From: a virus | DNA length: 64,000 nt | Strand: one strand, 5' to 3' | IMG/VR virus record: IMGVR_UViG_3300032236_000195 | Coordinates: 1-64,000 of that record | Part shown: piece after piece, positions 1-64,000 of the stretch | Numbering within the stretch: the stretch's first letter is position 1 | Layout: each line of letters begins with the position of its first letter | Translations under genes and position numbers: made by a program | The notes under the pieces: generated by a model | The model's input: the letters and a program-made list of their open reading frames with translations, nothing else | Told to the model about the DNA's origin: nothing | The model's database searches: none

Positions 1-1
1 T

Positions 2-463
2 AACGGTGGTACGAACGCAAACACGCCTTCGACCCAAGCTGACTTGAATGAAACCTCGTTGGAAAACGCGGTCATTCAAATCGCTGCTTGGACGGATGAG
101 CGTGGTCTGCTGATCGCTGCTAAGCCTAAAAAGCTTATCATCCCACCGTCGCTGATGTTCGTTGCTACGCGCCTGCTGGAGACTGAACTCCGTGTTGGTA
201 CGAATAACAACGATATCAACGCAATCAAGAACAACGGTTCGATTCCAGAGGGTTACACTGTTAACCACTTCTTGACCGATACCAATGCTTGGTTCTTGAC
301 CACCGATGTTCCTAACGGCATGAAGCACTTCGAGCGGATTCCGTTGCAGAACTCGATGGACGGTGATTTTGATACGGGCAACGTCCGTTACAAGTCCCGC
401 GAGCGTTATTCGTTCGGTTGGTCCGATCCTCTTGGAATGTACGCTTCCAGCGGTTCGTTCTAA
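2..463 (+). CDS. Major capsid protein, C-terminal part (cut by window start)
   Basis: The reading frame is open from position 2 and no start codon with a ribosome site is present, so the gene begins before the window; about 153 C-terminal residues are visible. The segment resembles the C-terminal part of the major capsid protein of many podovirus-like phages: a PKKLIIPPSL strand, then an RLLETELRVGT segment, a YTVNHFLTDTNAWF stretch and a closing RYKSRERYSFGWSDPLG motif. It would form the icosahedral head shell. A strong hairpin terminator follows immediately, as expected after a highly expressed capsid gene. The decoration-like gene at the other end of the window would be its upstream neighbour on a circular map. 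The family call is by recognition only; the exact capsid fold family is not settled. Confidence 0.8.
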   Translation, partial: NGGTNANTPSTQADLNETSLENAVIQIAAWTDERGLLIAAKPKKLIIPPSLMFVATRLLETELRVGTNNNDINAIKNNGSIPEGYTVNHFLTDTNAWFLTTDVPNGMKHFERIPLQNSMDGDFDTGNVRYKSRERYSFGWSDPLGMYASSGSF

Positions 464-464
464 G

Positions 465-492
465 AAAAGGGGGGTTTACAGCCCCCCTTTTT
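465..492 (+). terminator. Rho-independent terminator after the capsid gene
   Basis: Ten-base arms AAAAGGGGGG (465-474) and CCCCCCTTTT (482-491) pair perfectly around a seven-base loop and are followed by T residues. It lies 1 bp after the capsid stop codon and would cap the abundant capsid transcript. Confidence 0.85.
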
Positions 493-587
493 CATGTATA
501 CTGTTTACATTCTAGGTATTGCCCCTACTGGACTGGCCTAGCAGACGATGCAACGATTGGTAGGGGAACTCTTGCATGAGGTCTTAA

Positions 588-1598
588 ATGGCACGTTCGA
601 CTTTTGAAGGCCCGATCCTTTCGGGCGACCAGCGCTTTGCGCCGTTCCGCAACGTCGGTTATACCGACCTTGTTCAGTATTGCGATATTGACTTTACAAA
701 CTCCGTAGCAAATACACCGCTTTATGGTGGTGCTTCTGGGCAGTTTGTTAACGGCAATGCAATCCCCAACGCTAATGCAACGGTTTATACGCCGTCTGCT
801 ACGGTTTATCCTCCGGTTGCACAAACCATTACCGCAGACGCGGCTACCCGCGTATATCGTGGTTGCGTTATGTATCTGCCGTATGGTTGCAACCTGAATG
901 ATGTTTACATCGACTGCGCTGTTATTCCCCAGCCTTCTGGTGGTTCTTCTACCATCACCAATGCATACGTTTATGTTAGCAACCAGCTAACCGCGTATCA
1001 GGGAACTCCGCGTTACTTTGCGACGGGTGACATTGTTGCTGCTGGTATTGGGCGTCAGTCTCTTACCGCGTTTACCGCAGCGCAGATGTCTAACCAATCG
1101 CTAACATCTGGCGATATCACCAACCCACCGGCTCCGGGCCAAGGCTCTAGTCCTTATAGCTCGCTAGTGTCGCAGGTTGTGTTTACGGTTGCTCTGGTTG
1201 GCACTAACTTGACTTCGACCAACGCTACCTCGACGGTTGCTGGCGTTGCAATTGGTAACACCACCGGCACGTTTACTTGTACCTCCAACGCATATCTGGC
1301 TGTTGGTCAGCAGTTGACCATTAGCGGAACGTATGGTGGTACGGGTAGCATCACTGGATACACTGACCCAACGACCTACTTGGTTTCGGCTGTTTCTGGT
1401 GGCGCGGGTACTGTTACTGGCTTTACCCTGACCACGTTGGCTGGTGCAGCACTGACCACGGCGACTGGAACGCCAACGGGTCTGACGTACACCATCTCTA
1501 CTCCTCTGGTTGGACGTTTTTACTTTACTTGCCGTTACACGCAGCTTGATGGCAACATTGGTAATACGTCAACATATCCGTACGGCAACTTCGATTAA
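588..1598 (+). CDS. Putative virion structural protein (336 aa)
   Basis: I recognise this only as a conserved-looking phage structural protein of unknown function. It starts at ATG 588 behind a GAGG ribosome site. The N-terminal part (about residues 1-200) is compact and contains SGDQRFAPFRNVGYTDLVQY. The remainder is Thr/Ser/Gly/Val-rich with short beta-strand-like repeats, typical of virion surface proteins. It sits directly after the capsid gene but between two hairpins (465-492 and 1606-1629), so it may be transcribed as its own unit or by read-through. No signal peptide, membrane segment or catalytic motif is visible. A head or neck-associated role is inferred from position only. Confidence 0.6.
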   Translation: MARSTFEGPILSGDQRFAPFRNVGYTDLVQYCDIDFTNSVANTPLYGGASGQFVNGNAIPNANATVYTPSATVYPPVAQTITADAATRVYRGCVMYLPYGCNLNDVYIDCAVIPQPSGGSSTITNAYVYVSNQLTAYQGTPRYFATGDIVAAGIGRQSLTAFTAAQMSNQSLTSGDITNPPAPGQGSSPYSSLVSQVVFTVALVGTNLTSTNATSTVAGVAIGNTTGTFTCTSNAYLAVGQQLTISGTYGGTGSITGYTDPTTYLVSAVSGGAGTVTGFTLTTLAGAALTTATGTPTGLTYTISTPLVGRFYFTCRYTQLDGNIGNTSTYPYGNFD

Positions 1599-1605
1599 GT
1601 AGCCA

Positions 1606-1629
1606 ATAAGGGGGCTTCGGCCCCCTTAT
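1606..1629 (+). terminator. Hairpin with TTCG tetraloop, weak U tail
   Basis: Stem ATAAGGGGGC (1606-1615), loop TTCG, and complementary arm 1620-1629. The stem is strong, but the following bases are not T-rich, so it may act as a partial terminator or as an mRNA-stabilising or processing hairpin just before the ribosome site of the next gene. Confidence 0.6.
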
Positions 1630-1644
1630 ACTAAGGAGATTAGA

Positions 1645-4506
1645 ATGTCAGGTGGCTGGACCGCAGTCGATAGCATCAGCAATAAGTCGATGCCAATTCA
1701 AGGCACCACTAACTCTGGTGTCACTTCGCCCTTTGTTACGCCCGCTTCGGGGAACATGGACCCCGTTAACAAGTTTCGAGTCTCAACGCCACAAGCGCTG
1801 ATTGATACGGACTTTGAATACGGCACTCAGCCCACCAAGTGGGAAACGATTGGACTGCAAAACAATCGGCAATCCGTTTACTACATTGCTCAACAGCCGC
1901 TTGCAGTAACGTCTATTACTGGAACGGCAACTGCCGACCAAATAACGATTGGCTTTGGTTCTTCGGTAACCATTCCCAATAACACGGCTATTTACATCCA
2001 AAACTCGCTTAACTCGACCATCAATGGTTGGGCTTATATCCCAACTGGCGGTACAGCAAGTTCGTTTACTGTTTATTTAGCACCGGGTTCTTCGACTACG
2101 ACCAACTCGGCAGCTTACTTTAGCGCCACGACAACCTATGTTTATCTTGGCTATTTCTATAGCCAGTGTGGATTAGCAGTTGCTAAAAACAGCACCACGG
2201 CGGTTGTTGTTACAAGTGCAACTGTAATCACAGTTACGACGCAATTTGCTCATGGTTTAAACAAAGGTAGCTACGTTTACATCACCGGTACAACCGGCGG
2301 TACAAACGTAAACGGCGCTTATATCGTAGCCACGGTTCCAACTCAGAACACATTTACGGTTACTGCCGCTGCTGCATCTGGAACGGTTACTACATCTAAT
2401 CCGTCTACAACTTACAGCACAACCAACATATATGCTCGTCCTTCGGGCTATGTTGAGCCTCGTACATTTGACGGTGGTGTGGCTTTCTCTGCTGGCGGTG
2501 CAGTTCCAAATCAGCAGTTGATTCGTCAAACTCGTCGGTACTTCCGGTATCAGTCTGGTAAAGGCATCCAGTTTTCTACTGGAACTTCGCTTAAACCGGC
2601 AATCTTCCTATCTTCAATTACGTCTTCTGGCGCAACTGTAACGGTCAATACCCGGTATCAGCATAACCTTGGTGTTGGTTCTAAGATTCAAGTTGCAGGT
2701 TGTGATCAAGGCGCATACAACGGTATCTTTACTGTTGTTACTGTTCCAACTCCAACGTCGCTGACTTATACTGCGTTAAGCGCTCCAACCGCTTCTCCAG
2801 CAACTGGTATCGCCCAAAGGGTTTCTCCGTATTCATGGTACGGTGCAAGTAACCGTGTTGGAATGTTTGACCAACAAAACGGCATGTTCTTTGAGTATGA
2901 CGGTCAGAATCTATATGCGGTTTTGCGTAATAGCACAAACCAGATGAATGGTACTGTAACCGCATATGCGGGACGCGCAGACATTCTTGGCGATGCAAAT
3001 ACTCAGTTTACAACGCAACTTAATCCGGGTGACTATGTTGTTATCCGTGGCATGTCTTATCGTATAGTTACTATTACCGATAATCAAAACATGCAGGTTT
3101 CGCCAGAGTTCCGTGGAACTTCTGATGTTGCAAACTGTTTGCTTTCTAAAACAATTGAAACCAAAATCCCGCAACGGTTGTGGACTGACCCTTGCGATGG
3201 CACTGGGCCATCAGGGTATAACATCGACCTGACCCGGATGCAGATGTGGTTTGTTGATTTCTCTTGGTACGGAGCGGGCGTTATTCGTTATGGTATTCGT
3301 ACCACTAACGGCAACATTAACTACGTTACCCAGATTCAAAACAACAACAAACAGTTTGAAGCATACATGCGGTCAGGCAACATGGCCGCGCACTATGAAT
3401 CAAACGGCACTTCGCCCATTACGATTCTTTCATCAAATCTAAGTAATAGCTCAACGACGATTGGAGCATACGTCTCTACGACAGACACTTCCATTACGTT
3501 GGCTAGTTCTAGTTCGTTCCCGGCAACCGGCGTTTTATCTACCGGTACTGAGTTAATTTATTACTCAGGAATCTCCGGCAACGTGCTGCTTAACTGTATT
3601 CGTGGGTTTGGTGGAACTCTTGCCGCAAGCCATTCAGTTGGTGATTCTGCTACTCCATCTTCGATTGACATTGCAGATTGCAGCCGTTTCCCTAACTCAG
3701 GCACCATCAAAGTGTCTGCGTCTGGAGCAAGTGGAGTTATTGAATACATTAACTACACCGGAAACGATGGCAGCATTCTGTATGGTCTGACTCGCGCACA
3801 GGCTGGCGGTCAAGCATCTGCTCAAGCGTTTACCTACTCAACTACTGCACCGGTTGGTGTTGAGTATGTCAGCCCTGATACAGTGCCTTCACTGGCGCAC
3901 TGGGGTTCGTCTGTCATCATGGACGGTCAGTTCAACGATGACAAATCGCTCATCTTTAACTATGGAACCACGGCGCAGCTTGCTGTTCCAGCCGGGGCAA
4001 CAGTTCCAGTTATTGCAATTCGGATTGCACCTTCGGTAGATAACGGTCAGATTGGTTTGCTTGGTAACAAGGAAATCATCAACCGCATGCAGTTGCAGTT
4101 GGTTGAACTTGGAATCGTGTCTGCTGGTACGTTCTTGATTCAGCTAATCCTAAACGGTTATTGCACAAGCTTTAGCGGTTCTTGGACTGGCCCAGCAATT
4201 GGTAATGCTTATACCTCTTCGCTTGCTCAGGTTGCAGCCAATACGACCACTACCGCCACGATTACTGGTGGTGAGTCAGTTGCTGCGGCGTTCACAAACT
4301 CTAGCGGTCAAACCACGCTGGACTTGAGTCAGGTTCGTGACTTGGGTAACTCCATCCTTGGTGGTGGAAATACCTTCGCGGTTCCAACTGGGCAAGCAGG
4401 TCAGTATCCAGATGGTCCTGATATTCTGTATGTTGTAGCTACCAACACGGCAGCAACACCGACGAACATTCTGGCCCGGTTGTCTTGGAAAGAAGCACAG
4501 GCGTAA
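1645..4506 (+). CDS. Large virion structural protein (953 aa)
   Basis: Starts at ATG 1645 behind AAGGAG. Near residues 44-65 it carries a segment (RVSTPQALIDTDFEYGTQP, then TKWE) that I associate with structural proteins of many marine and freshwater tailed phages. Most of the chain is Thr/Ser/Asn-rich beta-type sequence. About residues 605-735 contain two copies of a small module with the pattern TSITL..FP..G...ELIYY.G..GN.L..C.RG..GT.AASH, also found in the adaptor-like protein at 7016-7939. The C-terminal third (TVPVIAIRIAPSVDNGQIG) looks like a globular surface domain. It is probably a head fibre, neck or tail-surface component; no enzymatic motif is seen. Confidence 0.7.
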   Translation: MSGGWTAVDSISNKSMPIQGTTNSGVTSPFVTPASGNMDPVNKFRVSTPQALIDTDFEYGTQPTKWETIGLQNNRQSVYYIAQQPLAVTSITGTATADQITIGFGSSVTIPNNTAIYIQNSLNSTINGWAYIPTGGTASSFTVYLAPGSSTTTNSAAYFSATTTYVYLGYFYSQCGLAVAKNSTTAVVVTSATVITVTTQFAHGLNKGSYVYITGTTGGTNVNGAYIVATVPTQNTFTVTAAAASGTVTTSNPSTTYSTTNIYARPSGYVEPRTFDGGVAFSAGGAVPNQQLIRQTRRYFRYQSGKGIQFSTGTSLKPAIFLSSITSSGATVTVNTRYQHNLGVGSKIQVAGCDQGAYNGIFTVVTVPTPTSLTYTALSAPTASPATGIAQRVSPYSWYGASNRVGMFDQQNGMFFEYDGQNLYAVLRNSTNQMNGTVTAYAGRADILGDANTQFTTQLNPGDYVVIRGMSYRIVTITDNQNMQVSPEFRGTSDVANCLLSKTIETKIPQRLWTDPCDGTGPSGYNIDLTRMQMWFVDFSWYGAGVIRYGIRTTNGNINYVTQIQNNNKQFEAYMRSGNMAAHYESNGTSPITILSSNLSNSSTTIGAYVSTTDTSITLASSSSFPATGVLSTGTELIYYSGISGNVLLNCIRGFGGTLAASHSVGDSATPSSIDIADCSRFPNSGTIKVSASGASGVIEYINYTGNDGSILYGLTRAQAGGQASAQAFTYSTTAPVGVEYVSPDTVPSLAHWGSSVIMDGQFNDDKSLIFNYGTTAQLAVPAGATVPVIAIRIAPSVDNGQIGLLGNKEIINRMQLQLVELGIVSAGTFLIQLILNGYCTSFSGSWTGPAIGNAYTSSLAQVAANTTTTATITGGESVAAAFTNSSGQTTLDLSQVRDLGNSILGGGNTFAVPTGQAGQYPDGPDILYVVATNTAATPTNILARLSWKEAQA

Positions 4507-4509
4507 ATC

Positions 4510-4755
4510 ATGGCTAAAACCCCTGCTTGGCAACGCGCTGAAGGTAAAAACCCTAATGGCGGATTAAACGCCAAAGGTAGGGCTTCTGCCAAAAAAGAAG
4601 GAATGAATCTAAAACCTCCGCAACCAGAGGGCGGGTCGCGTAAGAAATCATTCTGTGCCAGAATGTCTGGCATGAAGAAAAAGCTGACTTCGTCCAAGAC
4701 TGCTAACGATCCTGATTCCCGCATCAATAAATCTTTGCGTGCATGGAAGTGCTGA
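4510..4755 (+). CDS. DUF6321-like small basic protein (81 aa)
   Basis: The C-terminal half carries the block FCARMSGMKKKLTSSKTAND followed by PDSRINKSLRAWKC, which matches what I recall as the DUF6321 family of small phage proteins. The N-terminal AWQRAEGKNPNGGLN motif also fits that family. It is very Lys/Arg/Ser-rich with two Cys residues and could bind nucleic acid, but no function is known. It begins a chain of tiny genes (4510-5964) with almost no intergenic space; the next start lies 1 bp after its stop. Confidence 0.7.
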   Translation: MAKTPAWQRAEGKNPNGGLNAKGRASAKKEGMNLKPPQPEGGSRKKSFCARMSGMKKKLTSSKTANDPDSRINKSLRAWKC

Positions 4756-4756
4756 C

Positions 4757-5017
4757 ATGGAAATGCCCGCGATGGCTGTCTGGAACGGTCTGATGACAAT
4801 TGTTCTTGGGTTGATTGGAGTTGCTGTTAGAAGTTACGATTCCAAAATTCAATCGGCTACAGATGAATTACAGCGTGTTAGTATCCTTCTTAACCGAACA
4901 AGGGAAGAAGTTGCGCGAGACTCTGCCACTAAAGCAGAAGTTTCAAGGCTTACGGATCACATTGATCAGCGTTTCAACAAGCTTGAAGCAAAAATTGATG
5001 AGCTTATTCGGAAATAA
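4757..5017 (+). CDS. Small membrane protein with coiled coil (86 aa)
   Basis: I chose ATG 4757, in the arrangement TGAcATG with the preceding stop; an upstream GTG at 4739 would overlap that gene further. Residues about 6-23 form one hydrophobic segment (AVWNGLMTIVLGLIGVAV), followed by a charged, heptad-like helix to the C-terminus (LNRTREEVARDSATKAEVSR). One transmembrane helix plus a cytoplasmic coiled coil resembles XhlA/holin-accessory or spanin-like proteins. A recognisable endolysin and 3TM holin are encoded elsewhere (16.4-17.4 kb), so a lysis role is only one possibility; a virion-associated membrane protein is another. Confidence 0.6.
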   Translation: MEMPAMAVWNGLMTIVLGLIGVAVRSYDSKIQSATDELQRVSILLNRTREEVARDSATKAEVSRLTDHIDQRFNKLEAKIDELIRK

Positions 5018-5019
5018 AA

Positions 5020-5340
5020 ATGCCTAGTAGCTCAAAGAAACAGCACAATTTTATGGAGGCGATTGCCCATTCGCCTTCTTTTGCCAAGAAAGTTGGCGTC
5101 CCTCAGTCCGTGGGCAAGGACTTTTCTGCGGCAGATAAGGGTCGCAAATTTTCAAAAGGTGGTGATATGGCAACGAAGAAAATGGCTAAAGGCGGTATGG
5201 CTGAGACTATGGGTCCGCGTAGCATGAAATCTGATGTAGAGAAAGGCTCTAACTCAAAGCGCGCTCACGGCGAACATGGTATTCAAAAGAAGGGTCATAC
5301 CCGTGCCATGATGCCTAAAATGAAAGGCAAAACGGTATGA
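5020..5340 (+). CDS. Small basic phage protein with GG motifs (106 aa)
   Basis: Starts at ATG 5020, 2 bp after the previous stop. The N-terminus (HNFMEAIAHSPSFAKKVGVP) looks like a short helical domain. The rest is Lys/Gly/Met-rich and contains SKGGDMATKKMAKGGMAE, a GG-M motif that recurs in several other proteins of this window. Highly basic; no membrane segment. Function unknown. It overlaps the next gene by 4 bp (ATGA), so the two are translationally coupled. Confidence 0.6.
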   Translation: MPSSSKKQHNFMEAIAHSPSFAKKVGVPQSVGKDFSAADKGRKFSKGGDMATKKMAKGGMAETMGPRSMKSDVEKGSNSKRAHGEHGIQKKGHTRAMMPKMKGKTV

Positions 5341-5534
5341 AACGTAAAATGCCTATGGGAGCAGGTGCTCCTATGCGCCGTCCGATGCCCCCGGCTATGC
5401 CTATGGGTGGTGACGGTATGCCTCCCCCCGCTGCGCCCTCTGCCCCTCCGATGGGCATGAAAAAAGGTGGCACAGCGTCTTCCCGCGCAGACGGTTGCGC
5501 TCAACGCGGCAAAACTAAAGGTAAAAAGCTATGA
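5337..5534 (+). CDS. Small Met/Pro-rich protein with SRADG motif (65 aa)
   Basis: ATGA overlap with the preceding gene at 5337-5340. Residues 1-40 are low complexity (Met, Pro, Ala, Gly). The C-terminus GMKKGGTASSRADGCAQRGK is a motif I recall from many short phage proteins in structural operons. Very basic C-terminal tail (KTKGKKL). Function unknown; packaging in the virion or nucleic-acid binding are guesses. Confidence 0.55.
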   Translation: MKRKMPMGAGAPMRRPMPPAMPMGGDGMPPPAAPSAPPMGMKKGGTASSRADGCAQRGKTKGKKL

Positions 5535-5722
5535 AACAACCTGAATTTAAAAAGGAACCCGGTGTTCCTAAATTTGATCACATGGTTCAGCTTTCGACGC
5601 AGCACGAAGATGGCGGTCACAAGCACCACTCAAACATGTACAAGGCGCACGGCGCTGGTCATATGCTGGAGCATGAAAAAGTGCAAAAGCTGTGTGGCGG
5701 CGGAATGGCTCGTAAAAAATGA
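5531..5722 (+). CDS. Small His/Lys-rich protein (63 aa)
   Basis: Overlaps the previous stop by an ATGA junction. The central part is His-rich (QHEDGGHKHHSNMYKAHGAG, then HMLEHE), which could bind metal, and the C-terminus ends in a GGGMARKK motif. No known domain recognised. It forms part of the same translationally coupled series of tiny genes. Confidence 0.5.
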   Translation: MKQPEFKKEPGVPKFDHMVQLSTQHEDGGHKHHSNMYKAHGAGHMLEHEKVQKLCGGGMARKK

Positions 5723-5964
5723 TTGCCAGCCGTGGGATGGGCGATATTAGCCCATCCAAAATGCCAAAGGCCAAGACGGTTGTTCGCAAGGACAACCCGA
5801 ATGACGTTGAGGTATATAAAGCGGGTGGTGGTTTGTACGATAACATCAACGCCAAACGTAAGCGGATTGCGGCTGGATCTAAAGAACGCATGAGAAAGCC
5901 GGGGTCAAAAGGTGCTCCGACTAACGAAGCGTTTGTTCAGTCTGCGAAAACGGCTAAAAAATGA
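5719..5964 (+). CDS. Conserved small phage protein (81 aa)
   Basis: ATGA overlap at 5719. The C-terminal half (AGGGLYDNINAKRKRIAAGS, then KERMRKPGSKGAPTNEAF) is a motif I recognise from a conserved family in phage structural operons, including cyanophages, always of unknown function. Strongly basic and probably not membrane-bound. The next gene also starts within its stop (5961), continuing the coupling. Confidence 0.6.
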   Translation: MIASRGMGDISPSKMPKAKTVVRKDNPNDVEVYKAGGGLYDNINAKRKRIAAGSKERMRKPGSKGAPTNEAFVQSAKTAKK

Positions 5965-7016
5965 TTACTACTGACGAGAGCGGCAATTCTTGGGATACGA
6001 GTTACATGGGGCCGGGTACCGGTAATTACCTTCCCCAGAACTATAATGTTGGTCCCGCTCCCGTCGCTCCGATGGGTAGCTCTGGTAATCCTGCTGTTCC
6101 ATACCCCAACCAGCCAGCATCTCGCCCTGCTACTTTTAGAGTACCTGCTCAATACTCTAACCCGTATCAACAGCAATTTACTCCGCAGCAGCAACAGCGG
6201 TTTTCGATGCCGCCTCCCCCACAAAGGTCATATCCGCAGCAGCAACAGCAGTACAATTTGGCTGGGATTATGGGGGCTAGGAATCTGGGTCAACAGCAAC
6301 AGATGCCACGCCCTCAACAGCAGTTCTATCAACCGCAACCGCAGCAAATGACGGGTAGGGCTAATATGAGTCCACAAGATGTCAATGCTGCGCGAAATGC
6401 TCTTGGGTTGGGCAACTTACCGCAAGACGGGCGAAAACCAATAATGAGCCAAGAGCAGGCACAGGCCTATCAACAGCAATTGTTGGCACAAAATCCACAA
6501 GGGGGGCAAGCTGGACTTAATCAAGCCAATATGTCTCAATTGGAGCAAGCGGGACTTAAGCAAGCTGATATGTCTCCTGACCAGCAGAGAGCGATGTTTC
6601 AGAACGCTATGAATACGTATAACCCACGGGGACAACAACAGTATCAAGCGGCGATGCAGGCGCAGCAAGGTCAACCGGGAGCGCAATTTAATCCACCGGG
6701 GATGAACCCCGCATTCCAAGGGATGACCCAAGACCAGCGTATGCGCGCAGCCTTCGACGACAGCGGCATGGGGCATGGTCAAGACTATTACGCGCAGCAA
6801 GCGGCACAGCGCGCTGCCCAACAGCCGCGTTCTCAAGCAGATTTAAATCAGGCATTCCAAAGAATGGGTATGCCCTCTAATTTTGCCCCGCAAGCTATGG
6901 GGGGTAAAGGGGGAATGCCTTCTTCACAGCAATCTACTCCACAAGCTATGGGCGGTAAAGGTGCTGCACCACAAAGGCCATCTTCTGTTGGCGGCAAAGG
7001 CGCGAGTCAAGACTGA
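5961..7016 (+). CDS. Gln/Pro-rich low-complexity protein (351 aa)
   Basis: Almost wholly low complexity: residues 60-130 are dominated by Gln and Pro (QQQQ tracts), residues 165-205 contain QANMSQLEQAGLKQADMS short repeats, and the C-terminus repeats a [M/V]GGKG motif four times. It has no recognisable catalytic residues. Gln-rich disordered proteins are common among phage internal or structural components, which fits its place in the operon, but the role is unknown. It overlaps the next gene by 1 bp (TGATG). Confidence 0.55.
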   Translation: MITTDESGNSWDTSYMGPGTGNYLPQNYNVGPAPVAPMGSSGNPAVPYPNQPASRPATFRVPAQYSNPYQQQFTPQQQQRFSMPPPPQRSYPQQQQQYNLAGIMGARNLGQQQQMPRPQQQFYQPQPQQMTGRANMSPQDVNAARNALGLGNLPQDGRKPIMSQEQAQAYQQQLLAQNPQGGQAGLNQANMSQLEQAGLKQADMSPDQQRAMFQNAMNTYNPRGQQQYQAAMQAQQGQPGAQFNPPGMNPAFQGMTQDQRMRAAFDDSGMGHGQDYYAQQAAQRAAQQPRSQADLNQAFQRMGMPSNFAPQAMGGKGGMPSSQQSTPQAMGGKGAAPQRPSSVGGKGASQD

Positions 7017-7939
7017 TGGCATACACCAGCGGTTCATCTACGTTTAATCTTGACCTCAATGATCTGATTGAGGAAGCGTACGAACGCGCCGGTATTGAGA
7101 TTCGTACTGGTTATGAACACCGTACGGCACGGCGTTCGCTCAATCTCATGACTATTGAGTGGGCCAACCGTGGAATCAATCTCTGGACAATACAAGAAGG
7201 TCAGATTTCTCTGAACGCAGGTCAGCTTATATATCCTTTGCCCTCGGATACAATTGACCTTCTTGATCACGTTGTTCGCCAAAATAACAGTACGTCTAGT
7301 ACGCAATCTGATATCAACATCACCCGGATCTCAGAGTCTACGTATTCCACGATCCCAAACAAACTGACTACTGGGCGTCCGATCCAAGTCTGGGTTAACC
7401 GTCAGACTGCCCAGAGCAATGCTACGAGTGTCACACTAAGCAGTACGATAGCTAGCACCGACACAAGCATCACCGTCAGCGATGTATCTAATTTAACAAC
7501 TACCGGGTTTGTGAAGATTGATTCGGAAACGATCAGCTACACGAACATCGTCGGTAATACCCTGACCAATTGCTGGCGAGGTCAAAACAATACTACCGCA
7601 GCCGCGCACACGGCTGGGGCAGTAATCTACGTCCAGAATCTACCTTGCATCAATGTGTGGCCTTCACCAAATGCTGGTGGGAATTACACTTTCGTATATT
7701 GGAGACTTCGCCGTCTTCAAGATGTTGGTAGTGGTGTAAACGTAGAAGATATTCCGTTCCGTTTGATTCCCTGCATGGTTGCTGGGATGGCGTTCTACAT
7801 TGCAATGAAACGACCAGATGTTGCCCCTGACCGGGTGTCTATGCTCAAAGAAGAGTATGAGCAGCAATGGTTGTTGGCATCACAGGAAGATAGGGATAAA
7901 GCGGCTGACCGTTTCGTTCCGCGACAACTCTTCTACTAA
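7016..7939 (+). CDS. Putative head-tail adaptor / tail tubular protein with inserted domain (307 aa)
   Basis: Residues 1-130 (DLNDLIEEAYERAGIEIRTG, then RRSLNLMTIEWANRGINLW) and 205-307 resemble the neck adaptor class typified by P22 gp4 and T7 gp11: a helical bundle packed on a small beta region. Between about residues 133 and 207 sits an extra Thr/Ser-rich module (TSITVSDVSNL...CWRGQNNTTAAAH) that closely matches modules in the 1645-4506 protein, suggesting a shuffled surface domain. It would attach to the portal ring and begin tail assembly. Length and position, between structural genes and before a second adaptor-like gene, fit. Assignment is by motif memory. Confidence 0.6.
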   Translation: MAYTSGSSTFNLDLNDLIEEAYERAGIEIRTGYEHRTARRSLNLMTIEWANRGINLWTIQEGQISLNAGQLIYPLPSDTIDLLDHVVRQNNSTSSTQSDINITRISESTYSTIPNKLTTGRPIQVWVNRQTAQSNATSVTLSSTIASTDTSITVSDVSNLTTTGFVKIDSETISYTNIVGNTLTNCWRGQNNTTAAAHTAGAVIYVQNLPCINVWPSPNAGGNYTFVYWRLRRLQDVGSGVNVEDIPFRLIPCMVAGMAFYIAMKRPDVAPDRVSMLKEEYEQQWLLASQEDRDKAADRFVPRQLFY

Positions 7940-7941
7940 TC

Positions 7942-8331
7942 ATGCCTACCAAGTTTTCATCCGGTAAGTATTCGATTGCGGAGTGTGATCGATGTGGGCA
8001 ACGGTACAAACTTAAAGAGTTACAGAAGCAGGTCATCAAGACCAAACTGTTTAACATCAAAGTTTGCCCTACATGTTGGGACCCAGATCAGCCGCAGTTG
8101 TCTCTTGGCCTGTATCCAATTAACGATCCGCAAGCAGTCCGTGAACCTAGGCCCGATGTAAGTTATACGTTGTCTGGAACAATGAATGACGGGTATGCTG
8201 GTGGAGGTAGTAGAATATTCCAGTGGGGTTGGAATCCTGTAGGTGGGTCAAGTTCGTTTGATGCCGCGCTTACCCCAAATTACTTGGCAATGCAGATTCA
8301 AATAGGTACAGTCACGATTGTGACTACATAG
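7942..8331 (+). CDS. Zinc-ribbon phage protein (129 aa)
   Basis: Two CxxC pairs near the N-terminus (ECDRCGQRY around residues 14-22 and VCPTCWDP around 40-48) form a likely zinc ribbon. The segment DPQAVREPRPDVSY is typical of a conserved phage family found among head-tail genes. The C-terminal third is Gly/Ser-rich and may be a beta-structured tail. No enzymatic motif. Structural or assembly role inferred from its neighbours. Confidence 0.6.
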   Translation: MPTKFSSGKYSIAECDRCGQRYKLKELQKQVIKTKLFNIKVCPTCWDPDQPQLSLGLYPINDPQAVREPRPDVSYTLSGTMNDGYAGGGSRIFQWGWNPVGGSSSFDAALTPNYLAMQIQIGTVTIVTT

Positions 8332-8339
8332 GAGTTATA

Positions 8340-8549
8340 ATGGCTAAGAGCGATAGCAAAGAAGATTCAAAAATGGATATGGCCCAAGACAAGGCCATGA
8401 TCAAAAAAGCCTTCAAGCAGCATGATGCCCAAGAGCACAAGGGTGGTAAAGGCACAAACCTCAAGCTGAAAAAAGGCGGGGTGACTGGGCAAGCCATGCG
8501 AGCAGTTGGACGTAATATGGCCCGCGCAAACAATCAGCGAGGACGGTAA
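8340..8549 (+). CDS. Small basic protein with KKGG motif (69 aa)
   Basis: Starts at ATG 8340 behind AGGAG. It is Lys-rich with alternating acidic residues near the N-terminus, then KLKKGGVTGQAMRAVGRNMA near the C-terminus, another example of the GG motif family seen in this operon. Probably helical. Function unknown. Its stop overlaps the next start by 1 bp (TAATG). Confidence 0.55.
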   Translation: MAKSDSKEDSKMDMAQDKAMIKKAFKQHDAQEHKGGKGTNLKLKKGGVTGQAMRAVGRNMARANNQRGR

Positions 8550-8839
8550 TGGCTAAGCTTGTACCGGCTACCAAAAAGGATAGTCCAGCTATCCATCATG
8601 GGGCCAACCGAAATAATAAATCGGCAGAACATTACGCACCCCCGCATGATATGTCGGGTAAAAGCCTTTCTGAAGAAGAGATCGGATTCCCTGTGATCAT
8701 GCCTGCCCGTAACAATTGGACCCCTTTAAATGGCGGGGTTTCAATTGGGCATATGGATAAAGTCAAAGAAGACGGAATCACTATGCGTGGTCATGGCGCT
8801 GCTATCAAAGGCATAAAATCTAGAGGTACGATGGCGTGA
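8549..8839 (+). CDS. Small conserved-looking phage protein (96 aa)
   Basis: Coupled to the previous gene through TAATG at 8547-8551. The chain is polar with His pairs (IHHGANRNNKSAEHYAPPHD) and a central SEEEIGFPVIMPARNNW segment that may be a beta strand. No domain recognised. It ends inside the start of the next adaptor-like gene (GTGA), so it is probably co-translated with head-tail joining proteins. Confidence 0.5.
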   Translation: MAKLVPATKKDSPAIHHGANRNNKSAEHYAPPHDMSGKSLSEEEIGFPVIMPARNNWTPLNGGVSIGHMDKVKEDGITMRGHGAAIKGIKSRGTMA

Positions 8840-9486
8840 ACTATACGGAGCTTGTAACTGCGGTCTCCGACTATACGGAGAATACGTTCCCGACTGCGGA
8901 CATGAATACGTTCATCAAGCAGGCGGAACAACGCATCTACAACACAATCCAGTTTCCTTCGTTACGTAAAAACGTGACTGGGATTACTACGACTGGAATT
9001 AAGTATATTTCTTGTCCTACGGACTTTATCTCTTCGTACTCTTTTGCCGTAATAAATACTGACGGTAGCTACTCCTATTTGTTGAACAAAGATGTCAACT
9101 ACATGAGGGAAGCATACCCAAACCCGTCAGATACAGGAACTCCCAAATACTACGCTTTGTTTGGGCCACGTTCTGATTTGGCTTATGAACTTTCATTTAT
9201 TATTGGGCCTACCCCAGATGCTCAATATAATTTGGAATTACATTACTTTTTTTACCCAGAATCAATTGTCACGGCGACAAATACTTGGCTTGGGGATAAC
9301 TACGACATTGTTCTTTTGTACGCTACGCTTGTCGAAGCTTATACCTATATGAAGGGTGAAGCTGACATGATGGCTTTGTACAATCAGAAGTTTAAAGAAG
9401 CTATGGACATGGCTAAACGTGGCGGCGACGGACTTGAGCGTCAAGATGCCTATCGTTCTGGTCAGTATCGTCAGACGGTGACCTGA
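8836..9486 (+). CDS. Second head-tail adaptor-like protein (216 aa)
   Basis: GTG start at 8836 within the previous stop. The N-terminus (YTELVTAVSDYTENTFPTAD, then MNTFIKQAEQRIYNTIQFP) is characteristic of phage adaptor/neck proteins related to T7 gp11 or P22 gp4. The middle is beta-rich, and the C-terminal helix YATLVEAYTYMKGEADMMAL fits the same fold. It is expected to assemble as a ring under the portal or as part of the tail tube. Together with 7016-7939 it gives two adaptor-like proteins, as in podoviruses. Confidence 0.65.
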   Translation: MNYTELVTAVSDYTENTFPTADMNTFIKQAEQRIYNTIQFPSLRKNVTGITTTGIKYISCPTDFISSYSFAVINTDGSYSYLLNKDVNYMREAYPNPSDTGTPKYYALFGPRSDLAYELSFIIGPTPDAQYNLELHYFFYPESIVTATNTWLGDNYDIVLLYATLVEAYTYMKGEADMMALYNQKFKEAMDMAKRGGDGLERQDAYRSGQYRQTVT

Positions 9487-9923
9487 TGGCATTTACCGGT
9501 AATTGGGTAGCTAATACGTTCAAGACTGGACTTGCTAGTGCCACATTTAACTTCAACACGGGTACGACGCAGGTCTTCAAGATCGCGCTGTATACCAATG
9601 CAGCGACGTTAGATGCGACCACTACTGGATACACTTCTGTCGGAGAGGTTTCTGCCTCGGGGTACACCGCTGGGGGGCAAGTCCTTGTTATTAGTCAAGT
9701 CCCTACCGTGGGTTCTTCCGGTACGACTATGTACCTTTCCTTCAATAACGCCGTCTGGTCTACTGCGGTTACTGCGCGGGGAGCGTTGATCTACAAGTAT
9801 GACGGGGCTACAAATCCGTCTGTTTGTGTTTTAGACTTTGGTTCAGACAAAACTTCGACCTCCACGTTTACCGTGCAATTTCCAACGCCGACTAGCACCT
9901 CGGCTATTTTACGTATTTCTTAG
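9486..9923 (+). CDS. Conserved tail/virion protein (145 aa)
   Basis: TGATG overlap with the adaptor gene. The sequence is beta-rich; the segments FKIALYTNAATLDATTTGY and SASGYTAGGQVL form a signature I have seen in many uncharacterised phage structural proteins. No charged catalytic clusters or membrane segments. It likely contributes to the tail or a tail-associated layer, inferred from position between the adaptor and the repeat/fibre proteins. Confidence 0.6.
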   Translation: MAFTGNWVANTFKTGLASATFNFNTGTTQVFKIALYTNAATLDATTTGYTSVGEVSASGYTAGGQVLVISQVPTVGSSGTTMYLSFNNAVWSTAVTARGALIYKYDGATNPSVCVLDFGSDKTSTSTFTVQFPTPTSTSAILRIS

Positions 9924-9931
9924 GGATTATC

Positions 9932-10489
9932 ATGGAAAAATTTACTGTAACTGACAAGGTTGAGGCTGCAAGCAGCTACAACACACAACCTAACGATGCG
10001 TTGAGCATCGAAGGTTTTTACCATGCTGTTTGCTATGACCAAGACGGCAACGTCAAGTGGGAAGACGATATTGAGAACCTCGTGACCACGGTAGGTAAAA
10101 ACCTGACGCTGGATACGATTCTTGGTAACTCCGCTGCTGGCGCAATTGTCATGGGTCTAAAAGGAACCGGAACTGCTTCTGTTGCCGATACTCAAGCATC
10201 CCATGCCGGTTGGTTGGAAGTTGGTCTTGCTAACGCTCCGACTTACACTGCACCTCGCAAAACTCCTACGTTCAGCGCGGCATCAGCAGGAAGTAAAACC
10301 ACTTCGGCTGCATCAAGCTTCTCAATTACTTCTACCGGAACGGTGGCAGGATGTTTTATCAACATTGGTGGCAGTTCAACAATTGATAACACGACCGGCA
10401 CTTTGTTTTCGGCTGGAGACTTTTCTAGTTCTAAATCAGTTGTTAGCGGTGACACCATCGCAGTCACCTATACTTGCACGTTGACCTAA
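9932..10489 (+). CDS. Conserved tail-associated protein (185 aa)
   Basis: Starts at ATG 9932 with an AGGGA site. The N-terminal half (YHAVCYDQDGNVKWEDDIEN, then LVTTVGKNLTLDTIL) is a recurrent phage structural motif of unknown function. The C-terminal half is a Ser/Thr-rich beta domain (SITSTGTVAGCFINIGGSST). No enzymatic residues are evident. Probably part of the tail, in the same coupled series as its neighbours. Confidence 0.6.
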   Translation: MEKFTVTDKVEAASSYNTQPNDALSIEGFYHAVCYDQDGNVKWEDDIENLVTTVGKNLTLDTILGNSAAGAIVMGLKGTGTASVADTQASHAGWLEVGLANAPTYTAPRKTPTFSAASAGSKTTSAASSFSITSTGTVAGCFINIGGSSTIDNTTGTLFSAGDFSSSKSVVSGDTIAVTYTCTLT

Positions 10490-10490
10490 T

Positions 10491-11300
10491 ATGGCAACCG
10501 GCTGGGGATACAGCACTTGGAGTTCTGGCATATGGGGCGGTGGCACACCCTTTGCGGATAGTGTCACTGAAACAATGGCAACCTCAACTCTTGAGGATGC
10601 CTCTGTAAATTTTCCGGGATCTGTAACTGACAGCCTAGCCATATCAACATCTGAAACTGTTGACGCAACATTTGTTTTTGCAATAACAGAACCAATAGGA
10701 ACGATAAGCACAACAGAAGCAATTAGGATTGACTTTGCTACGCAACTAACGGAGTCAATTGCAATAACCACTTCTGAAACGGCAATAACTTCTTATAAAG
10801 TTTCTTTCGCAGATTTAATTAATATTGCAGAAACAAACATTGTAAATGCGACATTTGCTTTTTCTCTTGTTGAACTTTCAGTAATAAACAATTCGCAAGA
10901 TGCTGCGTATGGTTTGTCAATAACCGAAACAATGGCAACCAGCACAATCGAAGTTGTTGGCACTTATTTTAACGCAGATAGAACTGAAACAATAACAACC
11001 GCAACAATAGAAGCGGCTCTTACCAATTACACTCCCTCGTTACTAGAGACTATCTTTACAAGTACAACGGAAACCGTAGACGCTACATTTGCATTTTCTT
11101 TTGTAGAATCCGCAGCGATAGCAGAACAACAAACTGTCCTTACATCGTATACTGCAACCGTAAGCGACTCTGTTGGTACGGCAACCACGCAAACAGTCAG
11201 GTATCTCTGGGAACCGATTGACGATACTCAAACACCAAATTGGCAATTAATTAATACTACAATTGATGCTTCTTGGGCACCAGTAGTTAACGTACCGTAA
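10491..11300 (+). CDS. Tandem-repeat virion protein (269 aa)
   Basis: After an N-terminal Trp/Gly-rich cap (GWGYSTWSSGIWGGG) the protein consists of about eleven imperfect repeats of roughly 20 residues, with pattern [VIL]TE[ST][IM]ATST.E.V.ATF.FS. Each probably forms a short beta unit, giving an elongated fibre or fibrous decoration. The C-terminus (YLWEPIDDTQTPNWQLI) breaks the pattern and may be the assembly end. Codons here look more A/T-rich than in neighbouring genes, consistent with expansion or transfer. Its position just before tail fibre genes suggests a tail-fibre shaft. Confidence 0.6.
   Translation: MATGWGYSTWSSGIWGGGTPFADSVTETMATSTLEDASVNFPGSVTDSLAISTSETVDATFVFAITEPIGTISTTEAIRIDFATQLTESIAITTSETAITSYKVSFADLINIAETNIVNATFAFSLVELSVINNSQDAAYGLSITETMATSTIEVVGTYFNADRTETITTATIEAALTNYTPSLLETIFTSTTETVDATFAFSFVESAAIAEQQTVLTSYTATVSDSVGTATTQTVRYLWEPIDDTQTPNWQLINTTIDASWAPVVNVP
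10563..11202 (+). repeat. About eleven 60-bp coding repeats
   Basis: Within the gene at 10491-11300, imperfect units encode the 20-residue pattern TE[ST]xATSTxE. Copies differ at many third positions, so the array is old rather than a recent perfect duplication. Confidence 0.6.
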
Positions 11301-11309
11301 AGGACTGAC

Positions 11310-12086
11310 ATGGCAACCTCATATACTACGCTTCTAGGGCTTGCCCTCCCTGCCACGGGGGAGTTGTCAGGTACTTGGGGTGATACTGTAAACAACTATA
11401 TTTCAACGTACCTTGACTCTGCTATCGCAGGTGCATTGACGCTTACGGCTGATACGACGCTTACTAAGCAAACTGGCGCAAGTCTTAATTCTACGTCATC
11501 TCAGTACGCGATTATTATCGCTTCTCCCGCTAGTGCTGCAATTACCATCACGGCACCGGCAGCGAGCAAAATATACGTAGTTAACAATACGTCAGGGACG
11601 TATTCAGTCACATTCAAAGCATCAGGGCAAAGTGGTGTATCAATTCAAATCAACGAAAAGTGCGTACTAGCTTTTAATGGTACGGACTTTGTAAAAATTG
11701 CTTCAACAGTTGCTTCCGGTTCGTTGGCAAACTGTACTGTTGATGGTACTAACGCGGTTGGTTACTTAAACATTCCGCAAAATGCCCAAACTGGTAACTA
11801 TACAACTGTACTGAGCGACGCTGGCAAACATATCTATCATGCGTCCGGCGCTGGCGCTGCAACCTACACAATTGCAGCCAATTCTTCCGTGGCGTACTCA
11901 ATTGGTACTGTTATCTCATTTGTAAATCTATCTACTACGTCAATTAGTATTGCTATTACTTCAGATACACTATATTTAGGTAATCTTGGAACAACAGGAA
12001 CTCGGACGTTAGCGCAATACGGTGTAGCTAATGCACTCAAAGTTACTAGCACCGCTTGGATTATCACAGGGACTGCACTGACATGA
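11310..12086 (+). CDS. Putative tail fibre protein (258 aa)
   Basis: Starts at ATG 11310 behind AAGGA. The N-terminus (LLGLALPATGELSGTWGDTV, then NNYISTYLDSAIAG) is typical of tail-fibre or tail-spike attachment domains in many phages. The middle is a beta-rich shaft (ITITAPAASKIYVVNNTSG), and the C-terminal half (NYTTVLSDAGKHIYHASGAG) resembles a common globular tip-domain type. It overlaps the large Fn3/Gly-rich adhesin gene by 4 bp (ATGA), so the two proteins are probably made in fixed ratio and work together in host binding. Confidence 0.65.
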   Translation: MATSYTTLLGLALPATGELSGTWGDTVNNYISTYLDSAIAGALTLTADTTLTKQTGASLNSTSSQYAIIIASPASAAITITAPAASKIYVVNNTSGTYSVTFKASGQSGVSIQINEKCVLAFNGTDFVKIASTVASGSLANCTVDGTNAVGYLNIPQNAQTGNYTTVLSDAGKHIYHASGAGAATYTIAANSSVAYSIGTVISFVNLSTTSISIAITSDTLYLGNLGTTGTRTLAQYGVANALKVTSTAWIITGTALT

Positions 12087-14140
12087 GTGGTGTTCTTAAT
12101 AATTATGTGGGTGGGAGTTATGGCGCAAAGCCTGATGCTCCTACGATTGGTACAGCTACTGTAACTGGGACAACAACCGCTACAGTTTCTTACACAGCCC
12201 CAGCTTTCAATGGTGGCGTTGCAATTACCAGCTATACCGCTACATCGAGTCCGGGTGGAATTACGGGTACGTTAAGTCAAGCTGGTTCTGGTACTATTTC
12301 TATTTCTGGGCTTACCTCCAATACTGCGTATACGTTTACTGTTACTGCGACAAACTCAGTTGGTACTAGCGCAGCAAGTGCTGCAAGTAATAGTATCACC
12401 ACATATATCGCCCCAGTAAATACAGTTGCCCCTGTAGTTTCGGGAACTGCAACTGTTGGACAAACTCTTTCTTGCTCGATTGGTACGTGGACTGCAAACC
12501 CAGCAGCAACTTACACATATCAATGGCAACGCAATGGTTCTAATATTGGTGGGGCAACTAGCGGTACATACGTACTTGTTTCGGCGGATGCGGGCAACCC
12601 AATTCGTTGCGTAGTAACAGCTACTAATACTGCTGGAAGTACTCCGGCAAACTCCAATGCTACTGCAAACGTCGCAGCAATTGTTCCAACTGCTCCTACA
12701 ATTGGTACGGCAACTGCAACGGGGGCAACTTCTTCTACAGTTTCTTATACAGCATCGTCAGATAACGGTGGGGCAACAATCACTAGCTACACTGCTACAT
12801 CTAGTCCCGGAGGTATTACTGGTTCTCTGAGTACATCTGGTTCCGGTACGATTACCGTTTCTGGTTTGACTCGCGCTACTTCCTATACGTTTACGGTTAA
12901 AGCTAATAACTCCGTGGGCGCAAGTGCAGCAAGTAGTGCCAGTAATAGTGTTACAACGTCTGCACTGGTTCCAAACGCTCCAACAATTGGGACTGCAACT
13001 GCCACTGGGTCTACTACTGCTACAGTAGCTTATACGGCACCAGCGGATAATGGCGGCGCAACTATTACGTCTTACACGGCTACCTCTAGTCCCGGCGGAA
13101 TTACGGGTACTTTAAGCACTTCCGGTTCTGGAACAATTTCTGTTTCCGGTTTGACGCCAAGCACTTCATATACATTTACAGTCAAAGCTACCAACTCTGT
13201 TGGTCAAAGCGCGGCAAGTGGAGCTAGTAACAGTATCACCACTAGCGCGGCTAGAGGGTCCAATTTCTATTGTACTCCGGGAACATATTGTTACATCATC
13301 CCAGCCGGAGTGACATCTATAACCGTTGCGGTTATGTCGGGTGGCGGCGGAGGCGGTGGTGGCGGCACATCATCTAAAGGAGGTGGAGGCGGTAGCGGCG
13401 GAGCGTTTGGGTATTACAACAGCCTCACTGTTACTCCCGGTACAACTTATAAATATAAAGTAGGCGGAGGGGGTTCTGCTGGCGCTATCAATTCAGATGG
13501 CGGTCGAAGCGGGGATAGTTATTTTAGGCTAACCAACATTGGGTGTGGACTTTGCGGAAACTCGTATATCCGAGCCGCTTGCGCCTCTCCGGGGGCATCT
13601 GGTCCCAATGGAGGCGGTGGCGGCGCTGCCGCTTCCCCTAATGCAAGTACCTCTGGAGGGGGTGTTTGCTCTGGTAATTTTGGTTACGGCTATGCTGGTA
13701 AAGGAGGCTGCTCTGGAGGTGGTAACCTTGCAGGCGGCGGAGGCGGTGCTGCTGGCATGAGTTGTCCGGGTGGTAGCGGCGCAAGCTGCGGCGGACGAGG
13801 TGGAACTTATCCTACCAATGGCGCTGCTGGCGTTGGAGGGGCTGGGGCAGGCGGCTCTGGAGGTTTTGGTGGAGGCGGAGGCGGCGGAACTTCCGGTGGC
13901 ACGCTTGGTCGCGGGTCCAATGGCACTGCGCCTACTTGCCTTGGCCAAGGCGGCGGTGGCGGCAGCAGCGGTTCTAATGGTTCAAACGCCGCAGCTTGTG
14001 TGGGCGGGGCTGGTGGCGCATATGGTGGCGGCGGTGGCGGTGGTGCGGCTGGGAAAGCGGGGGGCGCTGGAGCGGTTGGTTATGTAAGGGTTGTATTCCC
14101 CGGTTCTACTCGCAAGTACCCAAATACGGATATTGTTTAA
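12083..14140 (+). CDS. Fn3/Ig-repeat adhesin with Gly-rich Cys-containing tip (685 aa)
   Basis: I chose ATG 12083 (ATGA overlap with the preceding stop). Domain order: short N-terminal anchor; fibronectin type III-like domain (about 17-105); Ig-like domain with YTYQWQRNGSNIGGATSGTY (about 113-205); two more Fn3 domains (about 206-300 and 302-392). From about residue 393 comes a domain opening with TPGTYCYIIPAGVTSITVAV, followed by long Gly tracts interrupted by Cys, Ser and Asn. Such Gly-rich domains form polyglycine-II-type lattices in some phage receptor-binding adhesins (S16 gp38). It is likely the host-recognition tip; several Cys could form disulfides. The Fn3 units are close copies of one another. 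Confidence 0.65.
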   Translation: MSGVLNNYVGGSYGAKPDAPTIGTATVTGTTTATVSYTAPAFNGGVAITSYTATSSPGGITGTLSQAGSGTISISGLTSNTAYTFTVTATNSVGTSAASAASNSITTYIAPVNTVAPVVSGTATVGQTLSCSIGTWTANPAATYTYQWQRNGSNIGGATSGTYVLVSADAGNPIRCVVTATNTAGSTPANSNATANVAAIVPTAPTIGTATATGATSSTVSYTASSDNGGATITSYTATSSPGGITGSLSTSGSGTITVSGLTRATSYTFTVKANNSVGASAASSASNSVTTSALVPNAPTIGTATATGSTTATVAYTAPADNGGATITSYTATSSPGGITGTLSTSGSGTISVSGLTPSTSYTFTVKATNSVGQSAASGASNSITTSAARGSNFYCTPGTYCYIIPAGVTSITVAVMSGGGGGGGGGTSSKGGGGGSGGAFGYYNSLTVTPGTTYKYKVGGGGSAGAINSDGGRSGDSYFRLTNIGCGLCGNSYIRAACASPGASGPNGGGGGAAASPNASTSGGGVCSGNFGYGYAGKGGCSGGGNLAGGGGGAAGMSCPGGSGASCGGRGGTYPTNGAAGVGGAGAGGSGGFGGGGGGGTSGGTLGRGSNGTAPTCLGQGGGGGSSGSNGSNAAACVGGAGGAYGGGGGGGAAGKAGGAGAVGYVRVVFPGSTRKYPNTDIV
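12131..13245 (+). repeat. Three related Fn3 coding modules
   Basis: Each module encodes PTIGTAT.TG.T.ATVSYTAP, then TSYTATSSPGGITG and later S.SGLT...YTFTVKA. The three are interrupted once, after the first, by an Ig-like module. They share long stretches at both protein and DNA level, implying internal duplication that could expand or contract. Confidence 0.65.
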
Positions 14141-14141
14141 A

Positions 14142-14609
14142 ATGAAATTGTTTATCAAAGTGATTGACGGACAAACTGTTGGCAACCCTCTTTTTGAAGA
14201 AAATTTAATGGCCGCATTCCCTGATGGGGTGCCTGAAATTTATGAGCCGTTTGAAAGAGTTCAGCCAAACATTGTTCATAGCGTTTTCCAATACCTTGTT
14301 GGGGTTTATGTGAAAAACACAAACAACATATGGACTGATGAATGGTCTGTTGTTGAAAAAAGCGATGAAGAAAAAGAACTAATAACACAACAAATTAAAG
14401 ACTATGTTGTTTTAAACGTAAATGCGCGAAAATCAGACGCGATCAGTAAAATCAAAGAATTAAATGACCTTTCTGATACTGAAGGAGTTCGGCTTTGGTC
14501 TGATTATTTGGAAAAGCTGAATAACTGGAATTTGATATCTATTGAGCCGGTGACGCCTAGTATTCCGTTGCCTCCGTACAAAAATGAAAATGAAATTTGG
14601 GAGGTTTAA
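14142..14609 (+). CDS. Putative tail fibre assembly / host-range accessory protein (155 aa)
   Basis: ATG 14142 follows the adhesin stop by 1 bp. The sequence is acidic and aromatic-rich: FQYLVGVYVKNTNNIWTDEW in the middle, a long helix (SDEEKELITQQIKDYVVLNV), then WSDYLEKLNNWNLI with Pro-rich C-terminus. Its size, its place directly after a fibre tip gene, and the C-terminal YL..LN.W pattern recall tail-fibre assembly chaperones. That role is inferred; I could not match it to a named family with certainty. Confidence 0.5.
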   Translation: MKLFIKVIDGQTVGNPLFEENLMAAFPDGVPEIYEPFERVQPNIVHSVFQYLVGVYVKNTNNIWTDEWSVVEKSDEEKELITQQIKDYVVLNVNARKSDAISKIKELNDLSDTEGVRLWSDYLEKLNNWNLISIEPVTPSIPLPPYKNENEIWEV

Positions 14610-14611
14610 AA

Positions 14612-15265
14612 TTGAAACAGCCGGAAAGTCAGTTACAACATTTTTTTCATTTTCCATCAACGGTTTCAACCGTAGATGGTTTGAACTTTTTGGATGTGGT
14701 AACCACGGTTGCAAATGAAGAGCTTGAAAAAACCAAGCAACAACAACCAGAGTTAAATGATATTTACCCTGTGCGAATGACAGGTAATTTTTTTGACGAT
14801 TTGCGGGTGCGTGAATTTGCTGATTTTGTTGCGACCTCTGCATGGGAGGTTTTGACTTACCAAGGGTACGCGACCGAAAGCATGGGGATGTTTTTTACTG
14901 AAATGTGGGTGCAAGAGCACCACAAATATTCATTGATGGAACAACACGTTCATGGTGCAGGTTCGCAAATGATTGGGTTTTATTTTTTGAACGCTCCGGA
15001 AAAGTGTTCAAACGCCGTTTTTCACGACCCAAGGCCGGGGAAAGTTCAAACAAACTTACCGGAAAGAGACTTTTCTCAAGCTACTGTTGGAAGCAATGCC
15101 ATACATTTTGCTCCAAAACCGGGAATGTTATTGTTGGCTAACTCTTGGCTTCCTCATTCATTTTCACGGCACGCATCAGAAGAACCGTTGTTGTTTGTGC
15201 ATTTTAACCTTGGAGTTCAGTTTCAACCGTATTGCCCACCACAACCGGCTGCTGAAATTGTATGA
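14612..15265 (+). CDS. 2OG-Fe(II) oxygenase-like protein (217 aa)
   Basis: TTG start at 14612 with GGGAGG seven bases upstream; no in-frame ATG lies nearby. The C-terminal half has the TIGR02466/2OG-FeII_Oxy_5 pattern: QHVHGAGSQMIGFYFLNAP, VFHDPRPG, GMLLLANSWLPHSF and a closing FVHFNLGV strand. Candidate iron ligands are H112 or H114, D139 and H182; R186 could bind 2-oxoglutarate. Such enzymes couple 2OG decarboxylation to hydroxylation of a protein, nucleic acid or small molecule. Placement between a fibre-assembly-like gene and small structural genes suggests modification of a virion protein, but the substrate is unknown. Confidence 0.7.
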   Translation: MKQPESQLQHFFHFPSTVSTVDGLNFLDVVTTVANEELEKTKQQQPELNDIYPVRMTGNFFDDLRVREFADFVATSAWEVLTYQGYATESMGMFFTEMWVQEHHKYSLMEQHVHGAGSQMIGFYFLNAPEKCSNAVFHDPRPGKVQTNLPERDFSQATVGSNAIHFAPKPGMLLLANSWLPHSFSRHASEEPLLFVHFNLGVQFQPYCPPQPAAEIV

Positions 15266-15498
15266 ACAAATACCTCATCCGGTTTAACAAAAGCCGGGGG
15301 ATGGATGGAAGGGGGACACCAGACCATGTATGGCGAGTGTTTGAGAATGACAAGGAATATCTGTTCAAACACTTTAAGCTAGAAGTTCCTGCTGAGAGCG
15401 AGATGTCAGCGGGGCCTGATTGGAACATAGCCTGTCATGGGTACATGACAATCGACCGCGAAACATCTACGGCAATCATTAAAAATGAACTGGGCTGA
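15262..15498 (+). CDS. Conserved small phage protein (78 aa)
   Basis: ATGA overlap with the oxygenase gene. The chain RFNKSRGMDGRGTPDHVWRV, then FENDKEYLFKHF, followed by DWNIACHGYMTIDRETSTA, matches a small conserved family I have seen in many phages, with no known function. No membrane segment. Coupling to the oxygenase may point to a joint expression requirement. Confidence 0.6.
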   Translation: MNKYLIRFNKSRGMDGRGTPDHVWRVFENDKEYLFKHFKLEVPAESEMSAGPDWNIACHGYMTIDRETSTAIIKNELG

Positions 15499-15585
15499 CG
15501 CCGCAAAGTAATTTTCCTGTCTTGAACGGGTTGTAAGATTTGGTGGAGGGATATCCCCTTGCGCTGTTATTTTCAGGAGTTTGCC

Positions 15586-15798
15586 ATGAAGGATCTGATC
15601 ATTGACGCGATTGACGGTTCGGAGCCGCTCGACGCGTTGAACGCTCTGTTCTCAGTTGCATTCGCTATTGCCATCGAACACGGCATCAGTGAATTTACTC
15701 TTAACTCACTTTTCTCTTCGCACATTGAATCTCAATTTGAGATTGTTACCGCTGCTATCGCAGAAGGTGAAAGCGAAGACGAACAGACCGAAGACTAA
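15586..15798 (+). CDS. Small acidic protein (70 aa)
   Basis: ATG 15586 has a well-placed AGGAG; an upstream in-frame TTG (15559) lacks one. The protein is helical with a mildly hydrophobic centre (LNALFSVAFAIAIEHGISEF) and a strongly acidic C-terminus (EGESEDEQTED). The hydrophobic part is short for a membrane helix. No family recognised. It is flanked by an 87-bp gap upstream and a terminator downstream, so it may have its own expression. Confidence 0.55.
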   Translation: MKDLIIDAIDGSEPLDALNALFSVAFAIAIEHGISEFTLNSLFSSHIESQFEIVTAAIAEGESEDEQTED

Positions 15799-15804
15799 GG
15801 TCTA

Positions 15805-15830
15805 GCCCCGGTGCGACCCACCGGGGTTTT
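15805..15830 (+). terminator. Rho-independent terminator
   Basis: Perfect 8-bp arms CCCCGGTG (15806-15813) and CACCGGGG (15819-15826), a five-base loop and TTTT. The next start codon is only 3 bp beyond, so that gene needs read-through or a promoter inside the preceding region. Confidence 0.85.
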
Positions 15831-15832
15831 AT

Positions 15833-16273
15833 ATGCTATTTTGTGCTGTTTGCCGTGGAGAGTTTCTCCGCGAAGACCTTATTGCTCATGGGCGTAAGGA
15901 CTACTTTCTCTGTAGCAAGTGCAAGTCAGACGTAAATCGTCTTGACAGATTCGGGTTGTCTCCCACAGATTATGACTTCCTGTTGAAATTTCAGGGGTAT
16001 AATTGCGCGATATGTGACAGGCCACTCCAGCTAAAGCAGTACAAGTTTGCGGTTGACCACTGCCATGACTCTGATGATGTTCGTGGGATCTTGTGTAAAC
16101 GGTGCAATTCTGCACTAGGCATTTTTGAAGATAACCCGGATTTACTGATACGTGCTGCCGAATACTTGAACAATCCACCGGCTGTAGGTAGAGTTAAACG
16201 ACATGACGGGCGCAAAAAAGTCACGTTTCTTCGAGACGAGTACGTAAGGATGTACGGCAATGGAGATAGTTGA
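15833..16273 (+). CDS. Recombination endonuclease VII-like protein (146 aa)
   Basis: Two zinc motifs are visible. The first is an N-terminal ribbon (C4, C7, C27, C30). The second is the endonuclease VII core: C58/C61, then AVDHCHDSDDVRGILCKRCN with D75-H76, H78, C88, C91 and N92. T4 endonuclease VII resolves Holliday junctions and branched DNA before packaging; free-standing homologues also occur as HNH nicking enzymes. The gene starts immediately after a terminator with no obvious Shine-Dalgarno site, as often seen for mobile or separately regulated endonuclease genes. Role as resolvase versus homing-type nuclease cannot be decided from sequence. Confidence 0.8.
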   Translation: MLFCAVCRGEFLREDLIAHGRKDYFLCSKCKSDVNRLDRFGLSPTDYDFLLKFQGYNCAICDRPLQLKQYKFAVDHCHDSDDVRGILCKRCNSALGIFEDNPDLLIRAAEYLNNPPAVGRVKRHDGRKKVTFLRDEYVRMYGNGDS

Positions 16274-16424
16274 CTTGTTTCTAAAAGCTTGGCCGGTGAT
16301 GCTAGGTATCGTAACGCTCATCATTGTGTTGTCCAAACTTGACTTGCGGGTAGCCGTACTTGAAGAAAAAGTAAAGTCGGCGTTTGAACTCATCAACAAG
16401 ATGAAGGACAAACAAAATGGCTGA
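16260..16424 (+). CDS. Short membrane protein upstream of endolysin (54 aa)
   Basis: ATG 16260 overlaps the end of the endonuclease gene and its stop overlaps the endolysin start. One clear transmembrane helix (residues about 11-25, WPVMLGIVTLIIVLS) is followed by a charged heptad helix (LRVAVLEEKVKSAFELINKM). This topology, size and position in the lysis cassette fit a holin-like, antiholin or inner-membrane spanin-like protein. The recognisable 3TM holin lies after the endolysin, so this one may be an accessory lysis regulator. Confidence 0.65.
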   Translation: MEIVDLFLKAWPVMLGIVTLIIVLSKLDLRVAVLEEKVKSAFELINKMKDKQNG

Positions 16425-16926
16425 CTTTAATCCAGCGTTTGAGAAGATGATCCATGATGAAGGTGGATTTAAATTGACCGATATTCCGGGCGACCGGGGA
16501 GGTATGACTTATGCAGGAATCGCAAGAAAACCAAACCCCCAGTGGGCAGGATGGGCTTTCGTTGACAAAGAGGATTGGGGATCGGCTACGCCGCTGGTTC
16601 GTGAGTTTTATAAAACTAACTTCTGGGACCGCATCCGAGGTGACGATCTTACAATCCAGCCTATTGCAGAAACGATATTCAATTTCAGCGTTAACACGGG
16701 AATTGGCGTCGCGGTCAAACTCGCCCAACTCATCGTCGGAGTCACCCCAGACGGTGCCATCGGACAAAAAACCGTCGAACGGCTAAACATTTGTACGGCA
16801 GAAAACTTCCTACCTTCCTACGCTTTGGCAAAAATTAGCCGCTACGCCCAAATTTGCAACAAAGACCGGTCGCAGTCTAAATTTTTGTTAGGCTGGATAA
16901 ACCGTACACTGGCTGGACTCAAGTAA
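16417..16926 (+). CDS. Endolysin, GH108-type muramidase (169 aa)
   Basis: The N-terminal domain has the glycoside hydrolase 108 signature: HDEGGFKLTDIPGDRGGMTY, where E15 in EGG is the expected catalytic glutamate, followed by AGI. The C-terminal part (IGVAVKLAQLIVGVTPDGAI, then GQKTVERL) matches the PG_binding_3 domain that accompanies GH108. It would cleave peptidoglycan at lysis. No signal peptide is seen, so release needs a holin. The gene overlaps the short membrane gene before it and the 3TM holin after it. Confidence 0.9.
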   Translation: MADFNPAFEKMIHDEGGFKLTDIPGDRGGMTYAGIARKPNPQWAGWAFVDKEDWGSATPLVREFYKTNFWDRIRGDDLTIQPIAETIFNFSVNTGIGVAVKLAQLIVGVTPDGAIGQKTVERLNICTAENFLPSYALAKISRYAQICNKDRSQSKFLLGWINRTLAGLK

Positions 16927-17363
16927 TGGATTTACTGGGAATTGGGAGCATCATTGAGGGCGTGGGTAAGGTTGCCGGTGACCTCATTACCACCGATAAA
17001 GAGAAACTCCAGATGGCGCTGGAGGATCGGAAACTGGACTTGGAAGAAAAGAAAATCGACCAAGCCACCGATCTCGCGCAGGTGGATATCAATAAAATCG
17101 AAGCAGCAAATCCTAGCGTATTTGTCTCTGGTTGGCGTCCTGCTGTGGGTTGGGTTGGGGTTATTGGCCTCGCTTATCAATTCCTCGGCTACCCCCTGAT
17201 GCAATGGATATGGGCTTTTGGTCAAGGATATGACATAATCCCCAAAGGATTGAACCCTCCCCCGGATCTGGAGACTGACCAGTTGATGACTTTGCTCGCT
17301 GGTCTCCTTGGTTTTGGCGGTATGCGAAGCTTCGAGAAGCATAAGGGCGTTGCGAGTCAATAA
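16926..17363 (+). CDS. 3TM-type holin (145 aa)
   Basis: TAATG overlap with the endolysin. The pattern fits the 'holin of 3TMs' family first noted in gene-transfer agents: amphipathic N-terminus (LLGIGSIIEGVGKVAGDLI), a charged helix (residues about 25-60), the motif SGWRPAVGWVGVIGLAYQF, a second hydrophobic stretch, and a final LMTLLAGLLGFGGMRSFEK segment. It would form membrane lesions releasing the endolysin. The order endolysin then holin is common for this family. Confidence 0.85.
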   Translation: MDLLGIGSIIEGVGKVAGDLITTDKEKLQMALEDRKLDLEEKKIDQATDLAQVDINKIEAANPSVFVSGWRPAVGWVGVIGLAYQFLGYPLMQWIWAFGQGYDIIPKGLNPPPDLETDQLMTLLAGLLGFGGMRSFEKHKGVASQ

Positions 17364-19507
17364 TGCCACTCAAAAAACTTGTATTTAAGTCGGGGGTTAA
17401 CCGGGAAAATACTCGCTATACAAACGAGGGCGGCTACTACGAGTGTGACAAAATCCGGTTTCGCCAAGGTACGCCTGAGAAAATCGGCGGTTGGTTGCAG
17501 ATTTCGTCTGCCACCTTTTTAGGAGTATGCCGTTCTCTTTGGTCTTGGGTAACCCTTGGTGCTCAGACTTTGCTGGGCGTCGGCACAAACCTGAAGTTCT
17601 ACATTGAGAACGGTGGCACGTATTACGACATCACCCCCATCAGGCAAACAAACACCCTGACCAACCCGTTTGCTACGTCTACTGCTAGTAACTCTGGCGG
17701 CAACACGACGGTAACGATCACTGATGCAAACCATGGAGCAACAAACGGCTCCTACATAACTATCTACTACCCCGGCGCTGCGCCCACAGTGGGTGGAGTA
17801 ACTATTGCTCTCGGCCAGTATGTAATTACGTATTTGAGTTCTACTACCTATAGCATCACTCTTGCTGGTACTGCATCGTCTAGCACTACTGGTGGCGGTA
17901 CGGTCTACATTTCGTATCAAACCAACGTCGGCCCAGAATACGCAGTGCCTCTTGTGGGATGGGGCGCTAGTTCATGGGGTACGCCTCCAACATATTCTCC
18001 ACCTTCTATTGTAGGTACATGGGGGTACGGCGGTACTTCGTCAGGCATTCCATTGCAGATTTGGAACCAGATGAACTATGGACAAAATCTGATTTATGCC
18101 CCACGTGGATCGCCGCTTTATTATTGGGACGCCAATACCGGCTATCAAAATATTAACTTCACTGTCACTATTGCTAGCCCCGCTGTTTTTACTTTGGGTT
18201 ACGCACTTACTGCTGGAACCGCAGTAACTTTGACGACTGATGGCTATTTACCTACCGGATTAATTCCGGGAACGGTTTATTACGTTCTTAATCCAAGTGG
18301 GTCCACATGTAATTTGTCTGCTACCTATAATGGTACGGCAATTACCACTACTGGGACACAATCTGGTACTCACAAAATCGCTTCACGTGGTTATCCGATT
18401 TCCAGTATCGCTGGATCAGATGGTTATGCCCCGTTATATCAAAACGCGTTTACTGTTTCAGACATTAATCAATTTACGATTGTCTTTGGTACAAATAGTA
18501 TTGGGTCAACTACACTAGACCCGATGCAGATTCGTTGGTCAGATAAACAATCTTTGACCACTTGGTATCCTCAGCTCACAAACCAAGCAGGTGATACTCG
18601 GTTGTCACACGGGTCTAAGATCATTACAGTCATGCAGAACCGGCAAGAGATTGTGATATGGACAGATTCGTCTGTATATTCTATGCAGTACGTTGGGCCA
18701 CCTCTTGTTTGGCCTGTGCAACTTATTGGCGATAACATATCTATTGTTGGGGCAAACGCCACCGCTATCGCGTCCGGGGTTGTTTTCTGGATGGGGTACG
18801 ATAAGTTTTACAAATACGATGGTCGGATACAAACCCTTAGCTGCGACCTTCGTCAATATGTTTTTAATGACATAAACACGTCGCAGTACGACCAAATTTA
18901 CGCCAGCACAAACGAAGGCTTTAATGAGGTCTGGTGGTTCTATTGTTCTGGTACTAGCAATGTCATTGATAAATACGTCATCTATAACTATCTAGAGAAC
19001 GTCTGGTACTACGGCACGATGGGTCGCACAGCGTGGCTTGATAGCGGTTTGAACAATTATCCAATCGCTGCTACCTACTCTAAAAATCTAGTGTGGCATG
19101 AGAATGGTGTAGATGATTGCACCGATTCCCTGACTGGCGTAGCAATTGACTCTTACATTATTTCGTCAGAGTTTGATATCGACGACGGCCACAATTTTGG
19201 GTTTGTGTGGCGTATGGTCCCAGACATAAAATTTGTCGGATCTTCTGCTTCAGCGCCTCAAGTTACTATGAGTCTGTACCCTCTGCAAAACTCAGGGTCT
19301 GGGTACAATGACCCGTTGTCTGAAGGCGGTAATGCCTATGCTACGGTCACACGCACGGCTCAATATCCAATAGAAAAATTCACAGGTCAAATCTATACGC
19401 GTGTGCGTGGACGCCAGATGGCATTCAAGATTGAAGGCTACCAACTCGGTCTTCAATGGCAGCTTGGCTCTCCTCGAATCGACATCCGCAATGACGGGCG
19501 GCGTTGA
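17363..19507 (+). CDS. Putative tail nozzle / tubular protein (714 aa)
   Basis: TAATG overlap with the holin. The N-terminus (RENTRYTNEGGYYECDKIRF, then RQGTPEKIGGW) is strongly characteristic of a conserved podovirus virion protein. The length (about 700 residues), many Trp/Gly beta motifs (e.g. NRQEIVIWTDSSVYSMQYVG) and position resemble the beta-propeller tail nozzle proteins P22 gp10 and T7 gp12. Residues about 100-190 and 265-325 look like inserted beta modules. It likely forms the distal tail tube through which DNA is ejected. Exact homology would need profile searching. Confidence 0.65.
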   Translation: MPLKKLVFKSGVNRENTRYTNEGGYYECDKIRFRQGTPEKIGGWLQISSATFLGVCRSLWSWVTLGAQTLLGVGTNLKFYIENGGTYYDITPIRQTNTLTNPFATSTASNSGGNTTVTITDANHGATNGSYITIYYPGAAPTVGGVTIALGQYVITYLSSTTYSITLAGTASSSTTGGGTVYISYQTNVGPEYAVPLVGWGASSWGTPPTYSPPSIVGTWGYGGTSSGIPLQIWNQMNYGQNLIYAPRGSPLYYWDANTGYQNINFTVTIASPAVFTLGYALTAGTAVTLTTDGYLPTGLIPGTVYYVLNPSGSTCNLSATYNGTAITTTGTQSGTHKIASRGYPISSIAGSDGYAPLYQNAFTVSDINQFTIVFGTNSIGSTTLDPMQIRWSDKQSLTTWYPQLTNQAGDTRLSHGSKIITVMQNRQEIVIWTDSSVYSMQYVGPPLVWPVQLIGDNISIVGANATAIASGVVFWMGYDKFYKYDGRIQTLSCDLRQYVFNDINTSQYDQIYASTNEGFNEVWWFYCSGTSNVIDKYVIYNYLENVWYYGTMGRTAWLDSGLNNYPIAATYSKNLVWHENGVDDCTDSLTGVAIDSYIISSEFDIDDGHNFGFVWRMVPDIKFVGSSASAPQVTMSLYPLQNSGSGYNDPLSEGGNAYATVTRTAQYPIEKFTGQIYTRVRGRQMAFKIEGYQLGLQWQLGSPRIDIRNDGRR

Positions 19508-20598
19508 TGACAATCACTACTAAAACTGGACGGTTAGTTACCCCCCAGCCACCCCGCCTACCAGACGCGACTAAGGACTACGACGCAAGGTATATTGACC
19601 AACTTAATAATATTTTGAGGCTGTACTTTAATCAGCTACAGAATTTTAACCAAGCGTTTGTATCTAACACTGGCGGGGCGTTGTTGCAGTTCCCCAGTGG
19701 GTCTTTCCAAGACAACACCACCCAGCAGCCATCAGTTAACTATCCCACCCCGCTATCGTTTTCACAGGTTGATTATTCCAACCAAATTGTTCTGACCGAC
19801 ACAACTGCATCTTTTACCGGAGCAAGAACCGGAACCACGTTAACAGTATCTGCTATCACAGGGCAACTGTATGTAGGTTCACATTTGTTTGGGACGGGAT
19901 ACGAAACTGCGGTTGTGACTGCCTCTATTACGGCGAACGTAATGAACGTGACTGCGGTCACATCAGGCACAATGGTGGTTGGTGATTACTTAACAGGCAC
20001 AGGAATTCCAACCGGCGCAAGGGTTGCTTCGTTTCTTACTGGTAGCGGCGGTACTGGGACATACCAAATCAATTTGCCAGATGGGACTTCAATTACCGTT
20101 GCTTCGACTACTGTGACAGGATACGGTGTTTATATCGTTGACCAACTGACTGGTACGGCTGGAGCGGCGGGGACATACACAACCAGCACATCTGGGGCGT
20201 TGTCTTCTCGTGCTATGACATCTCGGGTTACATCAAGGATGACAGCATTAGTTGCCGGGACGTACAACTTTCAATGGTCTGGGCAGTTCTCCAATCTGGA
20301 CAACGCCACGCAAGATGCTTATGTTTGGTTGCGGATTAACGGCGCAGATTTAGTGGGTTCAACAGGCAAGCTAAGTCTTTTGGCGCGTAAAAGCGCTGGC
20401 GTACCAAGCACAAACATCATTGGTTGGAATTACTACGTTAACCTGAACGCAAACGATTACCTTGAGATCTTTGCCGTAGTAACTAACTCCGCACTTACAA
20501 TCGCAACGTACCCCAAAGCCACGGGTACGCCATTGGCCTACCCCTCAACTGCATCGGTTGTTGCAACCCTTGGCTTTGTCTCAGCACTTTACCCATGA
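19507..20598 (+). CDS. Virion structural protein with inserted beta module (363 aa)
   Basis: ATG 19507 overlaps the previous stop (TGATG). The N-terminus (KDYDARYIDQLNNILRLYFN, then QLQNFNQAF) is a helical motif common in phage proteins encoded next to the nozzle. Residues about 105-215 contain VTSGTMVVGDYLTGTGIPTG and related short beta repeats typical of tail surface modules. The C-terminal part (YNFQWSGQFSNLDNATQDAY) resembles a C1q/TNF-like jelly-roll tip seen in many structural proteins. Likely a tail-associated or fibre-base protein. Confidence 0.55.
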   Translation: MTITTKTGRLVTPQPPRLPDATKDYDARYIDQLNNILRLYFNQLQNFNQAFVSNTGGALLQFPSGSFQDNTTQQPSVNYPTPLSFSQVDYSNQIVLTDTTASFTGARTGTTLTVSAITGQLYVGSHLFGTGYETAVVTASITANVMNVTAVTSGTMVVGDYLTGTGIPTGARVASFLTGSGGTGTYQINLPDGTSITVASTTVTGYGVYIVDQLTGTAGAAGTYTTSTSGALSSRAMTSRVTSRMTALVAGTYNFQWSGQFSNLDNATQDAYVWLRINGADLVGSTGKLSLLARKSAGVPSTNIIGWNYYVNLNANDYLEIFAVVTNSALTIATYPKATGTPLAYPSTASVVATLGFVSALYP

Positions 20599-20930
20599 AA
20601 CAACGAATTGACCCCAACTACATCGAGTTTGCCGAGGTAGACGACATCTGGGTACGGGCGTATAGCGTAGCCAAGACTAATACTGTCATGTCCCAACATG
20701 TACACGCCCACGACCACATCACTTTGGTGTCGAGCGGATCAATCGAGGCGTGGCAAGACGGCGAAAGTATTGGTGTATTTAATGCACCATCTATTGTTAA
20801 AATACCTGCTGGTAAAAAGCACGCGTTCCTAGCATTGACGGATAACGTGGTTGTCTGTTGCTTACACAATCTTCGCGGCACAGATCTGGATCAGCCAGAA
20901 ACTAAAGAGGCTCAATCATGCCAATCCTAG
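20595..20930 (+). CDS. Cupin-fold protein (111 aa)
   Basis: ATGA overlap with the previous gene. The double-stranded beta-helix cupin pattern is clear: MSQHVHAHDHITLVSSGSIE, giving H35, H37, H39 and H41 as candidate metal ligands, then the second cupin motif IVKIPAGKKHAFLAL. Cupins of this size may be metal-dependent enzymes or simple ligand-binding proteins; no specific substrate can be named. It lies among structural genes, so it might be a virion component or modify one. Confidence 0.7.
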   Translation: MKQRIDPNYIEFAEVDDIWVRAYSVAKTNTVMSQHVHAHDHITLVSSGSIEAWQDGESIGVFNAPSIVKIPAGKKHAFLALTDNVVVCCLHNLRGTDLDQPETKEAQSCQS

Positions 20931-22768
20931 CAGTAGATGCATTTTTCTCTCTTGATGCTGCTGCCGAAGCTGCCTCCGCTGCTTCTTTACCTGAAGCCGC
21001 CGCCGCTGCTCTAACTGCTGGCGAAATAGGTGCGGGCGCTGGCGCTGGAGCAGGACTTAGCGCTATTCCGGCTGGAATGACTCAAGCACAAGCAGCAGCT
21101 ATGGCACAAGGCGCTGCCGCAGGTGGAGAAGGCGCTGCTGCTGGAATAAATGCACTTCAACAAGGGGCTATAACTTCCCCCGTTCCAACACCAGCTATTA
21201 CTAGCATTAACCCAACGACGGGCGTCCCCACTTCGTTTAGTCCAACTTTTGACCCCACATCTGGCGTCGGCACGCCGCCTCCTCCACCAATGCCCGCCGC
21301 GCCTCCCCCCGAATTAAGTCCGCGCGGTATTCCTCCTGCTTCTCCCGGCATTACTTCCGCGCCTTCTCCTGACCCGTACGCTCTATCTAAACCCCCCGTT
21401 GCTAGTCCTTATCTATCTAATCTAGGTGACACATATAGTTTTACTAAACCTTCAGTTGGTTTAGCGGACCAGTATGCTGCTAACGCCGGTAGGGGAACTT
21501 TTTCGGGTATGGCTGAAGCAGCGGCAGCGCCAGCAGAACCCAAATCTGCGTTTATGAGTGGTCTAGATAAAGCGATGGATTGGGCCGACGCACATCCTAA
21601 AACTGCCCTTGCCGGTGCGTATCTTGGTGCAAAAGTTACTGGACTGCTAAATCCAAACTATAACAACTTCAACAGTGCTCCGTACTCTGGCCCGTTGAGC
21701 AAATACAAGCTGTCTGAAAACTATCAGCCGGGAGTCGCTAACCCATCTCAGTTCCGCTATACCCCTCGCTACGCCGAAGGCGGCATCATGCAGATGGCTG
21801 GAGGGGGTGTTACGGCCAGTGGAAACCTGACTTTGAACGTACCTATTGATATGGGTGGGGGTCAGAACGACACGCAATCGACCCCAAACTTTGCATTTGG
21901 CGACGGAAATTCAGGCGCAAACACCGGATTCTTCGGGCAAAACAGTACCCAGACCGGTCAACCGTCGAACCCACAAGGTTCAACTAACGCCCCACAACCC
22001 TCTCAACAGGATGGGATCATGGGGCAACAGGGCGGCACTCCTGACCTGATGCAGTCTTTGCAGCAACTTAAACCAGAAGCCCAAGCAAATAATACTAACC
22101 AACAATCTGGCTCACAGCCCAACTCAATTAATGTTGGTGATAAACCGGACGTTGGCGAAATGAAAACATTTGCTAGCGGCGGGTCTACGGGTAATTTGTC
22201 CAGCACTTTGGACTACTACACCAAAATGATGGAAGGCGACTCCACGCCAAGAATCCCAGCCCAGCATCCTGAAGGCGTTGGTATCTTTAACGACAACGAC
22301 CCAGATACTCGTAACCTAGATGCATACTCTGCGGCGCGGGTCCGTCAAGCCAAAGCTAACAAACGTGCGTACGTAACTCCCCCGCAATCCCCGACTCCTC
22401 CTTCGATTGGTCAACTAAATCTTGGGGCGGCTAAAGATACTACCCAGTACCAAGAAGCAGCAAAGGGCGGTATCATGGGCGTCAGCGATCTCGGTGGTTA
22501 TGCCGCTGGTGGGAACCCACGTTTGTTGAAAGGGCCGGGGGATGGGATGTCAGATAACATTCCGGCAACGATTAATGGACGCCAACCGGCTCGGTTAGCT
22601 GATGGGGAATTTGTGATTCCAGCAGATGTGGTCTCCCATCTTGGGAATGGCTCAACAGAAGCAGGGGCAAAAATCCTTCATCAGATGATGACTAAAGTAC
22701 GTCATGATCGTACTGGCAACCCCCACCAAGGTAAACAGATTAATCCCAATAAGTACATGCCACGATGA
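20918..22768 (+). CDS. Ala/Gly/Pro-rich internal virion protein candidate (616 aa)
   Basis: Residues 10-90 are Ala/Gly-rich, about 85-180 are Pro-rich, and the middle is Gln/Asn/Ser-rich. The C-terminus has a conserved phage motif (GPGDGMSDNIPATINGRQPA, then RLADGEFVIPADVVSHLGNG) that I have seen in large podovirus virion proteins. Two GG motifs (AEGGIMQMAGGG and AKGGIMGVSDLGG) also recur in the next large gene. No enzymatic residues. Probably an internal or tail-associated virion protein. It overlaps the cupin gene by 13 bp and has GAGG upstream. Confidence 0.6.
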   Translation: MPILAVDAFFSLDAAAEAASAASLPEAAAAALTAGEIGAGAGAGAGLSAIPAGMTQAQAAAMAQGAAAGGEGAAAGINALQQGAITSPVPTPAITSINPTTGVPTSFSPTFDPTSGVGTPPPPPMPAAPPPELSPRGIPPASPGITSAPSPDPYALSKPPVASPYLSNLGDTYSFTKPSVGLADQYAANAGRGTFSGMAEAAAAPAEPKSAFMSGLDKAMDWADAHPKTALAGAYLGAKVTGLLNPNYNNFNSAPYSGPLSKYKLSENYQPGVANPSQFRYTPRYAEGGIMQMAGGGVTASGNLTLNVPIDMGGGQNDTQSTPNFAFGDGNSGANTGFFGQNSTQTGQPSNPQGSTNAPQPSQQDGIMGQQGGTPDLMQSLQQLKPEAQANNTNQQSGSQPNSINVGDKPDVGEMKTFASGGSTGNLSSTLDYYTKMMEGDSTPRIPAQHPEGVGIFNDNDPDTRNLDAYSAARVRQAKANKRAYVTPPQSPTPPSIGQLNLGAAKDTTQYQEAAKGGIMGVSDLGGYAAGGNPRLLKGPGDGMSDNIPATINGRQPARLADGEFVIPADVVSHLGNGSTEAGAKILHQMMTKVRHDRTGNPHQGKQINPNKYMPR

Positions 22769-23196
22769 TTCAAGTCTCAATGGTCCCTAAAGAGTTAATT
22801 AATACTTGCTGGGGAACTGTTGGGCCATTTCTTGATCGGGCGGCAAAGTATACTTACGGCAGATACACTGTAGAAGATATCTACAACGCAATAGTAGATT
22901 ACGATCATGATCTATGGGTTGCGTTTGAAGGTGATGTAATCAAAGGCGCAGTAGTCACAAATTTTATGAATTACCCAAAACGAAAAGTTTTATCTATGAC
23001 TTTTTGTGGCGGCATTGAACTGAGTAAATGGAAAGATCCTATGCTGGACTTGCTACGTCAGTACGCTAAAGACATGGGATGTGATGGGATCGAAGCCACC
23101 GCTCGTCGCGGATGGGCTAAAATATTTCAAAACGACGGGCATAAAAGCCTATGGGCAACATTTGAACTGCCCCTCGAAGGAGTAAATCATGGGTAA
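22765..23196 (+). CDS. GNAT-fold-like protein (143 aa)
   Basis: ATGA overlap with the preceding gene. The pattern DLWVAFEGDVIKGAVVTNFM, then KRKVLSMTFCGG and ARRGWAKIFQNDGHKSLWATF, resembles a divergent GNAT acetyltransferase fold found in a conserved phage family located between internal virion proteins. The canonical acetyl-CoA P-loop (Q/RxxGxG/A) is not obvious, so catalytic activity is doubtful. A structural or chaperone role near the ejection proteins is equally possible. Confidence 0.55.
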   Translation: MIQVSMVPKELINTCWGTVGPFLDRAAKYTYGRYTVEDIYNAIVDYDHDLWVAFEGDVIKGAVVTNFMNYPKRKVLSMTFCGGIELSKWKDPMLDLLRQYAKDMGCDGIEATARRGWAKIFQNDGHKSLWATFELPLEGVNHG

Positions 23197-26100
23197 GGGT
23201 GGCGGTGGCGGCGGTCAAACTCAATCGACGGTAACAAATACCAACGTACCCGAATACGCCCGTCCGTATGTGGAGTCAATGCTTGGCGCGACTCAAAATC
23301 AATTATTCAATACTTCTACTGACGCCCAAGGCAACACAGTATTAGGGTCACCCAAACCCTATCAAGCGTACGGTGGTACGTACGATCAAAATGGGAATAT
23401 GACTTCTTATGATCCCAGCGCGGCAGTCGCTGGGTTCAGTCCGTTGCAGCAACAGGCTCAGCAAGGTATTGCTGGTTTGCAAATGCCCGGACAATTTGAT
23501 GCCGCTAGCCAGTATACCGCTGACGCAATGCAGCGCGCCGCGAATGCCGGATACAATTCCGGCCAATTTACGATGGGTCAAGCGCAAGCTCCCGATGTAA
23601 ATTACTATCAAATGAACCAGCCCCAAGATATTCAGGGGCAGAACGCGCAGGGTGCAAATCTAGGAAATGCTCCTACTGCTTATGCAGACCAAATGCAGGC
23701 GGCGCAGCTTGGTTACGCTCCTGATATGCAAGGGCAAATTGGCTACGCTTCGCAGTTGGGCGACGCCGCGCAGATGCAAGCAGAACAAGCTGGAATTACT
23801 CAGCTTGGGAACGCGCCTACCTATCAAGGCCAGCAACTTGGTTATACACCGCAGAATGTTGGATATGACCGTGTAACTGCACCGCAACTGCGTGATCTGC
23901 AAATGCAGGCGGCGGGCAACGTAGGGACTCAATCATTTACGCAGCCGGGAACAGCCGATGCGTATATGTCCTCCTTCATGCAGAAGGCAATTGATCCGCA
24001 AATCCGGGAAGCTCAACGCCAAGCAGATATTGCTTCGACCAAACGCTCAGCCCAAATGGGTCAATTAGGCGCGTTCGGTGGATCACGTGAAGCGCTTGAA
24101 AATGCTGAAGCGGCAAGGAATACGGAGCAACTTAAATCCGACATTGAAGCCAAAGGTCTTCAGTCTGCGTACCAATCTGCACAAAGCCAATTTAACACTG
24201 AGCAACAGAACGCGCTTAACGCGGCGTTGGCTAACCAACAAGTCCAGCAACAGACTGGTGTTCAGAATCTTAGTGCGCTGCTCCAGACTCAGGGTCTTGG
24301 CGCACAGACTGGACTAACTGCACAACAGTTGAACCAAGCTGCCGGTATGCAGACGGGGCAGTTCAACCAGCAACAGCAGTACAACACTGCATTACAGAAC
24401 GCGCAGCTTGCTCAGCAACAGCAATTAGCCAACCAATCATTGCAAGGGCAGTACGGTCTGACTCAAGGTCAGATGAATCAGGCTGTTAATTTGCAGAACG
24501 CCGCGCAGCGCCAAGCAGCCAACGCCGCCAACCAAGGTGCATTGAATCAGTACGGGTTGCAGCAAGGTTCGATGAACCAGCAGATGGCAATGGCTAACCT
24601 TGCCAATCAGCAACAAGCAGCAGTAAACAACCAAGCTTTGCAAGGTCAGTACGGACTTCAGCAGGGTCAATTTAATCAAGCTGCAAATGCTGCTAACCAA
24701 CAAGCCAACAATCAAATTGCGTTGGCTAACCAAGCCTTGCAAGGTCAGTACGGGCTGACTCAAGGTCAGTTGGGGCAAGCTAACGCTCAGTTCAACGCTC
24801 AGCAAAACCAAGCAGCCAATCTTGCTAACCAGCAGATGGCATACAACACTGGGTTGCAGAACCTCCAAGCCAACCTTGGAGTGCAGCAGCTTGGCGCTGG
24901 GCAGAACTTGCAGGCTCAGCTAGCAAACCAACAGGCGATGTTGGCTAACCAACAGGCTATCGAGCAGTCTAGGCAATTTGGTGCCAATTACGGTCAACAG
25001 ATGAACGCCCAGCAGCTTGCTGCGGCGCAACAACTTGGTGGGCTAGGACAACAACAGCTAGCCGCCCAACAGGGAATCTACGGACTCCAGAACCAAGTTG
25101 GTGGTCAACAACAGCAGATGCAGCAGCAGATTATTAATCAGGCTATGCAGGACTACTCCAACACTCAGCAGTATCCGCTGATGCAGTTGGGAACGATGTC
25201 GAACATGCTGCGTGGTCTGCCTATGCAAGCTGCGACCACCAATATGTATCAGGCCGCGCCTAATGCCATCACTCAGGGTATTGGTGCAGTTGGTGCGTAC
25301 GGTGCGCTGAGCAATGCATTTGGTTCGCCTACTGGTAAAAAAGAAGGTGGTGTAATCAAAGCCGCGCAAGGCGGCATCATGTCCTACGATGTGGGCGGTG
25401 AGATTGAGAGCACGCTCAGCAAAATGGATGTGGATGAACTCAAGAAGTACGCCAAAGAATCTAACAGCCCAACAATTAAACAAATGGCTGCGCGTCTAAT
25501 CCAAGAGAAGATGCCAGTTCCGGGTATGGCGCGAGGCGGTATCCTTGCGTTTGCCAAATCTACCGAAGAAAACAATCAAAGTTTAGTTGATGCTTCTAAG
25601 TCTTTAGGCACGGAGGCAGGAAAAGATTTAGGTACTTTCCCAGACCCTACTTCTGCACTACAGTTTTTTGGGGTTAGCCCAGAGAGCAGCCTAAGTAAAG
25701 GACTGAAGAGCTACGTTGAGAATAGAAACAAGAATTTCAACAACCTTGTAAATCAAGGTATTGTGCTTGAAGGAAAACCAACCGCTCCTCCTACGCCAAC
25801 CCCTGCCGCTGCTCAACCAGCCCCGGCCCCGGTAACTCAACCCGCTCCCGCCGCACCACCTGTTGCGCCCACCGCTTCGGCTCCTGCTGGTATCGCTCCA
25901 CCCGCTCCAGCCCCTGCGCCTGTTGCTCGTCCTCCCGCTGGTCCCGCCCCTGCTGGTATTGCTCAAGCCGCCGCCGCTACGCCTCCTGCCCCCCGTCCTA
26001 CTGCCGGTATTCCAGCGCCGTCGATGCCAGCAGAAGGGCAGGATATCGCTCTTATCAGAAGAGAAGCCGAAGCCGCTAACACCGCCGCTGGTAAATCTTT

Positions 26101-27052
26101 GGCTGATATTGCTAAAGAACGCATGGCTGCGGAAAAAGAACGGGGTATTGGGCCAAATACGGATATGGCTGAGTATCGTTCCAAGATTATGGCCGAGCGT
26201 GCCAACATGGACGATGAAGCCAAACGCCAAAAGAATCTTCGTCTTGCCGAGTTTTTTGCAAGCTGGGGTTCGACTCCCGGCGCTACGCTCGTGGCAGGTA
26301 TGACTGCGCTTAGAAAAACTATCCCAAGTATTATGGAAGATGAGAAGGAGCGGAAAAAAGCCCTTCGTGAAACAGACAAAATTATCTATGAGCTTGGCCA
26401 AGCTGAAAGACTTGAAAAGAAAGGCGACTTGGCTGCTGATCAAGAGATGAAAACTAAATTGGCTGATCGGGCTAGTAAACTAAATGCCACTCTTGCTGAA
26501 GCCGCAGGCAAACGCGAGGCAACTGCGGCGCATCTCGCTGGGCAAACATACGCCGCGCAGATGGGTGTTAAAGGCCATGAAATATCAGCCGGGGCTACTG
26601 TTACAGCGGCGAAACTATCAGCCGACGCCCATAGAGCTTCTATTGAGATGCAGAAGGAAACTAACGATATTGGTAAAGCACAAGCTGCTTGGCAAGCAGC
26701 CACAACAGCACGGGACGCTATTGAAAGAGATTACGGCAACAGAACTAAAGCGGACGACTATGTTGCAGCTAAGAATACTATAGCGCTCCAAAAAAATAAT
26801 AAAACGCCTGAAATACAAGCTTTGGTGACCAACGCTGAAAACCTAGTTAATAGTGTTGAAAATGGGTTTAAAACCCGCCGTGAAGCTATGGACAAAATTG
26901 TGCGAGCGGCTGAAACTAGAGTTGGGATGAATCCTACTGGCGCCACCATGTTAGGTACTGATATTCCAGCGGGACATAAGTTAGCTGGGTATACTCCAGA
27001 TCGTAAGCCTGTTTATCAGGATTCCAAAGGTAACAAATTTGTCGGCGGATAA
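23189..27052 (+). CDS. Gln/Ala-rich internal virion (ejection) protein candidate (1287 aa)
   Basis: ATG 23189 overlaps the previous gene by 8 bp. N-terminus: Gly stretch, then TNTNVPEYARPYVESMLGAT. Residues about 90-300 are Gln/Ala/Tyr repeats, and 337-654 contain a clear repeat with core ALQGQYGLTQGQ separated by Asn/Gln/Ala helices. About 715-790 holds AQGGIMSYDVGGE and ARGGILAFAK motifs, 861-948 is Pro/Ala-rich linker, and 950-1287 is charged helical coiled coil. No catalytic motif. Long helical Gln/Ala-rich proteins at this point in podovirus maps are typically ejected with the DNA, which is the inferred role. Confidence 0.6.
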   Translation: MGKGGGGGGQTQSTVTNTNVPEYARPYVESMLGATQNQLFNTSTDAQGNTVLGSPKPYQAYGGTYDQNGNMTSYDPSAAVAGFSPLQQQAQQGIAGLQMPGQFDAASQYTADAMQRAANAGYNSGQFTMGQAQAPDVNYYQMNQPQDIQGQNAQGANLGNAPTAYADQMQAAQLGYAPDMQGQIGYASQLGDAAQMQAEQAGITQLGNAPTYQGQQLGYTPQNVGYDRVTAPQLRDLQMQAAGNVGTQSFTQPGTADAYMSSFMQKAIDPQIREAQRQADIASTKRSAQMGQLGAFGGSREALENAEAARNTEQLKSDIEAKGLQSAYQSAQSQFNTEQQNALNAALANQQVQQQTGVQNLSALLQTQGLGAQTGLTAQQLNQAAGMQTGQFNQQQQYNTALQNAQLAQQQQLANQSLQGQYGLTQGQMNQAVNLQNAAQRQAANAANQGALNQYGLQQGSMNQQMAMANLANQQQAAVNNQALQGQYGLQQGQFNQAANAANQQANNQIALANQALQGQYGLTQGQLGQANAQFNAQQNQAANLANQQMAYNTGLQNLQANLGVQQLGAGQNLQAQLANQQAMLANQQAIEQSRQFGANYGQQMNAQQLAAAQQLGGLGQQQLAAQQGIYGLQNQVGGQQQQMQQQIINQAMQDYSNTQQYPLMQLGTMSNMLRGLPMQAATTNMYQAAPNAITQGIGAVGAYGALSNAFGSPTGKKEGGVIKAAQGGIMSYDVGGEIESTLSKMDVDELKKYAKESNSPTIKQMAARLIQEKMPVPGMARGGILAFAKSTEENNQSLVDASKSLGTEAGKDLGTFPDPTSALQFFGVSPESSLSKGLKSYVENRNKNFNNLVNQGIVLEGKPTAPPTPTPAAAQPAPAPVTQPAPAAPPVAPTASAPAGIAPPAPAPAPVARPPAGPAPAGIAQAAAATPPAPRPTAGIPAPSMPAEGQDIALIRREAEAANTAAGKSLADIAKERMAAEKERGIGPNTDMAEYRSKIMAERANMDDEAKRQKNLRLAEFFASWGSTPGATLVAGMTALRKTIPSIMEDEKERKKALRETDKIIYELGQAERLEKKGDLAADQEMKTKLADRASKLNATLAEAAGKREATAAHLAGQTYAAQMGVKGHEISAGATVTAAKLSADAHRASIEMQKETNDIGKAQAAWQAATTARDAIERDYGNRTKADDYVAAKNTIALQKNNKTPEIQALVTNAENLVNSVENGFKTRREAMDKIVRAAETRVGMNPTGATMLGTDIPAGHKLAGYTPDRKPVYQDSKGNKFVGG
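24380..24860 (+). repeat. Coding repeats with ALQGQYGL core
   Basis: Within the 1287-aa gene, four or five imperfect units of roughly 35-50 residues share [AS]LQGQYGL.QGQ followed by Asn/Gln/Ala-rich helix. The corresponding DNA repeats GGTCAGTACGG-like cores. Confidence 0.6.
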
Positions 27053-27055
27053 ATA

Positions 27056-30000
27056 ATGGCCCTTGTACCGTACACCGGCGAAATACTTAAAGAAAAACCA
27101 CTTAATCTTGTGCCTTATTCTGGTGAAGTTTTACCAGAACTGCCCGTTAAAAAAGTAGAGCCACCTGTTCCGGCTCCGGTCCCGGAGCAACAAGGACCGC
27201 GCGTTCTTTCGCCAGACGATAACTCTAGCGATTTCATGCGGGGTATCTCTAATTACCTTCCCCAACTGCAAGAGACTTTTGGTGGTGCTCAAGTCCTAGC
27301 AGGACGCCTTGCTCAGAAGGTTGGTGCTGAAGAGACCGGCAGTGATTTAATTAAGCGCGGTGTTGAGAACCTTCACAAAGCTGAATCAAAAACAGTAACG
27401 CGTAAGACTGACGAATTTACTGAAGCACTCAAGGAAGGGATTGTCCCCCTTATAACTGACTGGCTCCCATACCAGATCGGGTCTGGTGTGGCTAACTTAG
27501 CCGAAACACTCGGCATGATGGCGGTTGGGGCGGGCGTTGGTGCGGCTACTGGTGCAGGTGTTGGGGCGCTCCCCGGCGCTATCTCTGGTGCGATTGCCAA
27601 AACTTTGGTCAAAAAAGGCGTCCTTGAAGCCGTCGAAAAAATGTCCAAAGAAGAGGCTGAAAAACATATTCTTAAAGAAGCCAAAAAAGAACTTCTTGCT
27701 TTAGGCACTACCGCTGGTACGGTGGGTCAAGCTGGTCTACATGGCGCTGGCGAAACTACAAGTCGGGCGGTGCAGGAAGCACAACGCAACAATCAAACCC
27801 CCGAAGACATCAACCTTGGACGCCTTGTCCCTGCGGCTATCGTTCACTCTGTTGCAGACTTCTTCGTCAACAAGATCGGGGTCAATGCGCTCAAAGTCGG
27901 TGAAAAAGCTGCTGATTCATTAATTGCTGAAGTTGCTAAACGTATTGCCGTCACGGGCGGCAAAGAGATTCTTCCTGAAGAAATCCAGACCATAGCAGAG
28001 CGCTTTGGTGCGAACCTGTCTGTTACTGATGCGGAAGCACTGAAAGAGTACGTCAATACTGCCGCTGCTTCGGTCGGTATGTCGGTCCTTCCCGGTACAG
28101 TTGGTGGGGTCAGGAACCACTTCAGTAATCAGTTTGCCAAAGCAGCCAAAGAACAAGCTGAAAGGGAAGAGGCCGAAAAACAAAAGCAACAGCAAACTCC
28201 CCCGCCTGCTACGCCTCCGGCTGTCACTACACCTGCAACGCCAGCCGACGTTGAACTTAATAGCCTAACGAACCTCCAAAACGCACCGCCGCCACCTCCA
28301 CCGGGCGCTGTTGCAACTACGCCGGGAACCCCACCGGGAACCCCACCTGCGGGAACCCCGCCGACTACCAGTCTGCCGCCCGCAGAAAACAAAGCGCAGG
28401 TATCGGCGTTTAATTATTTGCAGAGTTTGGCAGACCCAACCAAACAAGCTAGTGCGGGAATTTTAGGATCACACCTAAATAAATTAGGTATCCAGATGGA
28501 TCGTAGTGCTCCTAATTTTAGGGCCAACGCATTACAAGCTATTGCCGACAATTTGACGGCAAGTGGGGTTTCTGTACCTGACCTTGCACCAATTATTGCT
28601 AATCTACCACCATCGAAAAAAGCTGAGGCTGCGGCTCAAGCCGGGACTACGCCCCCTGCTGGTACTCCAGCAACAAAGGTGGAGTTTCCTAAATATAAAG
28701 ACATAGCTGCTGACCCTGTTGGTGTAGCTACTAAATATCTTGCCGACGTTGCCGCTGGAGTTTATCCAAAAGGTGCAAACTATCTTACGTTAAAACAAAT
28801 TGTTGCCAATATAGGTGTAGCTGTTCCAGAAGGGAAAGGCTATAACGCGCGTGCAATAGAGGCGATCAAACAGCATCTCTCAAATTACACGCCTCCCGAA
28901 AACAACTTGGCTCAACGGCAAGCGGAAGCTGTTGCTCAACAAGAATCTCTTTTTAAGAAATTAATTGACGAAAATATTGCCAAACAAACCGCTCAACAAG
29001 GAGCGCCCAATGCCACTACAGGAATTGACACGACCGCAGTTGGAACAAGCCCTAGCGTGGCTACACAGCCCGATACAGGACCCGCCACCGAAGGAACTGC
29101 CGCCGTTGACACAAGCGGAGTGGGCGATGTTGCACCAAGCACTACACCAATTAATGTTGGAGAAGGAACTAAACCCAATTCAGTAGGTGCTTTAACGGTC
29201 TCACTAGATGCAAATCTGCAAGATTTAAGTCAAGCAGATCGAGACATGGTGATTAAGCAAAGGCAAATACTTAATGACGCGGAAATTGCGTACATAAATA
29301 ATCCTTCAAGAGTAACTAAAGGTAGAGCTGAAGATGCGCTACTTGATCTACATCAGCTTGAAGATGATTTTGAAATAGCGCGTAGCGAACCTACGAAGCA
29401 AAGTAATGAACTGCTTGCGGAACCAATCGGACCATTTCGGTCTAGGCAAGAACAACGCGACACGGCAAATGATTACGCTCTAAGTCTTGAGCGGGAAGAA
29501 ACTCGTAAACAAGAAGAGCAACGTCAGCGTGATTTAGAAGCTTCGTATGTAAACGAAAAGGGCGAACCAAAAGGCCCTATGAAGTATTCGTTTGATACTG
29601 ATGAAATGGAAAATCAGTACAACCAGACTCACGCTGAGATTGCGGAAGAAGCAAAAGCAAAAAATGCTGAACGTGTTGAGCTATCACTAGCCCAAGAAGA
29701 AGCACAAACAAAATTTAATGCAGCGCAAGAGAAAGTGCAGCAAATTGAAGCTGACTTAAAAGCAGCCCGCGAACAAAACGACGAAAGTCGTGTACAAGAA
29801 TTAGAGAAGGAACAAGAGAAAGCAGACAACGAAGAGACCGATGCTTCTGCCGCTCTTGCCGAAGCAGAGGTAGCACTAGAGCGCCACGGTCCTAGGTTGT
29901 CTCAGTTGCCACCTTGGTCAAAGCTTTCCCCCGCTGATAAAGATTTATATTTTTCGCTGATTAAATACGGTGACCGGCCAGAACATAGGGAAGCTGGTAA

Positions 30001-33000
30001 AAAGTTGCAAGCCTATCGCGCTCTAACGCACGGGCGCGGCGAAGGATATATCAAAGCCAAAACTGAACAAGAACGCAAAGAACAGCAAGCCCGCAAAGAG
30101 CGCGACCAGCGCCGCGAAAGGATTACCAACAACTACGAATACAACCGGGAAGCGGTTGAGGCGCACTTTAAGTTCAAATTTCCATTGTGGAATAAACTGA
30201 CGACCGCCCAAAAGTTAGCGTACCTAAACGCTTTGAAAGAGAAAGGAGATACAAACGAAGCCGGTGTGCAGCAGGACTACGCATTTGCCAGACTTGCAGA
30301 GCGTTTGATCCATGACAATAAATCGCTTACTGAAGAGCAGCAAAAGAAAGCAGAAGCTGATATAAATAAACGCGAACTTGAAATGATTCGTGCGGGCGTC
30401 GCTGCCCAAGAAAAGTTTCAACGCCAGCGAGATACGGCAGAACCGTACGTACCATTTTCTCGGGTTGTTGAAGATAGGCCACTCACCGCCGAAGCGGTCA
30501 AGCTGGTAAAAGATAACGAACTGCAAAAGCTTTTGCAGGCTTTTAGGTCAGCACCAACGGGCGGGAACCTCACTGCGTTAGTCCACAAAGGGCTGGCTCA
30601 AGCTTTGTTTGCGATGAAACTCAGCACCACGTTTGAGATCGTAGACGTAATCAGGGATAACAAAGGTAGAGAAACAGACGCGTACGGTTCGTATGATCCG
30701 CTTACCAATAAGATTAGGTTGGCACCGAATGGACTAACGATGTCCACAATTCTGCATGAACTTACTCATGCGGCGACCGTACAGGTGCTCTACAAGTATT
30801 CGCATGGTAACCAGCTACGTTCCCAGTTGTCTGAGGATCAGATCCTTGCTTGCTTTCAGCTTGAGCAGCTTATGGAAGAAGCTAAAGACTACCTTGGTAA
30901 AACTTACCCAACAGCGTTCAAGAACGTCTATGAGTTCATAGCCTATGCTATGACGGAGCCTCAATTCCAGCGGGAACTGAACAGAATCAGTCCGTCTGCT
31001 ATGGGAGCAATGAAGGCGTCGAACATTGTTGCTAGCGCCATTCATGACAAACTTGGCAAAGAACCCGGAAAAGTAGTTGGCAAATGGAGAGAGTGGACTG
31101 AAACTCTCTTGTATGAAAGTTTGTTGCCTACCGCTAGAACCCTTTGGACAAGTCTTAGTAGGGCAATTGCCAAAGCAGTTGGGTACAACGCTGAAAAACA
31201 AGCGAACGGCCAGATCAATTTTCTCGTGGAGATTTCTGAGATCTTCTCGAAGATTGCTATGCCACAAGAGGGTGCAATCGATCTAGGGAGGTTGGAAGCC
31301 AACGCTCCCGCTGGGCGGCAGACAAAGCCAGCGACGCCCACACGCGTCATCGACCTAAACAATCACGATGACGATAATTACACACGGTTCAAGGAAAAGA
31401 AAGTACCGCTGTTTACGGCAATCAAAAACGTAGTTACCACAAAACAGGGTTTCACAACGCTCGCCACCAAGTTTGCCAACAACCGTTACGCAGCCAAGGT
31501 ATGGGAAAAAGCACGCGAGCGCGCTGGCTTGATTAACTTTGACGGCCCGATGATCAACGCGGTCTACACTTTGCTGACACTTGCGCCAGCGCGTGGTCGG
31601 GCTATCTATAACAGTGAAGTTGATCCGATTGCTAGTGAACTTCGTACGACAATAGAGCAATACGCCAAGGCTATGAACCTTGACGTGGACAAAACGCTTG
31701 CCCGTCTACACAAAATCTTGGAGGTACTGCACAACCCCGAGCGTAGCATGGTGAAGTTCTTGTTGTCGGCTCCGCTTGATGACAAAAAAAAGCTGTTTAT
31801 GGTAAGTGGTAAACCATCTTCGGCGGCTGATGTACGTACAGCCATACTAAATCAACTCAATAGAAGCCAGAACATGACGCAGGCGCAAGCCCTTCAGTTA
31901 CGTTCTACGTTAGAAAGTATTGTGTTCCAGACTCAGGTGGACCCGTCTGGTCAAGTCACGATCATGCGTGACGCGAACGGCAACCCGCTCGTCAATACAA
32001 ACAACGTGGTGGCTACCGGATTTAGTCCAGATAACATCAAAGAAATAGATCCTTCCCACCAGACTTTCAACATGACCAACCTTGATCCAGCCAGCATCAA
32101 GAACGTCATGGCTCAATATCTCAGTGATCCCAACAAGGCGTTGGTAGACAAAATCATAAGTGATATGCGGCGGCTCAATGAGAAAACTATTGAGCTAGAT
32201 AAACAGTCTAACTACTGGTCAAAGCCGGTCGATAACCGGAAGAACTTCTACAACTTCCAGAACTACGTTTCGTTCAAAGGTAAGGGAGCGCATACTCAGA
32301 CTGATGAGATGCTGAACTTTGAGACCATGAAGAGTAATGGTAAAGAGTTCCAGCAAATCGAACGCCCAATGTCGGGCCGGGAAACTGCTGCTGATAATCC
32401 TGTACTCCACGCAATGGCCTACGCTACACAAGCTGCGCTGCGTGCGGGGCGTAAGGATGTGACTCTTGCCATCAAAAATGCTATCGAGCAAAAACTTATT
32501 AGTGGAAAAGTATCCAAGAAAAGATCGTTTGAAGAGCGTGATGATCCCAAGTTTATTGAGAGCCTTCCTAAAGAGCGGACCCTCTTTCACTTCAATGAAG
32601 ACGGTAGCCTCCAAGTTCTTGAGATCAACGACAACGCACTGCGAGAATCGATCCGGCGTACGTTTGAATCTACAAGCCCACTTATCAATGCGGCTAACTG
32701 GCTGACCAGCAAAGTCGGGGCAACGCACACTCGGTACAATTTTAACTTTGCGCCGATGAACTTCACACGTGATGCGTTGACTAACGCTGGTGCGATTGGT
32801 GCGGATATGGGGCCAGCAAAAGCTGCCCAATATTTGGGCGCAATGTCTAGTCTTGTCACTAACGGCGGTTTGTACAAGGCGATGCAGGTTGCTGTTCTGT
32901 ACGACAAGTCAGATGCTAGAAGTCAACAAGCCCTCAAAGGTTTGGCGGCGTCAGACCCGTTCATTGCAAACATGGTTGAGTTCATCAAAGAGGGCGGCAT

Positions 33001-34528
33001 GGTGTCGTACCTCCACGGACTGACCATCAAATCAAACTTTGAGCAACTCTACAAAGAAGTTGGTCGGTCAGGCATCCTCACGAAAGTAGAACAGCTAGAG
33101 AAATTCATTGATGTTTGGACGGACATGTTTGAATTGGCAAGCCGTTCTGCCGCATACAGTGTGGCTAAAGCTGACGCATATGCTAATAACATAACAGGTG
33201 ATGCGGCAAAAACAAAAGCTGCTGCCTACGCCAAAAACCTAGCCAACTTTGAGCAGGTCGGCGATTGGGGTAAAGCCCTAGGCTCCCTTTACATGTTCTT
33301 CCGTCCGTCTGCTACGGGCGCGCTGCGTGCCATCGAGTCTATTGCTCCGGCATTCCGTACGGCAGATCGCGCTTGGGAAAGTTTAAAAGCAGAACTGCCA
33401 GAAAATTTAAGGAAAGATCCTGCTACTAGGGATAAGTTCTTAGCCAACTACAGTCAGAACCGTAAGAACGCACAGATAATGACCGCCGGTTTGATGGGTC
33501 TTGGTGCGTTGACCTACACGATGGCGTTCATGTTTGCCGATGATGACGATGACTTGGGACGCAACCCGGTCGGTACGGACAACATGCAGCAGTGGACTCG
33601 CTATGCGCGGTTCCATGTCCCAAAAGTTCTCAGCGAAGCGATTGGACTGAAAGACCCGTTGGTGCTTCAGATGCCGTGGGGCTTCGGGCTTGGTGCATTT
33701 GCTGCATCAGGGGCGCAATTGGCAGCGGCGGTAGCTGGCAAACAATCAATCGGCGATGCGTTGGCTAACGTCTTCCTTCAGATTTCGTTGGACTCGTTTG
33801 TGCCGATCCCGATCTCGCGTATGCCAGCCACGGAGATGCCACTTGAGTTCGTTCTGGATTCCGTTGCGCCTAGCGTAGTACGTCCACTGCTTGAGTTTGC
33901 TCTCAATAAAAATGGTCTTGGCCAAGAGATCTACAACGACCAGAACCGTCGCATGGGTGATGCCTACACGGGTGGCGATCACATCCCAGAGATCTACAAA
34001 GAAGCCGCTAGATGGGTAGCCAACAATACGGTTGGCGATATCGACATCAGTCCCAACACCCTGTACTTCTTGTCCAATAGTTACTTAGACGGAATCGCTA
34101 AGTACCTTGAAGTTGGGAACGACGTTGCGCTTGTTGTTGGTGGCAAAAAAGACTTCAAGCCAAAGACTGATCTGCCGTTGTTTAGTTCGTTCTTTGGGTC
34201 ACGCTCAAACGTGGACTCCCGTGAATTCTCTGCGGTTGAGAAGAAGATTCAAGATATCGAGAAACAGATAAAACAGTTCGATACTGACCCGCTAATGGCG
34301 ATGAAGTACGATATTAATCATCCAATGCACCGCACTCTGGTAGACATGTACAACCATGACAAGAACCAAGAGTTGCGGGATTTGCGGCATCAAGCCAAGG
34401 AAGTTCGACTCAATACTGCTCTAGAACCAAGAGATCGTGATGCGATAGTCAGGATCATCAACTTCCAAGAGAATTTAATTAAGCACAATTTGGTTGAGAT
34501 TTATAAAGCTTACGGGGTAAAACCCTAA
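27056..34528 (+). CDS. Giant multidomain virion protein with HExxH motif (2490 aa)
   Basis: ATG 27056 lies 3 bp after the previous stop. Visible regions: short repeats VPYTGEIL / VPYSGEVL at the N-terminus; a Gly/Ala hydrophobic segment (about 148-185); Pro/Thr-rich linker (about 378-445); charged coiled coil (about 850-950). A zincin-like ILHELTHAATVQVL motif follows, with H1234, E1235 and H1238. A long helical C-terminal region from about 1880 to 2350 (RYNFNFAPMNFTRDALTNAG ... GSLYMFFRPSATGALRAIES) resembles the LPD38 domain of large polyvalent proteins. It is probably packaged and injected, with a protease-like part acting on entry. The third zinc ligand was not identified. Confidence 0.65.
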   Translation: MALVPYTGEILKEKPLNLVPYSGEVLPELPVKKVEPPVPAPVPEQQGPRVLSPDDNSSDFMRGISNYLPQLQETFGGAQVLAGRLAQKVGAEETGSDLIKRGVENLHKAESKTVTRKTDEFTEALKEGIVPLITDWLPYQIGSGVANLAETLGMMAVGAGVGAATGAGVGALPGAISGAIAKTLVKKGVLEAVEKMSKEEAEKHILKEAKKELLALGTTAGTVGQAGLHGAGETTSRAVQEAQRNNQTPEDINLGRLVPAAIVHSVADFFVNKIGVNALKVGEKAADSLIAEVAKRIAVTGGKEILPEEIQTIAERFGANLSVTDAEALKEYVNTAAASVGMSVLPGTVGGVRNHFSNQFAKAAKEQAEREEAEKQKQQQTPPPATPPAVTTPATPADVELNSLTNLQNAPPPPPPGAVATTPGTPPGTPPAGTPPTTSLPPAENKAQVSAFNYLQSLADPTKQASAGILGSHLNKLGIQMDRSAPNFRANALQAIADNLTASGVSVPDLAPIIANLPPSKKAEAAAQAGTTPPAGTPATKVEFPKYKDIAADPVGVATKYLADVAAGVYPKGANYLTLKQIVANIGVAVPEGKGYNARAIEAIKQHLSNYTPPENNLAQRQAEAVAQQESLFKKLIDENIAKQTAQQGAPNATTGIDTTAVGTSPSVATQPDTGPATEGTAAVDTSGVGDVAPSTTPINVGEGTKPNSVGALTVSLDANLQDLSQADRDMVIKQRQILNDAEIAYINNPSRVTKGRAEDALLDLHQLEDDFEIARSEPTKQSNELLAEPIGPFRSRQEQRDTANDYALSLEREETRKQEEQRQRDLEASYVNEKGEPKGPMKYSFDTDEMENQYNQTHAEIAEEAKAKNAERVELSLAQEEAQTKFNAAQEKVQQIEADLKAAREQNDESRVQELEKEQEKADNEETDASAALAEAEVALERHGPRLSQLPPWSKLSPADKDLYFSLIKYGDRPEHREAGKKLQAYRALTHGRGEGYIKAKTEQERKEQQARKERDQRRERITNNYEYNREAVEAHFKFKFPLWNKLTTAQKLAYLNALKEKGDTNEAGVQQDYAFARLAERLIHDNKSLTEEQQKKAEADINKRELEMIRAGVAAQEKFQRQRDTAEPYVPFSRVVEDRPLTAEAVKLVKDNELQKLLQAFRSAPTGGNLTALVHKGLAQALFAMKLSTTFEIVDVIRDNKGRETDAYGSYDPLTNKIRLAPNGLTMSTILHELTHAATVQVLYKYSHGNQLRSQLSEDQILACFQLEQLMEEAKDYLGKTYPTAFKNVYEFIAYAMTEPQFQRELNRISPSAMGAMKASNIVASAIHDKLGKEPGKVVGKWREWTETLLYESLLPTARTLWTSLSRAIAKAVGYNAEKQANGQINFLVEISEIFSKIAMPQEGAIDLGRLEANAPAGRQTKPATPTRVIDLNNHDDDNYTRFKEKKVPLFTAIKNVVTTKQGFTTLATKFANNRYAAKVWEKARERAGLINFDGPMINAVYTLLTLAPARGRAIYNSEVDPIASELRTTIEQYAKAMNLDVDKTLARLHKILEVLHNPERSMVKFLLSAPLDDKKKLFMVSGKPSSAADVRTAILNQLNRSQNMTQAQALQLRSTLESIVFQTQVDPSGQVTIMRDANGNPLVNTNNVVATGFSPDNIKEIDPSHQTFNMTNLDPASIKNVMAQYLSDPNKALVDKIISDMRRLNEKTIELDKQSNYWSKPVDNRKNFYNFQNYVSFKGKGAHTQTDEMLNFETMKSNGKEFQQIERPMSGRETAADNPVLHAMAYATQAALRAGRKDVTLAIKNAIEQKLISGKVSKKRSFEERDDPKFIESLPKERTLFHFNEDGSLQVLEINDNALRESIRRTFESTSPLINAANWLTSKVGATHTRYNFNFAPMNFTRDALTNAGAIGADMGPAKAAQYLGAMSSLVTNGGLYKAMQVAVLYDKSDARSQQALKGLAASDPFIANMVEFIKEGGMVSYLHGLTIKSNFEQLYKEVGRSGILTKVEQLEKFIDVWTDMFELASRSAAYSVAKADAYANNITGDAAKTKAAAYAKNLANFEQVGDWGKALGSLYMFFRPSATGALRAIESIAPAFRTADRAWESLKAELPENLRKDPATRDKFLANYSQNRKNAQIMTAGLMGLGALTYTMAFMFADDDDDLGRNPVGTDNMQQWTRYARFHVPKVLSEAIGLKDPLVLQMPWGFGLGAFAASGAQLAAAVAGKQSIGDALANVFLQISLDSFVPIPISRMPATEMPLEFVLDSVAPSVVRPLLEFALNKNGLGQEIYNDQNRRMGDAYTGGDHIPEIYKEAARWVANNTVGDIDISPNTLYFLSNSYLDGIAKYLEVGNDVALVVGGKKDFKPKTDLPLFSSFFGSRSNVDSREFSAVEKKIQDIEKQIKQFDTDPLMAMKYDINHPMHRTLVDMYNHDKNQELRDLRHQAKEVRLNTALEPRDRDAIVRIINFQENLIKHNLVEIYKAYGVKP

Positions 34529-34731
34529 CCTGTGCGCCAAGCACGGACACCTAAGTGTCCGTCTTTGCTTGATGGGTAAACCTTAAACCGCATACCTTCT
34601 TTTTTGGATGCGGTCTCAATAGCGTATATCATTTGCGATACACGCAGGGTGGGGATAAAGAAACTATCCCCAACCCTCATTCCCATGAACGGGAAAATCC
34701 ACTCAGGTTCCTTGATCAGATCCGGCGTCAA
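34525..34731 (-). CDS. Conserved small phage protein (68 aa)
   Basis: TTG start at 34731 with AGGAA just upstream, overlapping the primase-helicase end by 29 bp; an internal ATG is possible. The core GMRVGDSFFIPTLRVSQMIY, then KVYPSSKDGHLGVRAWRTG, matches a small conserved phage family of unknown function that may be a compact DNA-interacting fold. It is the last gene of the minus-strand module, and its stop codon overlaps that of the giant plus-strand gene. Confidence 0.65.
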   Translation of the reverse strand: MTPDLIKEPEWIFPFMGMRVGDSFFIPTLRVSQMIYAIETASKKEGMRFKVYPSSKDGHLGVRAWRTG

Positions 34732-37537
34732 ACCATTCCTCCGGGATTTGGGTCTTGAACCAATACAGGTGAGTTGGGTCTACGCTGATTGAACTTTTCC
34801 AGCCCGTAGTCAGGCGACCCTTCTTGTCATCTACCAGAATGTTCTGTGCCTTCATCTCAAACTCAAACTCGCGCGAACTTATCTGACGCTCGTTGAGATA
34901 CTTTTTGAAGTCAGTCTTGGAGACCTGCAAGAGACTCTGCTCGCTGACTATGCGCGCTACGATAGCGCCTCGTGGCTCCATCGTGACCTTACCGTCCTTG
35001 ATGACCAGAATGTTCGCCATGTTCTTGTTGATGTAATCGCCAATCACAGACGGGTAGTCAGTGCGGTTGATCTTGACCACGTTGTCACGGATCTCAATCA
35101 TCGACCGAATGACTATGTGGTAGATACGGTCCAGATCTAGTTTAAAAATGTTTGCATTGTTGCCAATCGTACCGGCGGTAAAAACTGCCGCCACAAGATT
35201 TTGATAGAAGCGATATGTTGAACTGTCGCCAAAATCCTTGATAAACCGTGCGTTCCATTTGCCGATCTCTTCAATGATCCATGCGTCGCCTAACTTAAAA
35301 AGTTCTTTGATGAACATCGGACCAGCGTGTCCGTAGTTGTAGGTGAACGTATCAAAGATCTTTGCACCCAATGCGCCACCACCCTCACCTTCAAGTACGT
35401 CAGGTTTGTGGACTAGGAACTCAATCAGGCGTGCTGCTTCTCCATCAGGGTTAGCTTTAAATTGCTCGAACTTGCTGTAGATCGATTGGTTTGTTGTGAA
35501 GATAGCAATCAATGACGCCGACATCTCATGCTCGCGTTCAGCGTTAACCGAACTCTGCATCCTGATCTTGGCCTTACCGTGAGAGATCTTATGCACCAAC
35601 TGCGACATTGGTTTGGCTTCACGGTTCGATACCTCGTCCAATCCAAACGGTAGGTTCTTCAACCCAAGGTAGCGTCCGGTCAGCCCGTTCTCGGTGGCAT
35701 CGAACACGGATAGCTCCTTGGGGTTCCCAAAAGGACTCAAAGCCGCGTACAAAGCACCGGTCTTACCACACCCCGACTTACCTAAAAGGGACATTACGAC
35801 GCCGGAAGTTGACGTATATGGCATCAAAACTGTACCAAAACCAGCCATTCCAGCAAAGGCATGTAGCTCAAATTGAGGTCGGTTCAACTCGTCAAACGAA
35901 CTGCGCCAACGCTCGTACGTGCCTTGCGGCTTGAGATATTTAGCGATGCCTTTGACGAATGGTGATGAAGGTGCGTCCAAAGTTTCTCCGTTGAAGTTAA
36001 TCTCTTTGTTGCCGATGACGAAGCTGCGCGTTGACCAATTTTCGCCTGTGATTTCTTCTGTCCATCCCATCTGCATACGCATGGTCTCCGCCACCGTATT
36101 TGTCTGCATGTATTGACCCCACTTCACAACGTAGTCCATTAAAAGTTTGGTGTTGGGCGATGAGGCAAGTACGCCGTTGTACGCCATCATTGCTTTGAAA
36201 GTCTCCTGCGCGTAGACATGCTTTAGCGGCAAGAGGAACTCCCGCATCGAATCCCGTGGAAGCACCAATCTCATGAGCAGACACTCTCCATCGTGAGGAC
36301 TCATCATCCTTCGGACGGGGAAAAACTCGTGAGGTAGGATCAGGATTGGATCGTTCTGGTGCTTGATGCCCTTCTTGTCTATGGTGGGTGCTGGCAGAAA
36401 GTAAATCCCCCCGTTATGCCCGCGCACAAACGGCATCAGGAATTCAGGGAAATCTGGAATCGTTTTGGTATCCGGTTGCGTCCAAACTGATTCCTCCGTA
36501 TCAGACGGCGGGGCAACTCTGAGTTCTCGTCCGAGGAGGATGGGGCTTGCAATTTTGCCTCTGTGCTGACACCCATTACATCCGTCAGAGTAGTTACTGA
36601 TGAACCACTCGCATTTCCGAGGGGCAGGAATAGGTTCAACTTTTTGTATTGTTTTATGGTAGTCATACTCCGGGTGATCTTCTGACATTAGGTGGACAGC
36701 AGTCGCGCCATCCTCACAAAACTTGGCTATGGATAGGCCAGCGAACCACAGTGGCTCCTCTATGGTGGCGGCGTTCACCAGAATATTTTTTATCTGATTG
36801 CAGCCCGTACCCTCAATACTTTCTGCCGCTATCTTTTCAAAACTTTTCGTGAAGTTATCCAACTTCAGCATCTGAAGAGTATCGTCATCCAGACCTTTCG
36901 ACGCTACTTCAAGGACGGATGCTTCGCTCTTTAGTGGTTCCTCACCAAAGAACTCTTTGAACTCCTGCCAACTGTAGATTGGGAACTCGTCACTAATAAA
37001 TAGCGTAGGTCGTGGCGGGTTATATTTATAGTTAAAGGTCTCCGGTGCTCGCATCAACCGGGAGGCATCTGCCGTGACCACGGGGTCAATCACTATGTGC
37101 ATCAAACAGAGTGATCTAAATCTCTCTGCGAATACTTTCCATTCATCAACCGGAATGTCTTGATCCATCAACCAATAGGCATGAAGCCCACCGCCTGAGT
37201 CAACAACGATTGGATCGGGTAAACCCGTAGCGCCTATAAGTTTGAAGAGCGCTACGTGCGCGTCGCCTTTTTCTGCATACGCTTTGTTGTCGCCTACGTC
37301 GAGATCAATAAAGAATGACTTAACGTATAAACAATCAGCAGCCTTTCTGCTGTATCCGTCAAAAGAACCTAGGGCTACAGAGACATTTAGATCTTTACTC
37401 TTGAACTTCTCAATTTCTTCCAAAACACCGTCGAGTGTCTCTGCATATCGGTTCTTGATGTTGTTGTGTAGATCAAAACCACTGACACAGTAGACACCCT
37501 GCGTGGGCAATGCTTTCTCGTAGAATTGTTTTAACAT
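34703..37537 (-). CDS. Primase-polymerase / DUF927-like helicase fusion (944 aa)
   Basis: Two parts. Residues about 60-200 look like an archaeo-eukaryotic-type primase: FFIDLD with D78 and D80, SGGGLHAYW with H119, then VIDPVVTADASRLMRAPETF. A Cys cluster near residues 305-325 (CEWFISNYSDGCNGCQHRG) may bind zinc. Residues about 580-720 form a DUF927-type helicase ATPase with Walker A LGKSGCGKTG (K592) and LPFGLDEVSNREAK. It would synthesise primers and unwind DNA at the replication fork. A minus-strand terminator lies just upstream, so it may need read-through or its own promoter. Confidence 0.75.
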   Translation of the reverse strand: MLKQFYEKALPTQGVYCVSGFDLHNNIKNRYAETLDGVLEEIEKFKSKDLNVSVALGSFDGYSRKAADCLYVKSFFIDLDVGDNKAYAEKGDAHVALFKLIGATGLPDPIVVDSGGGLHAYWLMDQDIPVDEWKVFAERFRSLCLMHIVIDPVVTADASRLMRAPETFNYKYNPPRPTLFISDEFPIYSWQEFKEFFGEEPLKSEASVLEVASKGLDDDTLQMLKLDNFTKSFEKIAAESIEGTGCNQIKNILVNAATIEEPLWFAGLSIAKFCEDGATAVHLMSEDHPEYDYHKTIQKVEPIPAPRKCEWFISNYSDGCNGCQHRGKIASPILLGRELRVAPPSDTEESVWTQPDTKTIPDFPEFLMPFVRGHNGGIYFLPAPTIDKKGIKHQNDPILILPHEFFPVRRMMSPHDGECLLMRLVLPRDSMREFLLPLKHVYAQETFKAMMAYNGVLASSPNTKLLMDYVVKWGQYMQTNTVAETMRMQMGWTEEITGENWSTRSFVIGNKEINFNGETLDAPSSPFVKGIAKYLKPQGTYERWRSSFDELNRPQFELHAFAGMAGFGTVLMPYTSTSGVVMSLLGKSGCGKTGALYAALSPFGNPKELSVFDATENGLTGRYLGLKNLPFGLDEVSNREAKPMSQLVHKISHGKAKIRMQSSVNAEREHEMSASLIAIFTTNQSIYSKFEQFKANPDGEAARLIEFLVHKPDVLEGEGGGALGAKIFDTFTYNYGHAGPMFIKELFKLGDAWIIEEIGKWNARFIKDFGDSSTYRFYQNLVAAVFTAGTIGNNANIFKLDLDRIYHIVIRSMIEIRDNVVKINRTDYPSVIGDYINKNMANILVIKDGKVTMEPRGAIVARIVSEQSLLQVSKTDFKKYLNERQISSREFEFEMKAQNILVDDKKGRLTTGWKSSISVDPTHLYWFKTQIPEEWFDAGSDQGT

Positions 37538-37551
37538 GTCTCGCAGAGTTG

Positions 37552-37576
37552 AAAAAAGCGAGGTCTCCCTCGCTTT
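37552..37576 (-). terminator. Rho-independent terminator on minus strand
   Basis: Perfect 8-bp arms (37555-37562 and 37569-37576) with a six-base loop, followed on the minus strand by a T6 run. It sits between the HTH gene and the primase-helicase gene and is preceded by a second G/C hairpin at 37585-37602. Confidence 0.8.
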
Positions 37577-37605
37577 GTTAGAACAACGGGGGTCGCCCCC
37601 CGTGG

Positions 37606-37929
37606 CTATTTGTTTCCGTTGAGTTCTCTCCCTACTATTCTTTCGAGGTAAAGTTTTGCCTCTGCGACGCTCCTAGCCGGGAGAATCTCTTTGGCGGTGT
37701 CACTCTCAATGATGTCCGTCAGCGTTTCAATCTTCAAGATATTTTTCTCTCGGATTTGGTTCCCGTTAAACCAATTGAAGATCGTCATACGGCTTACGTC
37801 AAGAGCATCGGCCACATACTTAGCTGGCAAGTTAGCCTTGACGCAAGCCATAGCCAAAGCCACCCCCGGCTTATGGGGGTTGGCCTTGAACAGCTTAATC
37901 AAAAAGGGTTCGCTGTACGTTCTGGACAT
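37606..37929 (-). CDS. Helix-turn-helix DNA-binding protein (107 aa)
   Basis: TAATG overlap with the upstream gene. Residues about 22-60 form a helix-turn-helix: VALAMACVKANLPAKYVADA, then LDVSRMTIFNWFNGNQIREK, where SRMTIFNWFNG looks like the recognition helix. The rest is helical. It could regulate the phage early operon or act in replication initiation. Its position directly before a terminator and the primase-helicase gene suggests control of that boundary, but the target is unknown. Confidence 0.7.
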   Translation of the reverse strand: MSRTYSEPFLIKLFKANPHKPGVALAMACVKANLPAKYVADALDVSRMTIFNWFNGNQIREKNILKIETLTDIIESDTAKEILPARSVAEAKLYLERIVGRELNGNK

Positions 37930-38750
37930 TACTTCTTAGACCATTTCTTGACCACATCTGAGATGTCCTTCTCAGGGACTTCAGCAGCTTTGGCAACCGG
38001 ACGTTTTTGAGGCTCAACAACCTCGTTCTCGTCGGTCTGGAACACGTTCATTTTAATCGCAGCTTCAGCCGCCGCGCTCTTGGACTGCCGCGCAATGATC
38101 TCAAGGTCAGCCTCGGGTACTGCACCAGCGGGTGAGAACAACACCTTCGGCGTTGGCGATTTAGTATCAAACGCCATCTTGGTCACAACGCGCCCTGCGG
38201 ACACATTGTGCGACGCCAAGTGCTGAACATACGGACGGAACGGGAACCGACCATTGTCTTCTTTCCCGAAGGTAGAAGTTGCTGGCAGAACAAGTTGCAT
38301 CACATCCCCAGATGGATCGTTAGGCAACACTACTGCGGTACGCCACGACAAACGGCAAGCGCTACCCAGACCGCCTTGTCCCGATCCTTTGACCGACATC
38401 TCGCATTCACTGCATTTAGACGCTTTCGGGGTCTTCACTTCGGGATCAGGCGCGCTGGAGTCAGCAGACCAGCACGTGGGGCTAATCTTCTGCCCTTCTT
38501 GATAGCCCGACTCGTAGTACATACGCGAGGCTTGGTGCGCCATCTTCACGAAGATCACGTTCATGTGGCGATCTTCAATCGCACCGATCTCTTTGCCGCC
38601 AGACATCAAACGGAATACACCGCCTTTGATGGACACACGTTTGCTACGTGCAGCACCACCGCCACCTGCTACTGCAAGAGTATCTTCATCCAGACCGGTC
38701 TGGACAAGTGCGGGGTTGCTAGCGAGAAGAGTTACTAAATCGTTTGCCAT
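37929..38750 (-). CDS. Putative ssDNA-binding replication protein with Cys4 motif (273 aa)
   Basis: ATG 38750. The N-terminal part (RVSIKGGVFRLMSGGKEIGA) and middle (MYYESGYQEGQKISPTCWSA) are typical of a conserved phage replication-module protein that I associate with ssDNA binding. Four cysteines (C93, C113, C116, C132) could bind zinc around KCSECEMSVKGSGQ. The acidic/Lys C-terminal tail ends DISDVVKKWSKK rather than the acidic tip of typical SSBs. Placement between recombination/helicase genes and primase supports the role; activity is inferred. Confidence 0.55.
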   Translation of the reverse strand: MANDLVTLLASNPALVQTGLDEDTLAVAGGGGAARSKRVSIKGGVFRLMSGGKEIGAIEDRHMNVIFVKMAHQASRMYYESGYQEGQKISPTCWSADSSAPDPEVKTPKASKCSECEMSVKGSGQGGLGSACRLSWRTAVVLPNDPSGDVMQLVLPATSTFGKEDNGRFPFRPYVQHLASHNVSAGRVVTKMAFDTKSPTPKVLFSPAGAVPEADLEIIARQSKSAAAEAAIKMNVFQTDENEVVEPQKRPVAKAAEVPEKDISDVVKKWSKK

Positions 38751-38772
38751 TTTTAAATCCTAACTGTGTTGA

Positions 38773-39171
38773 CTAATTGGAGGGTTTGCGAACTACGATG
38801 CCGAATTCCCTCATTACATTCACACCGGGCGGTAAGCCATCTTGCTCGTGCTCGGCCATGAATTGCTTGAAGTTGCCCTGATGGATGCGGCGTTCCAACA
38901 GATCAACCGCGTCGTTTTCCATGACGAACTTTTTGAAGTTATCCCAATCATTCGTCGTGAAACGCTCATTAAGTTTCCTGATCACTGTGCCGCTTCCAGT
39001 ACGGATGCTGCTCGCGTTGGTGTCGTTGCAGATGACCAGCATCTCTTTTTCGATAGCCAGCATGTCATCTAAGAACACCTTGTCGTCGGCCTCGTACTGA
39101 GCCTTCAGTGTCTCACGTTCGGTTCTAATAGTCAAGTAGGCTTTGACTAATTCTTCAAGGTTGCGTTCCAA
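38773..39171 (-). CDS. Conserved phage protein, replication module (132 aa)
   Basis: TTG start at 39171, eight bases after AGGAG and overlapping the helicase gene by 17 bp. The N-terminal two-thirds is a long charged helix (LVKAYLTIRTERETLKAQYE), then SIRTGSGTVIRKLNERFTTN, DWDNFKKFVMENDAVDLLER and GLPPGVNVM. I recognise the pattern from a family common next to phage helicases and SSBs, somewhat Gp157-like, with no proven function. Confidence 0.6.
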   Translation of the reverse strand: MERNLEELVKAYLTIRTERETLKAQYEADDKVFLDDMLAIEKEMLVICNDTNASSIRTGSGTVIRKLNERFTTNDWDNFKKFVMENDAVDLLERRIHQGNFKQFMAEHEQDGLPPGVNVMREFGIVVRKPSN

Positions 39172-40537
39172 TTCCTAACTCCTGTTTGTACAGATCCACA
39201 AGCTTCTCGTGGGATGTTACTTTGCCTTCCAGCATCTCGTAGACACGCCGCTCAGCCTCTGAACCTTGCAGGTGAACCACGGTCATACTGTTCTGTTGAC
39301 CAACACGGTCGATGCGAGCAATACATTGTAGGTATGTCTCTACCGAAGTGACGGGCGACCAGAACACCACGGTGTCAGCGGCAGTAAGCGTGATTCCGTG
39401 CGAAGCGGCTTGTGGTTGAATGACTAACACCCTTGGATCGGGCGTTGATTGAAAACGGTTGATGATGTCTGCTCTCTCCCTTGGTGATACACTTCCGTTA
39501 ATTACATCACTATTGACTCCTTGGCTGGTTAAGAAACGTGAAACTAGGTCGATGGTGTGAGTGAACGGGACAAACACCAGCACCTTGTTGTCTGTCTCGT
39601 CTAGCACCTCCATCAACGCGTTGAGTCTTGGGCTGATGTCGAACTCGATGACATCGCCCTCGTCGGTGTAGACCGCACCGCCTGAGATCTGCAACAGCTT
39701 GCTCATTTTTGCCGCCGCATTGACTGCGGTGATCTGCTCACCTGCTGCTTCGACAAGCATCTGCTCTTTGAGAACCTTGTAGTATTTAGCTACTTGGGGT
39801 GTTAGTGCAACGTGCCTCGTCTGGTACATCACAGAAGGTAAGTCCAGACAGTCTGACTTTTTGAATCGGATGGCGGGTTGGAGTGCTGTGTAGACGTTTT
39901 TCTGGGCATCTATTTTTGGAACCCATCTGAATTGCGTGACCTGCGTCATCACTTTATCGCGCCACGCAGTGAAGTATTGCGGTACATTTTGGGGAGAAAC
40001 TAATTTTGCTAACCCATAAGCATCAAGTGGTGATTGAGAGGCTGGCGTCCCTGTTAACATCCATAGTCTGGTTGATGGCCTTAATACTTTTTTTAGGGTT
40101 TTCCAGCGCTTGGTAGAAGCCGTCTTATACGCGTTGGCTTCGTCGATGACTATGAGGTCAAACCCTGAGTGGTAGATCTCTTCCCACACGATGTTTACAC
40201 CATCGTAGTTGATCACTACAAACTCGTAGCTTCCTTGGATAATCTTCTTACGCTTCTCTGCTGAGCCGTAAGCAACCGCAACGCTTCTATGCATAGCCGT
40301 CTTGAATACGTCGGCTTGCCATGCGGTAATCATGATCGAGAGCGGGCAAATGATAAGAACGCGGTTAACCTCTTTCTTACTCATCAGGTAGTCTGCCGCC
40401 CAGATGACGGAAGATGTCTTACCTGTACCTGCCTCGTTGAAGCAGAAAGCCCGATTGGTTGTGGCTAAGAACTCAGCCGTGGTCTTCTGATGTTTGAACG
40501 GGGTATATAATCCCGGCCAATTATATTCATTTACCAT
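39155..40537 (-). CDS. SNF2-family helicase/ATPase (460 aa)
   Basis: I chose ATG 40537; an in-frame GTG at 40549 is possible. Motifs in order: N-terminal FKHQKTT; Walker A FNEAGTGKTSS (K40); motif Ia LIICPLSI; Walker B LIVIDEANAYKT (D132-E133-A-N, a DEAN variant of DEAH); motif III MLTGTPASQSP; and C-terminal helicase motifs VFVPFTHTIDL, QPQAASHGITLT and QCIARIDRVGQQ. The length is near the minimal SNF2/DEXD core with no extra domain. It probably remodels or unwinds DNA during replication or recombination, as for phage helicases of this type. Confidence 0.85.
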   Translation of the reverse strand: MVNEYNWPGLYTPFKHQKTTAEFLATTNRAFCFNEAGTGKTSSVIWAADYLMSKKEVNRVLIICPLSIMITAWQADVFKTAMHRSVAVAYGSAEKRKKIIQGSYEFVVINYDGVNIVWEEIYHSGFDLIVIDEANAYKTASTKRWKTLKKVLRPSTRLWMLTGTPASQSPLDAYGLAKLVSPQNVPQYFTAWRDKVMTQVTQFRWVPKIDAQKNVYTALQPAIRFKKSDCLDLPSVMYQTRHVALTPQVAKYYKVLKEQMLVEAAGEQITAVNAAAKMSKLLQISGGAVYTDEGDVIEFDISPRLNALMEVLDETDNKVLVFVPFTHTIDLVSRFLTSQGVNSDVINGSVSPRERADIINRFQSTPDPRVLVIQPQAASHGITLTAADTVVFWSPVTSVETYLQCIARIDRVGQQNSMTVVHLQGSEAERRVYEMLEGKVTSHEKLVDLYKQELGIGTQP

Positions 40538-40698
40538 ACTAGATCTCACTGAATGACTGTAGGTGACCCCTTACGGGGGTCAGTCGGTCAAGCCCGACAT
40601 GCCGAGGAGGAGGACATCATGAAGACACCGCTTGACTGATGCGGTTAACTCGGGGAACCAAAACCCCCGGCGAAGCACACTCACACCTAACTGCTTCG

Positions 40699-40980
40699 CT
40701 ACTTCCTTTCACGCTTGCTGGTCTCTGAGACCAATGCGCCTTTTGAGTTTCTCTTAAAGGAGCGATTCTTGGCTGCGCTTTCCAGACGGATTCCGTCAGC
40801 ATTAGAACCGCCCTTGCTGAGTGCTTTAACGTGTGCGACATCTTTACCTGATCTATCAACGCCTTCATGGTCTAGCTTGCGTCTTGCTCGCTGACGTTCC
40901 ATCCGAGCGGGTAGTTCACCCCGCTCCTTCTGTTGCTGGTATTCCTTTTTGTAAGGACGCGGTTTGTTTACGTAGGGCAT
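40699..40980 (-). CDS. Small basic HNH-like protein (93 aa)
   Basis: ATG 40980 chosen. Highly basic N-terminus (YKKEYQQQKERGELPARMER), then GKDVAHVKALSKGGSNADGI, RLESAAKNRSFKR. The AHxxALSxGGSN and NRSF segments recall shortened HNH-type nuclease folds (first His, final Asn), though no Cys zinc knuckles are present. It may be a conserved DNA-binding relative rather than an active nuclease. It overlaps the preceding gene by 65 bp. Confidence 0.5.
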   Translation of the reverse strand: MPYVNKPRPYKKEYQQQKERGELPARMERQRARRKLDHEGVDRSGKDVAHVKALSKGGSNADGIRLESAAKNRSFKRNSKGALVSETSKRERK

Positions 40981-41146
40981 CTTGCTGGTCTCTTGCGTCG
41001 AGGATTGCAACGTGGATCATCCGTACCTCAACCAACGCTCCCTGCGCAGCCGAGATAGCGCCATCATAATCCTGTTCTAGCATCGCGTCATGTACATCTT
41101 GCAGGAACTTTTTGGCGGCAAGGTATGGTTCAGAATAATCAATCAT
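40916..41146 (-). CDS. Small helical protein (76 aa)
   Basis: ATG 41146, in ATGA overlap with the preceding stop. Helical, with FLQDVHDAMLEQDYDGAISA and ALVEVRMIHVAILDARDQQD resembling TPR-like paired helices; comparable short proteins are common in phage early operons. Its C-terminus overlaps the HNH-like gene by 65 bp, so one of the two boundaries may be off. Function unknown. Confidence 0.5.
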   Translation of the reverse strand: MIDYSEPYLAAKKFLQDVHDAMLEQDYDGAISAAQGALVEVRMIHVAILDARDQQDALRKQTASLQKGIPATEGAG

Positions 41147-41388
41147 GAATTTCTCGGTAGGTTTCTAAGGATGTAGAAGTGTTCGGGTTCTTGGGACTGA
41201 CCAACAAGTGTATACGCCCACATGTATCGGTTCTTGTAGTGAACTTCTCGTCGTGTGACGCGGTTGCTGCCAGCTAGTCTCGTAAGGATTCCAGCAATTG
41301 CTTTCTTTGTTAATCCGCTTATCTCAATGTCTTGAACGGGACACTCGCCCCTGTTGTGTAGAAAATCAATTACTCGTTCTTGTGTCAT
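41143..41388 (-). CDS. Small winged-helix-like protein (81 aa)
   Basis: ATG 41388 directly follows the previous stop. The order ERVIDFLHNRGECPVQDIEI, LTKKAIAGILTRLAGSNRVT, REVHYKNRYMWAY gives helix, turn, recognition helix and beta hairpin, consistent with a winged-helix DNA-binding fold. It could be a small regulator of phage or host genes. Coupled to the next gene by ATGA. Confidence 0.55.
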   Translation of the reverse strand: MTQERVIDFLHNRGECPVQDIEISGLTKKAIAGILTRLAGSNRVTRREVHYKNRYMWAYTLVGQSQEPEHFYILRNLPRNS

Positions 41389-41532
41389 TTAAAATAGTGC
41401 GTCTGGTACGTTAGACAAATCCAGCTTTGGTCTGCGCTGGCGTTTAATTTTCTCAACCACATGCGGGTATGGCGGGGGATGCCACACCCACCGAATTACC
41501 TTGCCTTCGTCATCAAGGATTCCGTATCTCAT
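41389..41532 (-). CDS. Very short conserved protein (47 aa)
   Basis: ATG 41532 with AAGGA upstream. The sequence MRYGILDDEGKVIRWVWHPP, then KIKRQRRPKLDLSN, resembles a short protein repeated in many phages (YGILDDEG.VIRWV). It looks like a beta hairpin with a basic tail. Function unknown. It overlaps the 57-aa gene by 20 bp. Confidence 0.55.
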   Translation of the reverse strand: MRYGILDDEGKVIRWVWHPPPYPHVVEKIKRQRRPKLDLSNVPDALF

Positions 41533-41686
41533 TCTTCGCTGGTCCTTTAAACATAGCCGCCCAAAAATTGTCCAGTATCTTTGCCTTAACCTCTTCGCGC
41601 CTGTCCTCGGGTATGTCTTTGACAGACTCATTGAGCGCATCAAGCACCGATTGAATCATCTGTTGCGGGGTAATAGGCGTGCTCAT
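41513..41686 (-). CDS. Small acidic helical protein (57 aa)
   Basis: Encoded by ATG 41686, in ATGA overlap with the end of the preceding gene. The sequence starts MSTPITPQQMIQSVLDALNE and continues with DIPEDRREEVKAKILDNFWA. It is a short helical pair without known domain. Coupled start and neat tiling between two other small genes support it being real. Confidence 0.55.
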   Translation of the reverse strand: MSTPITPQQMIQSVLDALNESVKDIPEDRREEVKAKILDNFWAAMFKGPAKNEIRNP

Positions 41687-41961
41687 GTGTTCTTCTCCTT
41701 TAGTTTGGCCTCAATTGCATTAGCGCAGTCTCGTTTTGTTACAAACGATTCCCAATCCATACACGCAATATCCTCATTCGTCAGCCCGACCCACTGACGC
41801 TCTGGTTGCGCCAGCCTATTGAACAGAGCGTCTATGGTTTGTTGATAAATGTCAGCGTGGCTTTTAGGTGTTAGATGCCTGTTATCTCTGACCCCATCTC
41901 TGGGATATACGTTATTGCACAGAACACTCAGCGCCTGTTGCATAAGTTCGTGGTCGGTCAT
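41683..41961 (-). CDS. Hypothetical phage protein (92 aa)
   Basis: ATG 41961 overlaps the preceding stop. Contains MTDHELMQQALSVLC, then IDALFNRLAQPERQWVGLTN and EDIACMDW, then CANAIEAKLKEKN at the C-terminus. The WVGLTNEDI stretch is common in phage-encoded short proteins, with no assigned function. Mostly helical and soluble. Confidence 0.55.
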   Translation of the reverse strand: MTDHELMQQALSVLCNNVYPRDGVRDNRHLTPKSHADIYQQTIDALFNRLAQPERQWVGLTNEDIACMDWESFVTKRDCANAIEAKLKEKNT

Positions 41962-42176
41962 GCTTCCCCCAAACTGTTGCGGAGCATTGCGTCATCCCAG
42001 CCCTTCTTGTACGCATCAGCCAAATCCACTTCGCTATATGTCTTGGCGCACTCTTCCCGCTCATGCGCGGCGACAAGGGCGGCAAAGCGTTCAAGGAATT
42101 CACGGTCTTCTTTAAGTGTGTGGTCCCAATCGTCACCAGCCTCCTGCGCCATCCTCATAACATCTTCTTTAGTCAC
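41958..42176 (-). CDS. Hypothetical phage protein (72 aa)
   Basis: ATG 42176. MTKEDVMRMAQEAGDDWD followed by FLERFAALVAAHEREECAKT and LADAYKKGWDDAM matches a common short phage protein with an ERFAALVAAHERE helix. Helical, acidic, no membrane segment. Function unknown. ATGA overlap with the following gene. Confidence 0.6.
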   Translation of the reverse strand: MTKEDVMRMAQEAGDDWDHTLKEDREFLERFAALVAAHEREECAKTYSEVDLADAYKKGWDDAMLRNSLGEA

Positions 42177-42337
42177 GCAAACTTCTCCTTAAACCCGCTC
42201 GGGCCTAACTTCTTATAGCAACTTTCACACTTCCAACGGAACGTGTTGCCCTTCGCCGTTGGTACTTTGTGTGTTGCTGGTTTTACTCTGCACTGCTGAC
42301 AATTTGGGGGTAATGATTTCAATCCCTCGCTGGACAT
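42173..42337 (-). CDS. Small zinc-ribbon protein (54 aa)
   Basis: I chose ATG 42337 because AGGAAGAG lies directly upstream; longer in-frame starts overlap the neighbouring gene heavily. CQQCRVKPATH and WKCESCYKK form two CxxC pairs, so a single zinc ribbon makes up most of the protein. Possibly a DNA- or protein-binding adaptor. Overlaps the upstream gene by 19 bp. Confidence 0.6.
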   Translation of the reverse strand: MSSEGLKSLPPNCQQCRVKPATHKVPTAKGNTFRWKCESCYKKLGPSGFKEKFA

Positions 42338-42522
42338 TCTCTTCCTTGATTGCAATTGCCATTGCAAGGAGGGCAAGTTCTTGCCTTCGCTGCTTCCCAC
42401 CCCGCCGTAAACGCGCCATGCATCCACCCTTCCATCGGGTGATACCCACCCATAGGTTGATTCTTCCCGTGTTCAGTTTTCCACCATAGCTTCCAAGCGT
42501 CAGCCCTTTCTTTATCAATCAT
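42319..42522 (-). CDS. Small Cys/Trp-rich protein (67 aa)
   Basis: ATG 42522 has AGGAGGTG just upstream. The N-terminal part (DKERADAWKLWWKTEHGKNQ) and middle (MEGWMHGAFTAGWEAAKA) are helical, and the end holds CPPCNGNCNQGRECP, a Cys-rich probable zinc site. I recall similar short proteins ending CNQGR.CPA in many phages. Function unknown. Confidence 0.6.
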   Translation of the reverse strand: MIDKERADAWKLWWKTEHGKNQPMGGYHPMEGWMHGAFTAGWEAAKARTCPPCNGNCNQGRECPARD

Positions 42523-42524
42523 GC

Positions 42525-43181
42525 TCACCTCCTGTCCTTGTAGTGTTCGCAAGTAGTGACCGGACACCATCCACACAATGGCGTCTTGTTTGGGTTCCAA
42601 ATGTCTGCTTCGTATGAGATACGCAAGCGGGTTAGATCGCCAGTAAAGTAACCCCACAACTCATCGATGTCCTCGCGCTTGTATTCTTCTTCCAAGAAAC
42701 TTTCTTTGACGATGAAGAGCAACGCCGCGTTGATATGCTGAACTTCTGGGAAGTGCGCGAACGTCATCAGCGCCATCAGCTTTAATTGTTTTGAATCAGC
42801 GTATTTGTTGCTGCCCGTTTTGTAGTCAACGATGTGCGCTTTGTCACCGTTGATGATGAGCAGGTCAACGATACCTCTCACCCAATAATCTTTTGAGTAA
42901 TCGGTAGCTTCACCGTTGCGGTTCAAAGCCATCTTGTGCTCGGGATACTTTTCTCCCTCCATTTCAACCAGCACATCAAGCACAGGCTGAAACTGCCGGT
43001 AGTTTTTGGCTAGTTCAGACCCGTCCTTGACGTAGTTTTCTACCGCCTTATGTACCTCGTTTCCGTAGGTCATCTCGGGCGTGGGTCGCTTGTGAAACCG
43101 CCTTAATACTTTTATCTCATGGTATTGCCTAGGGCAATTTACATAATCCTTGAGAGAGGAGAACGACCACGTGTAGTTCAT
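42525..43181 (-). CDS. PD-(D/E)XK nuclease with probable Fe-S cluster (218 aa)
   Basis: ATG 43181 chosen over an upstream TTG. Nuclease core: H44 in YGNEVHKAVENY, D106 in RGIVDLLI, D119 and K121 in AHIVDYKTG, then KQLKLMALM. Cysteines C16 (VNCPRQY) and C203, C206, C211 (LCGWCPVTTC) have the spacing of the 4Fe-4S cluster of Cas4/AddB/Dna2-type exonucleases. It would process DNA ends for recombination or replication. No CRISPR array or Cas1 is present, so this is not a CRISPR adaptation gene. Confidence 0.8.
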   Translation of the reverse strand: MNYTWSFSSLKDYVNCPRQYHEIKVLRRFHKRPTPEMTYGNEVHKAVENYVKDGSELAKNYRQFQPVLDVLVEMEGEKYPEHKMALNRNGEATDYSKDYWVRGIVDLLIINGDKAHIVDYKTGSNKYADSKQLKLMALMTFAHFPEVQHINAALLFIVKESFLEEEYKREDIDELWGYFTGDLTRLRISYEADIWNPNKTPLCGWCPVTTCEHYKDRR

Positions 43182-43214
43182 TTCGGTTCCGTTTGTAAAG
43201 CGCAAGTAGACATA

Positions 43215-45104
43215 TTAACACTCCCCGTAGCTGTTTGCAACCTTTGCTTCGCAGGTAATCGGCAAATCTTTGCCCCAGTCCGGGGGAGTGGACATGCACT
43301 CCATGATATACGCGAGCGCCTCGTCCTTCTCGGCCTCTGGTACTACGCACACCGCCGCGTCATGCACAGTAAGCACGACACGATAGCGACGTTGAATAGC
43401 GAGCATCTGTTCGCCCACGACTATTCTTGCCAACGCTTGCACCACGTTCTCGACTATCGATCCACCCCACAGTGGGATCTCCCCTCGACGTGACTTGTAG
43501 ACATAGTGCGTCTTGCCCTCGTCCGTTTTTTTATTTAATTCTGGGTAACGAATGTACAACCCGTTGGGTAACCTGATGCCAGTTCTATCGACCTTGACCA
43601 CGCCATGCTCGCCATAGTCGAACGGCGAACTCTCATCTGACCACGTGTACAGACCTTCAAGCATCTTGTCGCCCTCGCGCCATAGGTCAACGATTTTCTT
43701 GTTCTTGTCCCGATAGATCTTGACGATGCGTTTGGATTCCTCGTCGTTGATCTTGACGCTGATGGGTTGTGCCGTGGCTAATGTGTGTTGCAGCTTTAGT
43801 GCGCCTGTACCATAGCCAAGACCTAGGATGCAGGTCTTACCAACAAACCGCTCCTCGGGGTTGGCCTTGGTGATTGGCATGTTGTAGACCTCGCTTGCGA
43901 AGATCGAGTACACATCCTCGCCCTTGGCGAATTGTTTTACTACATCATTCTGACCAGCCAGCCACGCAAGTATCCGCGCCTCAATCTGAGAAGAGTCACA
44001 GTTGACCACCACATGGTCATCGGGCGGACAGATAGCGTTCTTGAGCGTCTTCTTCTTTTTATCTCTTGACGGAAGGTTCTGGAAGTTTACCTTGTCCGTA
44101 CCCGACCATCGGCCTGTATGCGCCCCGTAGTATTTCAGAGGGATGGGGATGCGACCTCGGTTACGTTTGCCAACGTCAATGAATCTCTCAATCCTTGTCT
44201 CTTCAAGGGTAGACTTGGTTTCGAGCCTGACCGAGCACAACATCTGAACGTCCTCGCTCTCGTGCTCAAGTAGTGCAAGGAAACCCTCGTCCTTTTTAGC
44301 CAACGCATAGGTAGGCTTGCCCGTCGTTGGGCTTATCTTCATTGGCGGGTCGATGCCAAACATTGTCTTGAGGATTTCCGCGAACTGCTTGTTGCTATGC
44401 AACTTCTTCGGAACTTCCTTGTAATCGATTAACGTATCGTGTCCCCCAAGTGCAGCGTACACCTTGCCATACATGATGACTCTCTCATACGTGATCTCGG
44501 TCAATCTTTGCCCAAGCATCGCGTCATCCACGGTCAGCACAGGCTCCGTGAACATGCGGATCGTCATGTCAATCAGATCTAATTCTGATTGAGGAAAGTC
44601 TTTGGATAACTGACCCCACAGTTTGTAGGTCAGGTCTACGTCGTTCACGCAGTACCGCCCGTATTGTTCAAGTTCTTCTTTGGTGAAGTTTAGCCTACGC
44701 TTGCCCTCGGCAGCGACAACCTCGTCACCCTTGACCCCGATCCCATAGCGCAACGCTAGTGAGGCAAGCGAACCCCCAACGTCCACTCCGTGGATCGCCC
44801 GCGCCATGCACAACGTATCGCGCAACGCCTTGGGTTTTATGCCGTATACCCAACTGAGGATCGCGCCATCGAACAACATGTTGTGGCACAGGACTTCACT
44901 ATCGTCCCACGGTAGGGTGGATAGATATTTAGCGATCTCGTCCTTGGTTCCCGTGACCCATCGGGCCTCCCCCCCGTCAAACTTGACACCGACGCCAATT
45001 ACCTCAAAGCGTTTGTCGCGTATGTATTCCTCTGTTGTTTGGTGTTTGAACCCGAGTTTAATTTTCGAGTCGTAGAATGTCTCAAAGTCTAAAGTTATAA
45101 ACAT
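43215..45104 (-). CDS. Family A DNA polymerase with 3'-5' exonuclease (629 aa)
   Basis: ATG 45104 chosen because the upstream in-frame extension encodes a terminator. Exonuclease motifs: LDFETFYD (D6, E8), CHNMLFDGA and YCVNDVDLTYKLW. Polymerase: motif A VVNCDSSQIEARI (D370), motif B RFVGKTCILGLGYG (K423), motif C LTVHDAAVCV (H581, D582). In motif C the usual Glu after Asp is Ala, as seen in some phage polymerases. It is the replicative polymerase of this phage. It follows a terminator, so its expression may depend on read-through or a local promoter. Confidence 0.9.
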   Translation of the reverse strand: MFITLDFETFYDSKIKLGFKHQTTEEYIRDKRFEVIGVGVKFDGGEARWVTGTKDEIAKYLSTLPWDDSEVLCHNMLFDGAILSWVYGIKPKALRDTLCMARAIHGVDVGGSLASLALRYGIGVKGDEVVAAEGKRRLNFTKEELEQYGRYCVNDVDLTYKLWGQLSKDFPQSELDLIDMTIRMFTEPVLTVDDAMLGQRLTEITYERVIMYGKVYAALGGHDTLIDYKEVPKKLHSNKQFAEILKTMFGIDPPMKISPTTGKPTYALAKKDEGFLALLEHESEDVQMLCSVRLETKSTLEETRIERFIDVGKRNRGRIPIPLKYYGAHTGRWSGTDKVNFQNLPSRDKKKKTLKNAICPPDDHVVVNCDSSQIEARILAWLAGQNDVVKQFAKGEDVYSIFASEVYNMPITKANPEERFVGKTCILGLGYGTGALKLQHTLATAQPISVKINDEESKRIVKIYRDKNKKIVDLWREGDKMLEGLYTWSDESSPFDYGEHGVVKVDRTGIRLPNGLYIRYPELNKKTDEGKTHYVYKSRRGEIPLWGGSIVENVVQALARIVVGEQMLAIQRRYRVVLTVHDAAVCVVPEAEKDEALAYIMECMSTPPDWGKDLPITCEAKVANSYGEC

Positions 45105-45127
45105 TAGATAGCGGCTAGTACAGTCAC

Positions 45128-45159
45128 AAAAAAGGGGAGTACGGCAGAACCGCACCCCC
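45128..45159 (-). terminator. Rho-independent terminator on minus strand
   Basis: On the minus strand, G-rich arm, short TTCTG loop, complementary arm with one bulge and a T6 run. It lies between DUF3310 (stop at 45167) and the DNA polymerase start (45104). Confidence 0.8.
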
Positions 45160-45166
45160 CGGTCGA

Positions 45167-45661
45167 TTAAACTAGTTCGCGTCCGTCTACGTGATTACTG
45201 ATCGCTCGATCAAGATACCAACGGGCCTTCTCCAGATCTTGGAGTTTATTCCCTTTGTACTCCGCGCGAGTGACGTACTTCACTACGTTACCCAAGTTGT
45301 AATCTAGTCCCTTCGCCTCGATAAAGTCGATGGTCTCGATCCCGCCAACCTTGTAGTGCGGCGGGTGATTAACTTGTTCTTGCGGTAAATTCTCGCGCAA
45401 AAACGCCGGGATAAATGTAGATTGAATTTGAATAGGTGGCAGGTCAGGTGGAGGTGGAACGATAAACGTCGTTGGAGCCTTCTCGTTTGCCGCTTCCTCA
45501 ATCGATGCTTTCGGAATGAGCGCACGCGCCTTGCTACGCAGGATATACGCGTAAGGCTTTTTGATTTTTAACTTCTTGGTGAAGTCTTCCACAGACATGA
45601 ACGGTTCTGCACTAAGCAGTTTAACTGCGCGATCTAGTTTACTTACTGTCTTGGTAGCCAC
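45167..45661 (-). CDS. DUF3310 protein with N-terminal extension (164 aa)
   Basis: GTG 45661 chosen: it lies just after the upstream stop and follows AGGGGAA. C-terminal residues about 100-160 match DUF3310: VNHPPHYKVGGIETIDFIEA, NLGNVVKYVTRAEYKGNKLQ, DLEKARWYLDRAI. The family is often called a nucleotide kinase in phages without strong proof. The N-terminal part (SVEDFTKKLKIKKPYAYILR) looks like a small HTH domain joined by a Pro-rich linker. It is located with the polymerase, suggesting a link to nucleotide or DNA metabolism. Confidence 0.75.
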   Translation of the reverse strand: MATKTVSKLDRAVKLLSAEPFMSVEDFTKKLKIKKPYAYILRSKARALIPKASIEEAANEKAPTTFIVPPPPDLPPIQIQSTFIPAFLRENLPQEQVNHPPHYKVGGIETIDFIEAKGLDYNLGNVVKYVTRAEYKGNKLQDLEKARWYLDRAISNHVDGRELV

Positions 45662-45662
45662 T

Positions 45663-45857
45663 TTATTCCCCTTCTGGAATGGGCGATTTAACGGACACAA
45701 TACCTTTGCCGGTACGTGCTTCTAACATGGAATCTGCTAACTCAAACGCAATGAGGGCAACATGATCTCGTCGAGAGACGTTTTTTGACGCTACTAAACC
45801 TAACATAGCCAACCCCGCATATAGATCTCGCAGAGACTCCAATTCTTTGTCATCCAT
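45663..45857 (-). CDS. Conserved small phage protein (64 aa)
   Basis: ATG 45857. The core LRDLYAGLAMLGLVASKNVS, then ALIAFELADSMLEARTG, is a short helical family frequent in phages (RDxxAxxAMxGLL pattern) with unknown role. It overlaps the VRR-NUC gene by 8 bp and is soluble. Confidence 0.65.
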   Translation of the reverse strand: MDDKELESLRDLYAGLAMLGLVASKNVSRRDHVALIAFELADSMLEARTGKGIVSVKSPIPEGE

Positions 45858-46158
45858 TACTTAACTCCTTCAACTCTCTAATTAGGTCTTTAAGGTAGAA
45901 GAGACTTTTGATCTCGTCGTTTACTACGATGGCACATCCACCGCTATCAACTATCTGCTTGAGGTTTTTAGTCTGCAAAGCAGTGGGTTTGTTTCCGTTT
46001 GCTTTTGCTTCTATCCCTAAAAAATAACCATGAACACAACACAAGAAGTCCGGTACACCTGAGTTACCGTACCCTGTACCTATTGGCATCGCGTAGTAGA
46101 TTTTCTCTTCTTGGAGAATTTCTTTTATCTTGGCTTTAACTTTCGCTTCGGGTGTCAC
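45850..46158 (-). CDS. VRR-NUC nuclease domain protein (102 aa)
   Basis: GTG start at 46158. The VRR-NUC pattern is clear: AMPIGTGYGNSGVPDFLCCV (D37), YFLGIEAKANGNKPTALQ (E50, K52, Q62). This PD-(D/E)XK subgroup acts on branched or flapped DNA, for example in FAN1 and phage stand-alone forms. It is probably a structure-specific nuclease of the replication/recombination module. Confidence 0.8.
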   Translation of the reverse strand: MTPEAKVKAKIKEILQEEKIYYAMPIGTGYGNSGVPDFLCCVHGYFLGIEAKANGNKPTALQTKNLKQIVDSGGCAIVVNDEIKSLFYLKDLIRELKELSNG

Positions 46159-46543
46159 CTTTCATTTCCTCTAAGTCTGACCTTGGTATAACAATACAAA
46201 AATAAGAATCCGACGCTTGCCAGCCAATGTCGTGTAAGTCTAATGGGCCATGATTCACATACAGTTCAGCCTTCAGAAGTTCTATATCTCTAACGATGAA
46301 TTGATAGCTGGCAAGAATCATAGCCATCCGCATCTTGATTGAATCGGGTAGTGTTTCGTCCGTGTAAGTTCGTGTGAAATTGTCACCCACATGCACCGTG
46401 TAAATTCCGTCCTCACGGTGCAGTGGAACCCTAATTAAAGTCCAGTTGGTTGAATGCACAACTGGACTAAGACCGTTAAATCTTACTGCCATGTAGACTT
46501 TGATAGTGAAGTCATTCAAAGACCAACCGGAACCATCATCCAT
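46136..46543 (-). CDS. Unknown protein (135 aa)
   Basis: ATG 46543, overlapping the end of the 317-aa gene by 28 bp. The sequence is beta-rich in the first half (FTIKVYMAVRFNGLSP, then WTLIRVPLHREDGIYTVHVG) with a helix SIKMRMAMILASYQFIVRDI in the middle. No catalytic pattern recognised. Position between the 317-aa gene and VRR-NUC suggests an early function; otherwise unknown. Confidence 0.5.
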   Translation of the reverse strand: MDDGSGWSLNDFTIKVYMAVRFNGLSPVVHSTNWTLIRVPLHREDGIYTVHVGDNFTRTYTDETLPDSIKMRMAMILASYQFIVRDIELLKAELYVNHGPLDLHDIGWQASDSYFCIVIPRSDLEEMKGDTRSES

Positions 46544-47469
46544 TGTTCGTGATACTCCGTGACGCTTGTTGGATAGTAAAGAGCGACATCTAAGTTAGAG
46601 TCGTACATGTCAGCCCTAGGCATAAACGGCGTGATCATCTGGTTACTTTTCCCCTCGTAAGCAACTTTTGCCATAGTTAAGATAGGAACCAAGTCCGTGA
46701 ATTCTCTATAGAGAGTTTCTTGGGTGACGCGACGGAACGATTGCACGATCTCGATCTGATACGGATCGCTACCGTTCTTAACTCGCTTGGCCTTACCCAC
46801 CATGCAGTGTCCACGCTTATCTGCCGCGATAAGATAGAACGGGTTCTCAAACATCCTCGTGATCTCTTTGTTCCTCTCAACCAGATTAGAATCGATCTCG
46901 TTGTATTTGTCAAGCGCAGTTTGACATTTAGTTCGGTCTACAAACAACGGCGCTCCGAGAAGAACAGCCTTTAACAGTTGATGGATCTCGTCACCGTCAA
47001 ACGGATCTGTAGATTTCCAGATCTTACCGAAGTGACCTTCTGCTTGACTCTTCAACCCGTCCACCGCTCGCCTGAGTTTGAAGACCGTTAGATCGGGTTT
47101 GATCGCATTACTCTTTTTCAGCGCACCCATCAGTGAAGATAGTTTGTGGCTAGTCCACGTGCAACGATGCTCATCAGATTTGCCACGTTCTTTACTCGCA
47201 TGAGGTGTGTAGTACGCATAGTGCGTTTTACCTTCCTCTTCCCACGCATACACGTGACCCTGCGCGAATCCATTCTTATCGACTAGATGGAAACTGTTGC
47301 ATTGATCTTCTGCGCCAACACGATGGTAGGCGCGTTTGTGATCCAACACCATCAAACCATAGTGATGATTTAACTCACGGATGAGTGGTAACACCATCGT
47401 GTCGTTGGTGAGTGCGGTGATGAGCGAGTCTGTAGCGAACTCGCCATAAATTAATTTATTAATAGACAT
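46516..47469 (-). CDS. Unknown protein downstream of the VWA gene (317 aa)
   Basis: ATG 47469 with AGGAA upstream. I do not recognise a domain. Residues about 20-60 contain a His-rich stretch (LIRELNHHYGLMVLDHKRAY), 90-130 a basic helix, and 160-215 a helical region before a beta-rich segment (YLIAADKRGHCMVGKAKRVK). It is 21 bp downstream of the VWA-metallopeptidase gene in the same direction, so it may be a fourth member or a client of that module. Confidence 0.55.
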   Translation of the reverse strand: MSINKLIYGEFATDSLITALTNDTMVLPLIRELNHHYGLMVLDHKRAYHRVGAEDQCNSFHLVDKNGFAQGHVYAWEEEGKTHYAYYTPHASKERGKSDEHRCTWTSHKLSSLMGALKKSNAIKPDLTVFKLRRAVDGLKSQAEGHFGKIWKSTDPFDGDEIHQLLKAVLLGAPLFVDRTKCQTALDKYNEIDSNLVERNKEITRMFENPFYLIAADKRGHCMVGKAKRVKNGSDPYQIEIVQSFRRVTQETLYREFTDLVPILTMAKVAYEGKSNQMITPFMPRADMYDSNLDVALYYPTSVTEYHEQWMMVPVGL

Positions 47470-47490
47470 GTTGATTTCCTTCCTACCTTG

Positions 47491-48798
47491 TTAATCGTTG
47501 TTGATCATTACTTTCTTGCCCACCGGGGGGTGGAACGATGTATTCTCCGTCACCATCCAAAGAGTTGGCGGGATCACATCCCACACAAACGAAGACTCTA
47601 CGTAGCCATCTGTGAAAACAATCACACAGTCTGCGTTGATTCTTTCTTTGCCGATGTAGTCACTAACACACCCTACTCGAGTACCGCCGCCACCCACAGG
47701 CTTGAGCATCTTCGCCAATCCCATGTAGTTGCCCTCAAAGATCTGCTCGCCATGCACGTGCGTGTCCCACCACAGAACGCGAACCCGCTCCGGTTCACAC
47801 AAGTCACAAATAGATGCCAGTTCTGTTGCGAACCCCGTAAGAATGTCACCGCTGATAGATCCCGACGTATCGATGGCGACCACAACCTCACCCACGGTCT
47901 CGTTCTCGATGCTCGGCAAATAAAGATCATTGACCAACTGACGCTTGTTCAGCCGACGCCACGTGAATTCGTCCTTGCCACGGATCGATGATGAAACGAT
48001 GTCGCGCAGTGCGTCCTTCCAATCTACCTTTGGTGTAAGAAGATCACTGATAGCGCGTGGGATATTGCCACCCATCCGCCCAGCTAACATTCCACCCTCA
48101 CGTAGAGCCTTATCGATGGCGTCACCCATCTTCTTCACATCTTCGGGAGACATACCCTCGACCAACTTCTCAAAGTCATGCTCATCGAACCCACCGTCAG
48201 GGATCTCCTTCAACTCATTACCATTGATTTTTATTTTTCCTGACCCTTCGCCCTGACCATCTTCCGGCTCATCCCCTGAGCCACCGCCCGGAGCGGGATT
48301 CCCCTCGTCGCATGGCTTATCTCCCTTTCCACGTGGGGGTGGAGTGGGATTCTGCTTCTTCAAGTAATCCCATACCTGACGCATAGACCAGTCGTGGAAC
48401 ATCGAGTCATACAACGCACCGTCGGGCAACTCCACGATACGTTCCGACGTCGTACCGATTGTTCCAGTGATGTTATAGATGATGTCATTCACAACTAGAT
48501 CTGCTGCCACGTTCGCCAACTTCGCGTTCTCCTTGAAGAACTCGATGTGACGTGGCAACTGCTTGAGTGCTACGTGCAGGTTCTCGTGCAGGATCAAGCC
48601 CCGACGCTTTGCAGGGTTGGTGATCTTCTCTAAGAATTGGCGGCAATACTTTTTATTGACACCATCGGTGTACGCGGTGAAGTTACCATCCTCGACCGCG
48701 CTCTCTCCCATCAGCATGACACCTGCGTACAGTGCAGTCTGTGGGTGCTTCATCAGCGCGATGTGCGCTTGCTTCAACAAAGTCTCTTGACTAGACAT
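47491..48798 (-). CDS. VWA domain / metallopeptidase-like protein (435 aa)
   Basis: ATG 48798 behind AGAGGA. N-terminal half: metallopeptidase-like LILHENLHVAL with H71, E72 and H75, then ANVAADLVVND, as in the DUF2201/VWA-associated metallopeptidase family. Residues 150-185 are Pro/Gly/Glu-rich linker. C-terminal half: VWA-like domain with a MIDAS motif VVVAIDTSGSISGD (D310, S312, S314) and CVIVFTDGYVES. Such proteins partner with MoxR AAA+ ATPases; here the MoxR gene is immediately upstream. It may act as metal-dependent adaptor for the ATPase. Confidence 0.8.
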   Translation of the reverse strand: MSSQETLLKQAHIALMKHPQTALYAGVMLMGESAVEDGNFTAYTDGVNKKYCRQFLEKITNPAKRRGLILHENLHVALKQLPRHIEFFKENAKLANVAADLVVNDIIYNITGTIGTTSERIVELPDGALYDSMFHDWSMRQVWDYLKKQNPTPPPRGKGDKPCDEGNPAPGGGSGDEPEDGQGEGSGKIKINGNELKEIPDGGFDEHDFEKLVEGMSPEDVKKMGDAIDKALREGGMLAGRMGGNIPRAISDLLTPKVDWKDALRDIVSSSIRGKDEFTWRRLNKRQLVNDLYLPSIENETVGEVVVAIDTSGSISGDILTGFATELASICDLCEPERVRVLWWDTHVHGEQIFEGNYMGLAKMLKPVGGGGTRVGCVSDYIGKERINADCVIVFTDGYVESSFVWDVIPPTLWMVTENTSFHPPVGKKVMINND

Positions 48799-48854
48799 AC
48801 TATCCTCTACTTGATTAATTAACTTTCCACCCCACGGTGGACACTAACCCGATC

Positions 48855-48885
48855 GGGATTGAAAAGTACCGTACTTCTCAATCCC
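48855..48885. repeat. 31-bp inverted repeat between MoxR and VWA genes
   Basis: Arms 48855-48869 and 48871-48885 are complementary over 15 bp with one mismatch around a single central base; a palindrome CCCGATCGGG overlaps the left edge. No T tail follows on either strand. Could be an operator or an RNA-processing hairpin setting the MoxR:VWA ratio. Confidence 0.7.
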
Positions 48886-48898
48886 ATCATCGAACCAT

Positions 48899-50011
48899 TC
48901 ACAACAACTCGTGATTGTTCTTCGCCCACTCACCGATCTTCGCGTTGTTACGTGCGAGTTTGATCGCTCGTGGGTTACGCATCATCATGGTGAAGAACAC
49001 CGCTTGAACCTCGGACGAACGAATGCGCTCGACGAACTCCATGAATGAAGATAGTTCATCTTGAGTCGCAAGCATATCGACTGCTTGGAACATCATCATC
49101 AACTGCGCGGCAACGTCATCGGGAACCGGGACACCCTTGGGATCTTTGATAACGTCCTTCACGTCTATGAGATTCTTCTCCATGTCCAAGAACACCATCA
49201 TGTCCTTGGCAGCAGCGATACCGATAGTCCCGGCCATTGCCGCTTGCACGAAGTTTGGCTTCATCTGATCACGCTTACGCACGATCACATCGTTCTTCGT
49301 CAGTGAGCGCGGAGACACAAACGACAACACACCGCTTCCGGGTTTGAAGATGTATGGATTATCTTTTGTATGATCCCCTTCTCTGTACGATTGCAGGCAC
49401 TTCGGGTACATAGAAACCCACGCCCTCGTGACCCGAGAGATACCGTTGGCGCTCGCCCATGTCAACCACTCGTTTACGCTTGGCTTCGCCATCTCCACGA
49501 TAGTCACGCGATTACCTGCGTGAGCGAGCATCGTGTCACCGACACCATCTGACGCATTGTTGGATGTTGCAATAATCCACGATCCATCAGGCAGTGGCTC
49601 GTCACCGACCATACGCTCCAGCAGCATCCGGGTGAAGATCACCTGCAAGAGTTTCGGCGCTTTGTTCAACTCGTCGAGCATGATCACCTTCGGGCGGGGA
49701 TCTTTCAGATTGAACAACGACGCCACGTAATACATCAACTCCTTGGTGACATGATCAGGGATGGTCATGCCAATGTCCGACATGTCCTTGACCGGACAAT
49801 CTACGTAGATATAGTCACGACTATCGTCAGGGAAGTGCTGCCCTGCTTTGCGCCACTTGTCGCCGTTATCTTCAGCGAGCATCTTCAAGAGCGAACTCTT
49901 GCCACAACCCGGCTCGGACAGAACAACGACGGACACCTCGTCGCCAATGATGGGGATGTCGTGACGCAGATCATCAATGGTCACGGTGGAACGGAAATTA
50001 AGTGCAGCCAT
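48899..50011 (-). CDS. MoxR-family AAA+ ATPase (370 aa)
   Basis: ATG 50011 behind AAGGAG. Walker A SEPGCGKSS (K38), Walker B VIMLDELNKAP (D113, E114), sensor-1 WIIATSNNASD, and later VSPRSLTKND with a sensor-2 arginine candidate. The domain layout is that of MoxR/RavA-type ATPases, which remodel client proteins with a VWA partner. The genes on both sides (DUF3150-like and VWA) complete a set I recall from conjugative elements and some large phages. Its job in this phage is unknown. Confidence 0.85.
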   Translation of the reverse strand: MAALNFRSTVTIDDLRHDIPIIGDEVSVVVLSEPGCGKSSLLKMLAEDNGDKWRKAGQHFPDDSRDYIYVDCPVKDMSDIGMTIPDHVTKELMYYVASLFNLKDPRPKVIMLDELNKAPKLLQVIFTRMLLERMVGDEPLPDGSWIIATSNNASDGVGDTMLAHAGNRVTIVEMAKPSVNEWLTWASANGISRVTRAWVSMYPKCLQSYREGDHTKDNPYIFKPGSGVLSFVSPRSLTKNDVIVRKRDQMKPNFVQAAMAGTIGIAAAKDMMVFLDMEKNLIDVKDVIKDPKGVPVPDDVAAQLMMMFQAVDMLATQDELSSFMEFVERIRSSEVQAVFFTMMMRNPRAIKLARNNAKIGEWAKNNHELL

Positions 50012-50053
50012 TTTAAATACTCCTTGGTGATACTAAATTAGACTTGAATAAAC

Positions 50054-50959
50054 TTAAACGCAACTGAACGAACCAAACTTGCCGAGGATATCGTCAATAT
50101 CCCCCTTCACTTGCGAGCGCACCGCGTCAGAGTCACGGATCGTATCGGCAGATACTCCCTTGATCGCATCCTCTAACGCACTGCGCGCCGCTTCCAACTC
50201 TGCGTTACCCGTAAGATTAAAATCTTTGAAGGTCTCGCACATCTCACGCGCTTTCTCCAACGTGGACTCGTAGATCTTGCGCTTGCGGATCTTGGTCTCG
50301 CCTTTCTTATCGACAACCTCCTCCGTGTCGCAACAGTAAGAAATGCTCTTCATCACCTCAATGAACCGATCTTGCTGATCTTGAAGTATCGACGCTACGA
50401 TCTCTTCGGTCTGCTTGCTGTATGTGGCAAACAAATCATCAGCGATGTCCTGCGCGATCTGGCAACGGAAGTCATTCATCGGCACGTCGCTCACGAATAG
50501 ACGCATGTTGAACTTGCCACGAACTACCTCTTTGGTCGGGTAATCGTTACGGTCGAACATGTCGCCCTGCGTGAAAGCCATAGCCGTTACGATGTTGTCG
50601 TACTCCGCTATAAACGATTCCACGTGACCATCGAACGCTAACTTGTGCTCGTCATATTCTTTCTTAAATCGTTCCAACTCAACTTGTGGCAAGTATTGAT
50701 TGCCCTTGTTCCACTCGTAGGTGCGACGCTGAAGCCAGTTATATACGGTCTGGCGATAGTTGGAGATCGCCTTGTGCTTGGGATGATCGGCCAGCAAGTG
50801 CTGAGTGTACCGACCGGCAGCAGCAGATGCATTCTTAGATGAAGTCACCTCCTGACTGACTGCTTTGTTCTGCTTGGTCGCAGACCAGACGTTGATGTCC
50901 ACGCTGACCAACATACCGGACGATGCGAGGCTGATGAGATGCTTTGGTTTGTTCAACAT
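50054..50959 (-). CDS. DUF3150-like helical protein (301 aa)
   Basis: ATG 50959 behind AAGGA. The N-terminus MLVSVDINVWSATKQNKAVS (residues 16-35), then long helices YRQTVYNWLQRRTYEWNKGN and LERFKKEYDEHKLAF, a central conserved-looking RGKFNMRLFVSDVPMNDFRC, and a coiled-coil C-terminus. The pattern and its position upstream of MoxR and VWA fit DUF3150 proteins, which often accompany such pairs. Probably the structural or client-binding third partner. No enzymatic motif. Confidence on the family is moderate. Confidence 0.6.
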   Translation of the reverse strand: MLNKPKHLISLASSGMLVSVDINVWSATKQNKAVSQEVTSSKNASAAAGRYTQHLLADHPKHKAISNYRQTVYNWLQRRTYEWNKGNQYLPQVELERFKKEYDEHKLAFDGHVESFIAEYDNIVTAMAFTQGDMFDRNDYPTKEVVRGKFNMRLFVSDVPMNDFRCQIAQDIADDLFATYSKQTEEIVASILQDQQDRFIEVMKSISYCCDTEEVVDKKGETKIRKRKIYESTLEKAREMCETFKDFNLTGNAELEAARSALEDAIKGVSADTIRDSDAVRSQVKGDIDDILGKFGSFSCV

Positions 50960-50970
50960 GATGTTTCCTT

Positions 50971-50986
50971 TCCACGGGTACGTGGA
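50971..50986 (-). promoter_or_regulatory. Palindrome TCCACGggtaCGTGGA in leader of DUF3150/MoxR operon
   Basis: Six-base arms around four bases, directly before the ribosome site of the DUF3150-like gene. The same 16 bp occurs at 53275-53290, and a close variant at 53932-53947. Likely an operator or RNA leader hairpin. Confidence 0.65.
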
Positions 50987-51052
50987 TCATTAGTTAAAGA
51001 CACAGACTACGAAACAATCCTGACGCGCTGGCAAGTCGCCTTGCCTACTGAC

Positions 51053-51081
51053 AGTATACTACAACTGTACATATGGTACAA
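51053..51081 (-). promoter_or_regulatory. Sigma-70-like promoter for the DUF3150-MoxR-VWA operon
   Basis: On the minus strand: -35 TTGTAC (51081-51076), 17-bp spacer, -10 TATACT (51058-51053). A transcript would start near 51046 and include an about 85-base leader with the palindrome at 50971-50986. Confidence 0.65.
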
Positions 51082-51099
51082 GGGTATTGTGTAACTTTT

Positions 51100-51387
51100 T
51101 TATAGTGTCACTTTCTCCTGTACAACTTCTATGAGATACCCGAGCCTACGGATACAGTCCAACGTGTTGTCCGTCAGCACCGTGTGACCCGCGCACTGCG
51201 CGAAGATCCGAGACCTGTCACAGTCCGGGTAGACCATCCGCGTCCCGTAGACATGTTTGATACGAACCTTGATCGTCTGCTGGTCCTCCATCTTCTCGTC
51301 CCACTTGCGCCATGCGTCACATGTAGGACACCCTGCCTCGTACTCGTCGCACCGCGCACCGAAAATTTCCTCGAAAGTCTCTTCCAT
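51100..51387 (-). CDS. Conserved small phage protein with Cys pair (95 aa)
   Basis: ATG 51387. Residues about 13-25 (CDEYEAGCPTCDAW) may bind zinc. The C-terminal part KVRIKHVYGTRMVYPDCDRS, then FAQCAGHTVLT and RRLGYLIEVVQ, is a family I recall from several phages (YG...IYP.C..A..FA..AG..TLT). Function unknown. It is the last gene of the small-gene operon that begins at 53256. Confidence 0.65.
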   Translation of the reverse strand: MEETFEEIFGARCDEYEAGCPTCDAWRKWDEKMEDQQTIKVRIKHVYGTRMVYPDCDRSRIFAQCAGHTVLTDNTLDCIRRLGYLIEVVQEKVTL

Positions 51388-51389
51388 GA

Positions 51390-51554
51390 TTACTCCTCGT
51401 TTACGTCACGAATAAATTTAACGTCATAGGCGTTGCCGCCCGTACTCATCCCTTGAGCCTCGGCGTATTCAATCGCTTCTTCCTCACTGTCAAACACGCC
51501 ATACACCTGCGTTGGTTCATGTGGAAAGTAATTTATTACGACAAACCTCTCCAT
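51390..51554 (-). CDS. Short protein (54 aa)
   Basis: ATG 51554 overlaps the preceding stop (TGATG), and its stop is 2 bp before the next ATG. MERFVVINYFPHEPTQVYGV, then SEEEAIEYAEAQGM, then YDVKFIRDVNEE: a beta-alpha-beta arrangement typical of very small phage proteins. Unknown function; the tiling supports a real gene. Confidence 0.6.
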   Translation of the reverse strand: MERFVVINYFPHEPTQVYGVFDSEEEAIEYAEAQGMSTGGNAYDVKFIRDVNEE

Positions 51555-51760
51555 CACACTCTCCCAAATCTAAAATACTTGACGATCCGATCACGAAACT
51601 GCGCCTTGTGCCGCAAAAGAAGGGACGTTTGCAGTCGCTCCATGTCCCAACTGATCACCTTGCAACTCATGGGCGTGGGTCGGGTGTATGCGGAACCGAT
51701 CAGGGACGGACCCCAATCCAACCGGAGTTTTACTTCTCCGTCATTGTCTTTAACTAGCAT
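51554..51760 (-). CDS. Small protein (68 aa)
   Basis: ATG 51760. DGEVKLRLDWGPSLIGSAYT and SWDMERLQTSLLLRHKAQFR, ending KYFRFGRV. Positively charged C-terminal helix. No family recognised. Situated within the contiguous small-gene operon 53256-51100 with close spacing to both neighbours. Confidence 0.5.
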   Translation of the reverse strand: MLVKDNDGEVKLRLDWGPSLIGSAYTRPTPMSCKVISWDMERLQTSLLLRHKAQFRDRIVKYFRFGRV

Positions 51761-51765
51761 TTTCT

Positions 51766-51939
51766 TTAGTCCTCGTTGGGGTTGTCGTACGCCATGAACG
51801 CTTCAAGGTTCTCGGTTGAATGCCAAGCGAGAATGGTCTCGATGTCATCGAAGTGATTTCTCTTAATGTCCCGCACAACCTTCAAAACGGCTTGTGCAAC
51901 TATCACTTGCCGCATGGCGTATTCCTCTTGCTTGTCCAT
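51766..51939 (-). CDS. Small helical protein (57 aa)
   Basis: ATG 51939 chosen because it follows a GGAGAA site; longer in-frame starts run through the 36-aa membrane gene. Sequence DKQEEYAMRQVIVAQAVLKV, RDIKRNHFDDIETILAWHST, ending in an acidic tail. Helical pair; unknown function. Confidence 0.5.
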   Translation of the reverse strand: MDKQEEYAMRQVIVAQAVLKVVRDIKRNHFDDIETILAWHSTENLEAFMAYDNPNED

Positions 51940-51940
51940 C

Positions 51941-52051
51941 TCATGTTCTCCAGTAAAAAACGATAATCGCTGCAATGGATACGCCAAGCACGTATCCAAC
52001 ACAGAACGCTGCCATCCAATTAAATGCACGATCAATTAATCTCATTCTCAT
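51941..52051 (-). CDS. Single-pass mini membrane protein (36 aa)
   Basis: ATG 52051 overlaps the upstream stop (ATGA) and its stop TGA lies 1 bp before the ATG of the next gene. After a basic start (MRMRLIDR), residues about 11-33 form one transmembrane helix (NWMAAFCVGYVLGVSIAAII). Start/stop coupling on both sides supports it despite its size. Possible roles include superinfection exclusion or membrane targeting, both guesses. Confidence 0.6.
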   Translation of the reverse strand: MRMRLIDRAFNWMAAFCVGYVLGVSIAAIIVFYWRT

Positions 52052-52362
52052 TTCTTCATCTTCTCCCATAGTTGAATTACCCAATATGATTCGCTCCACG
52101 TTCGATCATCTGTGACGAACCCCCTATCAAACTGGAAGCCCGCACGCGCCACGCGGTCGAGATGATCATCAGCAGATACTTTCTCTTCCGAATAACTGAA
52201 CCAACCCACGTCCGTCACCGCTTTGACCTCATCCCACGTTCCACGTTCCGATGGATCGAAAACTTTGGTCATAAACTCAAGATCAAACGTCGAGCCACGT
52301 TCCGCTCGCTTGATCATGTACTCGTTGACCCGAGGATCTATGGGTTTGCGCAGCCGACTCAT
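52048..52362 (-). CDS. Hypothetical phage protein (104 aa)
   Basis: ATG 52362 chosen (TGATG overlap); GTG 52365 is an alternative. RKPIDPRVNEYMIKRAERGS, FDPSERGTWDEVKAVTDVGW, FDRGFVTDDRTWSESYWVIQ, ending KMKK. Soluble, charged, no known domain. ATGA overlap with the mini membrane protein gene implies coupled translation. Confidence 0.5.
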   Translation of the reverse strand: MSRLRKPIDPRVNEYMIKRAERGSTFDLEFMTKVFDPSERGTWDEVKAVTDVGWFSYSEEKVSADDHLDRVARAGFQFDRGFVTDDRTWSESYWVIQLWEKMKK

Positions 52363-52796
52363 CACCAGTCACGCTCTATGGTTCTTCTGACCCATAGCCA
52401 CTGAAAGTCGTATCTGCCACTTGCTCTGACCTCGGTGTCATCGTCATTCTCGCCGCACCGCACGAAGATATAGCCGATGCACTCTGGCCCCTCCTGCGAA
52501 TTGATGGACTCCTCCGTTAGGTCGATGAGCGCATCGTGCGACATAACTTCAAAATTACTGTCGTACCACTTGATGTCGTCAACCACAAAGCTGATCCTCA
52601 GATCTACTTCATCTACCTCACACTCTTCGATGGCTTGCCGGGTGACCTCATCTGATTTGGCTTCGGCAATGAATGTATAAAACGCTTGTCGGTTCAATGT
52701 GTCATCGTCGCTCGTGAACCGGATCGTGTACGCGACGTTTGATCTGTATCCCATTTGTTTTTTCCAGTATTCTTTTGGCGTTAAGAATGGTTTCAT
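52362..52796 (-). CDS. Hypothetical acidic phage protein (144 aa)
   Basis: ATG 52796 overlaps the preceding stop by ATGA; an upstream in-frame start would bury the neighbouring gene. LTPKEYWKKQMGYRSNVAYT, RQAIEECEVDEVDLRISFVV, HDALIDLTEESINSQEGPEC. Strongly acidic, alternating helix and strand. Resembles a small DNA-mimic in charge only; no family recognised. Confidence 0.5.
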   Translation of the reverse strand: MKPFLTPKEYWKKQMGYRSNVAYTIRFTSDDDTLNRQAFYTFIAEAKSDEVTRQAIEECEVDEVDLRISFVVDDIKWYDSNFEVMSHDALIDLTEESINSQEGPECIGYIFVRCGENDDDTEVRASGRYDFQWLWVRRTIERDW

Positions 52797-52993
52797 GTGT
52801 TGACGGTCTTGGGGTTGAGTTGCTTGAGCATCTCCCGGTCGAAGCATGGGAAGTAGTGGGACTTGTTCAGCGGCACGATGGTGTGCCGATGTTGTCTTGC
52901 CCGCTTCTCACCGCATGGGAGGCAACAGTCATACTCAAGCATCCACCGCTCCGTGGAGTACTCTTCACCACAATCGACGCATTCGGGAATCAT
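52793..52993 (-). CDS. Small zinc-binding protein (66 aa)
   Basis: ATG 52993. MIPECVDCGEEYSTERWMLE, CCLPCGEKRARQHRHTIVPL and YFPCFDREMLKQLNPKTVN give two CxxC pairs and further Cys/His, consistent with a zinc ribbon. I recall this as a widespread short phage family (ECVDCGE...CLPCGE...LKQ.NPK) with no assigned function. Confidence 0.65.
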   Translation of the reverse strand: MIPECVDCGEEYSTERWMLEYDCCLPCGEKRARQHRHTIVPLNKSHYFPCFDREMLKQLNPKTVNT

Positions 52994-53256
52994 GCTACTT
53001 CCCCTCCCTGCAAGTCATACGCTTGAACCTCATACTTGAACCGACCGTCATAGTCGGATAGCCGGTCACCCGTTGCGAACAACAATCTGGCGAAGTGCGC
53101 CGACGCCTCGTCTGAGTACACGCCCATCACGTGGCGCTCTGTGTCTGGGTGTTCGCTGCACCAGAGAATAAATACTTGGGGGAGATCAGGGAAACCCATC
53201 TCTGCTTCGGTCTGCGCCATGAGTTCATCATGGTAGAAGGCTTTCATCTTGCTCAT
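52990..53256 (-). CDS. First gene of small-gene operon (88 aa)
   Basis: ATG 53256 behind AGGAG; its leader carries the 16-bp palindrome and a promoter-like region also found before the DUF3150 operon. MSKMKAFYHDELMAQTEAEM, FILWCSEHPDTERHVMGVYS, DGRFKYEVQAYDLQ. Mixed alpha/beta and soluble. Unknown function. ATGA coupling with the zinc-binding gene. Confidence 0.55.
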   Translation of the reverse strand: MSKMKAFYHDELMAQTEAEMGFPDLPQVFILWCSEHPDTERHVMGVYSDEASAHFARLLFATGDRLSDYDGRFKYEVQAYDLQGGEVA

Positions 53257-53274
53257 GTCTTGCTCCTATCGGAT

Positions 53275-53290
53275 TCCACGGGTACGTGGA
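53275..53290 (-). promoter_or_regulatory. Palindrome TCCACGggtaCGTGGA, second copy
   Basis: Identical to 50971-50986 and located 19 bp before the start codon at 53256, in the same place relative to its gene. Confidence 0.65.
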
Positions 53291-53356
53291 TTGTTAGTTA
53301 ACGATCTAGGTCACTGCGTTAGGCTGCGGCGTTGAGAACTTGCCTTGCCTATTGAC

Positions 53357-53385
53357 AGTATAACACAACTTGACATATACACACA
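53357..53385 (-). promoter_or_regulatory. Promoter-like element for the small-gene operon
   Basis: Minus strand: -10 TATACT (53362-53357) with an extended TGT just before it; the -35 position (TGTGTG) is poor. The surrounding bases match the promoter at 51053-51081 over about 50 bp, supporting function. Confidence 0.5.
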
Positions 53386-53469
53386 GGGTATTGCATATCT
53401 TTTTTTCGTGGGGCTGGCGATGTAGATACTTTATTTGGTTTCTAAAATGAAGTTTTGGGGGGAATTTTT

Positions 53470-53496
53470 GTTCCATTTGTTCCATTTGTTCCAATT
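53470..53496. repeat. Three GTTCCATTT repeats, 9-bp period
   Basis: GTTCCA begins at 53470, 53479 and 53488. Inverted copies (TGGAAC) begin at 53749, 53758 and 53767 on the other side of the A/T-rich block. Confidence 0.65.
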
Positions 53497-53559
53497 TCGT
53501 AAGTTTACGTAAGTCTACAAAATTCGTTGTGTTTTGTGGGATGACGCGTTGTAAGTGAT

Positions 53560-53604
53560 TGATTTTTAAGAATAAATATTTATTATATAATATATAATAT
53601 ATAG
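53560..53604. other. A/T-rich block
   Basis: Almost uninterrupted A and T with TATAATATATAATATATAG, flanked by iteron clusters; a candidate DNA-unwinding element. Confidence 0.5.
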
Positions 53605-53617
53605 AAAAGAGTGGTTT

Positions 53618-53631
53618 GTTCCAATGTTCCA
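53618..53631. repeat. GTTCCAATGTTCCA pair
   Basis: Two further GTTCCA units at 53618 and 53626, 8 bp apart, just after the A/T-rich block. Confidence 0.55.
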
Positions 53632-53748
53632 TGTTTTTGGAGGGGGGAGGGGGTTTTTGTGATGTTTTTGAAGAATTTTGTGTGCAGCGGCAGCGCTTCT
53701 TTGACGAACGCGAAAAAAAATCGTTATAAGGTCACCCCCTAAAAATCG

Positions 53749-53775
53749 TGGAACAAATGGAACAAACGGAACATT
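53749..53775. repeat. Three TGGAACAAA-type repeats, inverted orientation
   Basis: GGAAC units start every 9 bp at 53749, 53758 and 53767 and are the reverse complement of the 53470-53496 iterons. Confidence 0.65.
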
Positions 53776-53848
53776 CCTTTGTAATCAAAGACTTACGCTG
53801 TTCTTCTCTGTTCCTACATGAAGTACGCTTGGAACAAAAACTACCGAT

Positions 53849-53877
53849 TTGACAACCAAAAGTATTCATGCTATTTT
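53849..53877 (+). promoter_or_regulatory. Plus-strand sigma-70-like promoter
   Basis: -35 TTGACA (53849-53854), 17-bp spacer, -10 TATTTT (53872-53877). It would fire antisense to the minus-strand genes; the inverted repeat at 53874-53911 covers the start site and could be its operator. Confidence 0.55.
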
Positions 53878-53911
53878 CTGTTCTGTAGAACAACCGATAC
53901 AGAACAGAAAA
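53874..53911. repeat. Perfect 14-bp inverted repeat, 10-bp spacer
   Basis: TTTTCTGTTCTGTA (53874-53887) and its exact reverse complement (53898-53911). Symmetry and position over a promoter start suggest a dimeric repressor site or a replication-initiator site. Confidence 0.75.
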
Positions 53912-53931
53912 CTCACAGAAGAAAAATCGAT

Positions 53932-54019
53932 TCCACGGGGACGTGGATCGTTAATTAACGGTCTTGCCCACGCCAGACCACGCGCCCTACGCGCGCGCGA
54001 CCACAAAGAACTGGCATCA
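53932..54019. repeat. Intergenic repeat unit R1
   Basis: Begins TCCACGGGG (here extended to the palindrome ending GTGGA, followed by TTAATTAACG) and ends ACAAAGAACTGGCATCA. Units R2 (54869-54949) and R3 (55554-55633) share both ends and similar length. Confidence 0.65.
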
Positions 54020-54032
54020 GATAGCCGGGGCC

Positions 54033-54073
54033 AAAAAAAGGGGAGCCGCAGACCTTGCGGCCTGCGACCCCCC
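54033..54073 (-). terminator. Terminator after the 229-aa gene (minus)
   Basis: Long G/C stem with inner GCAG/CTGC pairing, then a T7 run on the minus strand; 18 bp beyond the gene's stop. Confidence 0.75.
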
Positions 54074-54090
54074 GAATGGTAATTGGTTAA

Positions 54091-54780
54091 TTACCCTTTT
54101 AACCAAACCGCATTGAATGCGGCAATTGCTTCATCGAGCAATTTAGTATTGGCTGTTACATCACCACGTTGGATATGAGCGGTTTTGCAACGCTTTTTAA
54201 GATCATCGATGGTATTGGTAATTACCTCACCGAATGATTTTGTTGCAGTGCGCTGGCGTTGCTGACCAGATTGTTCAACAATTAGCATCTTTGCACGTTT
54301 CTGCAATTCACCAATTCTGTTATTAGCATAATTGATAAACTTGACACGGCGCGGATTAAACGCTGTCCACAATTTAACTTGTTGACCGTCTTTACTGGTA
54401 CGCATTGCGCCCCATGCCTGAGTGCTAAATGACATGATGTAATCAATGCCAATCGTTACCCTTTCGAGTTTAGCGTCTTGCGACTCTTTACTCAATTCAG
54501 AAACTGCCAAGTAATTACCATCAATGATGGCATACTCTACATTCGGATATAACTCCGAGTAGCGCAATTGATAACCGGCTTTTAACTCGGCTTTCGATTC
54601 ATCGTCAATATCGTCAGGAAACCCTTTGATATTGGCCATTGCATATCGGGCTTGCGAATCGAGAATGCCACTAGCGCGGGCTTGTTTATAACCCAGATCG
54701 CGGAGCGATACGAAAGAATCTAATTCAACCGAATTGGTTTGAATTGCGGGCGCGGACGTGTTGGCATTGGATTTTGCCAT
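54091..54780 (-). CDS. Unknown single-gene cassette protein (229 aa)
   Basis: ATG 54780 with AGGTGA six bases upstream. VELDSFVSLRDLGYKQARAS, then FPDDIDDESKAELKAGYQLR, ERVTIGIDYIMSFSTQAWGA, FNPRRVKFINYANNRIGELQ and a basic helical C-terminus. I do not recognise the family. It has its own promoter (54839-54866), a leader hairpin (54815-54832) and a terminator, so it is expressed independently, as moron-type or early genes often are. Confidence 0.6.
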   Translation of the reverse strand: MAKSNANTSAPAIQTNSVELDSFVSLRDLGYKQARASGILDSQARYAMANIKGFPDDIDDESKAELKAGYQLRYSELYPNVEYAIIDGNYLAVSELSKESQDAKLERVTIGIDYIMSFSTQAWGAMRTSKDGQQVKLWTAFNPRRVKFINYANNRIGELQKRAKMLIVEQSGQQRQRTATKSFGEVITNTIDDLKKRCKTAHIQRGDVTANTKLLDEAIAAFNAVWLKG

Positions 54781-54814
54781 GATATTCACCTAATGGTAAA
54801 AAGGGTTTGAAAGT

Positions 54815-54832
54815 ATCGCAATCCCTTGCGAT
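54815..54832 (-). promoter_or_regulatory. Leader inverted repeat ATCGCAA/TTGCGAT
   Basis: Perfect 7-bp arms with a four-base loop in the leader between promoter and start codon of the 229-aa gene. Confidence 0.55.
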
Positions 54833-54838
54833 GGATTG

Positions 54839-54866
54839 ACAATATCACAATGGGGTTTAATGTAAA
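54839..54866 (-). promoter_or_regulatory. Promoter of the 229-aa gene
   Basis: Minus strand: -35 TTTACA (54866-54861), 16-bp spacer, -10 TATTGT (54844-54839). The context GTGGAACTTTACA is shared with the promoter of the next cassette. Confidence 0.6.
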
Positions 54867-54868
54867 GT

Positions 54869-54949
54869 TCCACGGGGGGGTGGGCCGTTATATAGCGCGC
54901 TTGCCCGCGCCCGCGATGCACGCACGCGACGACAAATAACTGGTATCAA
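54869..54949. repeat. Intergenic repeat unit R2
   Basis: 81 bp from TCCACGGGGGG to ACAAATAACTGGTATCAA; the middle is alternating G/C. Same boundaries as R1 and R3. Confidence 0.65.
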
Positions 54950-54960
54950 TTCGCAGGCGC

Positions 54961-54991
54961 AAAAAAAGCCCCGAGGCCGAAGCCTCGGGGC
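54961..54991 (-). terminator. Terminator after the 155-aa gene (minus)
   Basis: Perfect GCCCCGAGGC/GCCTCGGGGC stem with a short loop (54968-54991) followed on the minus strand by T7. Confidence 0.85.
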
Positions 54992-55009
54992 CGAGATCAG
55001 ACGGGCTGA

Positions 55010-55477
55010 TCAGTCGTCGCAGACTATCTTGTAGGTCTCGACTGTTTTGGTTTCCGTACCAACCAGCACCTTGCGGCAGGTTGGGCTGTCTTCTCGCACG
55101 TAAGCGGCAATGCTAACGACGATGGCTTCGTACCATGCGGGACCATACTTAAACTCAAACCGGAAGTCCCGGTTCAAGCTGTTAGGGTAGTCCGATGTCT
55201 TTGTTGCTTCAAGGCCATCAACGTAAAGCAGACTGTCCAAGATCATGGTCAGCTTGCGGTCGTTGAACCCGTCTAAGTTTGGTAAGTAGCAAAAGACGCC
55301 ACCGCTTGAACTAATGCTAACGTCACCGTTGCCAAGATCATGCTGGAAGCATGACAAGATCTGACGGTAGACTTTCTTGTGCGACAAGAAATCCTTGATC
55401 TGTTTGGCAGCGCGCATTTTGTCGTAGCGCATTTTGGTGAGACCCGACTCGAGCAGTTCTGTAGGCTTGATTGCCAT
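55010..55477 (-). CDS. Unknown single-gene cassette protein (155 aa)
   Basis: ATG 55477 behind GGAGA; the longer TTG-started form lacks a ribosome site. Basic helical N-terminus (LTKMRYDKMRAAKQIKDFLS), then beta-type VSISSSGGVFCYLPNLDGFN and FRFEFKYGPAWYEAIVVSIA, ending with YKIVCDD. No family recognised. It has its own promoter, leader repeat and terminator. Confidence 0.55.
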   Translation of the reverse strand: MAIKPTELLESGLTKMRYDKMRAAKQIKDFLSHKKVYRQILSCFQHDLGNGDVSISSSGGVFCYLPNLDGFNDRKLTMILDSLLYVDGLEATKTSDYPNSLNRDFRFEFKYGPAWYEAIVVSIAAYVREDSPTCRKVLVGTETKTVETYKIVCDD

Positions 55478-55494
55478 TTCATTCTCCAAAGTCT

Positions 55495-55513
55495 GCAACG
55501 GGGAATCCGTTGC
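55495..55513 (-). promoter_or_regulatory. Leader inverted repeat GCAACGG/CCGTTGC
   Basis: Perfect 7-bp arms with five-base loop between promoter and start codon, like the one before the 229-aa gene but with a different sequence. Confidence 0.5.
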
Positions 55514-55522
55514 ATTGAGTTC

Positions 55523-55551
55523 ACCTTACCCAAACCCGTACCAAATGTAAA
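55523..55551 (-). promoter_or_regulatory. Promoter of the 155-aa gene
   Basis: Minus strand: -35 TTTACA (55551-55546), 17-bp spacer, weak -10 TAAGGT (55528-55523); shares GTGGAACTTTACA context with 54861-54866. Confidence 0.5.
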
Positions 55552-55553
55552 GT

Positions 55554-55633
55554 TCCACGGGGGGGAGGCCCGCTCCGCGCTGGCTCACGCACACACGCGA
55601 TGCACGCGCCCGACAACAAAGAACTGGCATCAA
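55554..55633. repeat. Intergenic repeat unit R3
   Basis: 80 bp from TCCACGGGGGGG to ACAAAGAACTGGCATCAA, separating two minus-strand cassettes. Confidence 0.65.
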
Positions 55634-55646
55634 AACCGTGAGCCGC

Positions 55647-55678
55647 AAAAAAAGGGGCGGGGCCGAAGCCCCAACCCC
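55647..55678 (-). terminator. Terminator after the 81-aa gene (minus)
   Basis: G/C stem GGGGCGGGGC with GCCCCAACCCC (2-base bulge), CGAA loop, then T7 on the minus strand. Confidence 0.8.
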
Positions 55679-55684
55679 GTCAGA

Positions 55685-55930
55685 TTACTGGAACAGCTCG
55701 CGCTGTGGATTCCAGTAGGTGTCGATCATCACCTTGGCCGGATACCCTTGGATGCCCTGCATCATCAGGCCCATGCGGATCAGATTCCGCGAAGTCTGAC
55801 CTTTGTCCTGCATCAGGATCATGCTGATCCTCGCGTACTGGTCAGCGCCCAACCACTCTTTGCAATCATCCAACGCGCGTTGGATGGTCTCGGGCGACTC
55901 AAGGTCGCTGTACTCAATTTCGTAGCTCAT
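55685..55930 (-). CDS. Unknown cassette protein (81 aa)
   Basis: ATG 55930 with GGAGAGA upstream. MSYEIEYSDLESPETIQRAL, then DDCKEWLGADQYARISMILM and NLIRMGLMMQGIQGYPAKVM. Helical, acidic at the N-terminus. No known family. It follows the 58-aa membrane protein gene by 38 bp and shares its transcript. Confidence 0.55.
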   Translation of the reverse strand: MSYEIEYSDLESPETIQRALDDCKEWLGADQYARISMILMQDKGQTSRNLIRMGLMMQGIQGYPAKVMIDTYWNPQRELFQ

Positions 55931-55968
55931 TACTCTCTCCAGTTGCGGGGGCCGAGGCCCCCGGTTGA

Positions 55969-56145
55969 TTACATGCTCAGGATCTGAGCGACGAGATACA
56001 CATCGTAGGCGAACAGTCCAATGAACAGCGCCCACAGTGCCAACTCACCCGGCGTACCCTCATGCTTCTGGGTACGATATGCAGACCAGCCGATCTGCCC
56101 CACACGGAAGAAATGAATCCCCCCGACCTTGCGATATGAAAGCAT
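55969..56145 (-). CDS. Small membrane protein (58 aa)
   Basis: ATG 56145 behind GGAGAG. Basic/aromatic N-terminus (MLSYRKVGGIHFFRVGQIGW), then a hydrophobic helix about 36-56 (LALWALFIGLFAYDVYLVAQ), so probably C-terminally anchored. First gene of the minus-strand module next to the divergent region, so among the earliest expressed. Function unknown; host takeover or exclusion proteins often have this form. Confidence 0.6.
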   Translation of the reverse strand: MLSYRKVGGIHFFRVGQIGWSAYRTQKHEGTPGELALWALFIGLFAYDVYLVAQILSM

Positions 56146-56214
56146 GTCGCTCTCCCTCGTAGCCTACGCCGCGCTATCAGACTGCCTGATGCTGTCCGTC
56201 GTTTGCATGATTCC

Positions 56215-56243
56215 AAGCTATCCGATTCCGTTTCAAAAGTAAA
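56215..56243 (-). promoter_or_regulatory. Weak minus-strand promoter of first early genes
   Basis: Minus strand: -35 TTTACT (56243-56238), 17-bp spacer, -10 TAGCTT (56220-56215). Sequence context resembles the other CTTTAC promoters. Confidence 0.4.
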
Positions 56244-56529
56244 GTTCTGAGGGGGGGAGGCCCGAAAACGCCCGGAAACGCCCCCCTAGGCCCCCCACCC
56301 CCCGGATTCCCGCGATGGGACCCGCTCTCCCCCATACCCTAGGATATGCACAAATAACCACTAAATTTCCCAAATTCCACGTCGCTGCTGCCCCCTTACG
56401 TAAATTTTTCTAGAAAATCCCCAAATTATATGTAAAGTTACAACTCTTAAAACTCCTCTTTTCCAGACCGCCCCCACCCCTTGTTCTATAGAAACACCCC
56501 CCTTATGGGACCCAAACCTCCCCTTTTTC

Positions 56530-56557
56530 TTGCATAAATATATTTTTGTGATACATT
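56530..56557 (+). promoter_or_regulatory. Promoter for the terminase/structural operon
   Basis: -35 TTGCAT (56530-56535), 16-bp spacer, -10 TACATT (56552-56557), only 7 bp before ATG 56565; no Shine-Dalgarno site is visible, so the message may be nearly leaderless. Confidence 0.5.
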
Positions 56558-56564
56558 TGCGCAT

Positions 56565-57134
56565 ATGACTGCGATTGTTCCCCCCATCGAAGAAAACATT
56601 CCTCTCCCAGAGAATGCGCGGGAGGCTTTTCCTGAGTTGACGCCCACTCAGGAATTGAACATGCGTGCGAATGTTGTGAAGCTAATGGCCGATTTGACGG
56701 GTCAGGTGCTCACGCCTACTCAGGAGAACGTGGATCAGGCCAACGATCTGGCCCGTCAGATGATGACCGACCCCAAGCACCGCCCAGAATTTGGCCGGTA
56801 TCCAAATGAGACCCTTGCTTATCTTGCAGGGATGGTCGCTCAGATGAACGTATCCATCGTTGAAGAGCTTTCTGACCTAAAGATGTACGTGGTCAACAAG
56901 CTTGTGATGGAAGTTGAGAACGCCAAGGACGCCAAGAATCGTATCTCTGCCCTATCTAAGCTAGGGGAAGTCGATGGCGTTGATGCGTTTAAGAAACGCA
57001 GCGAGATGACGGTCAAAGTTCAGACCATCGAAGAGGTTGAGAAAGAACTTTTGCTGACTTTGGATAGTCTGGAGTCCAAAGTAATTGATGTAGAGGCTAG
57101 AGAGATAGTGCAGGGTAATGCAACTAACTCCTGA
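56565..57134 (+). CDS. Putative small terminase subunit (189 aa)
   Basis: ATG 56565. Helical throughout: LTPTQELNMRANVVKLMADL, LARQMMTDPKHRPEFGRYPN, ETLAYLAGMVAQMNVSIVEE, then KLVMEVENAKDAKNRISALS. It overlaps the large terminase gene by 17 bp, the classical arrangement, and its size and helicity fit a DNA-recognising TerS. No HTH is certain, so the assignment rests mainly on position. Confidence 0.7.
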   Translation: MTAIVPPIEENIPLPENAREAFPELTPTQELNMRANVVKLMADLTGQVLTPTQENVDQANDLARQMMTDPKHRPEFGRYPNETLAYLAGMVAQMNVSIVEELSDLKMYVVNKLVMEVENAKDAKNRISALSKLGEVDGVDAFKKRSEMTVKVQTIEEVEKELLLTLDSLESKVIDVEAREIVQGNATNS

Positions 57135-58632
57135 AAAGCTATTCAAGCTGCGGCAAGCTCTCCCTTCTATGCCGGAGAAGCAGAAACGTCGCACTTTAGA
57201 GCTAATCAAGATCTACGAAGCAGGTCTAACGCAGGATCTGGCTAAAAACTCGTTCTTAGATTTCGTAAAACATGTCTATCCGGGCTACAAAGTAGGCCCA
57301 CACCACCTGAAATTGGCTCAAATCTTCGAGGATATAGCCAAAGGGTTAAAAAAACGCGTAATAGTTAACATTGCGCCGCGACATGGTAAATCGGAACTCA
57401 TATCCTACCTTGCACCGGCGTGGTTTCTGGGGAGACACCCAGAGAAAAAGATCATCATGTCCTCACACACTGCTGATTTGGCGGTGAACTTCGGTCGAAG
57501 GGTGCGGAACTTAGTAGGATCGGAGAACTATCGGGATATTTTTCCTCAGATAGAACTACAGGCCGACTCTAAATCGGCCTCAAGATGGGGTACGAACTTC
57601 AATGGCGAATACTTTGCTATTGGCGTTGGAGGTGCTCTCGCTGGTAGGGGCGCTGATCTGTTCATTATTGACGATCCACATTCTGAACAAGAGGCCAAAA
57701 CCGGAAGACCCGACGTTTTTCTACCTGCTTGGGAGTGGTTCCAGTCTGGGCCTCTTCAGCGCCTTATGCCGGGTGGTGCGATCATTGTTGTGATGACTAG
57801 ATGGTCAAAATTAGATTTGACCGGGCAAATAGTCACGCAGATGGACCGCGAAGAGGGTGTAGATAAGTGGGAAGTGATCGAGTTTCCCGCCATTAAAGAC
57901 GATGGCACCGCACTTTGGCCTGAGTTCTGGGATGTAGAAGAGCTTTTAGCTAAGAAAGCTGCTCTTGACGTGCGGTATTGGAACGCCCAATACATGCAGA
58001 AACCCACCTCTGAAGAGGGGGCGCTGATCAAAAGAGAATGGTGGAAGATCTGGGATAAAGACGACCCACCACAGTGTGATTTCGTGATTATGAGCCTAGA
58101 CGCGGCGCAGGAGACCAATAATAGGTCTGACTATAACGCGCTTACGACTTGGGGGGTCTTCTATAACGAGGAGACCAATAATCACGCCATTATTTTGCTC
58201 AATGCCATCAAAAAACGGATGGAATACCCGGACCTCAAAAAGCTAGTGCTAGAAGAGTACAAAGATTGGGAGCCGGATGCGTTCATGGTCGAGAAAAAAT
58301 CGAATGGATCTCCGCTGTATCAGGAATTTAGGCGAATGGGGATTCCTTGTCAGGAGTTTACTCCGGGCAAAGGACAGGATAAGATAGCCAGAGTTAATGC
58401 CGTAAGCGATCTATTTGCATCAGGTATTGTTCACGCGCCCGACCGTAGGTGGGCCAAAGAAGTTATTGAGGAATGCAATGACTTCCCAAGCGGGGCAAAT
58501 GATGACTTGGTAGACTCGACCACCCTTGCACTGTTAAGATTCAGGCAAGGCGGATTTTTGCGTTTGCCGTCAGATGAACCTGACGAGGTATTTAGCTTCT
58601 TCAAATCACGCAAACGCGCCGCGTATTACTAA
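57118..58632 (+). CDS. Terminase large subunit (504 aa)
   Basis: ATPase: Walker A VNIAPRHGKSE (K91, S92) and Walker B ADLFIIDDPHSE (D185, D186). Nuclease: VIMSLDAAQETNN (D328), AFMVEKKSNG (E392) and GANDDLVDSTTLAL (D462, D463, D466). The residue order is that of phage TerL motor-nucleases, which package DNA into proheads through the portal. Length is typical. Followed by the portal gene after 9 bp. Confidence 0.93.
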   Translation: MQLTPEKLFKLRQALPSMPEKQKRRTLELIKIYEAGLTQDLAKNSFLDFVKHVYPGYKVGPHHLKLAQIFEDIAKGLKKRVIVNIAPRHGKSELISYLAPAWFLGRHPEKKIIMSSHTADLAVNFGRRVRNLVGSENYRDIFPQIELQADSKSASRWGTNFNGEYFAIGVGGALAGRGADLFIIDDPHSEQEAKTGRPDVFLPAWEWFQSGPLQRLMPGGAIIVVMTRWSKLDLTGQIVTQMDREEGVDKWEVIEFPAIKDDGTALWPEFWDVEELLAKKAALDVRYWNAQYMQKPTSEEGALIKREWWKIWDKDDPPQCDFVIMSLDAAQETNNRSDYNALTTWGVFYNEETNNHAIILLNAIKKRMEYPDLKKLVLEEYKDWEPDAFMVEKKSNGSPLYQEFRRMGIPCQEFTPGKGQDKIARVNAVSDLFASGIVHAPDRRWAKEVIEECNDFPSGANDDLVDSTTLALLRFRQGGFLRLPSDEPDEVFSFFKSRKRAAYY

Positions 58633-58641
58633 GGATATAGC

Positions 58642-61230
58642 ATGGCTATCGACAAGGCGTTGTATCAAGCTCCCCAAGGAATTGGACAATTAACGGGGAA
58701 TGAAGAGCCTATCGAGATTCAGATTGAAGACCCCGAAGCAGTAAGCATTAAAGCTGGCGATACTGAACTTCGGATGGAGAAAGAGACCGACGAGGATGAA
58801 TTCAGCAAGAATTTGGCTGAAGACATGGATGAAGCAGACCTCACCATGCTTGCGGGTGAGTTGACGGCTGATTATGAAACAGACGTTGCGAGCCGTAAAG
58901 AATGGGTTCAGACCTACGTAGATGGTCTTGAATTGCTGGGTTTGAAGATTGAAGAGCGCATGGAGCCTTGGCCCGGAGCATGTGGTGTGTACCACCCGTT
59001 GCTTGCAGAAGCCGTTGTCAAGTTTCAAGCGGAGACCATGATGGAGACCTTCCCGGCTATGGGGCCGGTAAAGACGCAGATCATTGGCAAGGAAACGCCA
59101 GAGAAGAAGAAAGCCGCTGAGCGAGTTCGTGATGACATGAACTACCAGCTCACAGACGTAATGAAGGAGTATCGCCCAGAACATGAACGAATGTTGTGGG
59201 GTCTAGGGTTGGCTGGGAACGCCTTCAAGAAAATCTATTTTGACCCATCTTTGGATCGGCAAGTGGCGATGTATGTCCCAGCCGAGGACGTTGTGGTCCC
59301 ATACGGGGCGTCAAGTCTAGAGTCTGCGGAGCGCGTTACGCATGTGATGCGCAAAACCACTAATGATGTACGTCGGCTACAGCACGAAGGGTTCTATCGG
59401 GGCATTGACTTGGGTGAACCTGCCCGAGTTATGGACGAGGTAGAGAAGAAGATTGCCGAGAAGCTTGGGTTCCGCGCGACTGAAGACAATCGGTTCAAGA
59501 TTCTGGAGATGCAGGTTGAGCTTGACCTGAAAGGGCATGAGCACAAAGAAGGTAAAGAAGAAACGGGGATCGCTCTACCGTATATCGTCACGATAGAGAA
59601 GAGCACAAATAATATTTTGGCGATCAGAAGGAATTGGAATCCTGATGATGAAACGTATCAAAAACGCGCTCACTTCGTTCATTACCCGTACATTCCGGGT
59701 TTCGGTTTTTACGCATTTGGACTTATACACCTTATTGGCGCTTATGCTAAGTCTGGCACTAGCATTCTTCGTCAATTGGTTGACGCCGGGACCCTCGCCA
59801 ATCTACCGGGGGGATTTAAAACACGTGGTTTGCGCACCAAAGGAGATGACACCCCCATCTCTCCGGGAGAATTCCGCGACGTAGACGTTCCTAGCGGTAC
59901 GATCAAAGATAACCTGATGACGCTCCCGTACAAGGAGCCAAGCCAGACTTTGATGGCGTTGCTGGAGCAGATTATTGAAGAGGGCCGCAGGTTTGCGGGT
60001 TCTGCTCAGCTTGAGACCTCGGATATGTCCGCTCAAGCGCCGGTTGGGACAACGCTTGCCATCCTAGAACGTACTCTGAAGATGATGAGTGCAGTTCAGG
60101 CACGGGTCCACTACGCGATGAAGCAGGAGTTTAAGCTCCTCAAAGAAATTATCCGCGACTATACTCCCGAGGAGTATAGCTACGAGCCAGAAGAAGGTAG
60201 CCGTAAAGCCAAGCAGTCTGACTACGATATGGTGGAGGTCATCCCTGTATCTGATCCAAATGCGGCAACGATGGCTCAGAAGGTTGTTCAGTATCAGGCT
60301 GCTCTACAGCTTGCTCAAGGAGCACCTCAGTTATATGACTTGCCAATTCTGCATCGTCAGATGTTAGAAGTTCTGGGGATCAAGAATTACCAGAAGTTGG
60401 TGCCGATTGAAGATGAGATGAAGCCCCGTGATCCAGTCACGGAGAACCAGAACATTCTCAAAGGTAAACCAGTCAAAGCGTTCCTGTACCAAGACCATAA
60501 AGCCCACATTGCTGTCCACATGGCGGCGGTGCATGATCCGCACATTATGGAGTTGATCGGACAAGACCAACAGCTTGCACAGAAAGTTCAGGCTGCGATG
60601 TCCGCGCACGTGGCTGATCACCTTGGGATGGAGTATCGCAAGCAGCTTGAACAGCGCATGGGTATGACGCTACCTGCGTACGAGGATGATCAAGATGAGC
60701 AGATGATGTCTCCAGAAATGGAGGTTCAGGTCTCTCAGAAAGCGGCGATGGCAGCGCAGCAGATGTTGCAGCAGAACCAGCAGCAGGCTCAGCAGAAGAA
60801 AAATCAGGACATGGCGCAAGATCCTCTCATCATGCTCCAGAAGCAGGAGCTTGAGATCAAAGCGCAGGACTTGCAGCGTAAAGCCAAGAAGGACAACGAT
60901 GATCTACAAGCCAAAATGGCTCAGCTTCAGGTCGAGGTTCAGCGGTTGCAGGCCCAGCATGAGTTGGAGAAGCAGAAGCTTGATATGCAGCACGAAGCTG
61001 ATGGGGCTAAAACTGCACTTAAATTGCTTGGTGATCACATGCAGCAGCAAGCTCAGCACGAGCAGATGGGTCACGCAGCCGGTGTTGATCTCATCAAACA
61101 TGGTAGTCAACTACATCACCAGCGGGAAACTGACCGCGAGAAGCGCGCACATGAGTACATAAGTGCTCAAGAAGAGCGCGCACATCAGATCAAACAAGCT
61201 GAACAAAAACCAAAGGCTGAGAAGAAATGA
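58642..61230 (+). CDS. Portal protein (862 aa)
   Basis: ATG 58642 behind AAGGAT. Residues about 95-250 carry motifs such as MEPWPGACGVYHPLLAEAVV and VAMYVPAEDVVVPYGA typical of large P22-type portals, and a stem-like region (ASRKEWVQTYVDGLELL). The C-terminal 170 residues are Gln/Lys-rich coiled coil, forming a probable barrel extension inside the head, as in P22 gp1. It makes the dodecameric ring for packaging and tail attachment. Confidence 0.85.
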   Translation: MAIDKALYQAPQGIGQLTGNEEPIEIQIEDPEAVSIKAGDTELRMEKETDEDEFSKNLAEDMDEADLTMLAGELTADYETDVASRKEWVQTYVDGLELLGLKIEERMEPWPGACGVYHPLLAEAVVKFQAETMMETFPAMGPVKTQIIGKETPEKKKAAERVRDDMNYQLTDVMKEYRPEHERMLWGLGLAGNAFKKIYFDPSLDRQVAMYVPAEDVVVPYGASSLESAERVTHVMRKTTNDVRRLQHEGFYRGIDLGEPARVMDEVEKKIAEKLGFRATEDNRFKILEMQVELDLKGHEHKEGKEETGIALPYIVTIEKSTNNILAIRRNWNPDDETYQKRAHFVHYPYIPGFGFYAFGLIHLIGAYAKSGTSILRQLVDAGTLANLPGGFKTRGLRTKGDDTPISPGEFRDVDVPSGTIKDNLMTLPYKEPSQTLMALLEQIIEEGRRFAGSAQLETSDMSAQAPVGTTLAILERTLKMMSAVQARVHYAMKQEFKLLKEIIRDYTPEEYSYEPEEGSRKAKQSDYDMVEVIPVSDPNAATMAQKVVQYQAALQLAQGAPQLYDLPILHRQMLEVLGIKNYQKLVPIEDEMKPRDPVTENQNILKGKPVKAFLYQDHKAHIAVHMAAVHDPHIMELIGQDQQLAQKVQAAMSAHVADHLGMEYRKQLEQRMGMTLPAYEDDQDEQMMSPEMEVQVSQKAAMAAQQMLQQNQQQAQQKKNQDMAQDPLIMLQKQELEIKAQDLQRKAKKDNDDLQAKMAQLQVEVQRLQAQHELEKQKLDMQHEADGAKTALKLLGDHMQQQAQHEQMGHAAGVDLIKHGSQLHHQRETDREKRAHEYISAQEERAHQIKQAEQKPKAEKK

Positions 61231-61430
61231 GTTATGAGCTTCACAAAGCTATGACGCTTCTGGCTAAACGAATTGACGATAAAGTCAAACATCTCGAAGA
61301 GTCTCTAGGAGCTAAAGCAGCTAGGGATTTCAACGAGTACACAGGGATGTGTGGGGAAATTACAGGTCTCCTCACCGCTAGATCCTTCATGCAAGACCTG
61401 ACGCACGAAATGGAAGAATCTGATGAGTGA
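61227..61430 (+). CDS. Small helical protein (67 aa)
   Basis: ATGA overlap with the portal gene. Two helices: LHKAMTLLAKRIDDKVKHLE and AARDFNEYTGMCGEITGLLT, ending acidic. Resembles short proteins often found after portal genes. Unknown function. Overlaps the GroES-like gene by 8 bp. Confidence 0.55.
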   Translation: MSYELHKAMTLLAKRIDDKVKHLEESLGAKAARDFNEYTGMCGEITGLLTARSFMQDLTHEMEESDE

Positions 61431-61770
61431 AGAAAAGGCAACGCAATTGCCACAACCTGCTGGCTACAAGATCCTTTGTGCCATCCCAGAGTCAGAAAAA
61501 GAGTACGAAAGTGGCATCATCAAAGCTGATGAAACTATTCGATTCGACGAACTGCTGACTACTGTTCTGTTTGTGGTCTCTATGGGACCAGACTGCTACA
61601 TGGACAAAAACAAGTTCCCCACCGGACCTTGGTGTAAGCCGGGTGATTTTATCCTAATCCGCCCAAATGCGGGTACACGCTTGGTGATTCATGGAAAGGA
61701 ATTCCGAATCATCAATGATGACAATGTTGAGGGGACGGTTGACGATCCTCGCGGCATCAAACGTAAATAA
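61423..61770 (+). CDS. GroES-like co-chaperonin (115 aa)
   Basis: ATG 61423. The Cpn10 pattern is visible: GYKILCAIPESEKEYESGII near the N-terminus (mobile-loop region around 24-45), then TVLFVVSMGPDCYMD, WCKPGDFILIRPNAGTRLVI and FRIINDDNVEG. Host GroES caps GroEL; phage forms such as T4 gp31 replace it for capsid folding. Position between portal and scaffold supports capsid-protein folding as its job. Confidence 0.75.
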   Translation: MSEEKATQLPQPAGYKILCAIPESEKEYESGIIKADETIRFDELLTTVLFVVSMGPDCYMDKNKFPTGPWCKPGDFILIRPNAGTRLVIHGKEFRIINDDNVEGTVDDPRGIKRK

Positions 61771-61779
61771 GGAATAGCC

Positions 61780-62730
61780 ATGCCTAAATTTGGTGACGAC
61801 TACAAGTTCCCTGACGAGATTGAAGACAAAGTTGAGGTCTCGGTAGAAGATGACGAGATTACGGTAGACATCATTGATGATGCTCCTCCAGAAGACCGTA
61901 ACGTCAACCCTCTGCCAGAAACCATTAAGGACGATCTTGAGAAAGCTGACGAGTCAGCCGAGTATTCCAAGAACGTAAAGCAGAAGTTCACGCAGTACAA
62001 AAAAGCTTGGCATGATGAACGTCGAGCCAAAGAAGCTGCACTACGTGAACAGCAGGAAGCGCTTGCTGCTGCCCAGCGTATTCTTGATGAAAACAACAGA
62101 TTGAAAGCTGTTCTCCAAAGCGGCGAAAAAGAGTTGATATCTACGTATCAGACTTCCGCCGAAATGGAATTGGACAAAGCGGAGCGCAATTACAAAGAGG
62201 CTTATGACTCCGGTGATTCCGACAAGCTGCTTGATGCCCAAAAAGAAATGGTTCGCGCCCAGATTAAACTGGATAAAGCGAAAAATTTTCAACCAACTGT
62301 ACAAACGCAACAAAGCAATGTACAGTATCAGCAACCTGCTCAACAGCAATTAGATCCAAAGGTTGCAAACTGGGTTTCAAACAACCAATGGTTTGTAGAT
62401 CCCAACAAACGGGCTATGCGCCGGTTTGCTGAAGGGGTACATGAGGATCTTGAAGCGCGGTTTGGCAGAGGGTATATTGGCACAGACGAATACTATGCTA
62501 ATATAAACAAAGAAGTAAAAGCTCGATTCCCAGAAGAATTTGGCTCCACTTCAAAAAACGAGGCAAGTCCTCGTACAAAGCCAAGTACGGTGGTAGCGCC
62601 AGTGAAACGCAGCACTGCTCCCAAACAAGTAGTCCTGTCCCAAAGTGCCGCAAATATCGCCAAAAAACTTGGCATTACTCCTCAGCAATACGCTAAGGAA
62701 TTTTTGAAATTGGAGGCCAACAATGGCTGA
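61780..62730 (+). CDS. Scaffolding protein (316 aa)
   Basis: Acidic N-terminus (VEVSVEDDEITVDIIDDAPP), long charged coiled coil (YKKAWHDERRAKEAALREQQ, IKLDKAKNFQP), Gln-rich segment and basic C-terminal domain (NIAKKLGITPQQYAKEFLKL). This profile, between portal and capsid genes, is that of capsid scaffolds, which guide procapsid assembly and then leave. The basic C-terminal helix is the likely capsid-binding part. No protease motif is seen. Confidence 0.8.
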   Translation: MPKFGDDYKFPDEIEDKVEVSVEDDEITVDIIDDAPPEDRNVNPLPETIKDDLEKADESAEYSKNVKQKFTQYKKAWHDERRAKEAALREQQEALAAAQRILDENNRLKAVLQSGEKELISTYQTSAEMELDKAERNYKEAYDSGDSDKLLDAQKEMVRAQIKLDKAKNFQPTVQTQQSNVQYQQPAQQQLDPKVANWVSNNQWFVDPNKRAMRRFAEGVHEDLEARFGRGYIGTDEYYANINKEVKARFPEEFGSTSKNEASPRTKPSTVVAPVKRSTAPKQVVLSQSAANIAKKLGITPQQYAKEFLKLEANNG

Positions 62731-63172
62731 AAGCAGACTTCAACGCGAGATGACCGTTAGGACTGAGCAGGAACGACCAAAAAGTTGGCGTCCCGCTGAG
62801 ACTTTGCCGGAGCCGGATAAACTTCCGGGATACGCGTACAGATGGGTTCGTACCGCTACTTTGAATGAGCTTGACCAACGTAATATCTCGGGGAAACTCC
62901 GGGAAGGTTGGGAGCCTGTGGCAGTTGAAGAGCAGCCTAAATTTCGGTTTATGGTTGACCCAAATAGCCGCTTCAAAGACAACATTGAGATTGGTGGGCT
63001 TTTGCTTTGCAAGACTCCCGTTGAATTTGTTCAGCAGCGTGCAGACTACTTTGCGGATGTAACCCGTAAGCAGACTGAAGCTGTGGACAATAATCTTATG
63101 CGCCAGAGCGATCCGCGTATGCCACTTTTCCAAGAACGGCGTTCTACGGTTAGCTTCGGTAAAGGCACTTAA
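62723..63172 (+). CDS. Conserved head-region protein (149 aa)
   Basis: ATG 62723 overlaps the scaffold end by 8 bp. LPGYAYRWVRTATLNELDQR, NISGKLREGWEPVAVEEQPK and IGGLLLCKTPVEFVQQRADY form a recurring phage family, usually next to the scaffold and decoration genes. Probably a small head or assembly protein; function unproven. Confidence 0.65.
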   Translation: MAESRLQREMTVRTEQERPKSWRPAETLPEPDKLPGYAYRWVRTATLNELDQRNISGKLREGWEPVAVEEQPKFRFMVDPNSRFKDNIEIGGLLLCKTPVEFVQQRADYFADVTRKQTEAVDNNLMRQSDPRMPLFQERRSTVSFGKGT

Positions 63173-63189
63173 ATTTTTTGGAGCTTTAA

Positions 63190-64000
63190 ATGGCTTATCC
63201 GGTTATCCCGGCCCCTTACGGGCTAAAGCCGATCAATTTGATCGGCGGGCAGGTGTTTGCGGGTTCCACCCGTGAACTCCCCATTCAATACAGCTACAAC
63301 ACCAGCATCTTCTATGGCGACATCGTAGGTCTGGTTCGTGGCTTTGCAACCCGCTTGGTCACCACGACCGGCGCAGGTAACACCACTGGTGGTCCCGGTT
63401 CGGGCATGGTTGGGGTTTTCCTCGGCTGTTCCTTTACTAATCCACTCACGAAACAGAAGACCTTTTCGCAATACTGGCCCGCAAACACGCTGGCTGGCGA
63501 TGCAGTTGCAATCGTTTGTGATGATCCTGACACGGTGTTCAAGGCAGTTATGGTTTCTACGGGAACCACGGTTGCTTCGGGAAGCTTGGCTCTGGTTGGT
63601 CAGAACCTGCAAGGTGTGGATAACACCGGCAGCACCAACACCGGCAACTCGTCTAACGCAATGCTGGCTCAATCTACCCTCAACACGGCGGCGTTCCCAT
63701 TCCGTTGCGTTGGTGTGGTGAAAGACACGGCAGTTGCTCTTGGTCAGGCTACTTGGTCTACCGGTACGACGACCCTCACGGTCAGCGCACTGCCAAGCGC
63801 TTTGCCAATCGGTACGGACGTTGCATTTCTTGCCGCTAACGGTCAGTTGGTTGAAACGGGTTCGTTTGTTTCGACCGCCGCCAGCGCGGGCGCTACCTCG
63901 GTTGTCCTCAACGCTCAGTATGGCGTTGTCGGTGCTGGTGGTACGGCTGCAACCGGTACGGCAATCCCCGCTTCGTCGGTGATGGTCTTCACCCAGTACC
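63190..64000 (+). CDS. Head decoration-like structural protein, cut by window end
   Basis: ATG 63190 after GGAG; 270 residues are present and the frame runs off the window. N-terminus MAYPVIPAPYGLKPINLIGG, then FYGDIVGLVRG, CDDPDTVFKAVMVSTGT and Thr/Ala/Gly-rich beta repeats. I recognise this family from podovirus head operons, encoded just before the major capsid gene. The capsid C-terminus found at the start of the window would be the next gene on a circular map. Confidence 0.75.
   Translation, partial: MAYPVIPAPYGLKPINLIGGQVFAGSTRELPIQYSYNTSIFYGDIVGLVRGFATRLVTTTGAGNTTGGPGSGMVGVFLGCSFTNPLTKQKTFSQYWPANTLAGDAVAIVCDDPDTVFKAVMVSTGTTVASGSLALVGQNLQGVDNTGSTNTGNSSNAMLAQSTLNTAAFPFRCVGVVKDTAVALGQATWSTGTTTLTVSALPSALPIGTDVAFLAANGQLVETGSFVSTAASAGATSVVLNAQYGVVGAGGTAATGTAIPASSVMVFTQY

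Follow-up and report, generated by a model that had tools for sequence, protein, structure and literature searches.

A zincin within an exchangeable cassette of a giant LPD38 phage protein

Since 2017, it has been asked whether the zincins of polyvalent or ejected phage proteins process the proteins that carry them or attack proteins of the host. A single gene raises this question in the window studied here, a 64,000-base stretch of a 64,646-base viral record, where an earlier note had read a 2490-residue product as a virion protein combining a HELTH motif, a coiled coil, and an "LPD38-like" C-terminal region, and had judged a metallopeptidase inside an ejected protein to be unusual. Is the motif part of a genuine zincin, how does that domain vary among related phages, and what might it do?

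A polyvalent protein at the end of the late operon

The open reading frame begins with ATG, comprises 2490 codons plus a stop, and has no internal stops (Table 1). It closes a late operon that holds virion structural and tail genes; terminase and portal lie at 57118-61230, and replication genes lie on the opposite strand from 34703, just past it. Two features by which Iyer et al. 2017 (PMC5512222) characterise phage-type polyvalent proteins are present: large size with two or more unrelated domains that include an LPD or a zincin MPTase (here both, LPD38 and the zincin), and a gene that lies with those for virion structure. The C-terminal region proved to be simply LPD38 rather than something resembling it, with a match that scores 61 bits where the cut-off is 27, and this is the sole Pfam family matched by the giant protein. 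The coiled coil is weakly supported: a simple heptad test yields a candidate, but other windows score equally high. The full protein had no match when its sequence was searched against PHROGs and the PDB, and a full-protein tblastn search of cultured phages gave none either, whereas the C-terminal part alone does match there. In public records, the giant LPD38 proteins L165, L166, and L168 are called "putative portal", "N-6 adenine-specific DNA methylase", or "coil containing protein".

Table 1. Features of the giant gene and its upstream neighbours (positions in the window; residues of the 2490-residue protein)
Feature	Position	Strand	Basis
Giant polyvalent protein of 2490 aa, probably ejected; closes the late/virion operon	27056..34528	+	ORF, Pfam, gene order
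Pair of genes immediately upstream (products of 143 aa and 1287 aa), candidates for ejection partners	22765..27052	+	Position only; compare N4 gp52 and gp51 before gp50
N-terminal scaffold, residues 41-385	27176..28210	+	82-94% identity to L001/L002, dN/dS 0.05-0.10
Hydrophobic Gly/Ala segment, residues 154-172, inside N-terminal scaffold		+	Hydrophobic 19-mer
Pro/Ala-rich low-complexity linker, residues 386-711, variable length	28211..29188	+	Composition; gaps and low identity among relatives
Exchangeable cassette, residues 712-1421 (helical/coiled-coil part and zincin)	29189..31318	+	No blastn match against L002; 23-45% aa identity; dS saturated
Candidate coiled coil, residues 869-924	29660..29827	+	Heptad score z 2.1 against shuffles; weak
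Zincin domain, residues 1140-1330	30473..31045	+	AlphaFold2 model, pLDDT mostly >90 over core; homology to N4 vRNAP C1
HELTH, residues 1234-1238: two predicted zinc ligands and catalytic Glu	30755..30769	+	Invariant in zincin alignment A3
Glu1293, predicted third zinc ligand, YEF motif in NVYEFIAYAMT	30932..30934	+	Invariant in A3; EF in 69/69
C-terminal module, conserved and largely helical, residues 1422-2490	31319..34525	+	Alignment A4; moderately confident model, pLDDT 73
Possible membrane helix, residues 2141-2159, then DDDDD	33476..33532	+	Hydropathy
LPD38 domain (PF18857), residues 2175-2369	33578..34162	+	Pfam E 1.6e-16

Several other genes were also noted. In the relative L001, the upstream neighbour of the giant gene (5718-9890) encodes a Gln-rich protein of 1390 aa with many near-repeats of 'ANQALQGQYGLQQG', and its counterpart in the window lies at 23189-27052. 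Directly after the giant gene, and convergent with it, a 944-aa protein (34703-37537, minus strand) has DUF927/primase-helicase similarity, and a SNF2-type helicase follows at 39155-40549 (minus strand). The late structural operon includes an Endonuclease VII-like gene, an endolysin, and a GTA-type holin with three TM segments (15833-17363, plus strand). A 694-aa protein of the structural region (12056-14140, plus strand) has three stretches of fibronectin type III repeats (PF00041) and ends in a glycine-rich domain (PF21722). Finally, at 47491-48798 and 48899-50011 (both minus strand), a protein of the DUF2201 putative metallopeptidase and VWA-like kind (PF13203, PF09967) adjoins an ATPase (phrog_1297), the two forming a phage-borne pair of the ATPase/VWA type.

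A zincin homologous to domain C1 of the N4 virion RNA polymerase

A scan of viral contigs recovered the relatives L001 (80% overall) and L002 (67%), together with, via its zincin region, the 3672-aa protein of L003. Scanning with a zincin alignment yielded 80 loci, with ORFs mostly of about 2000-3700 aa, about 58 of which have the entire C-terminal part of ~1040 aa; a second scan with the alignment of the C-terminal module (A4; 27 sequences, mean column identity 47%), blind to the zincin, also yielded 80 loci, and a scan of genome contigs added a single relative, from an alphaproteobacterial MAG. In the L003 protein (4916-15934), zincin and LPD38 are separated by a large additional region, around 'WCTGSS...GDFYIYYKNGNPSVAVRMNG'.

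HELTH, at residues 1234-1238 where the earlier note had placed it, is the sole HExxH in the giant protein. The pattern used in the zincin scan includes HExxH, so its conservation there is partly built in; the C-terminal scan is free of that bias. Among proteins recruited by the C-terminus alone and long enough to judge, all 69 distinct sequences have an HExxH upstream of the C-terminal module, and all 69 have a Glu-Phe motif 50-69 residues past it, a distance that a long insert raises to 112 in two of them. In the zincin variants L090 and L098, a long charged insert separates the HExxH helix from the Glu helix and places the third ligand ~112 residues away. Only six columns of the zincin alignment A3 (46 relatives, mean column identity 22%) are invariant, namely H1234, E1235, H1238, A1239, E1293, and F1294, and this supplies, in Glu1293, the third zinc ligand that the earlier note had sought, unchanged across the 46 aligned relatives.

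The AlphaFold2 model of residues 1104-1403 (46 sequences) has a mean pLDDT of 81.5, with the core mostly >90, and orders that core as a helix, three strands, the HExxH helix, and the Glu helix, the same core that Iyer et al. 2017 (PMC5512222) described for polyvalent MPTases. Two defining traits of an MPTase, HExxH with a Glu in the next conserved helix and the core fold, are present, in the alignment and in the model, respectively; the earlier note had offered the lack of a zincin fold around residue 1234 as grounds for abandoning its reading, and the model instead contains that fold. Plain Foldseek of the zincin model against the PDB returned noise from the helical tail, and the matter was settled by a VIA second look and by profile comparison. 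Specifically, the top VIA-align match was the N4 vRNAP gp50 (9pnr/9pnt), residues 2124-2366, with Z 9.2 over 185 residues at 3.9 A, below which known zincin peptidases appeared at Z ~5, mixed with unrelated rows. This region falls in domain C1 of the N4 vRNAP (residues 2124-2375), which carries a conserved HExxH (PMC12633501). Further, hhalign of A3 gave E 1.3e-8 against N4 alone and 98.3%, E 1.4e-14, against nine N4-like vRNAPs, and the zincin of Vibrio phage 1.205.O matches PHROG 2206 (E 1.2e-15, positions 2042-2246), which is annotated "virion RNA polymerase".

The zincin, with HExxH and Glu1293 as third ligand, is therefore a genuine domain, homologous to N4 vRNAP C1. A motif of five residues can arise by accident in a long protein, but with an expected count of 0.037 from composition, and given the residue invariance, the fold, and the homology to N4 C1, a chance origin of HELTH is scarcely credible. 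The wider reading of the locus as a zincin in a polyvalent virion protein is very likely correct. What did not stand in the earlier note was the rarity that it saw in this arrangement: the zincin-like MPTase is the commonest domain among polyvalent proteins, about 36% of which carry one to five (Iyer et al. 2017, PMC5512222), and the N4 vRNAP carries a homologous domain. In the literature searched, we found no report of peptidase activity or of a substrate for any member of this zincin family.

Wholesale exchange of the cassette between phages

Comparison with L002 revealed that the giant protein is not conserved evenly along its length. Amino acid identity is 82-85% over residues 41-385 and 81-90% over 1456-2490, but just 23-45% over 731-1455, where synonymous change is saturated; at the DNA level (blastn), 27176-28359, 28991-29187, and 31319-38000 align at 79-84%, while 29188-31318 has no match. 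The zincin of L001, in contrast, is 93-94% identical to that of the window, with a dN/dS of 0.03-0.05 that is among the protein's lowest. This pattern recurs in five groups of metagenomic phages including the window, within which scaffolds are about 74-97% identical and zincins 22-35%; some scaffolds that agree at 90-97% hold zincins of just 22-32% identity. Specifically, in the pairs L042/L045, L072/L089, L090/L091, and L105/L111, the N-terminal part is 80-94% and the C-terminal part 74-96% identical, against 22-32% for the zincin, and L029/L053, in which the 5' end of the L053 ORF is truncated, show the same pattern. The right edge of the divergent block coincides, in six pairs, with the start of the C-terminal module or falls no more than about 200 bases from it, after which similarity runs for kilobases downstream. 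Upstream and neighbouring genes stay unchanged when the zincin differs.

Across 98 proteins, zincin identity and C-terminal module identity are nearly unrelated (Spearman 0.05), whereas identities of the N- and C-terminal scaffolds go together (Pearson 0.86 over 27 proteins). Of the 26 scaffold groups with several members, 10 include two or more zincin types, and nine zincin types are found on several scaffold groups. Mapped on the tree of the C-terminal module, zincin types require 45 changes against a minimum of 36, which indicates additional exchanges, but this count is weaker evidence than the pairwise profiles because many types are singletons. In the window's close family, the slot is always filled by a zincin. 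Among cultured Vibrio phages, 1.205.O has a zincin while 252E42.2 and K249 have no HExxH, on flanks that are 94-97% identical: residues 940-1191 of 1.205.O, the zincin, give way to 183 unrelated residues in 252E42.2/D79, and in K249 the replacement spans a larger stretch. Neither replacement contains an HExxH or a recognised Pfam domain. An ADP-ribosyltransferase suspected by eye in the K249 cassette (L182, residues 961-1365, 'VYHGS...') received no Pfam or PHROG support and was dropped, and the split ORF of L019, which might have been taken for a natural separation of zincin and C-terminal module, was treated as a sequencing error, as several adjacent frames also break.

Our results thus demonstrate that a cassette of ~700 residues, comprising the candidate coiled coil and the zincin, is exchanged wholesale between phages. 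Assembly chimeras could be suspected, given that the members are mostly metagenomic contigs and that L019 shows frameshift-like breaks, but identical combinations of scaffold and zincin recur (in one scaffold group, five contigs carry one type and three another), the right junction falls at one position in independent pairs, and the exchange is seen in three cultured, separately sequenced Vibrio phages, all of which make this explanation very improbable. We found no paper describing such block exchange in the mostly open-access literature searched; Iyer et al. (PMC5512222) mention possible recombinational variability for the kinase cassettes of some polyvalent systems.

Possible roles of the zincin and comparison with known systems

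Judging from its position and its relatives, the giant protein is very probably incorporated into virions and ejected along with the DNA. The LPD38 protein gp69 of phage JC1 gave 51 unique peptides in CsCl-purified virions (PMC9144972), and knock-down of the LPD38 protein gp25 of PTXU04 strongly lowered plating (PMC11879866); gp25 was not reported from peptide fingerprinting of four PTXU04 bands. In the model we propose, the hydrophobic N-terminal part and the 1070-residue C-terminal LPD38 module would form a fixed carrier that holds the central cassette and may serve packaging, ejection, and envelope association. Within the cassette, H1234, H1238, and E1293 would bind zinc and E1235 would activate water, as in a Glu-zincin, and the enzyme might then cut a host protein early in infection, with block recombination renewing its sequence.

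This reading of the zincin as a host-directed protease, carried as cargo on a conserved carrier, has in our estimation about an even prospect of being right, and it is favoured on three grounds. The strict retention of catalytic residues, including Glu1235, together with free exchange of the remainder fits an active enzyme with renewed specificity; the constancy of upstream genes when the zincin changes speaks against a substrate in trans among neighbouring virion proteins; and the Vibrio isolates that lack a zincin argue against a general role in maturation. The main rival is self-processing, in which the zincin would cut its own polypeptide in cis, in the linker or the cassette, whether prior to packaging, inside the head, or once ejected, and so free parts of it. 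Iyer et al. (PMC5512222) proposed such a role for the MPTases of polyvalent proteins, P1 DdrB is processed ahead of packaging, and the zincin lies here between a low-complexity linker and the C-terminal module. The cassette has its own linker and coiled coil and includes possible cleavage sites, so that a protease with a cut site inside it would also be swapped as a block. Two further points weigh against the host-directed reading itself: a slot that always holds a zincin in the close family may be needed for something constant, and the N4 vRNAP is packaged full length without sign of degradation, so that its homologous domain may have another role. Against self-processing, the same N4 vRNAP is packaged uncut, and the zincin-less Vibrio phages, on ~96% identical scaffolds, are viable, so that maturation in that group proceeds without a zincin. 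On balance, we consider self-processing unlikely, if still a serious contender.

A further alternative is that the domain is no protease in practice and acts as a zinc-stabilised structural or regulatory domain, or as another metal enzyme, in encapsidation or in control of the rest of the protein. The C-terminal domain of the N4 vRNAP, including the homologous C1, lowers polymerase activity, and its authors note that HExxH also occurs outside proteases (PMC12633501); further, the MPTase-containing region is required for encapsidation of the N4 vRNAP (Iyer et al., PMC5512222). Yet in 69/69 proteins, despite the wide divergence of their zincins elsewhere, the catalytic Glu of HExxH is kept as strictly as the ligands although it takes no part in zinc binding, and we regard this alternative as improbable, more so than self-processing.

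Returning to the host-directed reading, it is possible, at somewhat less than even odds, that giant LPD38 ejection proteins in general are carriers with an interchangeable effector slot, which would hold zincins of dozens of types or unrelated domains, swapped by recombination at fixed junctions, as polymorphic toxins swap their toxin domains, and so tracking host targets, defence proteins for instance. Should the slot prove to hold effectors aimed at the host, these proteins would represent a reservoir of activities for the first minutes of infection. The natural swaps, chiefly those in the three cultured Vibrio phages (carriers ~96% identical, one with a zincin and two without), make the choice between self-processing and attack on the host directly testable.

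Known systems share parts of this arrangement. T7 gp16 stands apart, with an N-terminal lytic transglycosylase domain (SLT, E 1.7e-31) that finds no match in the window protein and no sequence support for homology to the C-terminal module. Burkholderia phage JC1 gp69 (DarB-like, 4515 aa) has an LPD38 C-terminal module (HMM 3695-4513) with an HExxH upstream at 3465 and is the last gene of its virion module, but it has additional transglycosylase-like, methylase/helicase, and LPD3 domains, and its HExxH region has no A3 profile match. Escherichia phage PTXU04 gp25 (2198 aa, putative polyvalent) is likewise a giant late gene product with LPD38 (E 1.6e-38) and a similar predicted C-terminal fold, but lacks HExxH. 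In Vibrio phage 1.205.O, NVP1205O_20 (3130 aa) matches both the zincin (A3, E 5e-34) and the C-terminal module (E 1.5e-45; LPD38 at 2820-3020), but differs in a methyltransferase-like region between the two and in sister phages that replace the zincin. By description (Iyer et al. 2017, PMC5512222), phage P1 DdrB is comparable in being polyvalent and virion-related and in having a zincin MPTase, but its proteolytic processing precedes packaging and its remaining domains differ. Finally, N4 gp50 (PDB 9pnr, 9pnt) matches four vRNAP Pfam models where the window protein, which has no RNA polymerase domain, matches none, and its C2 domain has no detectable sequence similarity to the C-terminal module (hhalign 0.2%), the VIA alignment of the two being collinear but weak (Z 4.7-4.8 over 168-197 aa). 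Nevertheless, N4 gp50 is a giant protein that has been shown to be packaged and ejected, as the window protein probably is; its gene closes the virion operon, preceded by those for one small and one mid-sized ejection protein; and it carries a homologous zincin with HExxH and Glu, followed by a large and mostly helical C-terminal domain.

Follow-up and report, generated by a model that had tools for sequence, protein, structure and literature searches.

A phage gene trio encoding DUF3150-like, AAA+ and VWA proteins: a possible remodeller of replication and recombination complexes

An uncultured phage carries three adjoining minus-strand genes within positions 47491-51081 of the 64-kb window, the whole stretch of DNA analyzed here (positions 1-64,000 of record IMGVR_UViG_3300032236_000195). 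They encode a DUF3150-like helical protein (hel), a MoxR/midasin-type AAA+ ATPase, and a protein combining a metallopeptidase-like domain with a VWA domain. We infer, with somewhat less than even confidence, that the three would form an ATP-driven, three-subunit remodeller of the element's own DNA-replication and recombination protein complexes. The presence of three adjacent genes on this strand, described in an earlier sequence-only reading, was borne out by ORF calls and profiles, which identified all three as genuine genes (Table 1). Profile searches recovered the order DUF3150-like/AAA/VWA in 69 of 69 complete phage-relative loci, drawn from about 63 contigs, and a reordered set on Burkholderiaceae plasmids and others; blastn of the trio against phages returned zero matches. 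The dN/dS values for the trio (0.07-0.13) indicate purifying selection. Given this selection and the constant gene order, the trio is not a chance assembly.

Table 1. Features of the trio and its surroundings, in window coordinates
Feature	Position	Strand	Details
DUF3150-like helical protein hel, first trio gene	50054..50959	-	301 aa; with homologues across 69 complete trio loci as well as plasmids
Signature LVSVDINVWSATKQN within hel	50867..50911	-	aligns with LLICHIDCSIWSGRK of true DUF3150
MoxR/midasin-type AAA+ ATPase	48899..50011	-	370 aa; PHROG_1297, E 1e-49
P-loop (Walker A) SEPGCGKS	49895..49918	-	motif, homologue alignment
Walker B VIMLDE	49670..49687	-	D113 in 68/68 homologues; position 114 holds E in 60 of them, D in 8
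Metallopeptidase-like + VWA protein (DUF2201_N + DUF2201)	47491..48798	-	435 aa; PHROG_1314, E 4e-74
HENLH zinc-binding-like motif (H71, E72, H75)	48574..48588	-	
MIDAS core DTSGS (D310-T-S312-G-S314)	47857..47871	-	with T373 and D397
Promoter-like box ATATGTACAGTTGTAGTATACTGTCA upstream of trio	51049..51074	-	-10 TATACT at 51053-51058
Hairpin TCCACG-NNNN-CGTGGA	50971..50986	-	directly upstream of the first gene's ribosome-binding site
Hairpin of the same type, VWA gene leader	48826..48841	-	
15-bp stem, AAA-VWA gap	48854..48886	-	107-nt region fold z -4.2
VRR-NUC/Hjc-like nuclease gene	45850..46158	-	syntenic with trio; with VWA in 62 relative loci
DNA polymerase I-type gene	43215..45155	-	syntenic neighbour of trio

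Profile and model comparisons identify hel as a predicted remote relative of DUF3150 that lies outside the Pfam family proper. As a single sequence, it scored 9.8 bits (E 0.6) against Pfam DUF3150 (PF11348), below the 24.9-bit gathering cut-off. Of 22 aligned members, 7 matched this profile with E no higher than 1 (3.5e-4 at best). The PF11348 profile had no hit in any of 14 control genomes. Profile-profile comparison using hhalign placed hel near DUF3150 with scores of 51-67, whereas shuffles never exceeded 25. In BFVD, the viral fold that matched hel best carries a DUF3150 annotation (E 3.5e-17). The remote link emerges only from profile-profile and fold comparison; the earlier label "DUF3150-like" stands for distant kinship and not for Pfam membership. 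The AlphaFold model of hel was modest (pLDDT 77), and a Foldseek search of the PDB with it gave nothing at E under 0.001. Its VIA-align hits, the best of which had Z 9.7 and rmsd 2.7 over 90 residues, fell on the C-terminal bundle at the level common to helical bundles and were set aside. Hits to Isd linker, IsdB, Phage_scaffold, EruA, and mads_8 were dismissed as chance or as confined to the P-loop.

The second protein was in essence correctly read as a MoxR AAA+ ATPase with intact Walker motifs. G37, K38, D113, the sensor 1 residue N151, and arginines R168 and R235 were retained in all 68 homologues. In the P-loop, serine replaces the first glycine of GxxxxGK[ST], a variant shared by 47 of the 68. 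Midasin was the best PDB sequence match (E 2e-35, profile search). Against Pfam AAA_5, the window ATPase scored 14.2 bits (cut-off 22) and a plasmid homologue 35.2 bits.

Both halves of the third protein exceeded their Pfam cut-offs (DUF2201_N, 71 vs 23.2 bits, E 1.6e-19; DUF2201, 54.3 vs 26.4 bits, E 1.9e-14). The combination of an HENLH metallopeptidase-like motif and a MIDAS was also confirmed, with all five MIDAS residues present in 75 of 75 VWA homologues and HExxH in 73. HENLH is followed by N96, A98, and D100, of which N96 and D100 are invariant, making D100 a candidate third ligand. As the HE of HExxH is missing from two closely related Variovorax proteins, the putative peptidase activity is not general. 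The AlphaFold model was poor overall (pLDDT 65, pTM 0.46). Fold matches covered the VWA part only (best Z 13.2, rmsd 2.7, 134 residues), and the best of them was the MIDAS of midasin in complex with a UBL. The PHROG_1314 label "HNH endonuclease" was rejected, as the match runs full length over DUF2201_N and VWA.

A promoter upstream of the trio near 51053-51081, putatively shared by the three genes, is likely, since its -10 (TATACT/TATAAT) and flanks are conserved among relatives and the 26-nt box containing the -10 recurs once more (53353-53378; 0 expected). Support for this earlier claim did not extend to the -35, which is not conserved, or to a generic sigma-70 scan, whose output lacked 51053-51081. 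The 15-bp stem in the AAA-VWA gap is without a T run and is missing in some relatives.

Genomic neighborhoods gave indirect evidence for the proposed function. In this clade, the trio sits in a replication block by VRR-NUC, DUF3310, and DNA polymerase genes, with structural genes on the opposite strand. The same three families were present on six plasmids viewed, in the order AAA-hel-VWA; PRTRC genes adjoin four of these trios and type IV secretion genes two, and no virion gene was listed in the stretches viewed. In another copy, the neighboring genes encode a DnaN-like clamp together with a Toprim primase. Searching with a single plasmid protein gave Variovorax matches only. True DUF3150 genes accompany a CbbQ-type AAA and a CobT-like VWA with HExxH and MIDAS, and their loci adjoin RecT and YqaJ, or SSB, Bet, and Exo (IncC plasmid pP91278). 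The phage VWA profile matched these loci weakly (E 0.018), their HExxH and MIDAS being found by motif, and comparison of VWA with the CobT profile was moderate (prob 71%). Because plasmid counterparts adjoin replication, recombination, or transfer genes, the set is probably a remodeller engaged in mobile-element DNA work, not merely an aid to virion assembly. Among the roles offered by the sequence-only reading, neighborhoods favor remodelling of replication and recombination complexes over virion maturation, while neutralization of defences found no direct support.

For the related phage pair, in which MoxR accompanies a metallopeptidase-vWA fusion, Iyer et al. (2021) explicitly proposed virion assembly (PMC7824862), although no experiment for this role was found in the text of that paper. 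Applied to the trio, it would mean an assembly chaperone coupled to proteolytic maturation of structural proteins, as for the jumbo-phage pair. The ATV p618/p892 MoxR-VWA pair works in tail development (cited in PMC7824862), roseophage RPP1 encodes some of its virion proteins close to its gp24/25 homologues (PMC4193335), and in jumbo phage GAP32 the pair comes directly after structural genes and is followed by DprA and thymidylate synthase genes. However, the trio of this clade lies in the replication block on the strand opposite the structural genes, and N4 gp24/25 are middle rather than late genes (PMC4193335). Since similar sets, such as the plasmid trios, occur with no virion gene listed nearby, the proposal is challenged for the phage pair, and we consider it unlikely here.

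The mechanism proposed for the trio as a replication and recombination remodeller has a precedent in the CbbQ motor and CbbO VWA adaptor (PMC4660213). The AAA+ protein would be the ring-forming motor. The VWA protein would act as adaptor, its MIDAS metal holding an acidic side chain of the client, while its N-terminal HExxH domain could either clip the client or be a structural relic. The DUF3150-like protein would be a dedicated third subunit connecting the motor to the client or to machinery on the DNA side. Powered by ATP hydrolysis, the complex would strip or reshape the client.

Another reading with family precedent (PMC4660213) is that the trio would mature or activate a single specific enzyme, either a metalloenzyme or one of nucleotide metabolism, in the manner of CbbQO, CobST, or MoxR/CoxD. 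In N4, a dCTP deaminase comes after gp25, and one DUF3150 gene on a plasmid carries the annotation "cobalamin biosynthesis protein". No metabolic enzyme is common to the trio loci across phages and plasmids, however, making this a slim prospect. A counter-defence or takeover device, dismantling host defence or transcription complexes, would fit the non-structural location of the trio and its carriage by several kinds of mobile element, and bacterial conflict systems include MoxR-vWA pairs with a variable third component (PMC7159879). Yet PADLOC defence models gave no match beyond a weak, rejected hit to mads_8 over the P-loop stretch (E 0.005), hel had no VMAP match in Pfam up to E 1, and effector domains were absent. 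The trio is moreover present as one conserved copy, is under strong purifying selection, and is tied to replication genes rather than to variable islands. We regard this device as improbable.

These or related genes occur in N4-like phages and in more than a thousand listed plasmids, mostly conjugative, where their annotations include "HNH endonuclease", "cobalamin biosynthesis", and "hypothetical". Finding the same three-part set by replication, recombination, or transfer genes in phages and plasmids frames one testable question: what gets remodelled? A broader and doubtful extension of the remodeller proposal is that a single ancient three-subunit machine (motor, HExxH-MIDAS adaptor, and DUF3150-family subunit) is common to phages, IncC/SXT-type conjugative elements, and PRTRC plasmids and would remodel or clear the recombination and replication complexes of the element on DNA. 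If true, such remodellers of mobile-element DNA transactions would form a class so far unrecognized. By analogy to the midasin MIDAS gripping a UBL, the PRTRC-plasmid machine may act on ubiquitin-like-tagged clients.

The role of such genes in phages had been called essentially undescribed. This overstates the case for the AAA-VWA pair, already known from Iyer et al. and as N4 gp24/gp25, which are N4-like core genes (PMC4193335, PMC7650795). It is reasonable for the three-gene form: in the literature searched, the term DUF3150 was not found, nor was any description of the three-part phage form and its conjugative-element parallel, or of a function for the PRTRC-plasmid trio.

The ATPase and VWA protein, including its N-terminal metallopeptidase-like domain, are homologous to the jumbo-phage/N4 gp24/gp25 pair; profiles built from this clade alone matched the pair of the N4-like-sized phage SABI at 77 and 204 bits. 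In the window clade, the DUF3150-like gene always precedes the pair, whereas hel was not found, at the thresholds used, in loci of N4 (first 36 kb), KPP25 (32 kb), a Rhizobium phage (26 kb), phiFa, or phage G. Tunturi_3 has a hel relative with no detectable partners. As pair and hel each occur apart, the trio is not universal.

All three proteins have homologues in the trio of PRTRC and related plasmids (Cupriavidus, Paraburkholderia, Robbsia, Rhodovastum, and Variovorax; hel 179-326 bits), which differs in its AAA-hel-VWA order and in its PRTRC, type IV secretion, or replication neighbors. The IncC/SXT-like set of DUF3150, CbbQ-type AAA, and CobT-like VWA is likewise three-part, with HExxH and MIDAS in its VWA and a remote relative as third protein. 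Its AAA and VWA fall into Pfam families other than those of the phage proteins, and its genes are ordered differently; in pP91278, the AAA gene and DUF3150 have a hypothetical gene plus ssb, bet, and exo between them. The carriers of this set are conjugative elements rather than phages. For deletions of s067, s068, and s070, which gene order probably places in this set, Wozniak 2009 (PMC2791158) reported that transfer fell 10-fold at most. Midasin/Rea1 and CbbQO also pair an AAA ring with a VWA/MIDAS that grips the client, and midasin is the best PDB match for both parts. No DUF3150-like subunit is known in either, no homology is known for the part of CbbO that precedes its VWA (PMC4660213), and midasin is a single giant fused protein acting on pre-ribosomes. 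VMAP ternary conflict systems (PMC7159879) likewise join MoxR and vWA to a third component, but here the third component is not VMAP, effector domains are absent, and the set is found in mobile elements.

The parent IMG/VR virus record comprises 64,646 bases, of which the window covers bases 1-64000. Structural genes (terminase, portal, and virion proteins) lie on the plus strand, and the minus strand carries primase/helicase, helicase, exonuclease, DNA polymerase, DUF3310, and VRR-NUC-like genes. The trio occupies the upstream side of this minus-strand replication block, and its three ORFs were recovered where the sequence-only reading had placed them (see table). The VWA protein scored above the Pfam cut-offs for both DUF2201_N and DUF2201, bearing out its proposed metallopeptidase-like/VWA identity. 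Catalytic and MIDAS residues proved invariant or nearly invariant across 68 (ATPase) and 75 (VWA) distinct homologues. Each gene had a dN/dS of 0.07-0.13 against close relatives, indicating that all three are genes under selection. HExxH was lost in two closely related Variovorax VWA proteins, so catalysis at this site is possible but by no means certain.

The ATPase belonged to PHROG_1297 and the VWA protein to PHROG_1314. The 'HNH endonuclease' label of PHROG_1314 was misleading, as the actual domains are DUF2201_N and DUF2201. Metallopeptidase-VWA genes of many phages are annotated 'HNH endonuclease', apparently after this label.

Features of the trio region and repeated elements
Feature	Positions	Strand	Detail
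DUF3150-like helical protein	50054-50959	minus	301 aa
MoxR/midasin-type AAA+ ATPase	48899-50011	minus	370 aa
Metallopeptidase-like VWA protein	47491-48798	minus	435 aa
Conserved gene between VWA and VRR-NUC	46516-47469	minus	317 aa
Conserved gene between VWA and VRR-NUC	46136-46543	minus	135 aa
Promoter-like box ATATGTNNAGTTGTNNTATAMTGTCA	51049-51074, 53353-53378	minus	2 copies, 0 expected by chance
Small hairpin TCCAC[G/C]NNNN[C/G]GTGGA	50971-50986, 48826-48841, 53275-53290, 53932-53947, 54869-54884	minus	

The first protein had been called DUF3150-like, and this held as a remote relationship but not as membership of PF11348. As a single sequence it matched Pfam DUF3150 at E 0.6; 7 of 22 aligned family members matched at E up to 1, the best (3.5e-4) still below the cut-off. 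Genuine PF11348 genes were then taken from 398 bacterial genomes (match in 9) and aligned. Profile-profile comparison with three alignments of the first protein gave scores of 55.6, 66.8, and 51.3, against at most 25.1, 16.8, and 23.4 for column-shuffled controls and 16-18 for reversed profiles. The best viral fold match of its AlphaFold model (pLDDT 77, pTM 0.49) was a protein annotated DUF3150 (E 3.5e-17), with seven further viral matches at E under 1e-6. Both families share the signature LVSVDxNVWSATK / LLICHIDCSIWSGRK. A lone DUF3150-like relative, gp96 of Tunturiibacter phage Tunturi_3 (L001:5926-6882), is annotated 'HNH endonuclease'; no AAA or VWA partner was detected for it in that genome.

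Scanning viral contigs twice, with the first protein and with the VWA protein, yielded 83 loci. All 69 loci holding the three genes (~63 contigs) had them on one strand in the order DUF3150-like, AAA, VWA, at 39% to 97% identity to the window. The remaining 14 lacked one or two genes because, as far as could be judged, the contig ends there. A VRR-NUC gene accompanied the VWA gene at 62 loci, and a DNA polymerase gene did so at 33. The 317- and 135-aa genes, retained alongside the trio in many relatives, had no significant family match.

Co-transcription of the trio is plausible. A 26-nt box around a -10 TATACT lies upstream; its -10 was conserved in seven relatives, its -35 was not. Both copies of the box probably act as phage promoters whose -35 is poor. 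Three hairpin copies sit just upstream of ribosome-binding sites, those of trio genes 1 and 3 and of another early gene. A relaxed pattern occurred 11 times in 36-56 kb versus 1.8 expected, and a relative (L009) carried a compensatory pair change, TCCATCGTCAGATGGA. The repeat is possibly an RNA operator or leader-stabilising element.

Beyond phages, tblastn with the VWA protein matched 45 plasmids. The six inspected had the order AAA, DUF3150-like, VWA, unlike that in phages, so linkage survived rearrangement; their unlabelled middle protein was a homologue of the first protein (four left out of the profile scored 179-245 bits). PRTRC genes, whose products include a ThiF-like E1 alongside further proteins resembling ubiquitin-pathway components, adjoined four (Cupriavidus sp., C. 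taiwanensis, Paraburkholderia, and Robbsia; loci L119, L120, L122, and L123), an adjacency that may reflect a functional link. A type IV secretion operon adjoined the Paraburkholderia and Robbsia trios. A bacterial-genome copy adjoined a DnaN-like clamp and Toprim primase.

True DUF3150 genes were likewise accompanied by a CbbQ_C-type AAA and a CobT-like VWA, with RecT and YqaJ nearby. IncC plasmid pP91278 has the order AAA, hypothetical, ssb, bet, exo, DUF3150, VWA. A DUF3150 relative occurred in 1168 plasmid records, 978 of them conjugative. All five CobT-like partners examined combined a MIDAS with an HExxH at about residue 60-71, an adaptor architecture resembling that of the phage VWA protein. 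In SXT, the operon from s089 onward encodes a SetCD-activated, RecA-independent recombination system (PMC4344509), and deleting bet, exo, s067, s068, or s070 lowers transfer at most 10-fold (PMC2791158). From gene order, we infer that s067-s070 belong to the DUF3150/AAA/VWA set.

A MoxR-vWA pair in which a metallopeptidase is fused to the vWA was reported from phages by Iyer et al. 2021, who drew on the ATV p618/p892 pair to propose a role in virion assembly with peptidolytic processing (PMC7824862). Structural genes do precede the pair in jumbo phage GAP32. This role is weakened by the trio's place in the replication block, by the middle timing of the N4 pair gp24/gp25, which are N4-like phage core genes (PMC4193335, PMC7650795), and by the plasmid copies, since no virion gene is listed in the stretches viewed around the six trios. 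The term DUF3150 was absent from the literature searched, which excluded most subscription papers, and the three-part form thus seems undescribed there.

We favour a midasin/CbbQO-like remodeller, given that the top PDB profile match of the AAA protein was midasin (E 2e-35) and the top fold match of the VWA part was the midasin MIDAS complexed with UBL (E 6e-5), a part that many other VWA domains fit about equally well. CbbQO supplies the general mechanism: its AAA+ protein serves as motor, while the VWA adaptor engages an acidic residue on the client through its MIDAS (PMC4660213). The trio would work in a comparable way on behalf of the element's DNA machinery, and the DUF3150-like protein would be its third subunit.
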